NCBI RefSeq assembly: GCF_964019385.1
Contig: NC_088654.1
Span: forward strand, 26,639,986 to 26,703,985
Source of the DNA: Sycon ciliatum
Lineage: Eukaryota > Porifera > Calcarea > Leucosolenida > Sycettidae
Length of the DNA stretch: 64,000 nucleotides
Reading direction: 5' to 3'
Under the pieces are notes generated by a model. The model was not told the origin of the DNA. It saw nothing but the letters and a program-made list of their open reading frames with translations, and searched no databases. The position numbers and the translations under genes were made by a program. The stretch's first letter is position 1, and each line of letters opens with the position of its first letter. Of the stretch, positions 1 through 64,000 are shown piece by piece.

Positions 1-3000
1 AAAGTTCCAAATCCACAGTGTTAGATCACCTTCAAGCAAAGTTCCAAATCCACAGTCTTAGATCACCTTCAAGCAAAGTTCCCAATCCACAGGCTTAGAT
101 AACCTTCAAGCAAAGTTCCAAATCCACAGTCTTAGATCACCTTTAAGCAAAGTTCCCAATCCACAGTCTTAGACCACGTTCAAGCAAAGTTCCAAATCCA
201 CAGTCTTAGATCACCTTCAAGCAAAGTTCCAAATCCACAGTCTTAGATCACCTTCAAGCAAAGTTCCAAATCCACAGTCTTAGATCACCTTCAAGCAAAG
301 TTCCAAATCCACAGTCTTAGATCACCTTAAAGCAAAGTTCCAAATCCACAGTCTTAGATCACCTTCAAGCAAAGTTCCAAATCCGCAGTCGTAGATCACC
401 TTCAAGCAAAGTTCCAAATCCACAGTCTTAGATCACCTTCAAGCAAAGTTCCAAATCCACAGTCTTAGATCACCTTCAAGCAAAGTTCCAAATCCACAGG
501 CGTAGATCACCTTCAAGCAAAGTTCCAAATCCTCAGGCGTAGATCATCTTCAAGCAAAGTTCCAAATCCTCAGGCGTAGATCACCTTCAAGCAAAGTTCC
601 AAATCCACAGGCGTAGATCACCTTCAAGCAAAGTTCCAAATCCACAGTCTTAGATCACCTTCAAGCAAAATTCCAAATCCACAGTCTTAGATCACCTTCA
701 AGCAAAGTTCCAAATCCACAGTCTTAGATCACCTTCAAGCAAAGTTCCAAATCCACAGGCGTAGATCACCTTCAAGCAAAGTTCCAAGTCCTCAGGCGTA
801 GATCACCTTCAAGCAAAGTTCCAAATCCACAGGCGTAGATCACCTTCAAGCAAAGTTCCAAATCCACAGGCGTAGATCACCTTCAAGCAAAGTTCCAAAT
901 CCACAGGCGTAGATCACCTTCTAACAAACTTCCAAATCCTCAGTCTTAGTTCACCTTCAAGCAAAGTTCCAAATCCACAGTCTTCGATCACCTTCAAGCA
1001 AAGTTCCAAATCCACAGTCTTAGATCACCTTCAAGCAAAGTTCCAAATCCACAGTCTTAGATCACCTTCAAGCAAAGTTCCCAATCCACAGGCTTAGATA
1101 ACCTTCAAGCAAAGTTCCCAATCCACAGTCTTAGATAACCTTCAAGCAAAGTTCCAAATCCACAGTCTTAGATCACCTTCAAGCAAAGTTCCCAATCCAC
1201 AGTCTTCGACCACGTTCAAGCAAAGTTCCAAATCCACAGTCTTAGATCACCTTCAAGCAAAGTTGCAAATCCTTCGTCTTAGATCACCTTCAAGCAAAGT
1301 TCCAAATCCTCAGTCTTAGATCACCTTCAAGCAAAGTTCCAAATCCACAGGCTTAGATCACCTTCAAGCAAAGTTCCAAATCCACAGTCTTAGATCACCT
1401 TCAAGCAAAGTTCCAAATCCACAGTCTTAGATCACCTTCAAGCAAAGTTCCAAATCCACAGGCGTAGATCACCTTCAAGCAAAGTTCCTAATCTTCAGGC
1501 GTATATCACCTTCAAGCAAAGTTCCTAATCCACAGGCGTAGATCACCTTTAAGCAAAGTGCCAAATCCACAGGCGTAGATCACCTTCAAGCAAAGTTCCA
1601 AATCCACAGTCTTAGATCACCTTCAAGCAAAGTTCCAAATCCACAGTCTTAGATCACCTTCAAGCAAAGTTCCAAATCCACAGTCTTAGATCACCTTCAA
1701 GCAAAGTTCCAAATCCACAGGCGTAGATCACCTTCAAGCAAAGTTCCAAATCCTCAGGCGTAGGTCACCTTCAAGCAAAGTTCCAAATCCACAGGCGTAG
1801 ATCACCTTCAAGCAAAGTTCCAAATCCACAGGCGTAGATCACCTTCAAGCAAAGTTCCAAATCCACAGTCTTAGATCACCTTCAAGCAAAGTTCCAAATC
1901 CACAGTCTTATATCACATTCAAGCAAAGTTCCAAATCGACAGTCTGAGATCACCTTCAAGCAAAGTTCCAAATCCACAGGCGTAGATCACCTTCATGCAA
2001 AGTTCCAAATCCTCAGGCGTAGATCACCTTCAAGCAAAGTTCCAAATCCACAGGCGTAGATCACCTTGAAGCAAAGTTCCAAATCCAAAGGCGTAGATCA
2101 CCTTCAAGCAAAGTTCCAAATCCTCAGGCGTAGATCACCTTCAAGCAAAGTTCCAAATCCACAGGCGTAGATCACCTTCAAGCAAAGTTCCAAATCCACT
2201 GGCGTAGATCACCTTCAAGCAAAGTTCGAAATTCTGAGTGTTAGATCGCCTTCAAGCAAAGTTCCCAATCCACAGTCTTAGATAACCTTCAAGCAAAGTT
2301 CCAAATCCACAGTCTTAGATCACCTTCAAGCAAAGTTCCCAATCCACAGGCTTAGATAACCTTCAAGCAAAGTTCCAGATCCACAATCTTAGATCACCTT
2401 CAAGCAAAGTTCCCAATCCACAGTCTTAGACCACTTTCAAGCAAAGTTCCAAATCCACAGTCTTAGATCACTTTCAAGCAAAGTTCCAAATCCAAGTCTT
2501 AGATCACCTTCAAGCAAAGTTCCAAATCCACAGTCTTAGATCACCTTCAAGCAAAGTTCCAAATCCACAGTCTTAGATCACCTTCAAGCAAAGTTCCAAA
2601 TCCACAGTCTTAGATCACCTTCAAGCAAAGTTCCAAATCCACAGTCTTAGATCACCTTCAAGCAAAGTTCCAAATCCACAGGCGTAGATCACCTTCAAGC
2701 AAAGTTCCAAATCCTCAGGCGTAGATCACCTTCAAGCAAAGTTCCAAATCCTCAGGCGTAGATCACCTTCAAGCAAAGTTCCAAATCCACAGGCGTAGAT
2801 CACCTTCAAGCAAAGTTCCAAATCCACAGTCTTAGATCACCTTCAAGCAAAATTCCAAATCCACAGTCTTAGATCACCTTCAAGCAAAGTTCCAAATCCA
2901 CAGTCTTAGATCACCTTCAAGCAAAGTTCCAAATCCACAGGCGTAGATCACCTTCAAGCAAAGTTCCAAGTCCTCAGGCGTAGATCACCTTCAAGCAAAG

Positions 3001-6000
3001 TTCCAAATCCACAGGCGTAGATCACCTTCAAGCAAAGTTCCAAATCCACAGGCGTAGATCACCTTCAAGCAAAGTTCCAAATCCACAGGCGTAGATCACC
3101 TTCAAGCAAACTTCCAAATCCTCAGTCTTAGTTCACCTTCAAGCAAAGTTCCAAATCCTTAGTCTTAGATCACCTTCAAGCAAAGTTCCAAATCCACAGT
3201 CTTAGATCACCTTCAAGCAAAGTTCCAAATCCACAGTCTTAGATCACCTTCAAGCAAAGTTCCAAATCTACAGTCTTAGATCACCTTCAAGCAAAGTTCC
3301 AAATCCACAGTCTTCGACCACGTTCAAGCAAAGTTCCAAATCCACAGTCTTAGATCACCTTCAAGCAAAGTTGCAAATCCTTCGTCTTAGATCACCTTCA
3401 AGCAAAGTTCCAAATCCACAGTCTTAGATCACCTTCAAGCAAAGTTCCCAATCCACAGTCTTCGACCACGTTCAAGCAAAGTTCCAAATCCACAGTCTTA
3501 GATCACCTTCAAGCAAAGTTGCAAATCCTTCGTCTTAGATCACCTTCAAGCAAAGTTCCAAATCCTCAGTCTTAGATCACCTTCTAGCAAAGTTTCAAAT
3601 CCACAGGCTTAGATCACCTTCAAGCAAAGTTCCAAATCCTTAGTCTTAGATCACCTTCAAGCAAAGTTCCAAATCCACAGTCTTAGATCACCTTCAAGCA
3701 AAGTTCCAAATCCACAGGCGTAGATCACCTTCAAGCAAAGTTCCTAATCCTCAGGCGTATATCACCTTCAAGCAAAGTTCCTAATCCACAGGCGTAGATC
3801 ACCTTTAAGCAAAGTGCCAAATCCACAGGCGTAGATCACCTTCAAGCAAAGTTCCAAATCCACAGTCTTAGATCACCTTCAAGCAAAGTTCCAAATCCAC
3901 AGTCTTAGATCACCTTCAAGCAAAGTTCCAAATCCACAGTCTTAGATCACCTTCAAGCAAAGTTCCAAATCCACAGGCGTAGATCACCTTCAAGCAAAGT
4001 TCCAAATCCACAGTCTTCGATCACCTTCAAGCAAAGTTCCAAATCCACAGTCTTAGATCACCTTCAAGCAAAGTTCCAAATCCACAGTCTTAGATCACCT
4101 TCAAGCAAAGTTCCCAATCCACAGGCTTAGATAACCTTCAAGCAAAGTTCCAAATCCACAGTCTTAGATCACCTTCAAGCAAAGTTCCCAATCCACAGTC
4201 TTAGATAACCTTCAAGCAAAGTTCCAAATCCACAGTATTAGATCACCTTCAAGCAAAGTTCCCAATCCACAGTCTTAGACCACGTTCAAGCAAAGTTCCA
4301 AATCCACAGTCTTAGATCACCTTCAAGCAAAGTTGGAAATCCTTCGTCTTAGATCACCTTCAAGCAAAGTTCCAAATCCTCAGTCTTAGATCACCTTCAA
4401 GCAAAGTTCCAAATCCACAGTCTTAGATCACCTTCAAGCAAAGTTCCAAATCCACAGTCTTAGATCACCTTCAAGCAAACTTCCAAATCCACAGTCTTAG
4501 ATCACCTTCCAGCAAAGTTCCAAATCCACAGGCGTAGATCACCTTCAAGCAAAGTTCCTAATCCGCAGGCGTATATCACCTTCAAGCAAAGTTCCTAATC
4601 CACAGGCGTAGATCACCTTTAAGCAAAGTTCCAAATCCACAGGCGTAGATCACCTTCAAGCAAAGTTCCAAATCCACAGTCTTAGATCACCTTCAAGCAA
4701 AGTTCCAAATCCACAGTCTTAGATCACCTTCAAGCAAAGTTCCAAATCCACAGTCTTAGATCACCTTCAAGCAAAGTTCCAAATCCACAGGCGTAGATCA
4801 CCTTCAAGCAAAGTTCCAAATCCTCAGGCGTAGGTCACCTTCAAGCAAAGTTCCAAATCCACAGGCGTAGATCACCTTCAAGCAAAGTTCCAAATCCACA
4901 GGCGTAGATCACCTTCAAGCAAAGTTCCAAATCCACAGTCTTAGATCACCTTCAAGCAAAGTTCCAAATCCACAGTCTTATATCACATTCAAGCAAAGTT
5001 CCAAATCCACAGTCTTAGATCACCTTCAAGCAAAGTTCCAAATCCACAGGCGTAGATCACCTTCAAGCAAAGTTCCAAATCCTCAGGCGTAGATCACATT
5101 CAAGCAAAGTTCCAAATCCACAGGCGTAGATCACCTTCAAGCCAAGTTCCAAATCCACAGTCTTAGATCACCTTCAAGCAAAGTTCCAAATCCACAGGCG
5201 TAGATCACCTTCAAGCAAAGTTCCAAATCCTCAGGCGTAGATCACCTTCAAGCAAAGTTCCAAATCCACAGGCGTAGATCACCTTCAAGCAAAGTTCCAA
5301 ATCCACAGGCGTAGATCACCTTCAAGCAAAGTTCCAAATCCACAGGCGTAGATCACATTCAAGCAAAGTTCGAAATCCTGAGTCTTAGATCGCCTTCAAG
5401 CAAAGTTCCCAATCCACAGTCTTAGATAACCTTCAAGCAAAGTTCTAAATCCACAGTCTTAGATCACCTTCAAGCAAAGTTCCCAATCCACAGGCTTAGA
5501 TAACCTTCAAGCAAAGTTCCAAATCCACAATCTTAGATCACCTTCAAGCAAAGTTCCCAATCCACAGTCTTAGACCACGTTCAAGCAAAGTTCCAAATCC
5601 ACAGTCTTAGATCACCTTCAAGCAAAGTTCCAAATCCACAGTCTTAGATCACCTTCAAGCAAAGTGCCAAATCCACAGGCGTAGATCACCTTCAAGCAAA
5701 GTTCCAAATCCACAGTCTTAGATCACCTTAAAGCAAAGTTCCAAATCCACAGTCTTAGATCACCTTCAAGCAAAGTTCCAAATCCGCAGTCGTAGATCAC
5801 TTTCAAGAAAAGTTCCAAATCCACAGTCTTAGATCACCTTCAAGCAAAGTTCCAAATCCACAGTCTTAGATCATATTCAAGCAAAGTTCCAAATCCACAG
5901 GCGTAGATCACCTTCAAGCAAAGTTCCAAATCCTCAGTCGTAGATCACCTTCAAGCAAAGTTCCAAATCCACAGGCGTAGATCACCTTCAAGCAGAGTTC

Positions 6001-6387
6001 CAAATCCACAGGCGTAGATCACCTTCAAGCAAAGTTCCAAATCCTCAGGCGTAGATCACCTTCAAGCAAAGTTCCAAATCCACAGGCGTAGATCACCTTC
6101 AAGCAAAGTTCCAAATCCACAGGCGTAGATCACCTTCAAGCAAACTTTCAAATCCGCAGTCTTAGATCACCTTCAAGCAAAGTTCCAAATCCACAGTCTT
6201 AGATCACCTTCAAGCAAAGTTCCAAATCCACAGTCTTAGATCACCTTCAAGCAAAGTTCCAAATCCACAGTCTTAGATCACCTTCAAGCAAAGTTCCAAA
6301 TCCTGAGTCTTAGATCACCTTCAAGCAAAGTTCCAAATCCACAGTCTTCGATCACCTTCAAGCAAAGTTCCAAATCCACAGGCGTAC
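1..6387. repeat. S1 satellite, 37-bp tandem array
   Basis: A head-to-tail array of roughly 170 copies of a 37-bp unit with no spacers. Landmarks in each unit are AAAGTTCCAAATCC near the start and AGATCACCTTCAAGC at the end. The middle exists in two main forms, CAGTCTTAG and CAGGCGTAG, with rarer forms CAGGCTTAGATAACC and CAGTCTTAGACCACG. Rare variants recur far apart: the CTTAGTTCACC variant near 937 and again near 3119, and a TTAGATCGCC variant near 2224 and 5368. These spacings (about 2.18 and 3.14 kb) are close to multiples of 37 and suggest higher-order repeats. No coding sense is visible. Confidence 0.97.
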
Positions 6388-6416
6388 TAGTAGATCGCAA
6401 CTTTAACAATTAATAG

Positions 6417-7143
6417 CAAAGTTCGAAAATCCACAGGCCCAGATCAATCCAGGCGTCCAAGTTCCAAATCCACAGGCGTAGATCAATCCAGGCGTCCAAG
6501 TTCCAAATCCACAGGCGTAGAACATCCCCAAATAAAGTTCCAAATCCACAGCCTCAACCCCAAGAAAAGTCCCATATCCACAGGCGTAGATCACTTCCAA
6601 GCAAATTTCCAAAAACACAGGCGTAGATCAAAACCAAGAAACGTTCCATACAGGCGTAGATCACCCCAAAGCATAGTTCGAAAATCCACAGGCGCAGATC
6701 AATCCATCGGCAAAGTTTCATATCCACAGGCGTTAAAGTTCCCCAAACAAAGTCCCAAATCCCCAGTTGTAAATCACCCCAAAGCATAGTTCGAAATTCA
6801 GAGGCGTAGATCATTCCCAAGCAAATTTCCTAATCCACAGGCGCACATCACCCTCAAGCATAGTTTGAGATTCCACAGGCGTAGATCAATCCACCGACAA
6901 AGTTCCAAATCAAAAGGCGTAGATCACCCCCAAGCAAAGATCAAAATCCACAGGTGTAGATCAATCCACTGGCAAAGTTCCAAATCCACAGGCGAAGAAC
7001 ATCGCCAAACAAAGATCCAAATCCACAGGCGTAGATCACTCCCAAGCAAAGTTCCAAATCCACAGGCGTAGATCGCCCCCGGGGAAAGTTCCATACCCAC
7101 AGGCGTAGATCACCCTCAAGCATAGTACAAAATCCACAGGCGC
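6417..7143. repeat. Degenerate S1 zone between S1 and S2
   Basis: The array breaks at 6388-6416, then continues as diverged units with the same core (GTTCCAAATCCACAGGCGTAG) but irregular lengths and new inserts such as ATCAATCCAGGCGTCCAA and GAACATCCCCAAATAAAG. The zone ends at a sharp junction with the purine-rich S2 satellite near 7143. The same set of variants returns at 61671-61900, so this is a fixed boundary module and not random decay. Confidence 0.9.
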
Positions 7144-9538
7144 AGAGAGAGGTAGGAAGAGAGGACGGGAGAGACGTAGGGAGAGAGGTAGGGAGAGAGG
7201 TAGGGAGAGAGGTAGGGAGGGAGGAAGGAAGAAAGGTAGACAGAGAGGTAGGGAGAGAGGTAGGGAGAGAGGTAGGGAGAGAGGTAGGGAGAGAGCTAGA
7301 GAGTGAGGAAGAGAGAAGTAGAGAGAGGATGGTAGAGAGAGGTAGGGAGAGTGGTAGGGAGAGAGGTAGAGAGGGAGGTAGACAGAGAGGTCGAGAGGGA
7401 GATAGGGAGAGAGGTAGACAAAGAGGTAGAGAGAGAGGAGAAGAGAGAGAGGTAGGGAGAGAGGTAGAGAGAGAGGTAGGGAGAGAGGTAGGGAAAGAAA
7501 TAGGGAGAGAAGTAAGGAGAGAGGTAGAGAGAAAGGTAGAGAGACAGGAAGGGAGAAAAGTAGACAGAGATGTAGAGAGAGAGGTAGGGAGAGAGGTGGA
7601 GAGAGAAGAAGAGAGAGAGAGAAATAGACAGAGAGGTAGGGAGAGATGAAGGGAGAGAGGTAGAGAAAGATGTATGGAGAGAGGTAGGGAGAGAGGTAGG
7701 CAGAGAGGTAGGGAGAGAGGTACAGAGAGAGGTACAGAGAGAGGTATGGAGGAAGGTAGAGAGAGAGGTAGGGAGAGGTAGACAGAAGGGTAGACAGAGA
7801 GGTAGACAGAGAGGTATACAGAGAGGTAGAGAGAGAGAGGTAGTGAGAAAGGTAGGGGAGAGGTAGCGAGAAAGGTGGGGAGAGTGGTAGAGACAGAGGT
7901 AGAGAGAGAGGTAGAGAGAGGAAGATAGAGAGAGAGGTAGGGAGAGTGGTAGGGATAGAGGTAGAGGGGGAGATAGAGAGAGAGGTAGACAGAGAGGTAG
8001 GGGGAGAGGTAGAGAGAAATGTAGGGAGAGAGGAGGTAGGGAAAGAGATAGAGAGAGAGCTAGAGAGAGAGGTAGAGAGAGAGAGGTAGAGAGAGAGAGG
8101 TTGAGAGAGGAAGGTAGTGAGAGAGGTAGGGAGAGTGGTAGGCAGAGAGGTAGAGAGGGAGGTAGAGAGAGAGGTAGGCAAAAAGGTAGAGAGAGCGAGA
8201 GGTAGAGAGAGAGCGGTAGAGAGAGGAGGGTAGAAAGAGAGGTACGCAGAGAGGTGGGGAGAGAGTTAGACAGAGAGGTAGAATGACAGGTAGGGAAAGA
8301 GGTAGAGAGAGAGATAGACAGAATGGTGAATAGAGAGATAGAGAGAGAGAGAGAGAGAGGCAGCGAGAGAGTTAGAGAGAGAGAGGTAGAGAGTGAGGTA
8401 GGCAGAAAGGTAGAGAGAGAGGTGGAGACAGAGGTAGGGAGAGAGATAGACAGAGAGGTAGGGAGAGAGATAGACAGAGAGGTAGGGAGAGAGGTAGTAA
8501 ATAAGTCAGAGATATAGGTAGAGAGAGGTAGAGAGAGAGGTAGGGTGAGAGGTAGTGAGAAAGGTAGAGAGAGAGGTAGATAGAGAGGCAGAGGGAGAGG
8601 TAGCGAGAGGGGTCGAGAGAGAGGTAGAGAAAGAGAGGGGTAGGGAGAGGAAGGTACAGAGAGATGTAGGGAGAGAGGTAGACAGAGAGGTAGGGGAGAG
8701 GGAGGAAAGAGGTAGACAGAGAGGTAGACAGAGAGAAGTAGGGAGAGAGGTAGGGGTAGAGAGAGATAGGGAGAGAGGTAGACAGAGAGGTAGACAGAGA
8801 GGTAGACAGAGAGGTAGGGAGAGAGGTAGGGAGAGACGTAGGGAGAGACGTCGACAGAGAGGTAGTGAGGGAGGTAGGGAGAGAGGTAAGGAGAGAGGTA
8901 GGGAGAGAGGTAGGGAGAGAGGTAGGGGGAGAGGTAGGGACAGAGGTAGGGAGAGAGGTAGGGAGATTGGTAGAGAGAAAGGTAGAGAAAGGTAGATAGA
9001 GAGGCAGAGGGAGAGAGATAGATAGGTGGAGAGAGAGAGGAAGGGAGGGAGAGAGATAGACGGAGAGGTAGGGAGAGAGGTAGGGAGAGAGTTACAGAGA
9101 GAGGCAGGGAGAGAGATAGAGAGAGGTGAAGAAAAAGGCAGAGATAGAGAAGTGGAGACAGAGGTAGAGACAGAAATATAGACAGCGAAGTAGAGAGAGA
9201 GACGTTGATACTGAAAGAGGTAGAAAATGAGGGTGAAAGAGAAGTAGAGAGAAAGGTAGGGAGAGAGGTACAGAGAGGGAGGTAGAGAGAGAGAGCAAGA
9301 CAGGTAGAGATCGAGAGATCGAGAGAAAGGGAGAGAGAGGGAGAGATAGAGGTACAGAGAGAAGTACATAGAGAAGTAGAGGAGAGAGTAAGAATGAAAG
9401 GTCGAGACAGAAATATTTAGAGAAATGGAGATAGATAGATAGATAGATAGAGAGAGAGATAGATAGAGAGTCCGAGAGAGAGAGAGAGAGCGAAAGAGAC
9501 AGACAGACAGAGGCAGAGAGAAGACAGAGACGGTTGCA
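7144..9538. repeat. S2 satellite, purine-rich ~12-bp array
   Basis: Tandem units based on GAGAGAGGTAGG and variants (AGACAGAGAGGTAG, GGGAGAGAGGTA). The plus strand is almost pure G, A and T with very little C for about 2.4 kb. It degrades into plain GA, GATA and GACA runs after about 9290. Translations are Ser/Leu/Thr/Pro polymers on the minus strand and Arg/Glu/Gly polymers on the plus strand; these are repeat artefacts. Confidence 0.95.
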
Positions 9539-9588
9539 GACGACACAGGCAAGCGACACAGGCAGACGACACAGGCAGACGACACGCC
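9539..9588. repeat. 13-bp tandem repeat, about 4 copies
   Basis: Units at 9539, 9552, 9565 and 9578 share GACACAGGCA; the last is partial. It marks the right edge of S2. The next 160 bases show nothing recognisable. Confidence 0.85.
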
Positions 9589-9751
9589 AGGACACAGTTT
9601 AAGATCATGTCCGGGACCATGAGGACTTGGAAAAACATCACAAACTGATTGCAGCATGCACATTGTTCTAAACATTTTGAATTAATTGACATACCCCACC
9701 TGCCACACGCTCTTGACAGAACCCCCTAGTTATACCTTTCTTGTCTGTCAG

Positions 9752-9838
9752 AAGCTGCTTGATAATCGCTACGTTAACCTAAGCTGCTTGATAATCGTTA
9801 AGTTAACCTAAGCTGCTTGATAATCGCTAAGTTAACCT
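9752..9838. repeat. 29-bp tandem repeat, 3 copies
   Basis: Three adjacent 29-bp units (9752-9780, 9781-9809, 9810-9838), each starting AAGCTGCTTGATAATCG and ending GTTAACCT, differ by one or two bases. Confidence 0.9.
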
Positions 9839-9886
9839 ACCCTTTTTCCTACCTTTTCTTCGCTAGCAGACTTTAAGAAAGAACTA

Positions 9887-10139
9887 CAGTCCATTTCAAA
9901 ACTATAGACGCGTACCTAGGCAAAAACCGTTATGCCAGCATCTATACCACATAAAATCTGTGATCACTTTGTGCATAAATTTTTCCTAATTGGGCGTCTG
10001 TTATCCAATCCTTTAGAAACTATATGAGAGTAATTGTGGAGCGATCCTGAGGAATATTCCGAAAACTATTCTCAAAAAGTTCCAGCCAAATTTGAAATAT
10101 TTCAAAAACCCTACGCGTCTATAGTTTTGAAATGCACTG
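9887..10139. mobile_element. Tc1/mariner-like MITE with TA target site
   Basis: Terminal inverted repeats at 9887-9913 and 10113-10139 match at all but one of 27 positions (start CAGTCCATTTCAAAAC on the left, CAGTGCATTTCAAAAC when the right end is reverse-complemented). The element is flanked by TA on both sides (9885-9886, 10140-10141). Length of about 253 bp, a CAGT start and TA duplication fit a non-autonomous Tc1/mariner derivative. There is no transposase inside. Confidence 0.75.
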
Positions 10140-10228
10140 TAAACTTTCAATTATACAGAAGAAAAGAGGACCAAAGAAGTACAAGTTACGTTATAATGTC
10201 TACTAACACCACTAGTTACCAAACAAGC

Positions 10229-10424
10229 AGCTCATGCGAAAACATTGCACGACACTGACCAACGGTACTGACGCTCTACCCCTAGCTGGCAATCAGCTCT
10301 ATCACGTCTTTTATCTCCACTCCAACCGATTGCCTATGATTTATTGAGTGATTGAGCTGATTGCCAGTTAGAGGTAGAACGTCCGTACCGTTAGTCAGTG
10401 TCGTGCACTGCTACGGCATGAGCT
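10229..10424. repeat. Foldback repeat (imperfect palindrome)
   Basis: The left arm (10229-10300, containing GCACGACACTGACC and CTGGCAATCAGCT) is complementary to the right arm (10355-10424, containing AGCTGATTGCCAG and GTCAGTGTCGTGC). The central loop is about 50 bp. Probably a small foldback MITE; no target duplication was confirmed. Confidence 0.75.
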
Positions 10425-10439
10425 GATTGCAAAGACAGG

Positions 10440-11000
10440 TGCTATTCTTTACTCCTTCTTCCAGTGTCCAAGAACGTCCGGATCCCCCTTCAAATACATG
10501 CACAGATAGAAGAGCGATCAGTTGCTGTTTTGCAACTCTGAGTTTCACGAACTGAATGGATCATCAGACAAAAATTGAATCTGCCGCCATCTTGGAATAC
10601 TTAAAATCTCCCATTGAACAACTCGCAAGGCCAGTTTCTCCTTCTGCTACCGCCTCAACGTTCTACTGTGTCCTTTCTTAAGGGATTTGAGCGAGATTGG
10701 ACTGAGTTACGATCTTTTGAAGTTTTGCATTTGTCGTTTACGACGCATTCAAGTATGGGGCGGCTCTTAAAGGGTTAAAGAATGGCGTTGAAACTTGAAT
10801 GTAAGCGGCCTGTACGCTACATAAAACTGTTACATAGACACTAATATCTTCTGTTCGTTTTCCAAGTCAAGGACATACAGAGAGCATAGCTAACAGTTCA
10901 CAATGCAAGCAATGTAGTTCTGATGCCAGGGAAATATTTCCAGTCACAGTGTATTATAACCCCAGCTAGCTGCTGCATGTATTGCGACTGACGGCACTCT
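10440..11000. repeat. Dispersed repeat family D, diverged copy 1
   Basis: Starting CCAGTGTCCAAGAACGTCC, this stretch resembles 12003-12100, 19480-19860 and 30755-31220, sharing blocks such as TGAGTTTCACGAACTGAAT and CTTGGAATACT. It is the most diverged copy. No coding capacity is seen. 11000-11545 is unique-looking sequence in which I see no gene. Confidence 0.6.
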
Positions 11001-11545
11001 CTTTGTTGCCCTTTAGTTAGGCTTTACTACACGTACTACTTGCTATTGTGCTGGACCGCCCACTGTGTCTCATGTATTGTTACTACGCACTGAACTAACT
11101 GTGCTTGTCATCATCTTCGATCCGTGTGCCCCCACATCAGTGAAACCCATTTTCAGCGCGGCTGACACCAGCCCCGCTCTTATGTCATGAGCTTTCCCGA
11201 CTTCGCGCAGGACTCAATTTCAGCATGACCCGAATTGAATGACTCCTACTGCAGCATGATTCAAATAGCTTCTGACTCAATTTAACTCCACTGATTTCAA
11301 CTCAAGGCAGAGAATAAACACAATGACATGTTACGCTACTGAACCAAGGTGTGTCGAACACCGTTGAGGAACTCCCGCACAGTCATCTCTTGATCTTCCA
11401 GTCTATGCTGCAGCGTTGGGACTCGGCGTTCAGTTTCGCATATTTTCGCACACTCCAGTGTGTCTGTTGGCCCGCTGCGTGTTGTTGTTGAACAGCAGTT
11501 TCCCACAATGCTTGCTCTCTTTGCAGCCCTTGACATTAATTTTTG

Positions 11546-12102
11546 ACATCTGTATACTGAGCTTGGTGCTAGGCTGGTCGTTCTACCGCGCTAAATTCTT
11601 TGGCGTCCAAAACTACTGCACTGTACGCCCACACACTGTCATGTACTGAGCTTGATGAGCTTGACCCTAGGCTGGTCATTCTTCCGCGCCACATTTGTGT
11701 GGCGCCAGACATTACTGCAATGTACGCACACACGTCTCCCAACTATTACAGGGCAATAGCTGATATCAAATGCCGTCAAACGTTCTGAAGACGTCGTTGG
11801 CAGAGCGACTGATCGGGCATGTAGTGAGTTTTAGGGACACCTTTCCATCTAAGATATTTCTAGTGGATCTCGCTAATAGGTGTGTATTGTGATAATAGTA
11901 CTCACTCAGCTGAAGCACACTGTTGCAGCCAGTTGAAAAAGAAATTAGAACTTCCTAGTCAAAGAGATAAGAAACAGAACTTACTCACTGCAGCTGTTCA
12001 GCAGTCCTTCAGTTCTTCCAGTGTCCAAGAACGTCCAGCCTATCCTTCATAAACATGTACATGCACAGACAGAGGCACGAGCAGTTGCTGTTGCACATGC
12101 AT
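11546..12102. repeat. Dispersed repeat family D, copy 2
   Basis: The block beginning ACTGAGCTTGGTGCTAGGCT and containing TATCAAATGCCGTCAAACG is repeated at 19028 and at 28540. It includes the intact (empty) version of the site GAACTTCCTAGTCAAA (11951-11966) that is occupied by an insertion in the 28.9-kb copy. It ends where S4-type sequence starts near 12103. Confidence 0.75.
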
Positions 12103-12184
12103 GCAGTAAAGAAAGAGCATAAAGAAATCCGGATTGATAACAAGACGTGATAACTGTATGCAGTCCTGCATAAGTCATATATGA

Positions 12185-13003
12185 ACTTCTGCTTGCAATA
12201 GCCTCCAAGCATCTATTGACCGCCTTCAGACTTGGGGTGCCCAATGGAAGATAAAGTTCGAGCCATCAAAATCTCAGGCAATACTTCTTGACCGCCACAG
12301 ACCATCCCTGGATGTCCCACAGCTCACATTTGATGGCATGCAGGTGCCTGAGAGCCCTCAGCTCAAGCTGCTAGGAGTGTTATTTGACAGTACTCTCTCC
12401 TTCCGGGCCCACATCCGTTCCCTTGCCGTTAGAGCCAACCAGCGACTCGGCCTGCTCCGAAAGGCATCTCGGATCCTGGACAGTGCAGGGCGCCTAACTG
12501 TGTACAAAGGATTTGTACGGCCTATAATGGAGTACGCCCCTCTCGTCTGGGCAAGTGCGGCACATTGTCACCTCCATCAGCTGGACCTGGTCCAGCGTCG
12601 AGCCATGAAGGTTATTGGCCCCTCATTGCTCCCCAGCCTGGCAATCCGAAGGCATGTTTACGGGCTGTGCTACCTGTATAAGCTGCAATGCATACCAGGT
12701 CCAGCTCTGCTTACCAACATGGTACCTCCCCCAGCAAGAGTTAACGCTGCACCCCGGACGCGCCGGCAACGCCAGTCCCTCGGTGGCCACTCTTTCCAAC
12801 TCGCAACTCCTCTGCCAGCCTCCAGTCCAGAGTTCATCCGCCGCTCCTTCCCATACTTTGTCCTGGAGAGCTGGAACACACTGCCTGCCCCAATCCTCGC
12901 CGAACGCCCAACTCTCAAGAAAGTGCCGACATTCAAGACCAAGGCCTACCACCACCTCCGCCAGACCAATTGGCTATGGGCCACTGAAGTCCACCAGCAC
13001 TGA
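12185..13003 (+). pseudogene. LINE reverse transcriptase, C-terminal fragment
   Basis: An open frame runs from a stop at 12182 to the TGA at 13001-13003; the first ATG at 12338 is not a real start. It encodes the thumb and C-terminal part of a non-LTR retrotransposon reverse transcriptase: an N-terminal stretch with SIDRLQTWGAQWKIKF and KSQAILL, the block LKLLGVLFDSTLSFRAHI, the block FVRPIMEYAPLVWASAA, and the terminal RRSFPYFVLESWNTLP followed by FKTKAYHHLRQTNW. This order is typical after the catalytic FADD-type motif in Jockey/CR1/RTE-like elements. The polymerase core and endonuclease are missing, so it is 5'-truncated, as is usual for LINE copies. The frame itself is unbroken. A related, more decayed C-terminus lies at 33681-33848. 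Confidence 0.88.
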
Positions 13004-13038
13004 GAATAACCGGTTGTCTCTATTATTATCATTTTCTG

Positions 13039-13114
<76 letters not shown>

Positions 13115-13353
13115 TCTTCCTCTCCTGGGAAGCTCCTCATGCTCATTCTCCCTTTCTCTGTCCATTTCCCCTTCCTGATGCGTAGACCAACTGTTGAACC
13201 CGAGACCACTAGGTCGGGGGAGGTTGACCTACCTCATCGGCACGCATGCCACGCTCCTCTGTGTTGTCAAAGTTCGCTTGTCCACTTTTGTCTACCTCCC
13301 CTTTTATGTTGCTGGCCAGTGCTTTGTAGTAAAAAAAAAAAAAAAAAAAAAAA
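12186..13353 (+). mobile_element. 5'-truncated LINE copy with TC-rich 3' UTR and poly-A
   Basis: The element covers the RT fragment, a TC microsatellite (about 13037-13104), a 3' UTR and an A-run at 13330-13352. It sits inside S4-type sequence: the left flank (GTATGCAGTC, then CATAAGTCATATA) and right flank (CTTACATGCAAATAGGACG) rejoin into a normal S4 unit like that at 15685-15745. A short AACTT is present at both ends and may be the target duplication. Confidence 0.8.
13037..13104. repeat. TC microsatellite
   Basis: A near-pure CT run just downstream of the LINE stop codon. Confidence 0.95.
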
Positions 13354-13354
13354 C

Positions 13355-16250
13355 TTACATGCAAATAGGACGTGCAATCTTTATTCAGTCTCGAATGAGT
13401 AATATAAGAAATTTCTACCCGCAAAAAACATAAAACCGTGTACGAAGTCAAGAAAGAGCAATATAAAACCAAATCTGCGAAGAAGACAAGACACCTGTAT
13501 ACAATCATGAAAGATCAGTGAAGTGATTTACCTCTGAGCAAGACACGAAACCGGTATGGAGCCATGAAATAGGAAAATAGGAAACTTCAACCTGCACACA
13601 GAACAAGAAAACCGGTATGCAGTCAAGAGAACACAAGAAAGCAAGTTTACGTTTGAACATGACAAGAACCTGTATTCTGTCAGAAAGGAGTAATAATGCT
13701 TTCACTGTGAAACATGCGAAACACCTGTATGCAGTAACGAAAGAATAATAACTTAGCTGAGAACAAGAGGGGAAACCAGGAAGCAGTCCACATGGAGCCA
13801 TAGGACCTTACCTGCAAAAAAGACGTACAATCTATATCCAGCCTCGAAAGAGTCAAACAGGAAACTTCCACCTGCAAGTAAAACAACAAAAAAAGCTGTA
13901 TGAAGTCAAGAAAAGCAAGATACCCGTAGGAAACTTATCTGCGAACAAGACAAGACACCTGTATACAATATTGAAAGATCAATGAAGGGAACTCACGTGT
14001 GAGTAAGCCAGGAAACGTTTTTGGAGAAATGAAATAAGAAAATAGTTAACCTCTACCTCCACAGAAGACAAGACACTTGTATGAAGTCAAGAAAATGCAA
14101 TATAGCACGCTTACCTTTGAAGATGACGAGAACCTGCGTGCAGTCAGGAAGGAGTGATAAAGTAACCTTCTATGCGAAACAGACGAAACACCTGTATGCA
14201 GTAACGAAAGAGTACGTAGAGAACTTAGCTCAGAACAAGACGGGAAACCAGGAAGCAGTCCACAAGGAGCCATAGCAACTCACCTGCAAAAAGGACGTAC
14301 AATCTGTATCCAGCCTCGAAAAGGTCAAACAGGAAACTTCCACCTGCAAGTAAAACAACAAAGAAAGCTGTATGAAGTCAAGAAAAAGCAAGATACCCGT
14401 TGGAAACTTATCTGCGAACAAGACAAGACACCTGTACACAGTATTGAAAGATCAATGGAGGGAGCTCACGTGTGAGTAAGACAAGAAACGTTTTTGGAGA
14501 AATGTAATAAGAAAATAGTTAACCTCTACCTCCACAGAAGACAAGACACTTGTATGAAGTCAAGAAAATGCAATATAGCACGCTTACCCTTGAAGATGAC
14601 GAGAACCTGCGTGCAGTCAGGAAGGAGTGATAAAGTAACCTTCTTTGCGAAACAGACGAAACACCTGCAGTAACGAAAGAGTATGTAGAGAACTTAGCTG
14701 AGAACAAGACGGGAAACCAGGAAGCAGTCCACATGGAGCCATAGAAACTGACCTGCAAAAAAGACGTACAATCTGTATCCAGCCTCGAAAGAGTCAAACA
14801 GGAAACTTCGACCTGCAAGTAAAACAAGAACAAAAACTGTATGAAGTCAAGAAAAGGCAATATACTTCGAAGTAGGAAACTTACCTGCGAACAAGACAAG
14901 ACACCTGTATAAACGACCTACAGTCTGTGTCCAGTCTCAAAAGAGTTGAACAGGAACCTTCTATCTGCAATTTAAACTGAAAGTCCTGTCTGAAGTCAAG
15001 AAAGAGCATTATAGGAAACTTACCTCCGAACAAGAACATACACGTCCTCTATGCAGTCTTGTGAATAAGACGTGAAATCTGAATCCAGTCTCGAAAGAGT
15101 CAAACAGGAAACAAAACAAAAACACCTGTATGAATTCAAGAAAGAGAAATATAGAAAACTTATTTGGGAACAAGGAAAGATACATGGACACCATCTTCAA
15201 CGGTCAATGAAGGGAACTCACCTGTGAGCAAGACAAGAAACTTGTTTGGAGCCATGAAGTAATATGGTGTACTTCTAAGCGCACACTGGAAACGAACCCT
15301 ATATACAGTCAAGAGTATACGATATAAGAAGCTTACTTTTGAACATGACGAGACCCTGTGTGCAGTCTAGGCATTGCCGGATAATGCTCGAAAAGGTGGC
15401 AGATTCGGCTCGAAAAGCAGTGAAATTGGCAGAACCATACAAACCTTATGCCGGGCAATTCCTCGAATTCTGCTCCATTTCTTTATCCACATACCAAGCA
15501 TGCATAAAAATCACCAGAAAAAGTATCAAATTCTGCCAATTTATCTGCCGGCATTATCCACAAAGGCCTAGTGCAGTCGGGAAGGAGACATAATTATAGG
15601 ATCCTTCTCTGCGAAACAGAAGAAATACTTGTATTCAGTTAAAAGAAAGAGCATACAGGAATACTAACTGGTACGGAGACGAGAAAACTATATGCAGTCA
15701 TGCATAAGCCATATAGGAACGTACCTGCACATGGGACGTGTAATCTGTATGCAGTCATCCATAAGCCATATAGGAACTACTTAGCTGCAAATGGGACGTG
15801 TAATCTGTATGCAGTCTCGAAAGAGTCATAATTATAGGAAACCGCCTGCGAACAAGACAAAAACCTGTATGAGGTCAAGAAAGAGCAATATAGGATACTT
15901 ACATGCGAACAAGACAAGGCACTTGTAGACACTCTGACTCATGAAAGATCAGTGAAGGGAACTCATCTGGGAGCAAGCCATGAAACTTGTATGAAGCCAT
16001 CAAATATGAAAATAGGAAACCTCTGCCTGCACAGAAACAAAACACTTGTATGCAGTCAAGAAAATACAACAATTATAGGAAGCTTACGTTTGAACATGAC
16101 GGGGACCTGTAAGCAGTTGGGAAGGAGTAATAGTTATAGGAATCTTCTCTCCCAAACAGGCGAAATACCTGTATGCAGTAACGAGAGAGCATGGTGAAAA
16201 CTGAACTGAGAACAAGACCGGACAACGGTATGCAGTAAAAAAAAAGAGCT
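13355..16250 (-). repeat. S4 array: ~57-70 bp units with splice-site-like core
   Basis: Diverged tandem units read on the plus strand as AACTTACCTGCGAACAAGAC, then AGACACCTGTATGCAGTC, then GAAAGAGCAATATAGGA. On the minus strand each carries a pyrimidine-rich run, CAG and GTAAGT (CTTGTTCGCAGGTAAGT), i.e. a merged 3' and 5' splice-site consensus. Units form a higher-order repeat: the CTCTACCTCC variant at 14051 recurs at 14524, 473 bp later, with all intervening units in the same order. No open frame spans units. A fragment also lies at 12103-12184, left of the LINE insertion. Whether these sites are used is unknown. Confidence 0.85.
15368..15570. mobile_element. hAT-type MITE with 8-bp target duplication
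   Basis: A 203-bp insertion inside an S4 unit. The ends are TAGGCATTGCCGGATAATGC on the left and the imperfect inverse GCCGGCATTATCC...GGCCTA on the right. The 8-bp sequence GTGCAGTC flanks both sides (15360-15367, 15571-15578), and removing the insert restores a normal S4 unit. The ends resemble those of the element at 31604-32129. There is no transposase. Confidence 0.85.
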
Positions 16251-16914
16251 ATTATATGCAGTCGACTTTGCTTATAAAGACCCACGGGGCAGCGCGACAT
16301 CAGAAACGTGTCCTTATTCGCGAAGTGTCCTTACACCCGAAGTCTCATTATATGTATTCCAGCAACACACGTAGTCTAGTTCTCTGATGACATTGACCAC
16401 GGAAGTGTTGCCAGTGTACAGTTATGTGTGTACGTGTGGGTGCTTGATTCTTCACAGGGCGCCGTGAAGCCCTACACCTGGGAACGCCGGGCTGCGAAAG
16501 GGTGCAAGGCGCGAATTTGCGTGCCATCCTTGGATTTCACTCAGCAAGAACACAGAGAATAAAGGACCTCCAGCGGAGAAAAAAAGCAGCTACCTGCACT
16601 GAGCTCCACATTCACAGTCGTCACGTTTAGCTGTGGATTCCTGCAGTGACACTTACCCTTCACTGTTCTTTCTCAGGCGGTAGAACGCACGTTATGGCAA
16701 GTATCCAGAACCATTTTCGACGTCTCACATACGAATGAAACGTGCCACAGGAGTGATAGTTGGTACAGCACTGTACTTGCACTTTCTATTACTTTCTATC
16801 AATCCTCTTTCACGCCTTGCTCAGCCATAGTATCTCAGATGGAATTACCAGAGCTACTGCGCCCCCACACGTCCACCACAAACTACTAGTGGCCAGTATT
16901 GACATCAACAAAAT
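16251..16914. other. Unassigned interval within S4
   Basis: Non-repetitive sequence of about 660 bp interrupting S4. There is no long open frame, no inverted termini and no motif I recognise. Confidence 0.5.
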
Positions 16915-17685
16915 GATAACTTAGCTCACAACAAGACGGGGAAAGTGTATGCAGGCCAACAGGAGCTGTATTATAGGATCTTACCTGTCCAAAGGCGTAA
17001 CATCTGTATGCAGTCTCGAAAGAGACATCATTGGAAACTTCTACCTGTAAACAAGACAACTATACCAGTACTTAGAGTAATATTTGAAAACCTCTAGCTG
17101 CAAACAAGACAAGAAGCCTGTATTCAATGTAGAAAGAGCAAAATAGGAAACTGTCGTGCCAACAACACAAGACACCTGTGTACAGTCATGAAAGATCAAT
17201 GAAGGGAACTTACCTGTGAGCAAGAGAAAATCCTGTTTGGAGCCATGAAAATAATAATATTGAAAATGAGAAAATCGCCTGCACACAAGACGAGTCACTT
17301 GTATGCAGTTCGGAAAATGCATAATAGGAAGCCTACCTGTGAACGTGACGAGAAATCTGCATGCAGTCAGGAAAGAGTATTATAGGAATCTCAGCAGCGA
17401 AAAAGACGAAACCCCTGTAACTGAGAACATTACGAAAAACTGTGTGCATTCAAGAAAGAGCTGGAAAGGAAACGTATCTGTGAACAAGACGAGACACCGT
17501 AGGCTCCTATTTTCAGTCCTGAAAAAGCTGGATAGTAAACGTACCTGCGAGAAAAACAAGAGACTTGTAGGCAGTCAAGAAAACACAACAATTATAAGGA
17601 GCTTACCTGTGAACAAGACGAGAAGCCTGTGTGCAATCAGGAAAGAGTAAAATTGGAACCTTGTCCGCGAAAAGGGCGAGAAACC
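16915..17685 (-). repeat. S4 array, continued
   Basis: More S4 units (for example CTTACCTGTGAGCAAGAG at 17209 and CTTACCTGTGAACAAGACG at 17603), more diverged than the 14-kb block. It ends at a TTA microsatellite around 17690. Confidence 0.8.
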
Positions 17686-18304
17686 TGTATTATTATTATT
17701 ATTATTTTGCTTGTTCGCGTTGGCATCAACCTGCATAAACCAGGTATAAAGCCTTCGCTTAAGCTGCCATAAAAAAGAAAGCTCATCCTTAGCGAGAGGG
17801 CTAGAGGGAAATATAACGATAACGAGATACAGAATACAAAGAAATCCAATGAGTTCAACATACAATTCAAAACAAGAAAGAAAGGAAAGAAAGCCGAATC
17901 TACCGATTGATCCATCAATCGACAAAGGGGACTAATCCATTATTGTTGCAAAGTAGAAGCTGATTGTAGTTGCAGATCTCCAGACCAGGGCCAGCATATT
18001 GCCGATTCTGGATAGGTCTCTGCAGCATTTGATGTGGTAATTATCATAATTGTTGATAAAATTGTTAGAGTATCTAGAGTATCTAGTATCTAGAGTATCT
18101 AGTGTGTTAAGGGTATCTAGTGTAATTGTATCCGTTATTATTGTTAAGGGTATCTATTGTAATTGTATAACTTCAGCCATTACACACATCACACATTAGT
18201 TCCTTCCACTTTCGACGATCCTGGGCGAGCTGCCTCAGTGCAACGAGATCCTCGTGTGATGTGAGGGAGTTTGTGGATCTGGAATTTTTCAGGTCGTTGT
18301 TGAT
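17686..18304. other. Interval with short tandem TATCTAG repeats
   Basis: Begins with an ATT run (17689-17706). Around 18065-18175 it holds several copies of AGTATCTAG and two copies of a longer unit starting TTAAGGGTATCTA and ending GTAATTGTA. No gene is recognised. Confidence 0.5.
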
Positions 18305-18560
18305 GGATCAACCTGTATGCAGTAACGAAAGAGCATACAGAAAACGTAACTGAGAACAAGACGAGAAACCTGTATGCAGTAACGAAAGAGCATACAGAAA
18401 ACGTAACTGAGAACAAGACGAGAAAACTGTATGCAGTCAAGGAAGAGCAGTACATGTATAGGAAACTTACCAGCGAATAAGACAGAGAAATCCGTATGCA
18501 GTCTCGAAAGCGTCATAACTATACTGGTAGCAAACGTGTACCTGCGAACAAGAGAGCAAT
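18305..18560 (-). repeat. S4 array, last block
   Basis: Three or four S4 units, two of them nearly identical 57-bp copies (units around 18300-18425). Joins the MITE and family-D duplication to the right. Confidence 0.8.
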
Positions 18561-18596
18561 ATGAGTAAAATGAGTTCTCTAGTTGATTCAAATGGG

Positions 18597-18809
18597 GGTA
18601 AAAACTAAAAACACACCTGGCACAGTGGCAGTATGGCGGTAAATACATACCTGCCCTCACACGCTCTCTAGGCTGCAAAGTTTTTCTAGCACAGAGCTCT
18701 CCTTCCCACCACCACCACCAGCACACCATCAGTTCGCGCCTGGCGCCTAGTCGATGCATGGCTATCCGACATAGCAGGCTGGGCCATACTGCCAGGTGTG
18801 TGTTTTACC
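18597..18809. mobile_element. MITE with ~20-bp inverted termini, copy 1
   Basis: The left end (GGTAAAAAC, then ACACCTGGCA and GGCAGTAT) pairs with the right end (ATACTGCCAGGTGTGTG, then TTTTACC). A second copy, with the same surroundings, lies at 28132-28340. No transposase and no clear target duplication. Confidence 0.6.
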
Positions 18810-19027
18810 AAAAGTTGAATCAAGCATAAGTACTGCTGCATTGGTGTCTTCAACTGCATATCTCATGAATATTCTACCTTCGAAAAAGACGAGAAACGAA
18901 CTTGCCAGCAGTAAAGGAAACTTCTAGCTGCGAACAAGACAAGCAGACCTCCACCCGTAATCCGAGCATGCATTACAGTCTATGCACAGTTGAGTCACAG
19001 TGTACAGTGGATACATAATCATTCGTA

Positions 19028-19900
19028 TACTGAGCTTGGTGCTAGGCTGGTTGTTCTACCGCTAAACTCTTTGGCGTCCATAACTACTGCACTGTACGCC
19101 AACACATTGTCATACTGAGCTTGATGAGCTTGATTCTACGCTGTTCGCTCTTCCGCGCTACATTATGTGGCGCCAGACATTACTGCAATGTACGCCCACA
19201 CGTCCCCCAACTAGTAAGTTACAGGGCAGTATAGCTGATATCAAATGCCGTCAAACGTTCTGAAGACGTTCGCAGAGCGACTGCTCGTACATGTAGTGAG
19301 TTTTAGGTACACCTTTCCATCTAAGATACTTCTAATGGATCTCGCTAAGTGTGTATTGTGATAATAGTAATCACTCAGCTGAAGCACACGGTTTCAGCCA
19401 GTTGGAAAAGAAATTCTGAGAACTTCCTAGTGAAGGAGATAACAAACAGAACTTATTCAGTGCAGCTGTTCAGCAGTCCTTCAGTTCTTCCAGTGTCCAA
19501 GAACGTCCAGCCTATCCTTCATAAACATGTACATGCACAGACAGAAACACGAGCAGTTGCTGTTTCCTAACTCTGAGTTTCACGAACTGAATCGATCATT
19601 AGACGAAAATTTAACCAGTAATAGAAATTAATGTACATACAGGTAGCGGCACTTGTCTTCCGCAATCTTGGAATACTCAAAATCTCCAATTGAACAACAC
19701 GTGTGGCCTTTTTCTCCTTCTACTATTGCCTCAAATTTCCACGGTTTCCTTTCCTAAAGAATGGCGTTGTAACTTGACTGTATTATTAGTAGCCTGTACG
19801 CTACAATAAACTGTTACATTCATATTGACACAAAATTAGCTGTGCGTGTTCTACAAAAGTCAAAGAAATACAGACAGCAGAGCTAACCTTTCTCAACGCG
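19028..19900. repeat. Dispersed repeat family D, copy 3
   Basis: Continuous copy including the block from ACTGAGCTTGGTGCTAGG to TTTCACGAACTGAATCGATC and beyond. It preserves an empty version of the target (GAGAACTTCCTAGTGAAGG near 19420) that is split by the Penelope-like insertion in the 28-kb copy. Together with 18560-19027 it forms a segmental duplicate of 28100-28897 plus 30709-31230. Confidence 0.8.
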
Positions 19901-20287
19901 AAGAATGTAGTTATGGTGTCACGGGTACGTTTACAGCTACTATACTCCCAGCTGTAGCACGTATTGAGAGCTGATGTGCGGGGGGAGTGCGGCGCCCACA
20001 TATCTTCCACTTGAACTCTGAGCTTCATGCAGCGCTAGGCAATCATCAAACACTTGAACTGATACTCGGATCTACCCAGCAGTATGCTTATGATAGCACC
20101 CGCTACGACTGGTACGACCATGGTCGTACCACTTTTCGAAAAGCGTGGTCCGCCCGAAACGTGCAAAACCGTAATAAAAAAATCAGGATCCATCGATGCA
20201 TAAGCACCCTTCCAAAACCCCTCCTACGCCCCTGTTATCAACACATAGCCTTAGGGCCATACTCGTAAGCATAAACAAAGTCAGCGC
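19901..20287. other. Interval with a perfect 22-bp palindrome
   Basis: No gene seen. 20110-20131 is a perfect 22-bp palindrome centred on CCATGG. Confidence 0.5.
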
Positions 20288-20347
20288 TAAATCTGGTGAC
20301 GTAATTTTTGGGGAAAAAGCTGGCTCAGGCCAACGTCACCGGATTTA
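20288..20347. repeat. 60-bp foldback sequence
   Basis: The first 15 bases (TAAATCTGGTGACGT) pair with the last 15 (ACGTCACCGGATTTA) with one mismatch. A TTA microsatellite follows. Confidence 0.65.
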
Positions 20348-20431
20348 TCATTATTATTATTATTATTTGTAGTCAAGTGGTTTGCTTCATTGTCCGAAGA
20401 GTGCTCAATACCCATGTAGGGCAGAGCCTTG

Positions 20432-20574
20432 TACACAAGAGAGAGATTGGAAGCTTTGTTACAACTCTGAGTTTCACGTATTACTAAGATCATCAGGCAG
20501 GGGGGTTCCCTGATGATCGTAGTAATACTTGAAACTCAGAGTTGTAACAAAGCATCCAATCTCTCTCTTGTGTA
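20432..20574. repeat. Long palindrome P1 (143 bp)
   Basis: The left arm (TACACAAGAGAGAGATTGG onward) is repeated in reverse complement on the right (ending CTCTCTCTTGTGTA), with a few mismatches and a G-run at the centre near 20503. The left arm plus the preceding ~60 bp (from GTGGTTTGCTTCATTGTCC) is also present at 26470-26570, where another palindrome has formed. Confidence 0.85.
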
Positions 20575-20607
20575 TTATTATTTGTATTTGTCCGTTGGGA
20601 CCATCTT

Positions 20608-20695
20608 GTAGCAACGCGTATAGCCGATTGGTTTGCAGTCATGTCTGCGAATCATGAGGTTCATAGCAAAACCTGCGCTGGTAACAGGGAGTGTG
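20608..20695 (+). ncRNA. tRNA-derived SINE head (probable)
   Basis: The sequence TATAGCCGATTGGTTTGCAG matches a Pol III A box with D-arm; CATGTCTGCGAATCATG can form an anticodon arm; GAGGTTCATAGC is a weak B box. It lacks a clean acceptor stem, so it is a SINE head and not a working tRNA gene. The 3' end is undefined. Confidence 0.45.
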
Positions 20696-20911
20696 TTTAG
20701 TGCGGCGCTGGAAGATCTAGTCCATGTAGCGAGTTTTAAGTACACGGTTACATGATGATGTTAGTTTGACAGCATGAAACAAGGTGGAGGACACTGTGTT
20801 CGCAAACAGTCACCTTACTAGAACTACATCCATCCACGGTTGGTAGAGCCCCGGTCCGTTGGGACCATCTGAACCATAATTATGGGTGTTGAACCCGGTT
20901 CTATAATACAC

Positions 20912-21047
20912 ACTGCTGGCAACTGAAATCCGACCCCTGAGCGGTGCGCTCACATCGCAAAGACCCAACACGGGATGGTGAAACTAGGAAACAGATATCG
21001 CTATAATGTGAACCCACCGCTCAGGTGGTCGGATTTCAGTTGCCAGC
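20912..21047. repeat. Inverted repeat, ~30-bp arms
   Basis: The left arm begins CTGGCAACTGAAATCCGACC; the right arm ends GGTCGGATTTCAGTTGCCAG. The arms also share the GAGCGGT/ACCGCTC sequence inside. Spacer is about 75 bp. Probably a foldback element. 21048-21721 holds nothing I recognise. Confidence 0.75.
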
Positions 21048-21721
21048 GTGACTGTAGCATTGGGTTATAGAATACCACTACTACATGGTCTAGCTTTGGG
21101 AAAGGGCTACAAGTACATGTGACATCTCCAAAGTGATAACGAGTTGAGCAAGACGCACACAGGCTAGTACGGGTGGATCCGACTATATGTCCAGTGCAAG
21201 AATAGTAACTTTCATTTTTCACTCACAAAGCAACTGCTCAGTACATGGGGTAGTGGTTTACCAGAGCAATCACACTCACCACCATAGTGGTTTTCCAGAA
21301 ATGAGTAGAAGCAAAAAACCACACTCGCAGCCACATAATAGATAAATAGCCGAAAAACATCTAAATCCATCAAAGAACAGCCAGCAAGCGGGAGAAAAGG
21401 CCGTAAAATCAAGTGGAACAACATGGCCAGTGGTGAGCATGGGTGAGTGGGCAGCAGGGGAGCGCCTGAAAACAAGGACTCCCTACATTCCTAGCCGCGA
21501 CCGCTCAACCGGGCTAGAGGAAAAACACCGCGGCCTTTCGGCCAAAAAAACCTTTCTATTTCAATAATTCCTGCCCCGCTGCCAGTCGGACCCAAGAATA
21601 GAGACAGCAAGAAATGGTATGTAATATCCAGTGTATGTCACAATCATAAGCCACACACATTGGCATAGAATATCAAGAAGGACAGCGGAAGACCCCCATG
21701 AAACCAGGGTGGGCGGGCACC

Positions 21722-22773
21722 TTAAGGTGGCAGACTACCCAAAAATTCGCTGAAAATCGAATTTGTAAATTCATATTGAGTGCTACGTCAGTTGAAAGAG
21801 CATGAGTAGCTGCAAATTCTCTGAAAATTGTGTCCCTATCTGACCAGTCGTTCAAGAGTTATGGCCGAAAATGTGCCCTTGCAAGGAAAGAATTTTTTTG
21901 TTGCATGCTGTCATTTGTTGGCAGCACTGTATTTGAATGTGAGCAGACCGTGCGCAACTTGTCGTATTATGGAAACACGCGAAAGTGTGCAGAATTTTGC
22001 CCCAAGTCCAAAAAAGTCCAAAAAATCACGTTAAAAACCACGTATTGGGCTGCACGGCGGCGGGCGAAGCCCGCCGCCGTGCAGCAGGACTTTTGCCAGC
22101 ACCCTCGTGACGTTGCAGATATGTGGCTTGATTATTGTAGTTGACGTTGATTTAGTGACTTTGGCAAGTTTGAGTCGTGTCAAGAAGTCAGGTAGGATTC
22201 AGTACTAGGCAGTAGTGAAACGTGAGTGGCAGTCTTTGCCGGTTTCTGAGGGAATCCTGGATTTGGTGTGCAGCGCCGTGGAAATGGCTTGCTGTGGAGG
22301 TCCCAGCACTGGATGTTGTATCAAAGGTACGACCTCGTAGCACACCCTAAACCTAAAAAATTCAAAAATTGACTTGGGTCTGTGGGAGTCCGCGAGAGAA
22401 CGCCCACTCGTTCCGTTGTGACAGATTCCAGGGCCACGTTGAGGGGCCCTACCCCACCACCCATGGCTGCTTCTGGACTTGTTTTAGGTTTGGGTCCCGC
22501 GCACGGACAGAATGGGCACGAAAATGTGAAAAAAATGTAAATGCATTTGTTTGGCTCCTGGGTGGCTCGCACACCGTGGCACTATGCCGGAAATTTGAGT
22601 TTGTCCGGCCTGGAAAGCCTGTCAGTGAGGCGCAAGAACTTGTAAATCATGTCCTGAGGGCCAGCATAGTGGCAGGAGTGTGTGGTCAAAATTTCACTCA
22701 AATCCACTGAGAAACACCAAAGTTACGGTCAATTGAATGCCATATGAAATTTATGGGTAGGCTGCCCCCTTAA
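21722..22773. mobile_element. TTAA-flanked non-autonomous element A, copy 1
   Basis: Inverted ends, TTAAGGTGGCAGACTACCCA on the left and TGGGTAGGCTGCCCCCTTAA on the right, are each bounded by TTAA, the target of piggyBac-like transposases. At 1052 bp it has no transposase. It contains a GC-rich hairpin at 22049-22083. A second copy lies in inverse orientation at 26641-27984. Element B starts in the same TTAA that ends this copy. Confidence 0.8.
22049..22083. repeat. GC-rich perfect hairpin in element A
   Basis: A 16-bp perfect stem (CTGCACGGCGGCGGGC) with a 3-base GAA loop. The second copy of element A (27633-27667) keeps the structure with a few mismatches. Confidence 0.9.
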
Positions 22774-23637
22774 AGGGGAAGTATACCCTAAAATCAAATT
22801 TTCACCAGTTGTAGTCTTTGGGGTGCTGAGTCGAATGGTCTTGGTCCGAGGAAGCTGAGACGCTCCCTTCCTACTTGAATCCCAATCGAACTCGCGCACT
22901 TCCACCGAAACTGGGTGACTGCGGCCTGCTAGATGGGATTTGTATGCAAAATGTCACTAAAAGCGCCATTTCGTTCTTATAAAAGCACGGATGACCGCGA
23001 TTGGCCCATATGTTGTAGTCTTTTGGACGCTGAGTCGACTGGTTTTGGTCCGAAAAGGCTGCGATGCAGCGTTCCTCCTTTATTCCCAATCGAACATGGT
23101 TGAACAAGCGGTCACGTGCTCCTGCGTACACCAGTCACCTGGTCACCGTGCCTGCAGGGTACAACTTACTAGCCTGTTTGACCTTTTTTGGTTGCAGTCC
23201 TGTCACTCGAGTTGAACTCGAGTTGAACCTTGGTGTGAAAGTTGTCGCCTGCTGGCGCGGTGACCAGGTGATTTGGGCACCCAGGAGCACGTGACCGCTT
23301 GTTCAACCATGTTCGATTGGGAATAAAGGAGGAACGCTGCATCGCAGCCTTTTCGGACCAAAACCAGTCGACTCAGCGTCCAAAAGACTACAACATATGG
23401 GCCAATCGCGGTCATCCGTGCTTTTATAAGAACGAAATGGCGCTTTTAGTGACATTTTGCATACAAATCCCCATCTAGTAGGGCGCAGTCACCCAGTTTC
23501 GGTGGAAGTGCGCGAGTTCGATTGGGATTCAAGTAGGAAGGGAGCGTCGCAGCTTCCTCGGACCAAGACCATTCGACTCAGCACCCAGAAGACTACAACT
23601 GGTGAAAATTTGATTTTAGGGTATACTTCCCCTTTAA
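22770..23637. mobile_element. TTAA-flanked long-palindrome element B
   Basis: 868 bp from TTAA (22770-22773) to TTAA (23634-23637). The ends read TTAAAGGGGAAGTATACCCT and the inverse AGGGTATACTTCCCCTTTAA. Almost the whole element is a palindrome: arms of about 390 bp differ by scattered mismatches and short indels around a centre near 23205-23223 with CTCGAGTTGAACTCGAG. It is a foldback MITE of probable piggyBac affinity. No coding role. Confidence 0.9.
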
Positions 23638-23887
23638 CTACCAAGAGGAAAAACAAAGACCACGATGGCAGGTTCAATGGAGTTGCTCAGAACAAGAGAA
23701 AACGCATGAAAATATTTGCGTGCGAAAAATACGTTTTTTGCACTCTTTCACTACGCTCAGCTGTGAAAAAACAAAAACGTTCACAGCTCTGTCGTTACAT
23801 CAAGAGGATAGAACAGTAGCAATACAAGAAGTAGCAATGATACCGTATGTCCACTACGCTGCATAATTATTATTTCTATAGGAATGA
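23638..23887. other. Spacer between element B and the methyltransferase gene
   Basis: 250 bp with no recognisable gene. On the minus strand it is the 3' flank of the methyltransferase pseudogene; no clear AATAAA follows the stop. Confidence 0.4.
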
Positions 23888-25578
23888 TTAGAAAGGACAC
23901 CAGCTATTGACACCGGGAATGTAGCCATGGTTGGTCATGACCTGAACAAACTGGCTCGCATCGCTTCCAAAGTAGGCAACACTGACTTGGTGGTGGTTGA
24001 TGGCATCATCATTGGTACTATCACCTGGCAAGTGAGACTCTAGTCAGTGGCTTCCGCCGAAAGCAGTGCGGGTATTCGAGTAGCTTGGGGAAGAAGCTGG
24101 AGAAGAATGCCGCATTCACAACGAACACTCCCGAGTCATACTCTCCAGCGTTGAACCTATCCATTGCTGCACCAACGTAGACTGCCAGTTCGTCATGGTC
24201 GTCAAAGCGGGGTCCGGAGAAGTTTCCCCAAACTGTTCCTCTCCATGGTTTCATGTATCCATGGGACATGTGCGTTGTTTCTGCATCGATGACACACTCC
24301 TATATATTTCTACCCTTCCTCTCTCCATACTTCTGTCCCCCCCCCACTCTCTCTCATTCCTTCTGTCGTCCACATGTATCAAAGGAGGCGAAATCGCCTG
24401 TTTGTGGTGCGACGTTAAATAAACTTCTACAACTCCTCGTGGCTTGTCTCCGCTGGGCACACGGACACATCAAAACCAGTCCTAACCAATCGCCTGGCAA
24501 TACCAGCCAGTCGTCCTGGTGTCACGGGTATTGGAAGAAGTGCTGGTAGTGGTGGTAATGCGTCGTCTGGTGAACGAACAGCAATGTCACCGTTTACATG
24601 CCGTTCATAATGTTGGCCGTGTTGCTGGTCATTGGCCATACCGTGGCCATTGTTACCACTGCTACTCATCACATGTCTGCTTGGGTGATTGCGATGTCTG
24701 CTTGGGTGATTGCGGCGCTTTGCTTGACCTGCGTGTGTCGTCCGACTGTTGGTCTCGAACATTGGTTGCTCATCGGCGTCGTCATCAGTGTAGCTGTAGG
24801 CACCATTGTAATCAACATCGCCATGCGCCTCACAGTCGATATCATGTTGCTCGGCTTGAGAGTAACCAACGAATCTGCGCGCACGTTCCCGAACTGAACG
24901 CCTGCGCTTGTTACTGCTAGCCACCTGGGACAAAGCAGAGGAAGGTAGGCTCTCCTGCATTTCAAAGTCATCACCATGGAGATGATGCTTTGGCGGGGTG
25001 TCCGAATTGCTTGTGCCGTTGCAGAGTATAGATTTGCCTTTGGCCAGAATCTCCTTTGCTGTCAATTGATGTATGTTCTCTGGTGGTGTTGATTCCAGAA
25101 TTGCTTTCCAGAGCTGAAACACCTTCACTCCATTGTCTTCCAAGGAAATCCTATTGAACACTCGGAAATGCGACAAAGTCGTCGGAACTAACATGTTGGG
25201 GTCTTGACTGCGGATCATTCGTACTATCTTGTACCCGCGAATATACTCATAGACGTTGCTTCGTGTCAGGCCAACCTCAGTTTTCGTCCACACGTGAAAA
25301 CAGCTAGGGCTTAGAAGATGCTCGTCGTATAGCATGGAATGGAGGGCTTGTCCTACGGCATAGTACGAACCACGTCCATTCTGCTTGATGATGCCTTTCC
25401 AGTGCAACAGCCTATCACCGACAGTCTGCGCCGTTAGTGCCGGAGCTACTCCATCACTGATTGCTGGCGATTGCGCCTCCAGTGATGGTGGCGAATCCCA
25501 ATTGACCATCACGTCCATCAGCACTTCATAAGGCGAGGTCGCCCCGTGATTCTGCACAACCTTTGCTGCGGTCGACAT
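23888..25578 (-). pseudogene. DUF3102-like / Dam-like DNA methyltransferase fusion, broken
   Basis: The first part (25578 to 24427, 383 codons, good Kozak context AGAATG) is open. Residues ~55-125 have the spacing of bacterial plasmid/phage DUF3102-type proteins (YYAVGQALHSMLYDE, then LTRSNVYEYIRGYKIV), and ~128-183 match the block that follows it there (LVPTTLSHFRVFNRI, LTAKEIL). Residues 224-235 are basic (KRRRSVRERARR), a possible nuclear signal. From ~350, TPGRLAGIARRL looks like the start of a Dam-type adenine methyltransferase. The frame resumes across an insertion at 24302-24437 with WRGTVWGNFSG, GVFVVNAAFF and YPHCFRRKPL, then needs a one-base shift near 24030 to reach VAYFGSDASQF and a stop at 23888-23890. 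The usual Asn-Pro-Pro-Tyr/Phe is replaced by Asn-Phe-Ser-Gly, so activity is doubtful. Family assignment is from remembered motif order; no search was run. Confidence 0.6.
24302..24437 (+). mobile_element. Short retro-insert splitting the methyltransferase gene
   Basis: 136 bp including one copy of a 6-bp target duplication (ACTCCT at 24296-24301 and 24432-24437). Removing it joins the two methyltransferase parts in frame. The inserted 130 bp is CT-rich, then has a small hairpin (AGGCGAAATCGCCT, 24385-24398) and ends GCGACGTTAAATAAAC with an AATAAA at 24418. It looks like the 3' tail of a SINE or LINE. It cannot be a GT-AG intron, because no GT donor fits the join. Confidence 0.7.
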
Positions 25579-25631
25579 TCTCGCTTCAGACTCTCACCTT
25601 CATTCTTTCCTGAGGTTCTGCTTGGAAAGTT

Positions 25632-25904
25632 GAATGTCGTTGAGGTGCCGGTTGAGTTTCCGTCAGGCTTTTGATCAATGCACCTGTAAACAAGACAAAT
25701 ATACCAGTATTAAGTCAAGAAAAGAGTACTATGTGAAAACCTCTAGCTGCGAACAAGATAATAAGCCAGTATTCAATGTAGAAAGTATTCTTACCCATGA
25801 ACAAGACCCGAAACTCGTATGCCAGCGATGAAATATGAAAATTGATTGGATGTCGTTGAGGTCCCGCTTGCGTTTCCGTCAGGTTTTTAATCAATGCACC
25901 TGTG
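25632..25904. repeat. ~54-bp direct repeats around an S4 fragment
   Basis: A stretch starting GTCGTTGAGGTGCC and ending TCAATGCACCTGT (25635-25686) recurs at 25855-25906 (starting GTCGTTGAGGTCCC). Between them lie two or three S4 units (AACAAGAC, then GTAT and AAGTCAAGAAA). It sits about 60 bp upstream of the methyltransferase start codon. Confidence 0.75.
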
Positions 25905-25906
25905 CG

Positions 25907-26465
25907 TTTCGGTGTTATTGTGACAAGAAAGGAAATGACACTGATAGCACTGCAGTAGCTGATAAGCTGTAAAATCCAATCTTACCGATGTGTTTTGAGT
26001 TTCTTCTCGGAAGCGATCCCCTGGCACCTCCGATACGATCGATTCGATCCCGACCAGCTTCTCTACTACTGGTAGTTATTTATTTATTGCTCTAGACGCG
26101 GCTACTTCACAAACTTCTGTCTTCTTCTTCAATCTAGCCGAGATGAGCGCACCGTACAGCTCCGCAATAAAACAAGGTCCAACTGAAAGAACATTAGGCA
26201 TGACTGTCGTTTATGTACAGCTGCTGAAATACAGGCGAGCTTGTCCCATTGGTCACAGCCATGCTCTACACAGGGTGTATTCCGCTTTGGAACAATCATG
26301 ATGTCCAGTGGTCGCGGGGGAGTTAGACCCACTTACGTTCTCTGCTGGATTGTGCACTTCAGTATACGATGTAAATAAAATATTATTATGTAATGTCGAT
26401 TACAAAATCGTCATGTGTGCTTGTGGGCTTCTTCATTGCCGCTATTGTATGTATTATTAATGTAT
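25907..26465. other. Unassigned interval
   Basis: About 560 bp with no long open frame, no strong repeat and no recognised motif. Confidence 0.4.
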
Positions 26466-26469
26466 TCTT

Positions 26470-26608
26470 TACGTAGTCATGTGGTTTGCTTCATTGTCCG
26501 AAGAGTGCTCAATAATCATGTAGGGCAGAGCATTGTACACAAGAGAGAGATTGGAAGCTTTGTTACAACTCAGAGTTGTAACAAAGCTTCCAATCTCTCT
26601 CTTGTGTA
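26470..26608. repeat. Repeat with perfect 73-bp palindrome P2
   Basis: 26470-26570 repeats 20375-20480. 26536-26608 is a perfect odd palindrome (36-bp arms around A at 26572), starting TACACAAGAGAGAGATTGG and ending in its complement. It is the same arm as P1 but the centre is shorter. Confidence 0.9.
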
Positions 26609-26640
26609 ATGTATTCTTTATGTATTCTTTTTTGTATTCT

Positions 26641-27984
26641 TTAATAAGGGGGCGGCCTACCCATAAATTTCATATGGCATTCAATTGACCGTAACTTTGG
26701 TGTTTCTCAATGGATTTGAGTGAAATTTTGACCACACACTCCTGCCACTATGCTAGCCCTCAGGACATGATTTACAAGTTCTTGCGCCTCACTGACAGGC
26801 TTTCCAGGCCGGAAAAACTCAAATTTCTGGCATAGTGCCACGGTGTGCGAGCCACCCAGGAGCCAAACAAATGCATTTATAATTTTTTCACATTTTCGTG
26901 TCCATTCTGTCCGTGCGCGGGACCCAAACCTAAAACAAGTCCAGAAGCAGCCATGGGTGGTGGGGTAGGGCCCTTCAACGTGGCCCTGCAATCTGTCACA
27001 ACGGAACGAGTGGGCGTTCTCTCACAGACTCCCACAGACCCAAGTCAATTTTTGAATTTGTATAGGTTTAGCACGTGCACAGTGGGTTGGTCAAAGACCA
27101 TGATTGAGATACGAGAGGTACCTGGTTCAAGTCCTACCTGGGAGCGGTTTTTCCAGCCGTGCTGCTACCCACACCCAACTTGGAACTTGTGGCCAGGCAC
27201 AAGGGGTACATGGATGCAGCTAATGGGGTCGTTTTTGGCACTTGTGCCAGTGGTTGTGAGACTTGCCCACTCGCCCCCACCGTTAGGCGTTGCATCTGCC
27301 GCTAGGGTTTATCGGGTGTTAGCGGCCGTCGTGAGTTCCCTTCGGGAACGGATACGATAATTTACTTACTTACGTGCTACGAGGTCGTACCTTTGATACA
27401 ACATCCAGTGCTGGGACGTCCACAGCAAGCCATTTGCACAGCGCTGCACACCAAATCCAGGATACCCTCAGAAACCGGCAAAGACTACCACTCACGTTCC
27501 GCTACTGCCTAGTACTGAATCCTATCTGACTTCTTGACACGACTCAAACTTGCCAAAGTCACTAAATCAACGTCAACTACAATAATCAAGCCACATATCT
27601 GCAACGTCACGAGGGTGCTGGCAAAAGTCCTGCTGCACGGCAGAGGGCAAAGCCCGCCACCGTGCAGCCCAATACGTGGCTCAAAAACGTGATTTTTTGG
27701 ATTTGGAGCAAAATTCTGCACACTTTCGCGTGTTTCCATGATACGACAAGTTGCGCACGGTCTGCTCACATTCAAATACAGTGCTGCCAACAAATGACAG
27801 CGCGCAACAAAAACCTTTCCTTACAAGGGCACATTTTCGGCCATAACTCTTGAACGGCTGGTCAGATCGAGAAAGGATTTTCAGAGATTATGCAGCTGTT
27901 CATGCTCTTTCAACTGATGTAGCACTCGATATGAATTTACAAATTCGATTTTTCAGGGATTTTACGACCAGGCTGCCCCCTTAA
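26641..27984. mobile_element. Element A, copy 2 (inverted, SINE-interrupted)
   Basis: Reverse-complement copy of 21722-22773. Ends GGGGGCGGCCTACCC (left) and AGGCTGCCCCCTTAA (right). TTAA stands at 26641-26644 and 27981-27984; the left end has three extra bases (TTAATAAGG). A tRNA-derived SINE interrupts it at 27079-27371. Apart from that the two copies align over their full length with scattered substitutions. Confidence 0.85.
27079..27371 (+). mobile_element. tRNA-derived SINE in element A
   Basis: About 293 bp absent from the other copy of element A and flanked by a 6-bp duplication (ACGTGC at 27073-27078 and 27372-27377). It has an A-box-like GTTGGTCAAAGACC, a good B box GGTTCAAGTCC at 27124-27134 about 30 bp later, a body, and a 3' tail of TTAC repeats (27362-27373). 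These are the parts of a Pol III SINE. Confidence 0.8.
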
Positions 27985-28100
27985 CTGCGAATAAGAGAGT
28001 AATAAAAGTATAGGAATAAACGTCTACCTTCGAACAAGACGAGAAACATGTCAGCAGTATAGGAATAAACGTCTACATGCGAACAAGACAGCAATATGAG
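27985..28100 (-). repeat. S4 fragment
   Basis: About two S4-like units (TCGAACAAGACGAGAAAC, ATGCGAACAAGACAGC) between element A and the duplicated MITE, matching the order seen at 18520-18600. Confidence 0.65.
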
Positions 28101-28131
28101 TAATATGAAAACTCTAGTTGATTCGAATGGT

Positions 28132-28340
28132 GGTAAAAACACACCTGGCACAGTGGTAGTATCGCGGTAAATACATACCTGCCCTCACACGCTCTCTAGG
28201 CTGCAAAGTTTTTCTAGCACAGAGCTCTCCTTCCCACCACCACCAGCACACCATCAGTTCGCGCCTGGCGCCTAGTCAATGCATGGCTGGTGGTATCCGA
28301 CATAGCAGGCTGGGTCATACTGCCAGGTGTGTGTTTTACC
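28132..28340. mobile_element. MITE with ~20-bp inverted termini, copy 2
   Basis: Near-identical to 18597-18809, with the same neighbours on both sides, so it was probably copied as part of a segmental duplication and not by separate transposition. Confidence 0.6.
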
Positions 28341-28529
28341 AACAGTTGAACCAACCAACATTGGTGTCTTCTGCTGCAATCTCATGAATATTCTACCTTC
28401 GAAAAAGACGAGAAACGAACTTGTCAGCAGTAAAGGAAACTTCTAGCTGCGAACAATACAAGCAAACCTCCACCCGTAATCCGAGCATGCATTACAGTCT
28501 ATGCACAGTTGAGTCACAGTGTACAGTGG

Positions 28530-28897
28530 ATACATTTGTATACTGAGCTTGGTGTACGCCCACACATTGTCATGTACTGAGCTTGATGAGCTTGATTCTA
28601 CGCTGTTCGCTCTTCCGCGCTACATTATGTGGCGCCAGGCATTACTGCAATGTACGCCCACACGTCTCCCAACTAGTAAGTTACAGGGCAGTATAGCTGA
28701 TATCAAATGCCGTCAAACGTTCTGAAGACGTCGTTGGCAGAGCGACTGCTCGTACATGTAGTGAGTTTTAGGTACACCTTTCCATCTAAGATATTACTAG
28801 TGGATCTCGCTAAGTGTGTATTGTGATAATAGTACTCACTTAGCTGAAGCACACTGTTACAGCCAGTTGGAAAAGAAATTAGAACTTCCTAGTCAAA
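28530..28897. repeat. Dispersed repeat family D, copy 4, left part
   Basis: Matches 19028-19430 and ends at GAACTTCCTAGTCAAA (28882-28897), where the Penelope-like insertion starts. The copy resumes at 30709. Confidence 0.8.
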
Positions 28898-29227
28898 TAA
28901 TCGACGTGGAGACAACAATGTTATAATAGCAATAAAAAGAACAAATTCTGCAGTCATCGCCACACTACAACGAAGTCATGAAAGTTTACCAGAATTAATT
29001 TTCTTGTCACATTCATCAGTGGAAAGTCGTGACTGAAGAGTAACCATGCTGAACAATGATTAAATATACATTCAATGATGTGTTACGAGAACAAAATACA
29101 GTGCCAAAATAGAAAGAGGGAAGGTGAGACAATAGCAGTGAAGTGAGAGCTAAGTGCAACGGTGGGTGAAAAACTAATAATTATAACGCTAAAACTGTGT
29201 AGTGAGACAAACAATCATGCTGTGCAC

Positions 29228-29617
29228 CTACGAAAACAATTTTAACGCAACTACATGTTTCTTCTGCTTACAAAGATCAGGCTTATGCAAACGAATACAA
29301 ACAGCCTCAAGTACTTTCAACTGACTAGCATACCGTGCACGACAAAGAACAGAAAAACTAAAATCATCATACACCTGCAGACACTTAGGGTGAGACAACA
29401 AGTGAAGAAAAACGGCAGACTCCTTGCGATCACAATCACCATCTGATTCCTCGTCTCCAACAACCGCAACCTCGTCCTCCGTTTCATCTCCCAACTCGTC
29501 CTCAGTGTCGTCCTCCGTGTCATTCTCCTCATCAACACTGATCGGTCCCAGGCTCGTTTGACGTTGTTTAACCTCTGTTGGTTGACTCCTCCTTTGATTT
29601 TGATGGCAACTTGTTAC

Positions 29618-29651
<34 letters not shown>

Positions 29652-29911
29652 AAATCTTGTGTTCCCAGTGTCCTCGCGGATGCTTGATCTCCAGTACTGT
29701 AATAATTCATTGAATAATTAGCCGTTGATCGTCTAGGTCTTTGAATGTTGATTGTGTTACTTTCTTTGTTGAATTCCGTTCCCTTCAGCCTTCTTTCTCG
29801 TTGTTCACAATCAGTGCTTGCCTCATCCATATATGCACGTGCCACCGACACCACAGACTCAGCCCCAGCACCGCCGATGATAGATGTAGGTGGCGGTTCT
29901 GGGGGAGGCAA
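29228..29911 (-). pseudogene. Penelope-like protein C-terminus, left arm
   Basis: An open frame of 227 codons crossing the loop into the left arm. It has a poly-Thr run from the CAA repeat, an acidic stretch (VDEENDTEDDTEDELGDE), and a compact C-terminal domain (AVFLHLLSHPKCLQVYDDFS, then LKVLEAVCIRLHKPDLCKQK). That last block resembles the end of GIY-YIG endonucleases of Penelope-like elements, where a Glu in LEA is catalytic. The GIY-YIG motif and reverse transcriptase are missing. The loop-coded N-terminus differs from the right arm and is probably not native. Confidence 0.45.
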
Positions 29912-29959
29912 CAGTACTGGAGATCAAGCACCGGCGAGGACACTGGGAACACAAGATTT

Positions 29960-30017
<58 letters not shown>

Positions 30018-30407
30018 GTAACAAGTTGCCATCAAAATCAAAGGAGGAGTCAACCAACAGAGGTTAAACAACGTCAAACGAGCCTGGGACCGATCAGTGT
30101 TGATGAGGAGAATGACACGGAGGACGACACTGAGGACGAGTTGGGAGATGAAACGGAGGACGAGGTTGCGGTTGTTGGAGACGAGGAATCAGATGGTGAT
30201 TGTGATCGTAAGGAGTCTGCCGTTTTTCTTCACTTGTTGTCTCACCCTAAGTGTCTGCAGGTGTATGATGATTTTAGTTTTTCTGTTCTTTGTCGTGCAC
30301 GGTATGCTAGTCAGTTGAAAGTACTTGAGGCTGTTTGTATTCGTTTGCATAAGCCTGATCTTTGTAAGCAGAAGAAACATGTAGTTGCGTTAAAATTGTT
30401 TTCGTAG
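29745..30407 (+). pseudogene. Penelope-like protein C-terminus, right arm
   Basis: Mirror copy of the left-arm frame; 220 codons, stop at 30405-30407. From TGDQAPARTLGTQDL onward it has the same protein as the left arm, with a longer poly-Thr run (18 codons against about 10). Two copies in opposite directions keep an open C-terminal domain, so duplication was recent or the domain was intact when copied. No promoter or ribosome start context singles out a start. Confidence 0.45.
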
Positions 30408-30708
30408 GTGCACAGCATGATTGTTTGTCTCACAACACAGTTTTAGCGTTATAATTATTAGTTTTTCACCCACCGTTGCACTTAGCTCTCACTTCACTGC
30501 TATTGTCTCACCTTCCCTCTTTCTATTTTGGCACTGTATTTTGTTCTCTTAACACATCATTGAATGTATATTTAATCATTGTTCAGCATGGTTACTCTTC
30601 AGTCACGACTTTCCACTGATGAATGTGACAAGAAAATTGATTCTGGTAAACTTTTATGACTTCGTTGTAGTGTGGCGATGACTGCAGAATTTGAACTTCC
30701 TAGTCAAA

Positions 30709-31235
30709 GAGATAATAAACAGAACTTACTCACTGCAGCTGTTCAGCAGTCCTTCAGTTCCTCCAGTGTCCAAGAACGTCCAGCCTATCCTTCATAAACA
30801 TGTACATGCACAGACAGAAACACGAGCAGTTGCTGTTTCCTAACTCTGAGTTTCACGAACTGAATCGATCATTAGACGAAAATTTAACCAGTACTAGAAA
30901 TTTAATGTACATACAGGTAACGGCACTTGTCTTCCGCAATCTTGGAATACTCAAAATCTCCAATTGAACAACACGTGTGGCCTTTTTCTCCTTCTACTAT
31001 CGCCTTAGAGTTCTACTGTTTCATTTCGTAAAGAATGGCGTTGAAACTTGAAAGTAAGTGGCCTGTACCGTGCTGTACGCTACAATCAACTGTTCCATAG
31101 ACATAAAGTAGCTATGCGTCTTCCACAAAGGTCGAAGACATACAGACAGCATAGCAGAGCTAACCTTTTTCAACGCCAGCAATGTAGTTCTGACGCGACG
31201 GATACATTTCGAGCTAGTATAAGCCCAGCTGCAGC
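30709..31235. repeat. Dispersed repeat family D, copy 4, right part
   Basis: Continues the copy split by the 1.8-kb insertion; matches 19435-19900 (GTGTCCAAGAACGTCCAGCC, TTTCACGAACTGAATCGATC). Confidence 0.8.
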
Positions 31236-31326
31236 AGCACGTAGATCAGATCTACGTAGACCCAGCACGTAGATCAGATCTACGTGCTGATCTTCGTAGA
31301 TCAGCACGTAGATCTGATCTACTGGG
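31236..31326. repeat. Nested palindromes of CACGTAGATC
   Basis: Several overlapping copies of GCACGTAGATCAGATCTACG in alternating orientation. 31264-31288 is a perfect 25-bp palindrome. Absent at the matching point of copy 3, so it arose locally. Confidence 0.85.
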
Positions 31327-31603
31327 ACTGAAGTCACGTGAGTGAGGATAATCGATTTGTTGCCTTAGTAACTACAAGGACTACACAATGTACTTAATAT
31401 CATGCTGGGCCACCCACTGCGTCTTACGCCACTACATGTGCGCACTAAACACTAAAACAAGCAGCCATTACCATGATTAAAATTCTGATAACGTGCATTA
31501 TGTGTATGACATCTCACGAGGCGGGCGGCGGCAGTTCTCGCAACTCATCACGCCCACAGACCTCACAATCATGTCATAGACTAGTGAGGCACTGCTATGT
31601 GGT

Positions 31604-32129
31604 TAGGCCCCGGCGGATAATGCTAGTTATTTTCGGCAATTATGCTACTAGCACTGCTAGTATTAGTAGCAAAAGTGGCACATTATGCTAGTTTTAATGC
31701 TCGTTATGCTGGCTATGCTCAATTTTATGCCACTTTATATGGGGTCAAAAAAGTGTCACGGATGGACTTCACGCAACTCCACAAAAAAACTTACGGGATG
31801 CAATAATTATTAATTTAAAAACTTGGTGCTCTGTTCACCTGGCCGGGTACACATTGTTCTCCATGCAACACTAACGTAGCGTTATACGCTAGCATAGTGC
31901 AGGTAGAATACGTTATACTTCATGATCACCACATGGCAACAACATAGCAAGCCACTTTTTATACAATAACAACAACAAAAATCCCATGTTTTGCAACAAT
32001 ATGCTAGTTTTCGCAAGAATATGCTAGTTTTATGCAACACCTGCTGATTATGCTAGTGCAATGCTAGTTTCCAGAAAGTGCTAAAAATAATATGCTAGAT
32101 ATAATGCTAGCATTATCCGCCGGGGCCTA
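31604..32129. mobile_element. hAT-type MITE with 8-bp target duplication
   Basis: 526 bp. Perfect inverted ends of 23 bp beginning TAGGCCCCGGCGGATAATGC. An 8-bp duplication, TATGTGGT, flanks it at 31596-31603 and 32130-32137. The interior next to both ends is packed with ATGCTAG-type heptamers, as expected for subterminal transposase-binding sites. There is no transposase. Ends are related to those at 15368-15570. Confidence 0.92.
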
Positions 32130-32265
32130 TATGTGGTTGATCTACATTGCTGGAGAAGTACTGAAATACGCTAAAGTTGAGGGAAGTGCTTGACCTCACA
32201 ATGGCTCTAAACCTGGTTCAACCATTGTTGACGTGACATACAGCCTATAGCGCTAAAACCGTCAC

Positions 32266-33116
32266 AGGGGTATTTGTATTTGTATTTCTATTTATCTATT
32301 CTCCACAGGCCTTAGCCTAAATCGAGGGAGTCTCCTTATGAAGAAGAAGCTGAGGAGAGAAATAAGAGAAAGAATGATGCGGGGTGGTAGTAATATTAAA
32401 ACCCAGTGCTCTATGACATCGCTACTCTATGTGGAAACCAGAGGGCTCATAACGGGTGATAGCAAAGTGTGTGCGGACAAGAGCGATATAACAAGTCTTT
32501 CTGGGCTGGATACAGTACGAATGGCAGCTGGGAGGTAGTTCCATGTGGCAGTAGTGACAAAGAGAAAGGTGGCATGGGTGTGTGTGCTGGCTCTAGCAGG
32601 CACGATTACTACGGAGTAGATGTTGGGGGCGCCTGGCGCTGTTTGATACTGTGTAGCCTAAGTCCTCCAGTCCAGGGTCGTCATCTGGCTATGGATAAGG
32701 TGGTGGAGCTAAAGAAGGCACTGAATCATGAATGTGTCTTCGCCATGCGAGACTGGGCCACTGGAGGTGCGCGAAAAGTGAGGCTTTCGGCTCCGTTTGA
32801 GGAGGGTGCGCACCATACTGCCGCAGGATCACACGTGCAACTCTTGCCTGTAGCCGTTCTAGGACTAGGGTAGTAGCCTGAGCACTGGAGAGTTGAAATA
32901 ATTGCCAGAGGAATGAGGCGTATTCATTCCACAGGTCGAACCGGGTGATGAGTGATACAGCAATGTAATAGCGGGGAGTGGTGCTTTCTTGCTGGATTGC
33001 CGAGTGGGAGGTTCCATGGACCTCTCGTGTGCTCTGGATGGCAGTCGTGAGTCAGTTAAATGAGAATTCAAGTCGGCAGGAATAGCGCAAGCTCTCACGT
33101 AGGGAGCAGCACGCAA
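32266..33116 (-). pseudogene. Decayed LINE reverse transcriptase 3' end
   Basis: On the minus strand, in more than one frame, are pieces of a non-LTR RT C-terminus: LWNEYASFLWQL and LERLQARVARVIL (about 32850-32960), LQWPSLAWRRHIH (about 32730-32780) and ATWNYLPAAIRTVSSPE (about 32500-32560). Order and spacing fit the end of a LINE ORF2. Frameshifts and stops separate them. Downstream is a 3' tail with an AAATAC-type repeat at 32266-32310, typical of CR1/RTE-like tails. It belongs to a different family from the 12-kb LINE. Confidence 0.55.
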
Positions 33117-33680
33117 TTCCCCAAATATCGCCGAAGTCGCAGCTACCTCTTCTTAGCATTGTAATTACACTTTCTAACAATAATGTAAACAGTTTTCTCT
33201 GAGACAAGAATGCAATAATACACAGAAAAAGGACACACCTCAGGCTCTTTACGAACATTTTGAACGTTTTTGGTTTCACAACTTATCCGTCATGGCATAA
33301 ATACCCGGTTTGGGACTTTTCCCCGTGTGTTTAGTCACTACTAGCCAGTTGTTACAGTTCCAGCATCCTTTACGAGAGGTACAGATCCCGCTTGGTTGCG
33401 TTTTGCGTCTCTTTTTTTCTTCTCTTTTTTAGTCTGATTGCCGAACTAACTTCAATTGCCGACTTTGCCGCATTGTATGCAACTTGAATTCAGCAAACTT
33501 GCGTGTCCTATACCGCTTTGTACCTCTTTTTGGGAAACCTATCGAGATCGTCAGTGTGATGTGAAATACAGGCAAAAGAACACCGCCACAGCCTAATCCC
33601 AAAACCAGACGACAACTGGACGCCAGCCGACACCCTGCCTAACTGAAGCTTGACCTCAAACAAAATGCCCCCTCCCCCGC
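33117..33680. other. Interval between LINE remnants
   Basis: No gene recognised. It has a T-rich run near 33410-33430 and short open frames only. Confidence 0.4.
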
Positions 33681-33848
33681 TACATCCGCCGGTTATTTCC
33701 ATTCTGCCTAGTGGAAGTATGGAATAGTCTTCCAGCATACTGGTAGATGCTCGCCAACATCCAGGACAAGACAATGCAGGCATTCAAAGCGAACGTGTGC
33801 AGGCATTTGCGCCACCAGAACTGGCTTCCGGCAACGGACAACAACTAG
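33681..33848 (+). pseudogene. LINE C-terminus related to the 12-kb copy
   Basis: One frame reads IRRLFPFCLVEVWNSLP, one TAG at 33744-33746, then FKANVCRHLRHQNWLPATD and a stop at 33846-33848. This parallels the last ~55 residues of the fragment ending at 13003 (RRSFPYFVLESWNTLP, HHLRQTNWLWATE), so both belong to one LINE family. A short CT run follows the stop, as in the 12-kb copy, and S3 begins about 50 bp further on. Confidence 0.7.
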
Positions 33849-33897
33849 CGCCACTCTCTCTCTCGCCACTCCCAGGCATAGATCACTCCCACGGAAT

Positions 33898-36800
33898 GTT
33901 CCAGGTCCTGTGCTGTCCTGGTCCTGTCCTTTTCCTAGTCCTCTTGTCCTCTGGTCCTGTTCCTCTGGTCCTCTGGTCCTCTCCTCTGGTGCTCTGGTGC
34001 TCATGGTGCTCCTGATACTGGTCCTCTGGTCCCCTGGTCCTCTGGTGCTCTGGTCCTCTGGTCCTCTCCTCTGGTCCTCTGGTGCTCTGGCGCTCTGGTC
34101 CTCAGGTGCGCTAGTGCGCTGGTTCTCTGGTGCGCTGGTGCTCCTGGTATGCTTCTGGTGTGCTCTTGGTGTGTTCCTGGTGCTCCTGGTGCTCCTGGTG
34201 TGCTCCTGGTGCTCCTGGTGTGCTCCTGGTGCTCCTGCAGTCCTGGTCCACTGGTCCTCTGGTCCTGGTCCCCTGGTGCTCTGGTCCTCTCCTCTGGTCA
34301 TCTGGTGCTCTGGTCCTCTGGTGGGCTGGTGCTCTGGTGCGCTCGTGCGCTGGTGCTCCTGGTGTGCTCCTGGTGCGCTCCTGGTGTGCTCTTAGTGCTC
34401 CTGGTGCTCCTGGTGTGCTCCTGGTGCTCCTGGTGTGCTCCTGGTGATCCTGCAGTCCTGGTCCACTGGTCCTCTGGTCCTCTGGTCCTGGTCCCCTGGT
34501 GCTCTGGTCCTCTGGTCCTCTCCTCTGGTCATCTGGTGCTCTGGTCCTCTGGTGGGATGGTGCTCTGGTGCGCTGGTGCGCTGGTGCTCCTGGTGTGCTC
34601 CTGGTGCGCTCCTGGTGTGCTCTTGGTGCTCCTGGTGCTCCTGGTGTGCTCCTGGTGTTCCTGGGCTCCTGGTGTGCTCCTGGTGCTCCTCTGGTCCTCT
34701 GGTCCTGGTCCCCTGGTCCTCTGGTCCTCTGGTGATCTGGTGCTCTGGTCCTCTCCTCTGGTCCACTGGTCCTCTGGTGCGCTGGTGCTCTGGTGCGCTG
34801 GTGCTTCTGGTGCCCCTGGTGTGCTCACACCGGCCCGTGGTGTGCTCGTGGTGTGATCCCTGTAGGGGTGAAAGGGGTGATCCGGTTACCCAGAAAACAA
34901 GGAGGACCAGCAGGACCAGGACCAAAGGACCAGAGTACCAGGACCAGAACCAGAGCCAGAACCAGCACCAGGACCAGGACCAAGACCAGGACCAGGGTAA
35001 GAACCAGGACCAGGAACAAGAACAGGACCAGGACCGGGATCATGACCAGGACCTCTGCTCCTCTTCTCCTCTGCTCCTCTTCTCCTCGGCCCCTCTGCTC
35101 CTCTATTCCTCTATTCCTCTGGTCCTGGTCCTAGTCCTGGTCTTGGTCCTAGTTCTTTTACTGGTCCTGGTCCTGGTCTTGGTCCTGGTCCTGATCCTGG
35201 TCTTGGTCCTGGTCCTCGTTTTGGTCCTGGTCCTGGTCCTGATCCTGATCCTGGTCCTGGTCCTGGTCCTGGTCCTGGTCCTGGTCCTGGTCATAGTCCT
35301 CGTACTGGTCCTGGTCCCTGGTCCCGTCCTGGTCCTTGGGCCTTGTCCTGGTCCTTGTCCTGGTCTTGGTCCTGGTCCTCCGTGTCCTCCTGGTCCTCTT
35401 GGTCCTCCTGGTCCTCTTGGTCTTCCTGGCATGCCTGGTCCTCTGGTCCTGTGGTCCTCCTGGTCCTACTGGTCGGTCCTTGGGCCTTGTCCTGGTCCTG
35501 GTCCTTGTCCTGGTCCTGGTCCTCCGTGTCCTCCTGGTCCTCTTGGTCATCTTGGTCCTCCTGGTCCTCTTGGTCTTCCTGGTATGCCTGGTCCTCGGGT
35601 CCTGTGGTCCTCTTGGTCCTTCTGGTCCTCTTCGTGTTCCTGGTCCTCTGGTCCTCTGGTCCTCTGCTCGTGTGGTCCACTGCTCCTTTGCTCCTCTGCT
35701 CATCAGGTCATCTGGTCCTCTGGTCCTCCTTTCCTCCGGTCCTCCGCTCATCCGCTCATCCGCTCCTCCTCTCCTCCGCTCAACCGCTTCTCCGCTCCAC
35801 CGCTCCTTCGCTCCTCGGCTAGTCCGCTCCTCTGCCCCTCCGTTCCTCCGCTCCTCCGCTCCTTCACTACCCTGCTCCCCAGCTCCAATGCTCCTCTGCT
35901 AATCTGCTCTTCTGCTCCAGTACCAGGATCAGGACCAGTACAAGGACCAGAACCAGGACCGGGACCAGGACCAGGACCAGGAGGAGTACCAGGACCAGGA
36001 CAAGGACCCGGACCAGGACCTGGACCAGCACCACGACCAGTACCAGAGGAGCCGAGGAGCAGAGGAACAGAGAAGCAGAGGAGCAGAGAAGCAGATAAGC
36101 GGAGGAACGAAAGAGCGGGACCAGGACCAGGACCAGGACCAGAACCAAGACCAGGACCAGGACCAGGACCAGGACCAGGACCAGGACCAGGACCAGGACC
36201 AGGACCAGGACCAGGACCAGGACCAGGACCTGGACCAGGACCAGGACCAAAGGAGCCGAGGAGCAGAGGAGATGAGGACCAAAGGAGCAGAGGAGCAGAG
36301 GAGGAAAAGAGCAGAGGAGCAGAGGAGCATAGGAGCACAGGAGGAGAGGAGCACAGAAGCAGAGAACCAGAGAACCAGAGGACCAGTGGAAAAGAAGGAC
36401 CAGGAGAACCAGGAGAACCAGGTGGACCAGGGGTACCAGGCGGACCAGGGGAACCAGGAGTACCAGGACCAGAGGACCACAGTACCAGGAGCAGCACAGC
36501 AGAAGAGCAGAGGAGCAGAGGAGCAGAAGACCAGAAGAGAAGAGTCCTCTTGGTCTTCCTGGTCCTCCGCTCCTCCGCTCCTCCGCTCCTCCGCTCCTCC
36601 GCCCCTCCGCTCCTCTGCTCCTCTGCTCCTCTGGTCCTCTGCTCATATGCTCCACTGCTCCTCTGCTCGTATGCTCCACTGCTCTACTGCTCCTGTTCTC
36701 CTCAGGTCCTCTGGTCCTCTCTGGTCCTCCTTTCCTCCGCTCCTCCGCCGCTCCGCTACTCCGCTCCTCCGCTCCTCCGCTCCTCCGCTCCTCCGCTTCG

Positions 36801-39800
36801 CCGCTCCTCCGCTCTTCAGCTCCTCCGCTACACGGCTCCTCCTCAACCCTGCTCCTCTGCTTCTCTGCTTCTCTGCTCCTCTACTCCCCTGCTCCCCTTC
36901 TCCTCTGCTCCTCTGCTCCTCTGTTCCTCTGCTCCTTTGCTCCTCTGCTCCAGAACCTGGACCAGGACACGGACCAGGACTAGGACCAGGACCAGAACCA
37001 TGACCACCGAGAGGACCATGACCAGGACCAGGACCAATAACAGGACGAGGACCAGGACCAGGACCAGGACTAGGACCAGGACAAGAACTTGGACCAGGAC
37101 CAGGACCAGGACCAGTACAAGTACCAGAGGAGCAGAGGAGCACAGGAGCACAGGAGGAGAGGAGCAGAGGAGCGGAGGAGCGGAAGAGCGGAGGATTGGG
37201 GGAGCGCAGGAGCGGAGGAGCGGAGTAGCAAGACCAGCACCAGGACCAGGACCAGGACCACGAAAAGAACCAGGACCTGGACCAGGACCAATACCTGGAC
37301 CAGGACCAGCACAAGTACCAGAGGAGCACAGGAGCACAGGAGTAGAGGAGCAGAGGAGCGGAGGAGCGGAGGAGCGCAGGAGAGGAGGAGCGGAGGAGCA
37401 GGACCAGGACCAGGACCAAAACCAGGACCAGGATCTAAACCAGGACCAGAGGAGCCGAGGAGCAGAGGCGCAGACAAGCAGATGAGCAGAGGAGCAGAGG
37501 AGGAGAGGAGCAGAGGAGCAGAGGAGCAGAGGAGCAGAGGAGCAGAGAAGCAGAGGACCAGAGGACCCGGAGAACCAGTGGTTCCAGGAAGACTAGGAGG
37601 ACCAAGAGGCCCAGGAGGACCAAACCATATGACCAGAGTACCAGGAGCAGAAGAGCAGAAGAGCAAAGGAGCAGAGGAGCAGAGGAGTAGAGGAGCAGAG
37701 GACCAGAGGACCAGAGGAGTATAGGAGCAGATTTGCAGAGGACCAGAGGACCAGAGGACCAGAAGATCAGAAGTACCAGGAGGCCCAGGCGGACCAGGAA
37801 GACCAAGTGGACCAGAAGGACCAGAAGGACCAGGAGGACCAGGACAAAAGGACCAGAGTCCCAGGACCAGAACCAGGACCAGAACCAGGACCAGGACCAG
37901 CACCAAAACCAGGACCAGGACCAGGAGCAGGACCAGGACCAGGACCAGGACCAGGGCCCGGACCAGGACCAGGATCAGGACCAGGACCAGGACCAGGACC
38001 AGCACCAAAACCAGGACCAGGAGCAGGACCAGGACTAGGACCAGGACCAGGGCCCGGACCAGGACCAGGATCAGGATCAGGACCAGGACCAGGACCAGGA
38101 CCAAGACAAGGACCAGGACCAGGACCAGGACAATGTCCAGGACCAGGACCTCTGCTCTGCTCCTTTGCCCCTCTGCCCCTCTGCTCCTCTGCTCCTCTGC
38201 TCCTGGTCCTAGTAATGGTCCTCGTCCTCGTGCAGGGCCTGGTCCTTTTCCTGGTGCGGGTCAAGGTCCGGGTCCTGGTCCTGATCCTGGTCCTGGTCCT
38301 GGTCCTGGTCATTGTCTTGATCCTGGCCTTGGTCCTGGTCCTGATCCCGTTCCAGATCCTGGTCCGGGTTCTGGTCCCGGTGCTGGTCTTGGTCTTAAGC
38401 CTGGGGCCCTATGCAAGTGCTGGTCCTGGTCCTTGTCCTGGTCCTTGTTCTGGTCCTCCTGGTCCTCCTGGTCCTCCTGGTCGTCTTGGTCTTCCTTGTC
38501 CTTCTGGTCCTCTGATCCTGTGGTCCTCCTGGTCCTCCTGGTCCTCCTGGTCCTCTCGGTCTTCCTGGCCCTCTGGTTCTCTCGTTTTCTGGTCCTCTGC
38601 TCGAATGCTCCACTGCTCCGCAGGTCCTGTGGTCCTCTGGTCCTCCGCTCCTCCGCTCCTCCGCTCCTCCACCCCTCCGCTCCTCTGGTCCTCTGGTTCT
38701 CTGCTCGTATGCTCCACTGCTCCCCTGATCGTGTGCTCCACTGCTCTACTGTTCCTCTGCTCCTCAGGTCCTTCTTTCCTTCGCTCCTCCTTACTTCCTT
38801 ATCTCCGCTCCTCCGCTTCTCCGCTCCTTCGCTCCTCCGCTCCTTCGCTCCTCCACAACGATGCTGCACTGCTCCACTGCTTCTCTGCTCCTCTGCTCCT
38901 CTATTCCCCTGCTCCTCTTCTCCTCTGCTCCTCTGCTCCTCTGCTCCTCTGCTCCAGGACCAGGACAAGGACCAGGAGCAGGACCAGGACCAGATCCAGG
39001 ACCAGCGAGAGGACCAGGACCAGGACCAGGAGTAAGACCAGGTCCAGGACCAGGACCAGGACCAGGACCTGGACCAGGACCAGGACAAGGACCAGGAGCT
39101 GGACCAGGACCAGCACAAGTCCCAGAGGCGCACAGGAGCACAGAAGAACAGCAGGAGAGGAGCAGAGGAGCGGAGGAGCGGAGGAGCGGAGGAGTGGGGA
39201 AGCCTAGGAGCGGAGGAGCGGAGTAGCGGGATCAGGACCAGGACCACGACCAGGACCAGGACCTTGACCAGGACCAGGACCTGGACCAGAACCAACACAA
39301 GTACCAGAGGAGCAGAGGAGCACCGAAGCACAGGAGGAGAGGAGCAGAGGAGCGGAGGAGTGGAGGAGCGGAGGAGCGCAGGAGCGGAGGAGCGGGACCA
39401 GGACCAGGACCAGGACAAGGATCAGGACCAAGACCAGGACCAGGACCAGGACCTGGACCAGGACGAGGACCAGTACCAGAGGAGCCGAGGAGCAGAGGCG
39501 CAGAGGAGCAGAGGAGCAGAGGAGCATAGGAGCAGGGGAGCACAGGAGCAGAGGACGAGAGGAGCAGAAAACCAGAGGACCAGAGGACCAGGAGAACCAG
39601 GAGGACCAGGAGGACCAAGAGGACCAGGAGGGCCAAACCAGGGGACCAGAATACCAGAAGCAGAAGAGCAGAGGAGCAGAAGAGCAGAGGACCAGAGGAC
39701 ATGAGGACCAGAGGACCAGGAGGCCCAGGAGGACCAAAAAGACGAGGAGGACCAGAAGGACCAGAAGGACCAGGAGGACCAGGACCAGAGAACCAGAAGC

Positions 39801-42800
39801 AGAAGAGCAGAAGAGCAGAGGACCAGAGGACATGAGGACCAGAGGACCAGAAGGACCAGGAGGCCCAGGAGGACCAAGAAGACGAGGAGGACCAGAAGGA
39901 CCAGAAGGACCAGGAGGACCAGAGAACCAGAGTCCCAGGACCAGAACCAGTACCAGGACCAGGACCAGCACCAAAACCAGGACCTGGACCAACACCAGGA
40001 GCAGGAAAAGGACCAGGACCAGGACCAGGACCAAGCCCAGGACCAGGACCAGGACAATGACCAGGACCAGGACCTCTGCTCCTCTGCCCTCTGCTCCTCT
40101 GCTCCTCTGCTCCTGGTCCTAGTAATGGTCCTAGTCCTCCTCCAGGGCCTGGTCATTTTCCTTGCCCGGGTCCCGGTCCAGGTCCTGGTCCTGATTCTGG
40201 TCCTGATCCTGGTCCTGGTCATTATCTTGATCCTGGACCTGGTCCTGGTTCTGATCCCGTTACACATCCTGGTCCGGGTTCTGGTCCTGGTGCTGGTCCT
40301 TGTCCTGGTCCTGGTCTTCCTGGTCCTCCTGGTCCTCTTGGTCTTCCTTGTACTCCTGGTCCTCTGATCCTGTTGTCCTCCTGGTCCTCCTGGTCTTCTT
40401 GGTCTTCCTGGTCCTCCGCTCCTCCGCTCCTCCGCCCCTCTGCTCCTCTGCTCGAATGCCCCACTGCTCCTCTGCTGGTATGCTCCACTGCTCTACGGCT
40501 CCTCTGCTCGTCAGGTTCTCTGGTCCTCCTTTCCTCCGCTCCTCCTTACCTCCGCTCCTCCGCTCCTCCACTACACCGCTCCTCCACAACCCTGCTCCCC
40601 TGCTCCTCTGCTTCTCTGCTCCTCTGCTCCTATACTCCCCTGCTCCCCTTTTTCTCTGATCCTCTGCTCCTCTGCTCCTCTGCTCTTCTGCTCCTCTGCT
40701 CCAGGACCAGGACCATGACAATGACCAGGACCAGGACTAGGACACGAACCAGGACCAGCGAGAGGACCAGGACCAGGGCCAGGGCCAGGCGCAGGACCAG
40801 GACCATAACCAAGACCTGGACCAGGACCAAGACCGGGGCCAGGAGCTGGACCAGGCCCAGCACAAGTACCAGAGGAGCACAGGAGCACAGGAGGAGAGGA
40901 GCAGAGGAGCGGAGGAGCGGAGGAGCGGAGGAATGGGGAAGCGCAGGAGCGGAGGAGCGGGACCAGGACCAGGACCAGAACCAGAACCAAGACCAGGACC
41001 AGGACCTGGACCAGGACCAGGACCAGGACCAGAGGAGCCGAGGAGCATAGGCGAAGTAGCGGGATCAGGACCAGGACCACGACCACGACCAGGATCTTGA
41101 CCAGGACCAGGACCTGGACCAGAACCAACACAAGAGGAGCAGAGGAGCACCGAAGCACAGGAGGAGAGGAGCAGAGGAGCAGAGGAGCGGAGAAATGGAG
41201 GAGCGGAGGAGCGCAGGAGCGGAGGAGCGGGACCAGGACCAGAACCAGGACCAGGACCAGGACCAATACCAGGACCAAGACCAGGACCTGGAACAGGACG
41301 AATACCAGGACCAGAGGAGCCGAGGAGCAGAGGCGCAGAGGAGCAGATGAGCAGAGGAGCAGAAGAGCACAGGAGCAGAGGAGCACAGGAGCAGGGGAGC
41401 ACAGGAGCAGAGGACCAGAGGAGCAGAAAACCAGAGGACCAGGAGGACCAGGAGAACCAGGAGGACCAGGAGGACCAAGAGGACCAGGAGGACCAAACCA
41501 GGGGACCAGAATACCAGAGCAAGAAGAGCAGAAGAGCAGAGGAGCAGAGGAGCAGAAGAGCAGGGGACCAGAGGACATGAGGACCAGAGGACCAGAGGAC
41601 CAGAAGGACCAGGAGGCCCAGGAGGACCAGAAAGACGAGGAGGACCAGAAGGACCAGAAGGACCAGGAGGACCAGAGAACCAGAGTCCCAGGACCAGAAC
41701 CAGGACCAGAACCAGTACCAGGACCAGGACCAAAACCAGGACCAGGACCAGGACCAACACCAGGAGCAGGAAAAGGACCAGGACAAGGATCAGCACCAGG
41801 ACCAGGACCAGGACCAAGACCAGGACCAGGACAATAACCAGCACCAGGACCTCTGCTCCTCTGCCCCTCTGCCCTCTGCTCCTCTGCTCCTCTGCTCCTG
41901 GTCCTAGCAATGGTCCTAGTCCTCCTCCAGGGCCTGGTCATTTTCCTGGCCCGGGTCCCGGTCCAGGTCCTGGTCCTGGCCTGGTCCTGAACCTGGTCCT
42001 GGTCCTGGTCATTATCTTGATCCTGGACCTGGTCCTGGTTCTGATCCCGTTACAGATCCTAGTCCGGGTTCTGGTCCTGGTGCTGGTCCTTGTCCTGGTC
42101 CTTGCCTGGTCCTCTTGGTCTTCCTTGTACTCCTGGTCCCCTGATCCTGTGGTCCTCCTGGTCTTCTTGGTCTTCCTGGTCCTCCGCTCCTCCGCTCCTC
42201 CGCCCCTCTGGTCCTCTGGTCCTCTGGTCCTCGCCTCGAATGCCCCACTGCTCCTCTGCTCGTATGCTCCACTGCTCTACGGCTCCTCTGCTCGTCAGGT
42301 CCTCTGGTCCTCTGGTCCTCCTTTCCTCCGCTCCTCCTTTCCTCCGCTCCTCCGCTACACCGCTCCTCCACAACCCTGCTCCCTGCTCCTCTGCTTCTCT
42401 GCTCCTCTGCTCCCCTGCTCCCCTTCTTCTCTGTTCCTCTGCTCCTCTGCTCCTCTGCTACTCTGCTCTTCTGCTCCTCTGCTCCAGGACCAGGACGAGG
42501 ACCATGACAATGACCAGGACTAGGACACGAACCAGGACCAGCGAGAGGACCAGGACCAGGTCCAGGGCCAGGAGCAGGACCAGGACCATAACCAAGACCG
42601 GGGCCAGGAGCTAGACCAGGACCAGCACAAGTACCAGAGGAGCACAGGAGCACAGGAGGAGAGGCGCAGAGGAGCGGAGGAGCGGAGGAGCGGAGGAATG
42701 GGGAAGCGCAGGAGCGGAGGAGCGGGACCAGGACCAGGACCAGAACCAGAACCAGGACCAAGACCAGGACCAGGACCAGGTCCTGGACCAGGATCAGGAC

Positions 42801-44705
42801 CAGAGGAGCCGAGGAGCAGAGGCGCAGACGAGCAGAGGAGCAGAGGAGGAGAGGAGCAGAGGAGCAGAGGAGCGGAGGAGCGGAGTAGCGGGATCAGGAC
42901 CAGTACCAGGACCAGAACCAGGTCCTGGACCAGGACCAGGATTTGGACCAGGACCAGGACCTGGACCAGGACCAGCACAAATACCAGAGGAGCAGAGGAG
43001 CACATGAGCACAGGAGGAGAGGAGCAGAGGAGCGGAGGAGTGGAGGAGCGCAGGAGCGGAGGAGCGGAACCAGGACCAGGGCCAGCACCAGGCCCAGCAC
43101 CCAAGACCAGTACATGGACCAGGACCAGGACCAAAGGAGCCGAGGAGCAAAGGCGCAGACGAGCAGAGGAGCAGAGGAGCAGAGGAGGAGAGGGGCAGAG
43201 GAGCACAGGAGCACAGGAGCACAGGAGCAGAGGAGCAGAGGAGCACAGGAGCACAGGAGCAGAAGAGCAGAGTAGCAGAGAACCAGAGGACCAGGAGGAG
43301 CAGGAGAACCAGGAGAACCAGGAGGACCAGGAGGACCAAGAGGACCAGGAGGACCAAACCAGAGGACCGGAGTACCAGGAGCAGAAGAGCAGAAGAGCAG
43401 AGGAGCAGAAGAGCAGAGGAGCAGAGTAGCAGAGGACCAGAGGAGCATAGGAGCAGATTTGCAGAGGGGCAGAGGAGCAGAGGACCGGAGCAGCAGAGGA
43501 CCAGTAGGACCAGAAGGCCCAGGATATCCAGGAGGACGAGGAGGACCAGCAGGACCAGGAGGACCAGGACCAAAGGACCAGAGTGCTAGGACCAGAACCA
43601 GAACCAGGAACGGGACCAGGACCAGGACCAGGACCAAGACTAGGACCAGTACCTGCACCACGACCACGACGAGGACCACGACCAGGACCTCTGCTCCTCT
43701 GCTGCTCCTCTGCTCCTCTGCTAATGGTCCTGGTCCTGGTCCTAGTCCTGGTCCTGGTCCTGGTCCTGATCCTGGTCCAGGTCCTGGTTCTGGTTCTGGT
43801 CCTAGCACTCTGGTCCTTTGGTCCTGGCCCTCCTGGTCCTGCTGGTCCTCCTCGTCCTCCTGGATATCCTGGGCCTCCTGGTCCTACTGGTCCTCTGCTC
43901 CTCCGGTCCTCTACTTCTCTGCCCCACTGCAAATCTGCTCCTGGTCCCTTTACTGGTCCTAGTCCTGGTCCTGATCCCGGTCCTGGTCCTGGTCCTGGTC
44001 CTGATCCCGATCCTGGTCCCGGTCCTCGTCTTGGTCCTGGTCCTGGTCCTGATCCTGATCTAGATCCTGGTCCTGGTCCTGGTCCTGGTCCTGGTCCTGG
44101 TCCTGGTCCTGGTCCTGGTCCTTGACCTGGTCCTGGTCCTGGTCCTTGTCCTTGTCCTGGTCCTGGTCCTTGGCCTGGTCCTGGTCGTGGTCCGGGTCCT
44201 GTCCTGATCCTGGTCCGGGTTCTGGTCCTGGTGCTGGTCCTGGTCCTGGCCATGGGGCCTTGACCTTGTTCTTGTCCTGGTCCTGGTTCTCGTCCTTGTC
44301 ATGGTCCTGCTCCTGGTCCTGCTCGTCCTCCTGGTCCTGCTGGTCCACCTAGTCCTCTTGGTCTTCCTGGTCCTTCTGGTCCTCTGGTCCTCCTGGTCCT
44401 CCTGGTCCTCTTGGTCCTCTTGGTCTTCCTGGTCCTCTGGTCCTCTGGTCCCCTGCTCGTATGCTCCACTGCTTCTCAGGTCCTGTGGTCCTCTGGTCCT
44501 CCGCTCCTCCGCTCCTCCGCCTCTCCGCTCCTCTGGTCCTCTGCTCGTATGATCCACTGATCCTCTGCTTTGCAGGTCCTCTGGTCCTCTTGTCCTCCTT
44601 CCCTGCGCTCCCCCGCCCCACCGCTCCTCCGCTCCTCCGCTCCCCCACTTCTCCGCTCCTCCGCTCCCCCACTTCTCCGCTCCTCCGCTCCCTTGCTCCT
44701 CTGCT
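33898..44705. repeat. S3 satellite, left block
   Basis: Low-complexity DNA built from GGTCCT/AGGACC and CTCCTCTG/CAGAGGAG words. The start (33898-34850) is a GGTGCTCCT-rich subtype with a ~217-bp repeat (GCAGTCCTGG at 34234 and 34450). From 34905 the array alternates between AGGACC-type and GGTCCT-type segments, so adjacent segments are mutual inverse repeats. The landmark AGGACCTCTGCT recurs near 38146, 40070, 41847 and 43685 (spacing 1.78-1.92 kb) with matching segment order between. No unit contains a stop codon in any frame, which explains frames up to ~1000 codons. Confidence 0.95.
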
Positions 44706-45421
44706 TAGGGGCGGATCCAGGGGGGTGCGAAGGGTGCAAATGAACCCGTCAGGATTTTTCAAAAAAAAAAAAAAAAAAAAAGGTCAGGCCAGGCCAGGCC
44801 CAGGCTCGCTGCGCGGATCCGCGGATGATTTGTGTGCAATCCCGTGATCGTTCTGGACACGTGCTCGCGCCAGGGCTGCACATTTGGAATAGAACTTTTT
44901 TGGAACTATTAAACTTACTTTTTCACCGGCAACAAACTCACTTCGAAGTTCTTTACTTTTGACGTTGCATGTTTCAGTTGTCGTGTTAGCTTCTTTCAAA
45001 TTCTCACTGCTTGTTCCGACTCCGTTTCCGTGCATGCTGAGCGGAGATGTCGGACACAGCTGGTGGACCAGCTGGTGAGACCATGGAGCCTGCTGCTAAG
45101 CGTCGTTGTGACAGCCATCATCCTTTTGACATTGGGCGATTTGCTGGATTAATGGAGAATGCCAGCAATGATGACATCAAGTCGCTCCTAGATAATGTTT
45201 GGAAGCCTTCGAACCGCATGGACTGCCCATCGACGTAAATTACTTGTGAATTTTGACATTCAATGTGTAACTAATCATACTACTCATCTTGGTGCTATGT
45301 GTAATTATGATATTATACAGTAACACACATAACATACTATGTCTTTGGTTTACTACTGCAAAAGAAAATATGTAAGTTTCATCCTCGCACCCCTCAGCTT
45401 TCGGGTCTGGATCCGCCCCTG
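44706..45421. mobile_element. hAT-like element with transposase remnant, in S3
   Basis: A 716-bp island inside S3. Ends TAGGGGCGGATCCAG (left) and the inverse CTGGATCCGCCCCTG (right) match at 14 of 15 positions. This terminal sequence type is common in hAT-like elements. Exact 8-bp duplications could not be confirmed, since the flanks are repetitive (CCTCTGCT against CTGCTACT). An A-run sits at 44761-44780. Confidence 0.75.
45047..45238 (+). pseudogene. N-terminal fragment of a hAT-type transposase
   Basis: 63 codons in good context (GAGATGTC) starting just after the central region of the hAT-like element. The end, DDIKSLLDNVWKPSNRMDCP, resembles the segment before the TTF-type zinc finger in animal ZMYM/TTF-like hAT transposases (pattern: Leu-Leu, Asn, Trp-x-Pro, Pro). 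The remainder of the transposase is absent. This could be a first exon left in a deletion derivative. Confidence 0.5.
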
Positions 45422-48322
45422 CTGCTACTATGCTCCCCTGCTCCTCTGCTCCAGGACCAGGACCAGGACCAGAACCAGCGAGAGGAGTAGGACCAGGACC
45501 AAGGCCAGGACCAGGACCAGGACCAGGATTAGTACCAGAGGAGCAGAGGAGCAGAGGAGCAGAAGAGAAGAGGAGCAGAGGAGCGGAGGAGCGGATTAGC
45601 GAAGGAGCACAGAAGAGGACCTGGATCAGGACCAAGACCAGGACCAGAGGTGCCGAAGAGCAGAGGAGATGAGAAGCAGAGGAGCACAGGAGCAGAGCAG
45701 CAGAGGAGCAGAGGAGCAGAGGACCAAAGGAGCAGAGGAGCAGAGAAGCAGAGGAGCAGAGGAGCAGAGGAGCACAGGTGCACAGGAGCAGAGGAGCAGA
45801 GGTGCAGTGGAGCAGAGAAGCAGAGAACCAAAGGACCAGAGGACCAGGAGTACTAGGAGAACCAGAAGAAACAGGATCACTAGGAGGACCAGCAGGACCA
45901 GGAGGACCAGGACCAAAGGACCAGAGTACCAGGAGCAGAAGAGCAGTAGAGCAGAGGAGCAGAGGAGCAGAAGAGCCGAGGAGCAGAGGAGCAAAGGAGC
46001 AGAGGACCAGAGGGGCATAGGAGGAGATTATAAGAGGAGCAAAAAGGCAGAGGACCAGATGACCATGAGGACTAGGAGGCCCAGGAGGACGAGGAGTACG
46101 AACCAGGAGGACCAGAAGGACCAGAAGGACCAGGAGGACCAGGAGGACCAGGACCAGACCCTCAGAGTGCCAGGACCAGAACCAGAACGAGAATAGGGAC
46201 CAGGACCAGTACCAGGACCAGGACCAGGACCAGGATCAGGACCAGGACCAGGACCAGGACCGGGACGAGGACCTCTGCTCCTCTGCTCCTCGACACCTCT
46301 GCTCCTCTGCCCCTCTGCTGCTCTGCTCCTGGTCCTGGTCCTAGTTCTCTTCCGGGTCCTGGTCCTTTTTCTGGTCAGCGTCCTGGTCCTGGTCCTGGTC
46401 CTGGTCCTCGTCCTGGTCCTTGTCTTGGTCCTGATCCTGATACTGGTCCTGGTCCTCGTCCTGGTCCTTGTCTTGGTCCTGGTCCTGATCCTGATACTGG
46501 TCCTGGTCCTCGTCCTGGTCCTCGGGTCCTCTGGTCCTCTGCTCTTCTGCTCCTCTAGTCCCGTGGTGCTCTGGTCATCCGGTCCTCCACCCCTCCGCTC
46601 CTCCGCCCCTCTGCTCCTCTGCTCCTCTGGTCCTCTGGTCCTCTGCTCATCTGGTCCTCTGCTCCTTATTTCTACTGCCCCTCTGCCCCTCCGCTCCTCT
46701 GGTGCTGGTCCTGGTCCTGTTCCTGATCCTGGTCCTGGTCTTAGTCATGGTCCCCATCGCGGTGCTGGTCCTCTGGTCCGGGCACTGGTCCTGGGTCTGG
46801 TCCTGGTCCTGGGCCTTTGGTCCGCCTGGTCCTCTGCCCCTCTGCTCATCAGCTCCTCTGCTCCTCGGTTCCTCTGCTCCTCTGCTCTTCTGCTTCTGTG
46901 CTCCTCTACTCCTCTGCTCCTCTGCTCCTCTGCTCCTCTGCTCCTCTGCTACAGTTCTGCTCGGCGCCTCTGCCCCTCTGCTCCCCTGCTCCTCTTCTCC
47001 TGTGCTTCTCTGCTCATCGCTCCTACGCTCCGCTGCTCCTCTGCGCCTCTGCTCCTCTCGTCTTAGTCCTGGTCCTGGTGCTGGTCCTGGTCATGGTCCT
47101 GTCCTGGTCCGGGTTCTGGTCCTGGTCCTGGTCCTGATCCTTGTCCTGGTCCTGGTCCTTCTCCTTTTCCTTGTGCTGGTCCTTGGCATAGTCCTGGTCA
47201 TGGTCCTGGACTGGTCCTGGTCCGAGTTCTGGTCGTGGTGCTGGTCCTGGTCCTGGGGCCTTGTTCTGGTCCTGGTCCTGGTCCTGGTCCTGGTACTTGG
47301 CCTGGTCCTTGTCCTGGTTCTGGTCCTGGTCCGTCTGGTCCTCCTGGTCCTTTTAGTCCTCTTGGTCTTCCTCCTCCCCCTGGTCCTCTGGTCCTTCTGG
47401 TCTTCCTGGTCCTCTCGGCCTTTCTGGCCCTCAGCTCCTCCGCTCCTCCGCTCATCCACTCCTCTGGCCCTCTGCTCCGCTGGTCGGAGGAGCGGAGGAG
47501 CCGAGGAGCGGGACCAGGACCAGGACCAGGACCAAGACCAAGATCAGGACCTGGACCAGGACCAGGACCAGAGGAGCCGAGGAGCCGGGGAGCAGAGGAG
47601 CAGAGGAGCACAGGAGCACAGGTGCAGAGCAACAGAGGAGCAGAGGAGCAGAGAACCAGAAGACAAGAGGACCAGGAGGATCAGGAGAACCAGTAGAGCC
47701 AGGAGGACCAGGAGGACGAGAGTACCAGGAGCAGAAGTGCAGAAGAGCAGAAGAGCAGAAGTGCAGATTAGCAGCGGACTAGGAGGATTAGGAGAACGAG
47801 AAGGACCAGCAGGACCAGGACGACAAGGAGGACCAGAACCAGAGGACCAGAGTACCATGACCAGAACCAGAACCAGGAGCAGGACCTCTGCTCATCTGCT
47901 CCTCTGCTCCTCTGCGCCTCTGCTCCTCTGCTCCTCTCCCCCTCTGCTCCTCTGCTCCTCTGCCCCTATACTCCTCTGCTGCTGGTCCTGGTCCTAGTTC
48001 TGGTCCTGGTCCTGGTCCTTTTCCTTGTCCGGGTCCTGGTCCTGATCCTGGTCTTTGTCCTGGTCCTCGTCCTGATCCTGATCCTGGTCCTGGACCTGGT
48101 CCTGGTCCTCGGGTCCTCTGGTCCCCTGGTCTTCTGCTCGTCTGCTCCCCTGGTCCTTTGGTCCTCCGCCCCTCCGCTCCTCCGATCCTAAGCCCCTCTG
48201 CTTCTCTGCTCTTCTGCTCTGTGGCTCCTCTGCTCCTCTGGTCCTGGTCCTGGTCATGGGCCTGATCCTGGTCCTGGTCCTAGTTAGGGTCCCGGTCCTT
48301 GTCATGGTGATCTGGTCCTGGT
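45422..48322. repeat. S3 satellite, middle block
   Basis: S3 resumes after the hAT-like element with the same strand-switching pattern (switches near 45450, 46270, 47485 and 47885). Subtracting the 716-bp insertion, the AGGACCTCTGCT landmarks at 43685 and 46269 are 1868 bp apart, i.e. one normal period. Confidence 0.93.
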
Positions 48323-48505
48323 TGTAACAGGTTTAATCAAACTTGAAAAGTAAGAGGCCTGGTTGAGCGTGCCTCGACCAGTTATATGCAAAATGTGATA
48401 GTATACATGTGGCAATGGCGCCAATGAAGGTGCTAATAGACAGGCGTAAGACGCATGAGGTGCGAGGGAGTGTAAAGTTATAGAGAACAGGGGAAAACTG
48501 TTACA
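48323..48505 (-). repeat. 3' LTR of the chromovirus
   Basis: Starts TGTAACAGG and ends CTGTTACA in plus-strand view; 8-bp inverted termini TGTAACAG/CTGTTACA with the canonical TG...CA. 183 bp is short for a Ty3 LTR. Confidence 0.95.
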
Positions 48506-48518
48506 TCATCCCCCTCCT
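48506..48518 (-). promoter_or_regulatory. Polypurine tract
   Basis: On the minus strand AGGAGGGGGATGA directly precedes the 3' LTR, the expected plus-strand primer. 48519-48707, between it and the pol stop, is the 3' untranslated segment, with nothing recognisable. Confidence 0.85.
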
Positions 48519-48707
48519 ATGGAGAGGAAGGAGCTTATAACCCAAATGCTCAAGTGGAATAGAGTACAATAAGCGCAGCAAACACGTGCGAGACGAAAAA
48601 AGGCTTCGCACTGAAGTAACACAATAAGACGACTGAAACTCCATGCAAATAAAGTGTAATAAGCTCAACAAATGTGTAAGGTGAAACTAGAAGTTCAACT
48701 GCAAAAC

Positions 48708-51700
48708 TCAGCGGGCAGAAGCCAAGGTTTTGTACTTCTGAAGTGGAACAATGTCATTACCAGATTCATCCAACAAATAATGTTCAGGCTCCCAAGTGGC
48801 ATCAGAGTAGCCTTGCCACTTGACTAGGTACTGAAGCTGATTCTGCCGGCGGCGGTGACTGAGAATGTTCTCCACCACATAGCGGGCATGACCATCAAGG
48901 TCCGTGATAGGCGGAGGCGTAGGCTGTCTCCTATTAGGAATAGCGTTCTTCTCGTAGGCACGGAGTGCCGACACATTAAATACCGGGTGACAGCGGCTGG
49001 TATGAGGCAACTTGAGCTTGTAGGCATTCGGGCCGACCACATGGGTTATAGGAAAGGGGCCAAACCACTTGGGGCGTAATTTATGGGATGGTCGGTCCCG
49101 AGCTTCAGGAGTCAGGAGGAAATCCCGGTAGACCATTACCAAATCTCCCACCTTCAGCTTTCCCTCGACCCTTGTCCGATCTGCATAGAAGGCCTGACGA
49201 GCTTGAGCTGCCACTAACGCATCTTGTGAGATCTTGACCGCGTCTTGTCTTGCTTGCAACCAATCAGCTGAATCTCTGCCTCCCTGAATAGGGTTGAGGA
49301 AGTCGGGTGGCGCTCTGGGATTTAGACCGTAATTTAAGAAGAACGGTGTGTTTCCTGTAGATGATTGAGTAGCGCTGTTGATAGAAAACTCACAGAGAGG
49401 TAGGAGCATATCCCAGTTATCTTGTTTATGATTTACAAAAGCCCTCAGCACATCCTCTACTATTCTGTTTACTCGTTCAGTTAGGCCATCTGTCTGAGGG
49501 TGATTGGCAGTACTAAATGCTAGTTTCGTTCCTAAGCGATCAAACAATTCCTGAAAAAATGCTGCCGTAAATCTTGGATCACGATCACATACAATACTAG
49601 AACTCAAACCATGAAGTCGAAATACATGTTGAATATACAGATCAGCACTTCCTTTAGCGTCAATAGTAGAGGAAGTAGGTGCTAAATGTACACACTTTGT
49701 CAAGCGGTCTACAAATACATATATAGCATCATGACCTGTATCGGTCCTAGGCAAACCCATGATAAAATCCATCGAGATATCCGCCCACGGCTGACTGGGC
49801 ACTGGTAAATTCTGCAAGAGACCAGTTTTTAGCTGGCCGCCTTTAACTCGTTGGCAGACGTCACATGACTTGACAAACGCCTTTACATCCAGTCCCATTC
49901 TGGGCCAATAGAAATATCTAGCGAGTCTGAAATAGGTGCGATCTCGACCGGGATGCCCCGCAGTCACACAGTCATGGTATTCTTGAAGCAGGGCGAGTCG
50001 GAGTTTGCTACTCTTTGGAATGCATAACCTGTTCTGTGGTGAAGATCTGAGATAAAGATAACCGGGTGTTTCATTTAGAAGGTAACGGTCGTGCAGATTG
50101 TCATGGCTTGAATTTTTCAGTCTCCTGATAATGGGAGCAAGATCCTTGTCGCACTTGTAACCGCTGACAATTAACTGCGCTAAGTCTGGATTAATCTCTA
50201 GGGTATGCTCTATGGCATTCAACTGAATGTTAGGAGGATAGGATGACCCGCCTATTTCAGAATCACTGAACAGATCTGGACGGCGTGAAAGCGGGTCGGC
50301 AATGTTTTTCTTTCCTGGTTTGTGAAAGACCGTAAAGTCATAGTCAGCTAAAAACTCTACCCATCTTGCCTCACGCTTGGTGAGAGTCGGTTTGGTTCGT
50401 AAATAGACAACACCCATATTATCAGTCATCAGGTCGAAAAGGCGGAATAGATAGATTCTCCAGCACTTTAATGCAAATACCACAGCCAACGTTTCCCTCT
50501 CGGCCGCAGTATAGTTGCGTTCTGCAGCTGACAGTTTCCGACTACAATAGGCTACGGGATGCAAATCCATATCTTCTCCCTGCTGCAGGAGCACACCCGC
50601 CACGGCAAAGTCACTTGCGTCAGTTTCTACCGTGAAGCTTTTCTCAACATCGGCCAGTTGCAACACTGGCGCCTCGAGTAATGCTGATTTTAGAGACTCG
50701 AATGCCTTCTGTCTAGCAGCGCTCCATTCAAAGCGTGAATTTTTTCCGGTGATTTCTTCTAATGGACGAGAGATGGTCGAGTGTCGATCTATGAACCTTC
50801 GGAAATAGTTTGCAAAGCCAAGAAACTTCCTCACATCAGTTACTGACGACGGAGTTGGCCATGTTTCCACAGCACTTATCTTCTTGGGATCAGGGGAAAT
50901 TGATGTGCCGTTGATTTTATGCCCCAAGAAGAGAACTTCTCTCACGCCGAATTCGCATTTAGACTGTTTGCAATACAGCTCACTATTTCTAAGTGTTTCT
51001 AGAACTGTTTGAAGATGATGCTGATGATCTTCCCAGGTCTTGCTGAAAACTAGAATGTCATCCAAGAATACTACAACGAATTTTCGGAGATGCGGTTGCA
51101 GAATAGAGTTCATGAGTGACTGAAAGGTGGCCGGGGCATTAGTCAGCCCGAATCCCATGACTCTAAATTGGAAGTGGCCGAACGGCGTATTAATGGCCGT
51201 CTTAGAAACATCCGAGTCTTGAATTCTGATTTGATTGTACCCCGACCGCAAGTCCAACTTGGAGAAATATGCACTGCCCTGGATCGTGTCGAATAAGTCA
51301 TCAATATTAGGAAGACAAGCTTTGTTTTTGATCGTAATTCTATTCAATTCTCGCCAATCGCACACCATTCTCAGAGTACCATCCGACTTTTTCACAAAAA
51401 ACACAGGTGCACCGTATGGCGACTTACTTGGCTCAATGAATCCCTTCTCAAGTAATTCTGACAGCTGTGACTGGAGCTCGTCCATCTCTGGTTTCGGCAG
51501 GCGGTAGGCGGGTCGAGACGGTGGTCTGGCTCCATCTTCTATCTGGATTTCATGGTCGACTGGTCTCTTCGGTGGAAGCTCATTCGGCAGCTCGTCTGGA
51601 AATAAATCCTGGTACCTCTTGAGCAGGTTCTGGATGTCTTGTTGCTCTGATTCCTGGAGTTGTGGCCCGGAACGATTCTCCTCGTTTGCAGCAGTGACCC

Positions 51701-52361
51701 ATGCAAGAAACCCCTCGGCTCCACTCCTCAGGGCATGACGAGCTTGTCGGCCACTGATAAACATGCTTTCCACAGATGGCCGGTCGGCTGTCGGCGGGTT
51801 AGCTGAAGGCAATTTGGCAACAAAGGGCTCACCGTCCAACTGAACTTCGTTCGTACGGACGTTGATGCTGGGGTTGTTCCTTGTAAGCCACGGCTTGCCA
51901 AGAATAGCGTCGTAGCGAGTCAGGGGATACACAGTAAAGTGCTGTTCCTCACTGAAGCCCCCGACTGTCACCCTTAGCGTGCGTGTGGAAATCTGCGGGA
52001 CCTCGCTGGTCGAGCCGTCCGCCAATGTTACGCTCAGCACTGCTGAGCTTGCATCCGTGTCAAGATGATGCTTTCGAACAAAACTGTCTGCAATGAAGTC
52101 ATGCGTCGAACCGGAATCTATCAGCATCACTGCACGGCGACCGCCGATCTTTCCCTGTATGCGCAGTAGGTCGTGTTCAGGTTCATTGCCGACGCTGACG
52201 TTGCTGACATGACACCTTTCTGCAACGGGACAATTTCCTGCAGCTATGGGTGTCTCCGGCTCCGTAGGCTCCTGGAGAGCAACGTCTTCAACCTCCAGAG
52301 CTCCGAACCGGTTAGCGACTGGTACCGGCGTGGGTGCTTGGGTCGTCGCCAGTAAGCGCAC
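48708..52361 (-). CDS. Chromovirus Pol polyprotein
   Basis: At least 1217 codons, entered from gag by -1 frameshift; the GTG at 52361 is not a start, as the frame is open back to about 52409. Domains in order (residues counted from 52361): aspartic protease DSGSTHD at 82-88; reverse transcriptase about 305-480 with FLDD at 432-435; RNase H about 575-690 (D581, E623, D647); integrase with zinc finger H796, H803, C833, C836 and catalytic D865, D926, E962 (35 residues between the last two); a GPF motif at 1101-1103; and a C-terminal chromodomain about 1159-1200 (YVVENILSHR, YLVKWQGYSDATWEPE). The chromodomain, with its aromatic residues, is thought in this group to steer integration toward methylated histone H3 in heterochromatin, which fits its landing in a satellite. 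No stop or frameshift is seen. Confidence 0.96.
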   Translation of the reverse strand: MRLLATTQAPTPVPVANRFGALEVEDVALQEPTEPETPIAAGNCPVAERCHVSNVSVGNEPEHDLLRIQGKIGGRRAVMLIDSGSTHDFIADSFVRKHHLDTDASSAVLSVTLADGSTSEVPQISTRTLRVTVGGFSEEQHFTVYPLTRYDAILGKPWLTRNNPSINVRTNEVQLDGEPFVAKLPSANPPTADRPSVESMFISGRQARHALRSGAEGFLAWVTAANEENRSGPQLQESEQQDIQNLLKRYQDLFPDELPNELPPKRPVDHEIQIEDGARPPSRPAYRLPKPEMDELQSQLSELLEKGFIEPSKSPYGAPVFFVKKSDGTLRMVCDWRELNRITIKNKACLPNIDDLFDTIQGSAYFSKLDLRSGYNQIRIQDSDVSKTAINTPFGHFQFRVMGFGLTNAPATFQSLMNSILQPHLRKFVVVFLDDILVFSKTWEDHQHHLQTVLETLRNSELYCKQSKCEFGVREVLFLGHKINGTSISPDPKKISAVETWPTPSSVTDVRKFLGFANYFRRFIDRHSTISRPLEEITGKNSRFEWSAARQKAFESLKSALLEAPVLQLADVEKSFTVETDASDFAVAGVLLQQGEDMDLHPVAYCSRKLSAAERNYTAAERETLAVVFALKCWRIYLFRLFDLMTDNMGVVYLRTKPTLTKREARWVEFLADYDFTVFHKPGKKNIADPLSRRPDLFSDSEIGGSSYPPNIQLNAIEHTLEINPDLAQLIVSGYKCDKDLAPIIRRLKNSSHDNLHDRYLLNETPGYLYLRSSPQNRLCIPKSSKLRLALLQEYHDCVTAGHPGRDRTYFRLARYFYWPRMGLDVKAFVKSCDVCQRVKGGQLKTGLLQNLPVPSQPWADISMDFIMGLPRTDTGHDAIYVFVDRLTKCVHLAPTSSTIDAKGSADLYIQHVFRLHGLSSSIVCDRDPRFTAAFFQELFDRLGTKLAFSTANHPQTDGLTERVNRIVEDVLRAFVNHKQDNWDMLLPLCEFSINSATQSSTGNTPFFLNYGLNPRAPPDFLNPIQGGRDSADWLQARQDAVKISQDALVAAQARQAFYADRTRVEGKLKVGDLVMVYRDFLLTPEARDRPSHKLRPKWFGPFPITHVVGPNAYKLKLPHTSRCHPVFNVSALRAYEKNAIPNRRQPTPPPITDLDGHARYVVENILSHRRRQNQLQYLVKWQGYSDATWEPEHYLLDESGNDIVPLQKYKTLASAR

Positions 52362-52391
52362 CCCCTTTCTTACTGGCGACCAGCGTTTGGG
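52345..52391 (-). promoter_or_regulatory. -1 ribosomal frameshift signal between gag and pol
   Basis: On the minus strand the slippery heptamer C CCA AAC (52391-52385) stands in the gag frame, followed after 4 bases by a perfect 12-bp stem, GTCGCCAGTAAG and CTTACTGGCGAC (52380-52369 and 52356-52345), with a 12-base loop. The gag stop TAA (52372-52370) is inside the 5' arm. A -1 slip on CCC AAA puts the ribosome exactly in the pol frame, whose last upstream stop (TGA) lies just before the heptamer. Confidence 0.9.
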
Positions 52392-53215
52392 TAGCGCTGT
52401 CCACCCTCAGTACAGTCTTTAGCGAGGTGGCCTGGCTTCCTGCAAGCAAAGCAGTGTCCCATTGCTCGCAGTTGGACACGCTCTTGGTCCGTCAGCTTGC
52501 GGAGGCCCTGAGTCTGACCACGGAAGCTGGGCACGGAACGCGACTCTCTACTGGCTGGTGGCCCCGACGCCGGTGGCCCTGACGACTGCTCCACGGTGTT
52601 TGCTGCCATGACAGCTTGCTCCAGGGTACGTGGATGCTCACGCATGACCTGTCGCTGGATGTGCGGCACTAGACCCCTGACGAACAGCAGCGCTCTGGTG
52701 TGGTGGTCGATTTCCGGCACTTGCAGGCTGAGGCGAGTGAAAGCAGCAATGTATGCGTCCAGCGACCCGCGCTGCGCTGCGGAAATTAGTCCCATACGCG
52801 ATGTTTCCTCGTTATGCCGTGGTCCGTACACATCGCCAAGTGCCGCTTTCAGAGCAGGCCAGTCGGAAAACACTTGGTTAGCTTCCAATGCCGCTATCAA
52901 CCAAAGACGAGCGTTTCCAGTCAAAAATCCTGCCGCGTAGTCGACCCTCTGTGCCGCATTTGGGAGCGCCAACGACCGTAGGGCCATGTCCATTGCAAAC
53001 GTCCATTCTTTGAATGTAGCGGAATCTCCTCCAAACACAGGCGGCTCTTTCGTAAAGCGGGGTGTTGGCTCCCACGGTTCCGAGTTCGGATGTATCGTTC
53101 GGTTTCCTTGGCTAACGCGCTGAGCGGTCTTGATATCGTTTATCAGCCGAACGACGAGTACGAGGAGCGTAAGCAGAGCGACCAGAACACCTGCCAAAAG
53201 CAGAGTAGTAACCAT
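52370..53215 (-). CDS. Chromovirus Gag
   Basis: 281 codons. Residues ~4-24 are strongly hydrophobic (TLLLAGVLVALLTLLVLVV), a membrane-like segment not usual in Ty3 Gag. Residues ~60-200 have the retrotransposon Gag pattern (FKEWTFAMDMAL, LTGNARLWL, FVRGL). A CCHC zinc knuckle, C255-C258-H263-C268 (CFACRKPGHLAKDC), binds genomic RNA. The ATG at 53215-53213 lies inside the primer-binding site; the next Met is about residue 75, inside the Gag domain, so the early start is favoured. It ends with TAA inside the frameshift hairpin, so Gag is the default product and Gag-Pol the shifted one. Confidence 0.93.
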   Translation of the reverse strand: MVTTLLLAGVLVALLTLLVLVVRLINDIKTAQRVSQGNRTIHPNSEPWEPTPRFTKEPPVFGGDSATFKEWTFAMDMALRSLALPNAAQRVDYAAGFLTGNARLWLIAALEANQVFSDWPALKAALGDVYGPRHNEETSRMGLISAAQRGSLDAYIAAFTRLSLQVPEIDHHTRALLFVRGLVPHIQRQVMREHPRTLEQAVMAANTVEQSSGPPASGPPASRESRSVPSFRGQTQGLRKLTDQERVQLRAMGHCFACRKPGHLAKDCTEGGQRYPNAGRQ

Positions 53216-53227
53216 CCTCTGCTACCA
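53210..53227 (-). promoter_or_regulatory. Primer-binding site for initiator tRNA-Met
   Basis: Minus-strand TGGTAGCAGAGGATGGTT, one base from the 5' LTR, is complementary to the last 18 bases of animal initiator tRNA-Met (with CCA), recalled from the vertebrate sequence. Confidence 0.93.
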
Positions 53228-53228
53228 G

Positions 53229-53411
53229 TGTAACAGGTTTAATCAAACTTGAAAAGTAAGAGGCCTGGTTGAGCGTGCCTCGACCAGTTATATGCAAAAT
53301 GTGATAGTATACATGTGGCAATGGCGCCAATGAAGGTGCTAATAGACAGGCGTAAGACGCATGAGGTGCGAGGGAGTGTAAAGTTATAGAGAACAGGGGA
53401 AAACTGTTACA
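53229..53411 (-). repeat. 5' LTR of the chromovirus
   Basis: 183 bp, reads identical to 48323-48505. On the coding strand it has TATA-like TCTATAACTTTAC and GCATATAACTGG; the start site cannot be fixed from sequence. Confidence 0.95.
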
Positions 53412-56400
53412 CTGGTTCTGGCCCTGGTCCTGGTGCTCCTGGTCCTCCTGGTCCTTTGCTCGTCTGCTCCTCTGGTCAACTGCTTCCCTGCTCCTCTGCT
53501 CCTCTGCACCCTGATCCTCTGCTCCTCGGGTTCTCTGGTCCTCTGGTCCTTTGCTCCTCTGCTCCTCTGCTCCTCTGCTCATCTTCTGCTCTTCTGGTCT
53601 GCGCCTCTGCCCCTCTGCTCCCCTGCTTATCTTCTCCTGTGCTTCTCTGCTCATCTGGTCCTTCGCTCCTCTGCTCCTCTGCCTTCTGCTCCTCTGGTCC
53701 TGGTCCCGGTCGTTGTCCTGGTCCTGGTCCGGGTTCTGGCCCCGGTGCTGGTCCTGGTCCTGTTCCTGGTCCTTGTCCTGGTCCTGGTCCTGGTCTTTGT
53801 CCTGCTCTTTGGCCTGGTCCTTGGGCTGGTCCTTGTCCTAGTCCTCGTCCTGTCATGGTCCTGGTCAGGGTTCTGGTTCTTGTGCAGGTCCTGGTCCTGG
53901 TCTTGGGGCCTTGTCCTGGTCCTGCTCCTGGTCCTGGTCCTGTTCCTTGTCCTGGTCCTCATCCTGGTCCTGGTCCTCCTCGTCCTCATGGTCCTCCTGG
54001 TCCTTGTAGTCCTCTTGGTCTTCCTGGTCCTCCTGGTCCCCTTGGTCTTGCTGGCCCTCTGGTCCCCCGCTCCTCCGCTCCGCCGCTCCGCCGCTCCGCC
54101 GCTCCTCCACCCCTCCGCTCCTCTAGTCCTCTGGTCCCGTGGTCCTCTGGTCATATTCTCCACTGCTTCTCTGCTCCACCGCTCCTCAGGTCCTCTGTTC
54201 CTCTGGTCCTCCGCTCCGACGCTGATCCGCCCCCCCCCACCCCTCCGCTCCTCCGCTCCTCCTCTCCTCCGCTCCTCCGCCCCTCCGGCCCTCCGATCCT
54301 CTGCTCCTTCGCTCCTCCGCTCCTCTGGTCCTCTGGTCGTCTGCTCGTACGCTCCTCTGATCCTCAGGTCTCCTGGTCCTCCGCTCCTCTGCCCCTCCGC
54401 TCCTCCGTTCCTCCGTTTCTCCGCTTCTCCGCTCCTTCGCGTCTTAGCTCTTTCGCTCCTCCGGTCCTCCGCTCCTCTGCTCCTCCCCCCCTCCAATACC
54501 CTGCTCTCCTGCTCCTCTGCTCCTCTGCTTCTCTGCTCCTCTGCTCCCCTGCTCTTTTGCTCCTCTGCTCCTCTGCTACTCTGCTCCAGGACCAGGACGG
54601 GGACCAGGACCAGGAGAAGACCTGGACCAGGTCCAGCGAGAGGACCAGCGAGAGGACCAGGACCAGGACCAGGACCAGGACCAGGACCAGGACCAGCACC
54701 AGGTCCATGACCAGGTCCAGGACCAGGACCAGGGCCAGGGCCTTGACCAGGACCAGGACCAGGACCTGGACGAGGACCAGAGAGGATGAGGAGCCGAAGA
54801 GCAGAGGAGATGAGGAGCAGAGGAGCAGAGAAGCAGAGGAGCAGAGGAGCAGAGGAGAAGAGGTCAACAGGAGCACAGGAGCACAGGAGCAAAGGAACAG
54901 AGGAGCAGAGAAGCAGAGGAGCAGAGAACCAGAGGACCAGAAGACCAGAGGACCATGAGGACCAGAAGAATGAGGAGAACCAGGAGGACCAGGACGTCCA
55001 GGAGTACCAGGAGGACCAGGAGGACCAAGAGGAACAGGACCAGGACCAGAGGACCAGAGTACCAGGAGCAGAAGAGCAGAAGAGCAGAAGAGTAGAAGAG
55101 CAGAAGAGCAGAGGAGCAGAGGAGCAGAAAAGCAGAAGAGCAGAGGACCAGAGGAGCAGAGGAGCAGATTACCACAGGAGCAGAGGAGCAGCGGACCAAA
55201 GGACAAGTGGACAAGGAGGACCAGGAGAACAGGGGGAACGAGGAGGACCAGAAGGACGAAGAGGACAAGAAGGACCAGGACCAGAGGACCAAAGTACCAG
55301 GACCAGAACCAGAACCAGAACCAGGACCAGGACCTCTGCTCCTCTGCTCCTGTGCTCCTCTGCGCCTCTGCTCTTCAGCAGTTCTGCCCTTCTGCTTCTC
55401 TGCTCCTATACTTCTCTGCTCCTTGTCCTGGTCCTAGTCCTGGTCCAGGTCTATTTCCTGGTCCAGGTCCTGGTCCTGGTCCTGATCCTGGTCATGATCC
55501 AAGTCTTGGCCTTCGTCCTGGTCCTTGTCTCGGTCCTGGTCCTGGTTCTGATCCTGATCCTGGCCCTGGTCCTGATCCTGGTCCTGGTCCTGGTCGTCGG
55601 GTCCTCTGGTCCTCTGCTCTTCTGCTCCTCGGGTCCTTTGGTCCTCCGATCCTCCGCCCCTCCGCCACTTCACCCCTCCGCCGCTTCACCCCTCCGCTCC
55701 TCCGCCTCTCTGGTCCTCTGCTCGTCTCCACATCTGCTCCTCTGCTCCTCCGCTCCTCTGCTCCTCTGCTCCTCTGCTCCTCTGCTCCTCTGTCCCTCTG
55801 CTCCTCTGGTCCTGGTGCTGGTCATGGCCCTGGTTCAGATCCTGGTCCTGGTCATCTGGTCCTCTGCTCTTCTGCTCCTCTGGTCCTCCGCCCCTCCGCT
55901 CCTCTGCGTCTCTGCGCCTCTGCTCCTCTGCTCCTCTGCCCCTCTGCTTCTCTGGTCCTGGTCCTGGTCCTGGTGCTGGTCCTGATCCTGATACTGGTTC
56001 TGGTCCTAGTCCTGATCCCGGTCCTGGTCCTGGTCCTCTGGTCCTGATCCTGGTCCTGGTCCTCCTGGTCCTGCTGGTCCTGTGCTCCTCTGCTCCTCTG
56101 GTCAACTGCTTTTCTGCTTCTCTGCTCCTCTGCTCCTCGGATCCTCTGGTCCCCCAGGTCCTCCTGGTCCTCGGGTCCTCTGGTCTTCTGCTTCTCTCCT
56201 CCTCTGGTCTTCTGGTCCTCTAACAAATTATCCGCTCCTCTGCTCCCCTGCTCCTCTCGTCCACTGGTCCTCTGCTCATTTGCTCCTCTGCTCCTCTGCT
56301 CATCTGCTCCTTTTCAGCTTTGCGCCCCCGCCCCTCTGCTCACCTGCCCCTTTTCTTCTATGCTTCTCTGCCCCTCTGCTCCTCTGGACCTGGTCCTGGT

Positions 56401-59400
56401 TCTGGTCCCCTTGCCCTGGTCCTGTCCTGGTCCGGGTTCCGGTCCTTGTACTGGTCCTGCGCCTTGTCCTGGTCCTGGTCCTGGTCCTTGGCCTGGTCCT
56501 GGGTTTGGTGCTAGTCCTGTCCTGGTCCTGGTCCGGGTTCTGGGCCTGATGCAGATCATGGTCCTGGTCCTGGGAACTTGTCCTGGTCCTGGTCCTGGTC
56601 CTGGTTCTTGTCCTGGTCCTTATCCTGGTCCTGGTCCTCCTGGTCCTCCTGGTCCTCCTACTTCTCTTGGTCTTCTTGGTCCTCCTGGACCTGTGGTCCT
56701 CCTGTTCCTACTGGTCCTCCTGGTCCTACTGGTCCTCATGGTCTTGCTGGCCCTATGGTCCTCCGCTCCTCCACCCCCCTGCTCCTATGCTCCTCTAATC
56801 CTCTGGTCCTGTGGTCCTCTGCAGGACCAGGACCAGGACCAGGACATAGAGACATAGACCGGAAGCATGACCAGAACCTCTGCTCCTCTTCTCCTCTGCT
56901 ACTCTGCCTTTCTGCCCCTCTGCTCTTCTGCTCCTGGTCCTGGTCCTGGTCCTTTTCCTGGTCCTGGTCCTTTTCCTGGTCCTGGTCCTGGTCGTGATCC
57001 TGGGCCTGGTCCTGGTCCTGGTCCTTGTTTAGGTCCTAGTCCTGGTCCTGGTCCTGGTCCTGGTGCTGATCCTGATACTGGTCCTGGTCCTGGTCCTGGT
57101 CCTCGTCCTGGTCCTAGGGCCTTGTTATGATCCTGGTCCTTAGCCTGGTCCTCGTCCTGGTCTTGGTCCTGGTCCTTGTCCTGGTCCTCTTCCTGGTCCT
57201 GGTCCTCCGTGTCCTCCTGGTCCTCCTGGTTCTCTTGGTTTCCAGGTACTCCTGGTCCTCTGGTGCGCCTGTTCCTCTTCGTGTTCCTCGTCCTCTGGTC
57301 CTCTGGCCCTCTGCTCGTGTCCCCCACTGCTCCTCCGCTCCTCTGCTCCTCCTTTCCTCCGCTCCTCCGCCCCTCCGCTCCTCTGATCCTCCTCTGCTCC
57401 GCTCCTCCGCTCCTCGGCTTCTCCGCTCCACCGCTCCATCGCTCCTCCGCTCCTCCACTACCCTGCTCCCCTGCTCCTCTACTCCTCTGCTCCTCTGCTC
57501 CTCTCCTCCAGGACCAGGATTAGGACCCAGACAAGGACCAGGACCAGGACCAGAACCAGGACCAGGACCAGGAGAAGAGGATCAGAGGAGCAGAGGAGCA
57601 CAGGAGCAGAGGAGCAAAGGAGCAGAGGAGCAGAGAACCAGAGGACCAGGAGGACAAGGAGAACCAGAAGACCATGGTGGACCAGGAGGATCAGGAGCAG
57701 AAGAGCAGAGGAGGAGAAGAGCAGAAGAGTAGTGGAGTGGAGCAGCGAGAGGACCATGCCCATGACCATGACCAGGGCCAGGACCAGGACCAGGACCAGG
57801 ACCAGGGCCAGGACCAGGACCAGGACCAGGACCAGGACCAGGACCAGGACCAGGACCAGGACCCGGACCAGGACCAGAACCTGGACCAGGACCAGGACCA
57901 GTACCAGAGGAGCAGAGGAGCCGAGGAGCAGAGATGCAGCGAAGCAGAGGAGAAGAGGGGCGGACAAGCGGAGGAGCGGAGGAGCGGAGGAGCGGGGGAG
58001 CGGGACCAGGACCAGGACCACAGCCAGGATCAGGACCAGGACCAGGCCCAGGACCAGGACCAGGTCCTGGTGCTGGTCCTGATCCTGATCTTCGTCCTCG
58101 TCCTAGTCATGCTCCCGGTCCTGGTCCTGGTCCTTGTCCTTGTCCTGGTCCGCCTGGTTTTCCTGGTCCTCTGCTCCTCTGGTCCACTTCTCCTCTGCTC
58201 CTCTGCTCATCTGCTCCTCTGCCCCTCTGCTCCTCCGCTCCTCTGGTCCTGGTCCTGGTCCTGGTTCTGGTCTTGGCCCTGGTCCTGTCCTGTCCCGTGT
58301 TCTGGCCCTGGTGCTGGTCCTGGTCCTTTTCCTGGTCCTGGTCCTCCACGTCCTTCCGGTCCTCCTGGTCCTCCTAGTCCTCTTGGTCTTCCTGGTCCTC
58401 CTGGTCCTTCTGGTCCTCTTGCACTTCTTGGCCCTCTGGTCCTCCCCTCCTCCGCTCCTCCACTCCTCCGCTCATCTAATCCTCTGGTTCTCTGGTCCTC
58501 TGCTCGTATTCTCCACTGCTCCTCCGCTCCTTCGCTCCTCCGCTCCTCCGCTCCTCCGCTCCTCCGCTCCTCTAGAACCAGGACCAGGAGCAGGACCAGG
58601 ACCAGGAAAAGGACCAGGACCTGGACTAGGACTAGGACCAGTACCAGCACCAGGAGCAGAGGAGCAGAGGAGCAGAGGACCCGAGGACCAGAGTAGCAGA
58701 GGAGCAGATTAGCAGAGGAGCAGAGGCCCTTAGGACCAGAGGATTAGTAGGACAAGGAGGACCAGGAGGACCAGGCAGACGACGAGAACCAGGAGGACCA
58801 GGGGACCAGGACTAGAGGACCAAAGGACCAGGACTAGCATCAGAACAAGGACCAGGACCAGGACCAGGACCAAGACCAGGACCAGGACCAGGACCAGGAC
58901 CAGGACCAGGACCAGGACCAGGACCAGGACCAGGACCTCTGCTCTTCTGCTCCTCTGCCCCTCTGCTCCTCTGCTCCTGGTGCTGGTACTGGTCCTATTC
59001 CGTGTCCAGGTCCTGGTCCTGGTCCTGGACCTAGTCCTGATTCTGATCCTCGTCCTGGTCCTTGTCTTGATCCTGATCCTGGTCCTGATCCTGATCCTGG
59101 TCATGGTCCTGGTACTCGTCCTGATCCCGTCCTGGTCCTCGTCCTGGTTCTGGTCCTGGGCCTGGACCTGGGACCTTGTCCTGGTCCTGGTCCTCCTGGT
59201 CCACCTGGTCCCCCTGGTCCTCTCGGTCTTCCTGGTCCTCCTGGTCCTCAGGTCCTCCTGGTCCTCTTGGTCCTACTGGTCCTCTGGTCCTCTGGTCCTC
59301 TGCTCGTATGGTCCACTGCTCCTCTGCCTCAGGTCCTGTGGGCCTCTGGTCCTCCGCTCCTCCGCCCCTCCGCTCCTCCGCTTCTTCTGTCTTCTGCTCC

Positions 59401-61670
59401 TGTCGTCCACTGGTCCTCTGCTCGTATGCTCCACTGCTCCTCTGCTCCACAGGTCCTCTGGTCCTCTGGTCCTCCTTTCCTCCGCTCCTCTGCCCCTCAG
59501 CTCCTCCGCTCCTTCGCTCCTCCGCTCCTCCGCTCCTCCGCTCCTCCGCTCCTCCGCTCCTCCGCTCCTCCGCTCCTCCGCTCCTCCACTACCCTGCTCC
59601 TCTGCTCCCCTTCTCCTCTGGTCCTCTGCTTCTTGACCAGGAACAGTAACAGGACCAGGACCAGGACCAGCGAGAGGATTAGGACCAGGACCAGAGCCAG
59701 GACGAGGACCAGGACCAGGACCTGGATCAGGATCAGGACCTGGACCAGGAAAAGGACCAGGACGAGGACCAGTACGAGGACCAGGACCAGGACCAGGATC
59801 AGGACCAGGACAAGGCCCCAGGACCAGAACCCGCACCAGGAGCAGAACCCGGACTAGGACCAAGACAAGGACGAGGACCAGGACCAGGACGAGGACCGGG
59901 ACCAGGACCAGGACCAGGATCAGGATTAAGACCAGGATCAGGCCCAGGACCAGGACCAGGAACTGGACTTCAGGACCTTTGGTCCTCTGTCCTCCGCTCC
60001 TCTGCTCCTTCACTCCTCCGCTTCCCCCTCCTTCGCTCCTTCTCTCCTCCGCTTCTCTCCTTCTCCACTCCTCCGCTCCTCGGCTCCTTCGCTCCTCCAC
60101 TTCACCGCTCCTCCGCTCCTCCACTATCCTGCTCCCTTGCTCCTCTGCTTCTCTGCACCTCTGCTCCTCTGCCCCTCTGCTCTTCTGCTCATCTGCTCCT
60201 CTGCTCTTGGTCCGAGTCCTGGTCCTGGTCCTAATCCTGATTTTGGGCCTGGTTCTTGTCTTGGTCCTGGTCCTGGTTCTGACCCTGGTCCTGGTCCTGG
60301 TCCTCGGGTCCTCTGGTCCTCTAGTCCTCTGCCATTCTGGTCCTCTGGTCCTCTGGTCATCCGGTCCTCCGCCCCTCCGCCCCTCCGCTCCTCTGACCTT
60401 CCGCTCCTCCGCTCCTCCGCCCCTCTGCTCATCTGGTCTTCTGAACCTCTAGTCCTGGTCCTGGTCTTGGCCCTGCTCCGGGTCCTGGTGCTGGTCCTTG
60501 TCTTGGTCCTCTGCTCCTCTCGTCAACTGTTCCTCTGCTCCTCTGCCCCTCTGCTCTTCTGGTCCTCGAGTCCTCTGGTCCTCTGCTCCTTTGCTCTTCT
60601 GCTCCTCTGCTTCTCTGCTTCTCTGCGCCTCTGCCCCTCTGTCCCCTGCTCCTCCTCTCCTGTGCTTCTCTGCTCCTCTGCTCTTCCGTTCCTCTCCTCC
60701 TCTGCCCCTCTGCTGCTCTGGTCTTGGTCCTGTCCTGATCCGGGTTCTGGTCCGGGTGCTGGTCCTGGCCCTGGTACATGTCCTGGTCCTTGTCCTCGTC
60801 CTTGTCCTGGTCCTGGTCCTTGTCCTGGTCCTGATGCTGGTCCTCTTGGTCCTCGTGATATTCGAGGTCCTCCTGGTCCTCCTGAGCCTCCTGGTCCTCT
60901 GGTCCTCTGGTCCTCTGGTCCTCTGGTGATCTGGTCCTCTGCTCCTCTGCACCTCTGCACCTCTGCTCATCTACTGATCGGGTCCTCCGGTCAGCCGGTC
61001 CTGTTCCTGGGCTTCGTCCTCCTGATCCTCCTGGTCTTCCTGCTCCTCTTGGTCCTCTGGTCATCTGGTCATCCTGGACCTCCTGGTCCTCTTGGTCTTC
61101 TTGGTCCTCTGGTCCTCTGTTCTCCTGCTCGTATGCTCCACTGCTCCTCTTCTCCTGAGGTCCTCTGGCCCTCTAGTCCTCCGCTCCTCCGCTCCTCTGC
61201 TCTGCTGAGCTCCTCTGCTCCTGCGCTCCTGTGTTCCTGTGCTCCCGTGCTCTTCTGCTCTTCTACTCCTCTGCTCCTCTGCTCCTGTGCTCCTGTGCTC
61301 CTGTGCTCCTGTACTGCTGTGCTCCTGTGCTCCTCTACTCCAGGGCTCCTCTGCTCCTGTGCTGCTTTGCTCCTGTGCTCCTGTGCTGCTGTGCTCCACT
61401 GCTCCTCTGGTCCGGGTCCTGGTCCTGATCCTGGTCCTGGTCCGAGTCCTGGTCCTGATCCTTGTCCTGGTCCTGATCCTGGTCATTGTTTTGGTCCTTG
61501 TCCTGATCCTGGTCCTGGTCCTCCTGGTCCTCCTGGCCCTACTGGTCCTCCTGGTCTACTTGGTCTTCCTGGTCCTCCTGGTCCTCTGGTCTTCTGGTCC
61601 TCTGCTCGTAGGCTCCTCTGCTCCTCAGGTCTTGTGGTCCTCTGGTCCTCCGCTCCTCCGCTCCTCCGCT
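53412..61670. repeat. S3 satellite, right block
   Basis: Continues the strand-switching S3 pattern (pyrimidine-type to AGGACC-type switches near 54590, 56822, 57508, 58573, 59633; the reverse near 55333, 56868, 58065, 58935, 59966). The last 600 bp (61200-61670) has a GCTCCTGTGCTCCTGT subtype. A sharp junction to degenerate S1 lies at 61670-61674. Confidence 0.95.
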
Positions 61671-61900
61671 CGAAATCCACAGGCGTAGAACATCCCCAAA
61701 TAAAGTTCCAAGTCCACAGGTGTAGATCCCCCGCAAGAAAAGTCCCATATCCACAGGCGTAGATCACTGGCAAATCCACAGCCGTAGATCACTTCCAAGG
61801 AAATTTCCAAATCCACAGGCGTAGATCGCCCCCGGGGGAAGTTCCATACCCAAAGGCGTAGATTACCCTCAAGCATAGTACAAAAATCCACAGGCGCAGA
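61671..61900. repeat. Degenerate S1 boundary module, second copy
   Basis: Carries the same variants as 6500-7143, in the same order and orientation: ACAGGCGTAGAACATCCCC, AAGAAAAGTCCCATATCC, GTAGATCGCCCCCGG, and finally TCAAGCATAGTACAAAA with ACAGGCGCAGAGAGAGGTAG. It lacks about 450 bp present in the left copy. Confidence 0.93.
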
Positions 61901-63773
61901 GAGAGGTAGGGAGAGAGGAAGGGAGAGAAGTAGACAGAGAGGTAGGGAGAGAGGTAGGGAAGAAGGAAGGGAGAAAGGTACACAGGGAGGTAGGGAGAGA
62001 GGTAGGGAGAGAGCTAGAGAGAGAGGAAGAGAGAGACGAAGAGAGAGGAAGGTAGAGAGAGAGAGGTAAGGAGAGTGGTAGGGAAAGAGGTAGAGAGGGA
62101 GGGAAGGAGAGAGAGAGGTAGGGAGAGAGGTAGACAAAGAGGTAGAGAGAGAGGGAAGGAGAGAGAGGTAGAGAGGGAGGTAGGGAGAGAGGTAGAGAGA
62201 GAGGTAGGGAGAGAGGTAGGGAAAGAAGTAGGGAGAGAGGTAGAGAGAGAAGTAGAGAGAGAGGTAGGGAGAGATGTTGGGAGAGAGGTAGAGAAAGAGT
62301 TATGGAGAGAGGTAGGGATGGAGGTAGGCAGAGAGGTAGGGAGAGATGTAGACAGAGAGGTGGAGAGAGTGGTAGGGAGAGAGGTATGGAGAGTGAGAGG
62401 TATGGAGAGGGGTCGGGAGAGAGTTAGACAGATAGGTAGAGGGAGAGGTAGGAAGCAAGGTAGACAGAGAGGTAGACAGAGAGGTAGAGAGGGAGGTAGA
62501 CAGAGAGGTAAGTAGGGAGATAGAGAGAGCGGTAGGGAGAGAGGCAGAGAAGTAGAGAGAGAAGTAAAGAGAGAGAGGTTGGGAGAGATGTAGGGGAAGA
62601 GAGGTAGAGACAGAGGTGTGGAGAGAGGTAGGGAGAGAGGTAGGCAGATAGGTAGGGAGAGAGGTAGGGAGAGAGGTAGACAGAGAGGTGGAGACAGAGG
62701 TAGGGAGAGAGGTATGGAGAGAGGTAGACAGAGAGGTAGGGAGATATTGAGAGAGAGAGGTACAGAGAAAGGAATGGAGGAAGGTAGAGAAAGAGGTAGG
62801 GAGAGGTACACAGAAGGGTAGAAAGAGAGGTAGACAGAGAGGCTGAGGAGTGGTAGGGAGAAAGGTGGAATGAGAGTGATAGATACAGAGGAAGATAGAG
62901 AGGTAGAGAGAGGAAGGTAGAGAGAGAGGTAGGGAGAGTGGTAGGGATAGAGGTAGAAAGGGAGGTAGACAGAGAGGTAGACAGAGAGGTAGGGAGAAAG
63001 GTAGGGACAGAGGAGGTAGGGAGAGAGGTAGGGAGAGAGGTAGAGAGAGAGGTAGACAGAGGTAGACAGAGGAAGGTAGAGAGTGTGGTAGGGATAGGTA
63101 GGGAGAGAGGTAGTGAGGGAGGTAGAGAGAGAGGTAGGGAGAGAGGTAGGGAAACAGGCAGAGAGAGAGGTAGAGAGATAGATAGAGAGAGAGAGAGCGG
63201 TAGAGAGAGGAAGGTAGAGAGAGAGGTAGGGAGAGAGGTGAAGCGAGAGTTAAACAGAGAGGTAGAAGGAGAGGTAGGGAGAGAAGTAGTGAGAGAGGTA
63301 GAGAGGTAGGTAGACAGAGAGGTAAATAGGGAAATAGAGAGAGATGTAGGGAAAGAGGTAGAGAGAGAGAGGCAGCGAGAGAGTTAGAGAGAGAGGTAGA
63401 GAGTGAGGTAGATAGAAAGGTATAGAGAGAGAGATGGAGACAGGGAAAATGGAGAGAGATAGGCAGAGAGGTGGGGAGAGAGGTAGACAATGAGTCAGAG
63501 ATAGAGGTAGATAGAGCGATAGGGAGAGAGGTAGGGGGAGATGTAGAGAGAGGGGTAGAAAGAGAGGGAGGTAGAGAGAGAGAGGTAGGGAGAGGAAGGT
63601 AGAGAGAGATGTAGGGAGAGAGGTAGAAAGAGGTAGGGGAAGAGGGAGGGAAAGAGGAAAACAGACAGGTAGACAGATAGAAGTAGGGATAAAGGTAGAG
63701 AGAGGTAGGGAGAGAGGTAGAGAGAGAGGTAGAAATAGGTAGATAGAGAGGTAGAGGGAGAGAGATAGAGAGG

Positions 63774-63821
<48 letters not shown>

Positions 63822-63835
63822 TAGAGAGAGAGAGA

Positions 63836-63872
<37 letters not shown>

Positions 63873-64000
63873 AGACAGAGAGAGAGAGAGAGAGAGATGG
63901 AGAAAGAGAGAGAGGTAGGGAGGGCAAGAGGTAGACGGAGAGGTGGGGAGAGAGGTAGGGAGAGAGTTACAGAGAGATAAGGAGAGGTGGAGAAAAGGGC
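61901..64000. repeat. S2 satellite, second copy (runs off the window)
   Basis: The same purine-rich 12-bp array as 7144-9538, same strand, including GAGAGAGAG runs near 63780-63900 that parallel those near 9290-9490. The right edge is not reached. Confidence 0.95.

Follow-up and report, generated by a model that had tools for sequence, protein, structure and literature searches.

A duplicated phage-type gene pairing DUF3102-like and Dam-type domains in a sponge genome, probably encoding a non-catalytic DNA-binding protein

The genome of the calcareous sponge Sycon ciliatum carries a gene family whose proteins join an N-terminal DUF3102-like block to a C-terminal block related by sequence to Dam-type N6-adenine methyltransferases. 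We consider it likely that the animal acquired a phage-type gene, which was then duplicated and retained, its product probably being a DNA-binding protein without catalytic activity. The family is represented in the window, the 64,000-nucleotide stretch of contig NC_088654.1 that was analysed, by a broken copy on the minus strand (23888..25578).

In the window the gene survives as a pseudogene; the protein that it once encoded had two domains, and its intact array relatives are 519-555 aa long. It comprises a DUF3102-like N-block, probably a ParB/Noc-like helix-turn-helix domain (25024..25416, minus strand; residues 55-185), a non-conserved and partly basic linker with RNHPSRH heptads (24523..25023, minus strand), and a C-block, a phage Dam-type methyltransferase domain that has lost its motifs and is interrupted in this copy (23888..24522, minus strand). 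All peptides quoted in a sequence-only reading of this DNA are encoded on the minus strand between an ATG at 25578 and a TAA at 23888. The protein that it described from them stands only in part, as the copy is broken by two insertions in its C-terminal half. Alignment with an intact relative reveals a 136-nt insertion with AGGAG direct repeats on its flanks (24302..24437), which breaks the C-block, and a frameshifting insertion of 4 nt near 24046 (24040..24052). Codons 1-383 form a single open frame (25578-24427), beyond which the two insertions shift the coding sequence into other frames. Since the coding part of the intact relatives is a single open frame, the pieces of the window copy are not exons, and the insertions between them are lesions and not introns. 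Upstream of the ATG, at 25600-25900 on the minus strand, lie two stretches that resemble each other (GGTGCATTGAT...CCTGACGGAAAC), each preceded by AG; they could be 5' untranslated exons.

Elsewhere in the window, a near-perfect palindrome occupies 28937-30698; its 715-nt arms, separated by 332 nt, are 99% complementary and each carry the same frame. The region 34000-62000 is mostly GC-rich (about 0.6) low-complexity repeat with long spurious frames in many reading frames, interrupted at 48708-53215 (minus strand) by long open frames, one gag-like (281 aa) and one pol-like (1217 aa), which from their translations resemble an LTR retroelement of the Ty3 type.

We searched the window's own genome (538 Mb, 313 contigs) with the protein, a check that the sequence-only reading had proposed, and found array copies, diverged paralogues on contig C4 and fragments. 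The 17 array copies all lie on the same strand and form two clusters, with 11 on C8 (2.99-3.13 Mb) and six, including the window copy, on C13 (26.66-26.78 Mb). Besides the window's, all 16 are open at the lengths given above and represent 15 distinct sequences. C4 holds two paralogues, one open and 616 aa long (L009), the other (L010) with its frame lost before the C-block; gene fragments occur at 14.65 Mb on C13 and 10.79 Mb on C9. The two-block gene is not a chance arrangement, because every other array copy is open and because both blocks persist in a paralogue, at 49% and 32% identity, although the linker between them is unalignable. Across the 16 array relatives the linker contains 2 to 4 copies of the RNHPSRH heptad. 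The nuclear-signal-like stretch suggested earlier is not conserved, reading NKRRRSVRERARR in the window copy versus NKRRQPVWEHERRS in the array protein L002.

The host is an animal, as had been supposed: the assembly has chromosome-sized contigs and contains 55 Wnt-family stretches, all above the cut-off, compared with none in 14 control genomes. Contamination is disfavoured as an explanation for the window copy because the repeat beside it recurs on C4 and elsewhere on C13; this foldback repeat (22770-23637) is found at 98% identity on C4 (L009, 856-1736) and at 94% at 14.6 Mb on C13 (L016). Two further contigs, C36 (L020) and C311 (L021), bear canonical Dam genes amid phage-like or bacterial-looking genes, and this DNA is probably that of a contaminant or symbiont.

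Three of the C8 copies are spaced exactly 6,440 bp apart, other neighbours being 9 to 65 kb apart, and two C8 units, compared across 3,560 bp, match at 99.9%. One C8 locus and one C13 locus have 7.5 kb in common at 99.1% identity, from which it follows that the clusters exchanged or duplicated recently. Comparison of the C4 and array proteins gives saturated synonymous sites (pS 0.76 and 0.83) with lower pN (0.34 and 0.46), and therefore indicates long constraint between them. In pairwise comparisons dN/dS reaches 0.51 between the two C4 genes, lies at 0.67-0.71 when the window copy is compared and ranges from 0.6 to 1.08 among three array copies. The variant codons of the 16 array copies number 22 synonymous and 62 non-synonymous, an exactly neutral ratio; no copy contains a stop, an outcome with a chance probability of 0.06. 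The family has been kept over a long time, yet its recent copies are without measured selection.

Near-neutral evolution inside the arrays, together with the presence of copies on four chromosomes, would fit a gene that is the cargo or main gene of an undescribed mobile element, with the arrays as copies of that element. Long inverted repeats do flank the window copy (21742-27963), four of the nine other loci read (L011, L012, L015 and L018) have a 304-bp piece of one of the arms some 0.9 kb away from the gene, and retroelement-like frames occur near the second C4 copy (L010). We nevertheless regard this explanation as unlikely. A long inverted pair surrounds the gene at no other locus read: the longest pairs spanning it measure 25 nt in L013, 42 nt in both L011 and L012 and roughly 69 nt in L009, and those around the array genes of L011, L012, L015 and L018 reach at most 42 nt. 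The repeat DNA downstream of the window copy (21724..23630), which consists of a foldback element and the left arm of the long inverted repeats, is absent from that place in the nine other array copies compared, where 21723 adjoins 23631. Each 6,440-bp unit contains one large gene, with no second ATG frame over 150 aa in L013, and all 17 array copies are co-oriented in their two clusters. The inverted repeats at 21742-27963 were also considered as transposon ends and rejected, as the other loci read have no long flanking pair. The earlier proposal that the gene is cargo of a mobile element finds no support in L013, which has neither inverted repeats longer than 25 nt nor a second large frame. 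In our preferred account, a host gene was duplicated in tandem and by segmental duplication.

In Pfam scans, no family protein scanned matched Dam (PF05869) above the gathering cut-off or DUF3102 (PF11300) above its cut-off, and no other family scored above threshold in the window or its relatives. The sequence-only reading had named such an absence as evidence against itself, but more sensitive comparison overrides it. A tblastn search of phage genomes with the C4 protein finds the 'modification methylase' of Pseudoalteromonas phage KB12-38 (E 1e-8, 36% over 94 residues), followed by methylases of Alteromonas (2e-4) and Vibrio (7e-3) phages. With a profile of 20 phage and bacterial Dams, hmmsearch reports an E of 2.3e-15 for the C4 protein and of 9e-10 to 3.1e-8 for three array proteins, against E 66 for the best-scoring of 2,000 shuffles; three other animal rows, which lack a full C-block, are unreported by this search. 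Profile-profile alignment of the C-block with the Dam profile by hhalign gives 99.2% (E 2.2e-19), and its controls are negative (0.1% when swapped, at most 5.4% in 40 column shuffles). Among PDB sequences the C-block has a single match, at E 0.41. At the level of sequence, these comparisons establish that the C-block is homologous to Dam-type methyltransferases.

The DLDPAS-type site and the (N/D)PP(Y/F/W) motif of such enzymes serve SAM binding and catalysis. In the animal proteins, the DLDPAS-type site of the phages is changed to FDVSVCPAE or FTLSITPIE, and NPPY/NHPF to NFSG or NFTG (WGNFSG in the window copy). Both motifs are replaced in all 17 C-blocks read (VCPAE/ITPIE; NFSG/NFTG), in the C4 and array branches alike, whereas NPPY or NHPF is kept in 11 of 11 phage and bacterial rows chosen without using the motif; the other phage and bacterial rows of the alignment were chosen by the NPPY-type motif itself. 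With both signature motifs lost, the protein has most likely ceased to methylate DNA. Long constraint has conserved the C-block between paralogues, and the N of NPPY is retained, as might be expected of an adenine methyltransferase still active with an unusual motif, but the replacement of the DLDPAS-type site and the PPY positions in every C-block read, set against the persistence of NPPY or NHPF in the rows chosen without it, makes such activity very unlikely in our judgement. Loss of methyltransferase activity is the reading we adopt.

The combination of the two blocks has counterparts in phages. We scanned IMG/VR with the motif FExYCxxRWG, derived from the phage fusion protein L052, and obtained 71 loci and 66 ORFs with the motif. 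A methylase-type motif lies downstream in 15 of the 66, and on reading 12 have Dam sequence; they represent 10 distinct proteins, three being identical. L094, L099 and L113 were rejected as fusions, as their methylase motif was matched with no Dam sequence on reading. The Dam domain of L052 (= L081) is confirmed by Pfam (5.7e-9). These DUF3102-like and Dam fusions of phages or plasmids (L052/L081, L084, L087) have the same two domains in the same order as the sponge proteins, which contain both in a single frame in the 16 array copies and L009. The make-up recognised from the letters alone, a DUF3102-like N-block followed by a Dam-type block as in some phage proteins, is therefore borne out by matches of both blocks. 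The phage fusions keep NPPY, with a DP site in 8 of the 9 aligned, whereas the animal proteins lost both, and their linker is shorter than the long and variable one of the animal proteins. The KB12-38 methylase, which is the best tblastn match and forms the neighbouring clade in our trees, differs in being only 204 aa long, with no room for an N-block, and in its NHPF, a motif that in the animal proteins is replaced by NFSG or NFTG. In one prokaryote genome, two loci (L155, L158) have frames resembling a ParB-type N-terminal part fused to a Dam domain, a parallel pairing of a DNA binder with Dam.

The N-block is more diverged. A 136-aa piece of the C4 protein matches PHROG 1733 at 3.9e-5, and the match is weak in other members (0.0099 for a piece of the array protein L002, 0.0042 for one of L010). 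Alone, the N-block finds phages and plasmids at a best E of 0.03; the three distinct proteins retrieved from these matches all match PHROG 1733, as the animal N-block does. A profile was built from 53 phage domains of the 66 ORFs, after removal of L070, L085, L110, L116 and L122 by hand, of L099 and L119 for a short N-terminus, and of duplicates. Four of seven animal rows match this profile at E 0.002-0.003 and three at 0.06-1, and all seven outscore 2,000 shuffles. In hhalign, the N-block aligns with the phage domains at 97.1% (E 1.2e-10, 116 columns) with the global option and 96.8% (E 2.2e-10, 100 columns) without it. One of four phage N-blocks scanned matches DUF3102 itself, at E 0.0043, which is below the cut-off.

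An AlphaFold model of the window N-block, computed from an alignment with 41 hand-chosen rows of the 53, shows eight helices at a mean pLDDT of 90. Foldseek comparison of the model with the PDB yields nothing below E 0.001; the Rubisco factor Raf1 ranks first (E 0.12) and, by fold, above SopB bound to DNA, which is seventh (prob 0.75, E 0.6). When a profile including the phage relatives is used, Noc, a relative of ParB, is top among PDB chains at a weak E of 0.02. Against viral models the top match has an E of 0.005, with DUF3102 proteins further down and weak (E 0.2-1.8). Large Pandoravirus proteins are also among the Foldseek matches (E about 0.3, prob 0.93-0.94). Similarity to the DNA-binding domain of ParB, Noc and SopB is weak; the N-block is probably a ParB/Noc-like helix-turn-helix domain, and DNA binding by it is probable from the profile and model comparisons.

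The phage matches of both blocks and the phage fusions support the prokaryotic or phage-type origin put forward in the sequence-only reading, and we infer from them a horizontal origin and its direction. In two trees, the animal C-blocks fall beside the KB12-38 type within phage Dams (support 93/90 and 94/86), while Dams of DIRS retrotransposons form a separate group, which also includes L061, one of the phage fusions (99/99 and 91/95). L034, L035 and six DIRS stretches were dropped from the tree alignment for pattern mismatch and L104 was not entered; L160, matched in the wrong frame, is out of both trees, and two contig rows are out of the second. At 2.4-2.6 changes per column the branch of the animal rows is a long one, which implies that either the transfer is old or evolution was fast.

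DIRS elements with a Dam domain (PF05869) are already known, according to the available parts of two papers (PMC3783388, PMC6338049). The sponge genome itself has 145 PF05869 matches with E values no higher than 1, and many of these fall within long frames. Judged by reading, one frame in L022, L025 and L029 resembles reverse transcriptase, RNase H and Dam, and an overlapping frame resembles a tyrosine recombinase. The Dam block might accordingly stem from DIRS retrotransposons and the gene be a domesticated DIRS fragment, a derivation with which the phylogeny is compatible in one respect: it places the animal rows among phage Dams, but a constrained group of animal and DIRS rows is not rejected (p-AU 0.078, two DIRS rows). 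We judge this derivation very unlikely. An N-block precedes Dam in phages and none was seen in the DIRS frames read, and this distribution is a stronger argument than the trees, in which the unconstrained separation of DIRS (with L061) from the animal rows involves two DIRS rows only. Among the 41 best matches listed for the whole C4 protein, none lies at a catalogued DIRS Dam place. In the alignment, WIN-x-A, P-x-CF and YLG/YFG features are common to the animal C-block and phage Dams, whereas the two aligned DIRS rows keep NPPW and are without the animal C-terminal features. The DIRS domain is likewise Dam-type and resides in the same animal genome, but within a retrotransposon polyprotein; in the frames read of L013, L012 and L009, none of the DIRS partners (reverse transcriptase, RNase H, tyrosine recombinase) is adjacent.

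A phage- or plasmid-type source is thus preferred to DIRS, and our scans of prokaryote genomes found no close bacterial donor. Of 369 genomes in one class, 4, the centre genome among them, have matches with E no higher than 1e-10, and the Dams of these genomes carry NPPY or NHPF. Scanning prokaryote genomes for a motif yielded 25 loci, and 3 of the 5 genomes from this set that were searched had a match. Of the pattern scans, one was empty, one returned three Dam loci, one the query only, and one, in prokaryote genomes, was empty. The array protein has two weak tblastn matches only among plasmids (E 4 and 10). Phage T1 (40000-48836) was discarded as a Dam source, no methyltransferase being annotated there.

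We propose that the gene entered the lineage of this animal in one of its ancestors and encoded a protein of phage or plasmid type, in which a DUF3102-like, probably ParB/Noc-like DNA-binding domain preceded a Dam-type N6-adenine methyltransferase domain. The gene would have been duplicated to C4, C8, C9 and C13, one branch expanding to the near-identical arrays on C8 and C13. The Dam domain would have lost its DLDPAS-type site and NPPY, presumably before the C4 and array branches split. The N-block may recognise a DNA sequence, with the dead Dam fold as a second DNA-contacting part, and the product could be a sequence-specific binder, repressor, silencing factor or reader, presumably acting in the nucleus. 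What it binds, and whether it acts against mobile DNA, are matters of conjecture. One possibility, which we advance tentatively and with limited confidence, is that the domesticated phage methylase is a non-catalytic, sequence-specific nuclear factor whose dead Dam domain may read or shield adenine sites, and that the tandem arrays, evolving in concert, may serve to raise its dose or to diversify it; mobile DNA, for instance the DIRS elements with Dam in this genome, is a possible target.

The literature surveyed, which covers few subscription journals and some papers in part, contains no animal gene of this make-up. In the available part of an account of prokaryotic genes in a sponge genome, methyltransferases are mentioned once, and there is no mention of phages or of adenine (PMC4784904). 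The bdelloid rotifer N4CMT, as described in the part of its report available, is likewise a case of an animal lineage recruiting a bacterial DNA methyltransferase and keeping it in its genome (PMC8885841). In contrast to the Sycon proteins, which lost their enzyme motifs, N4CMT belongs to the PF01555 family, has an added chromodomain and is reported to write 4mC (PMC8885841).

In Sycon, an entire protein of phage type, together with its DNA-binding module, seems to have reached an animal genome independently of the Dam domains of retrotransposons, and there appears to have lost its enzyme motifs and multiplied. If expressed, the family would allow one to test how an enzyme of phages can become a DNA-binding factor of an animal.
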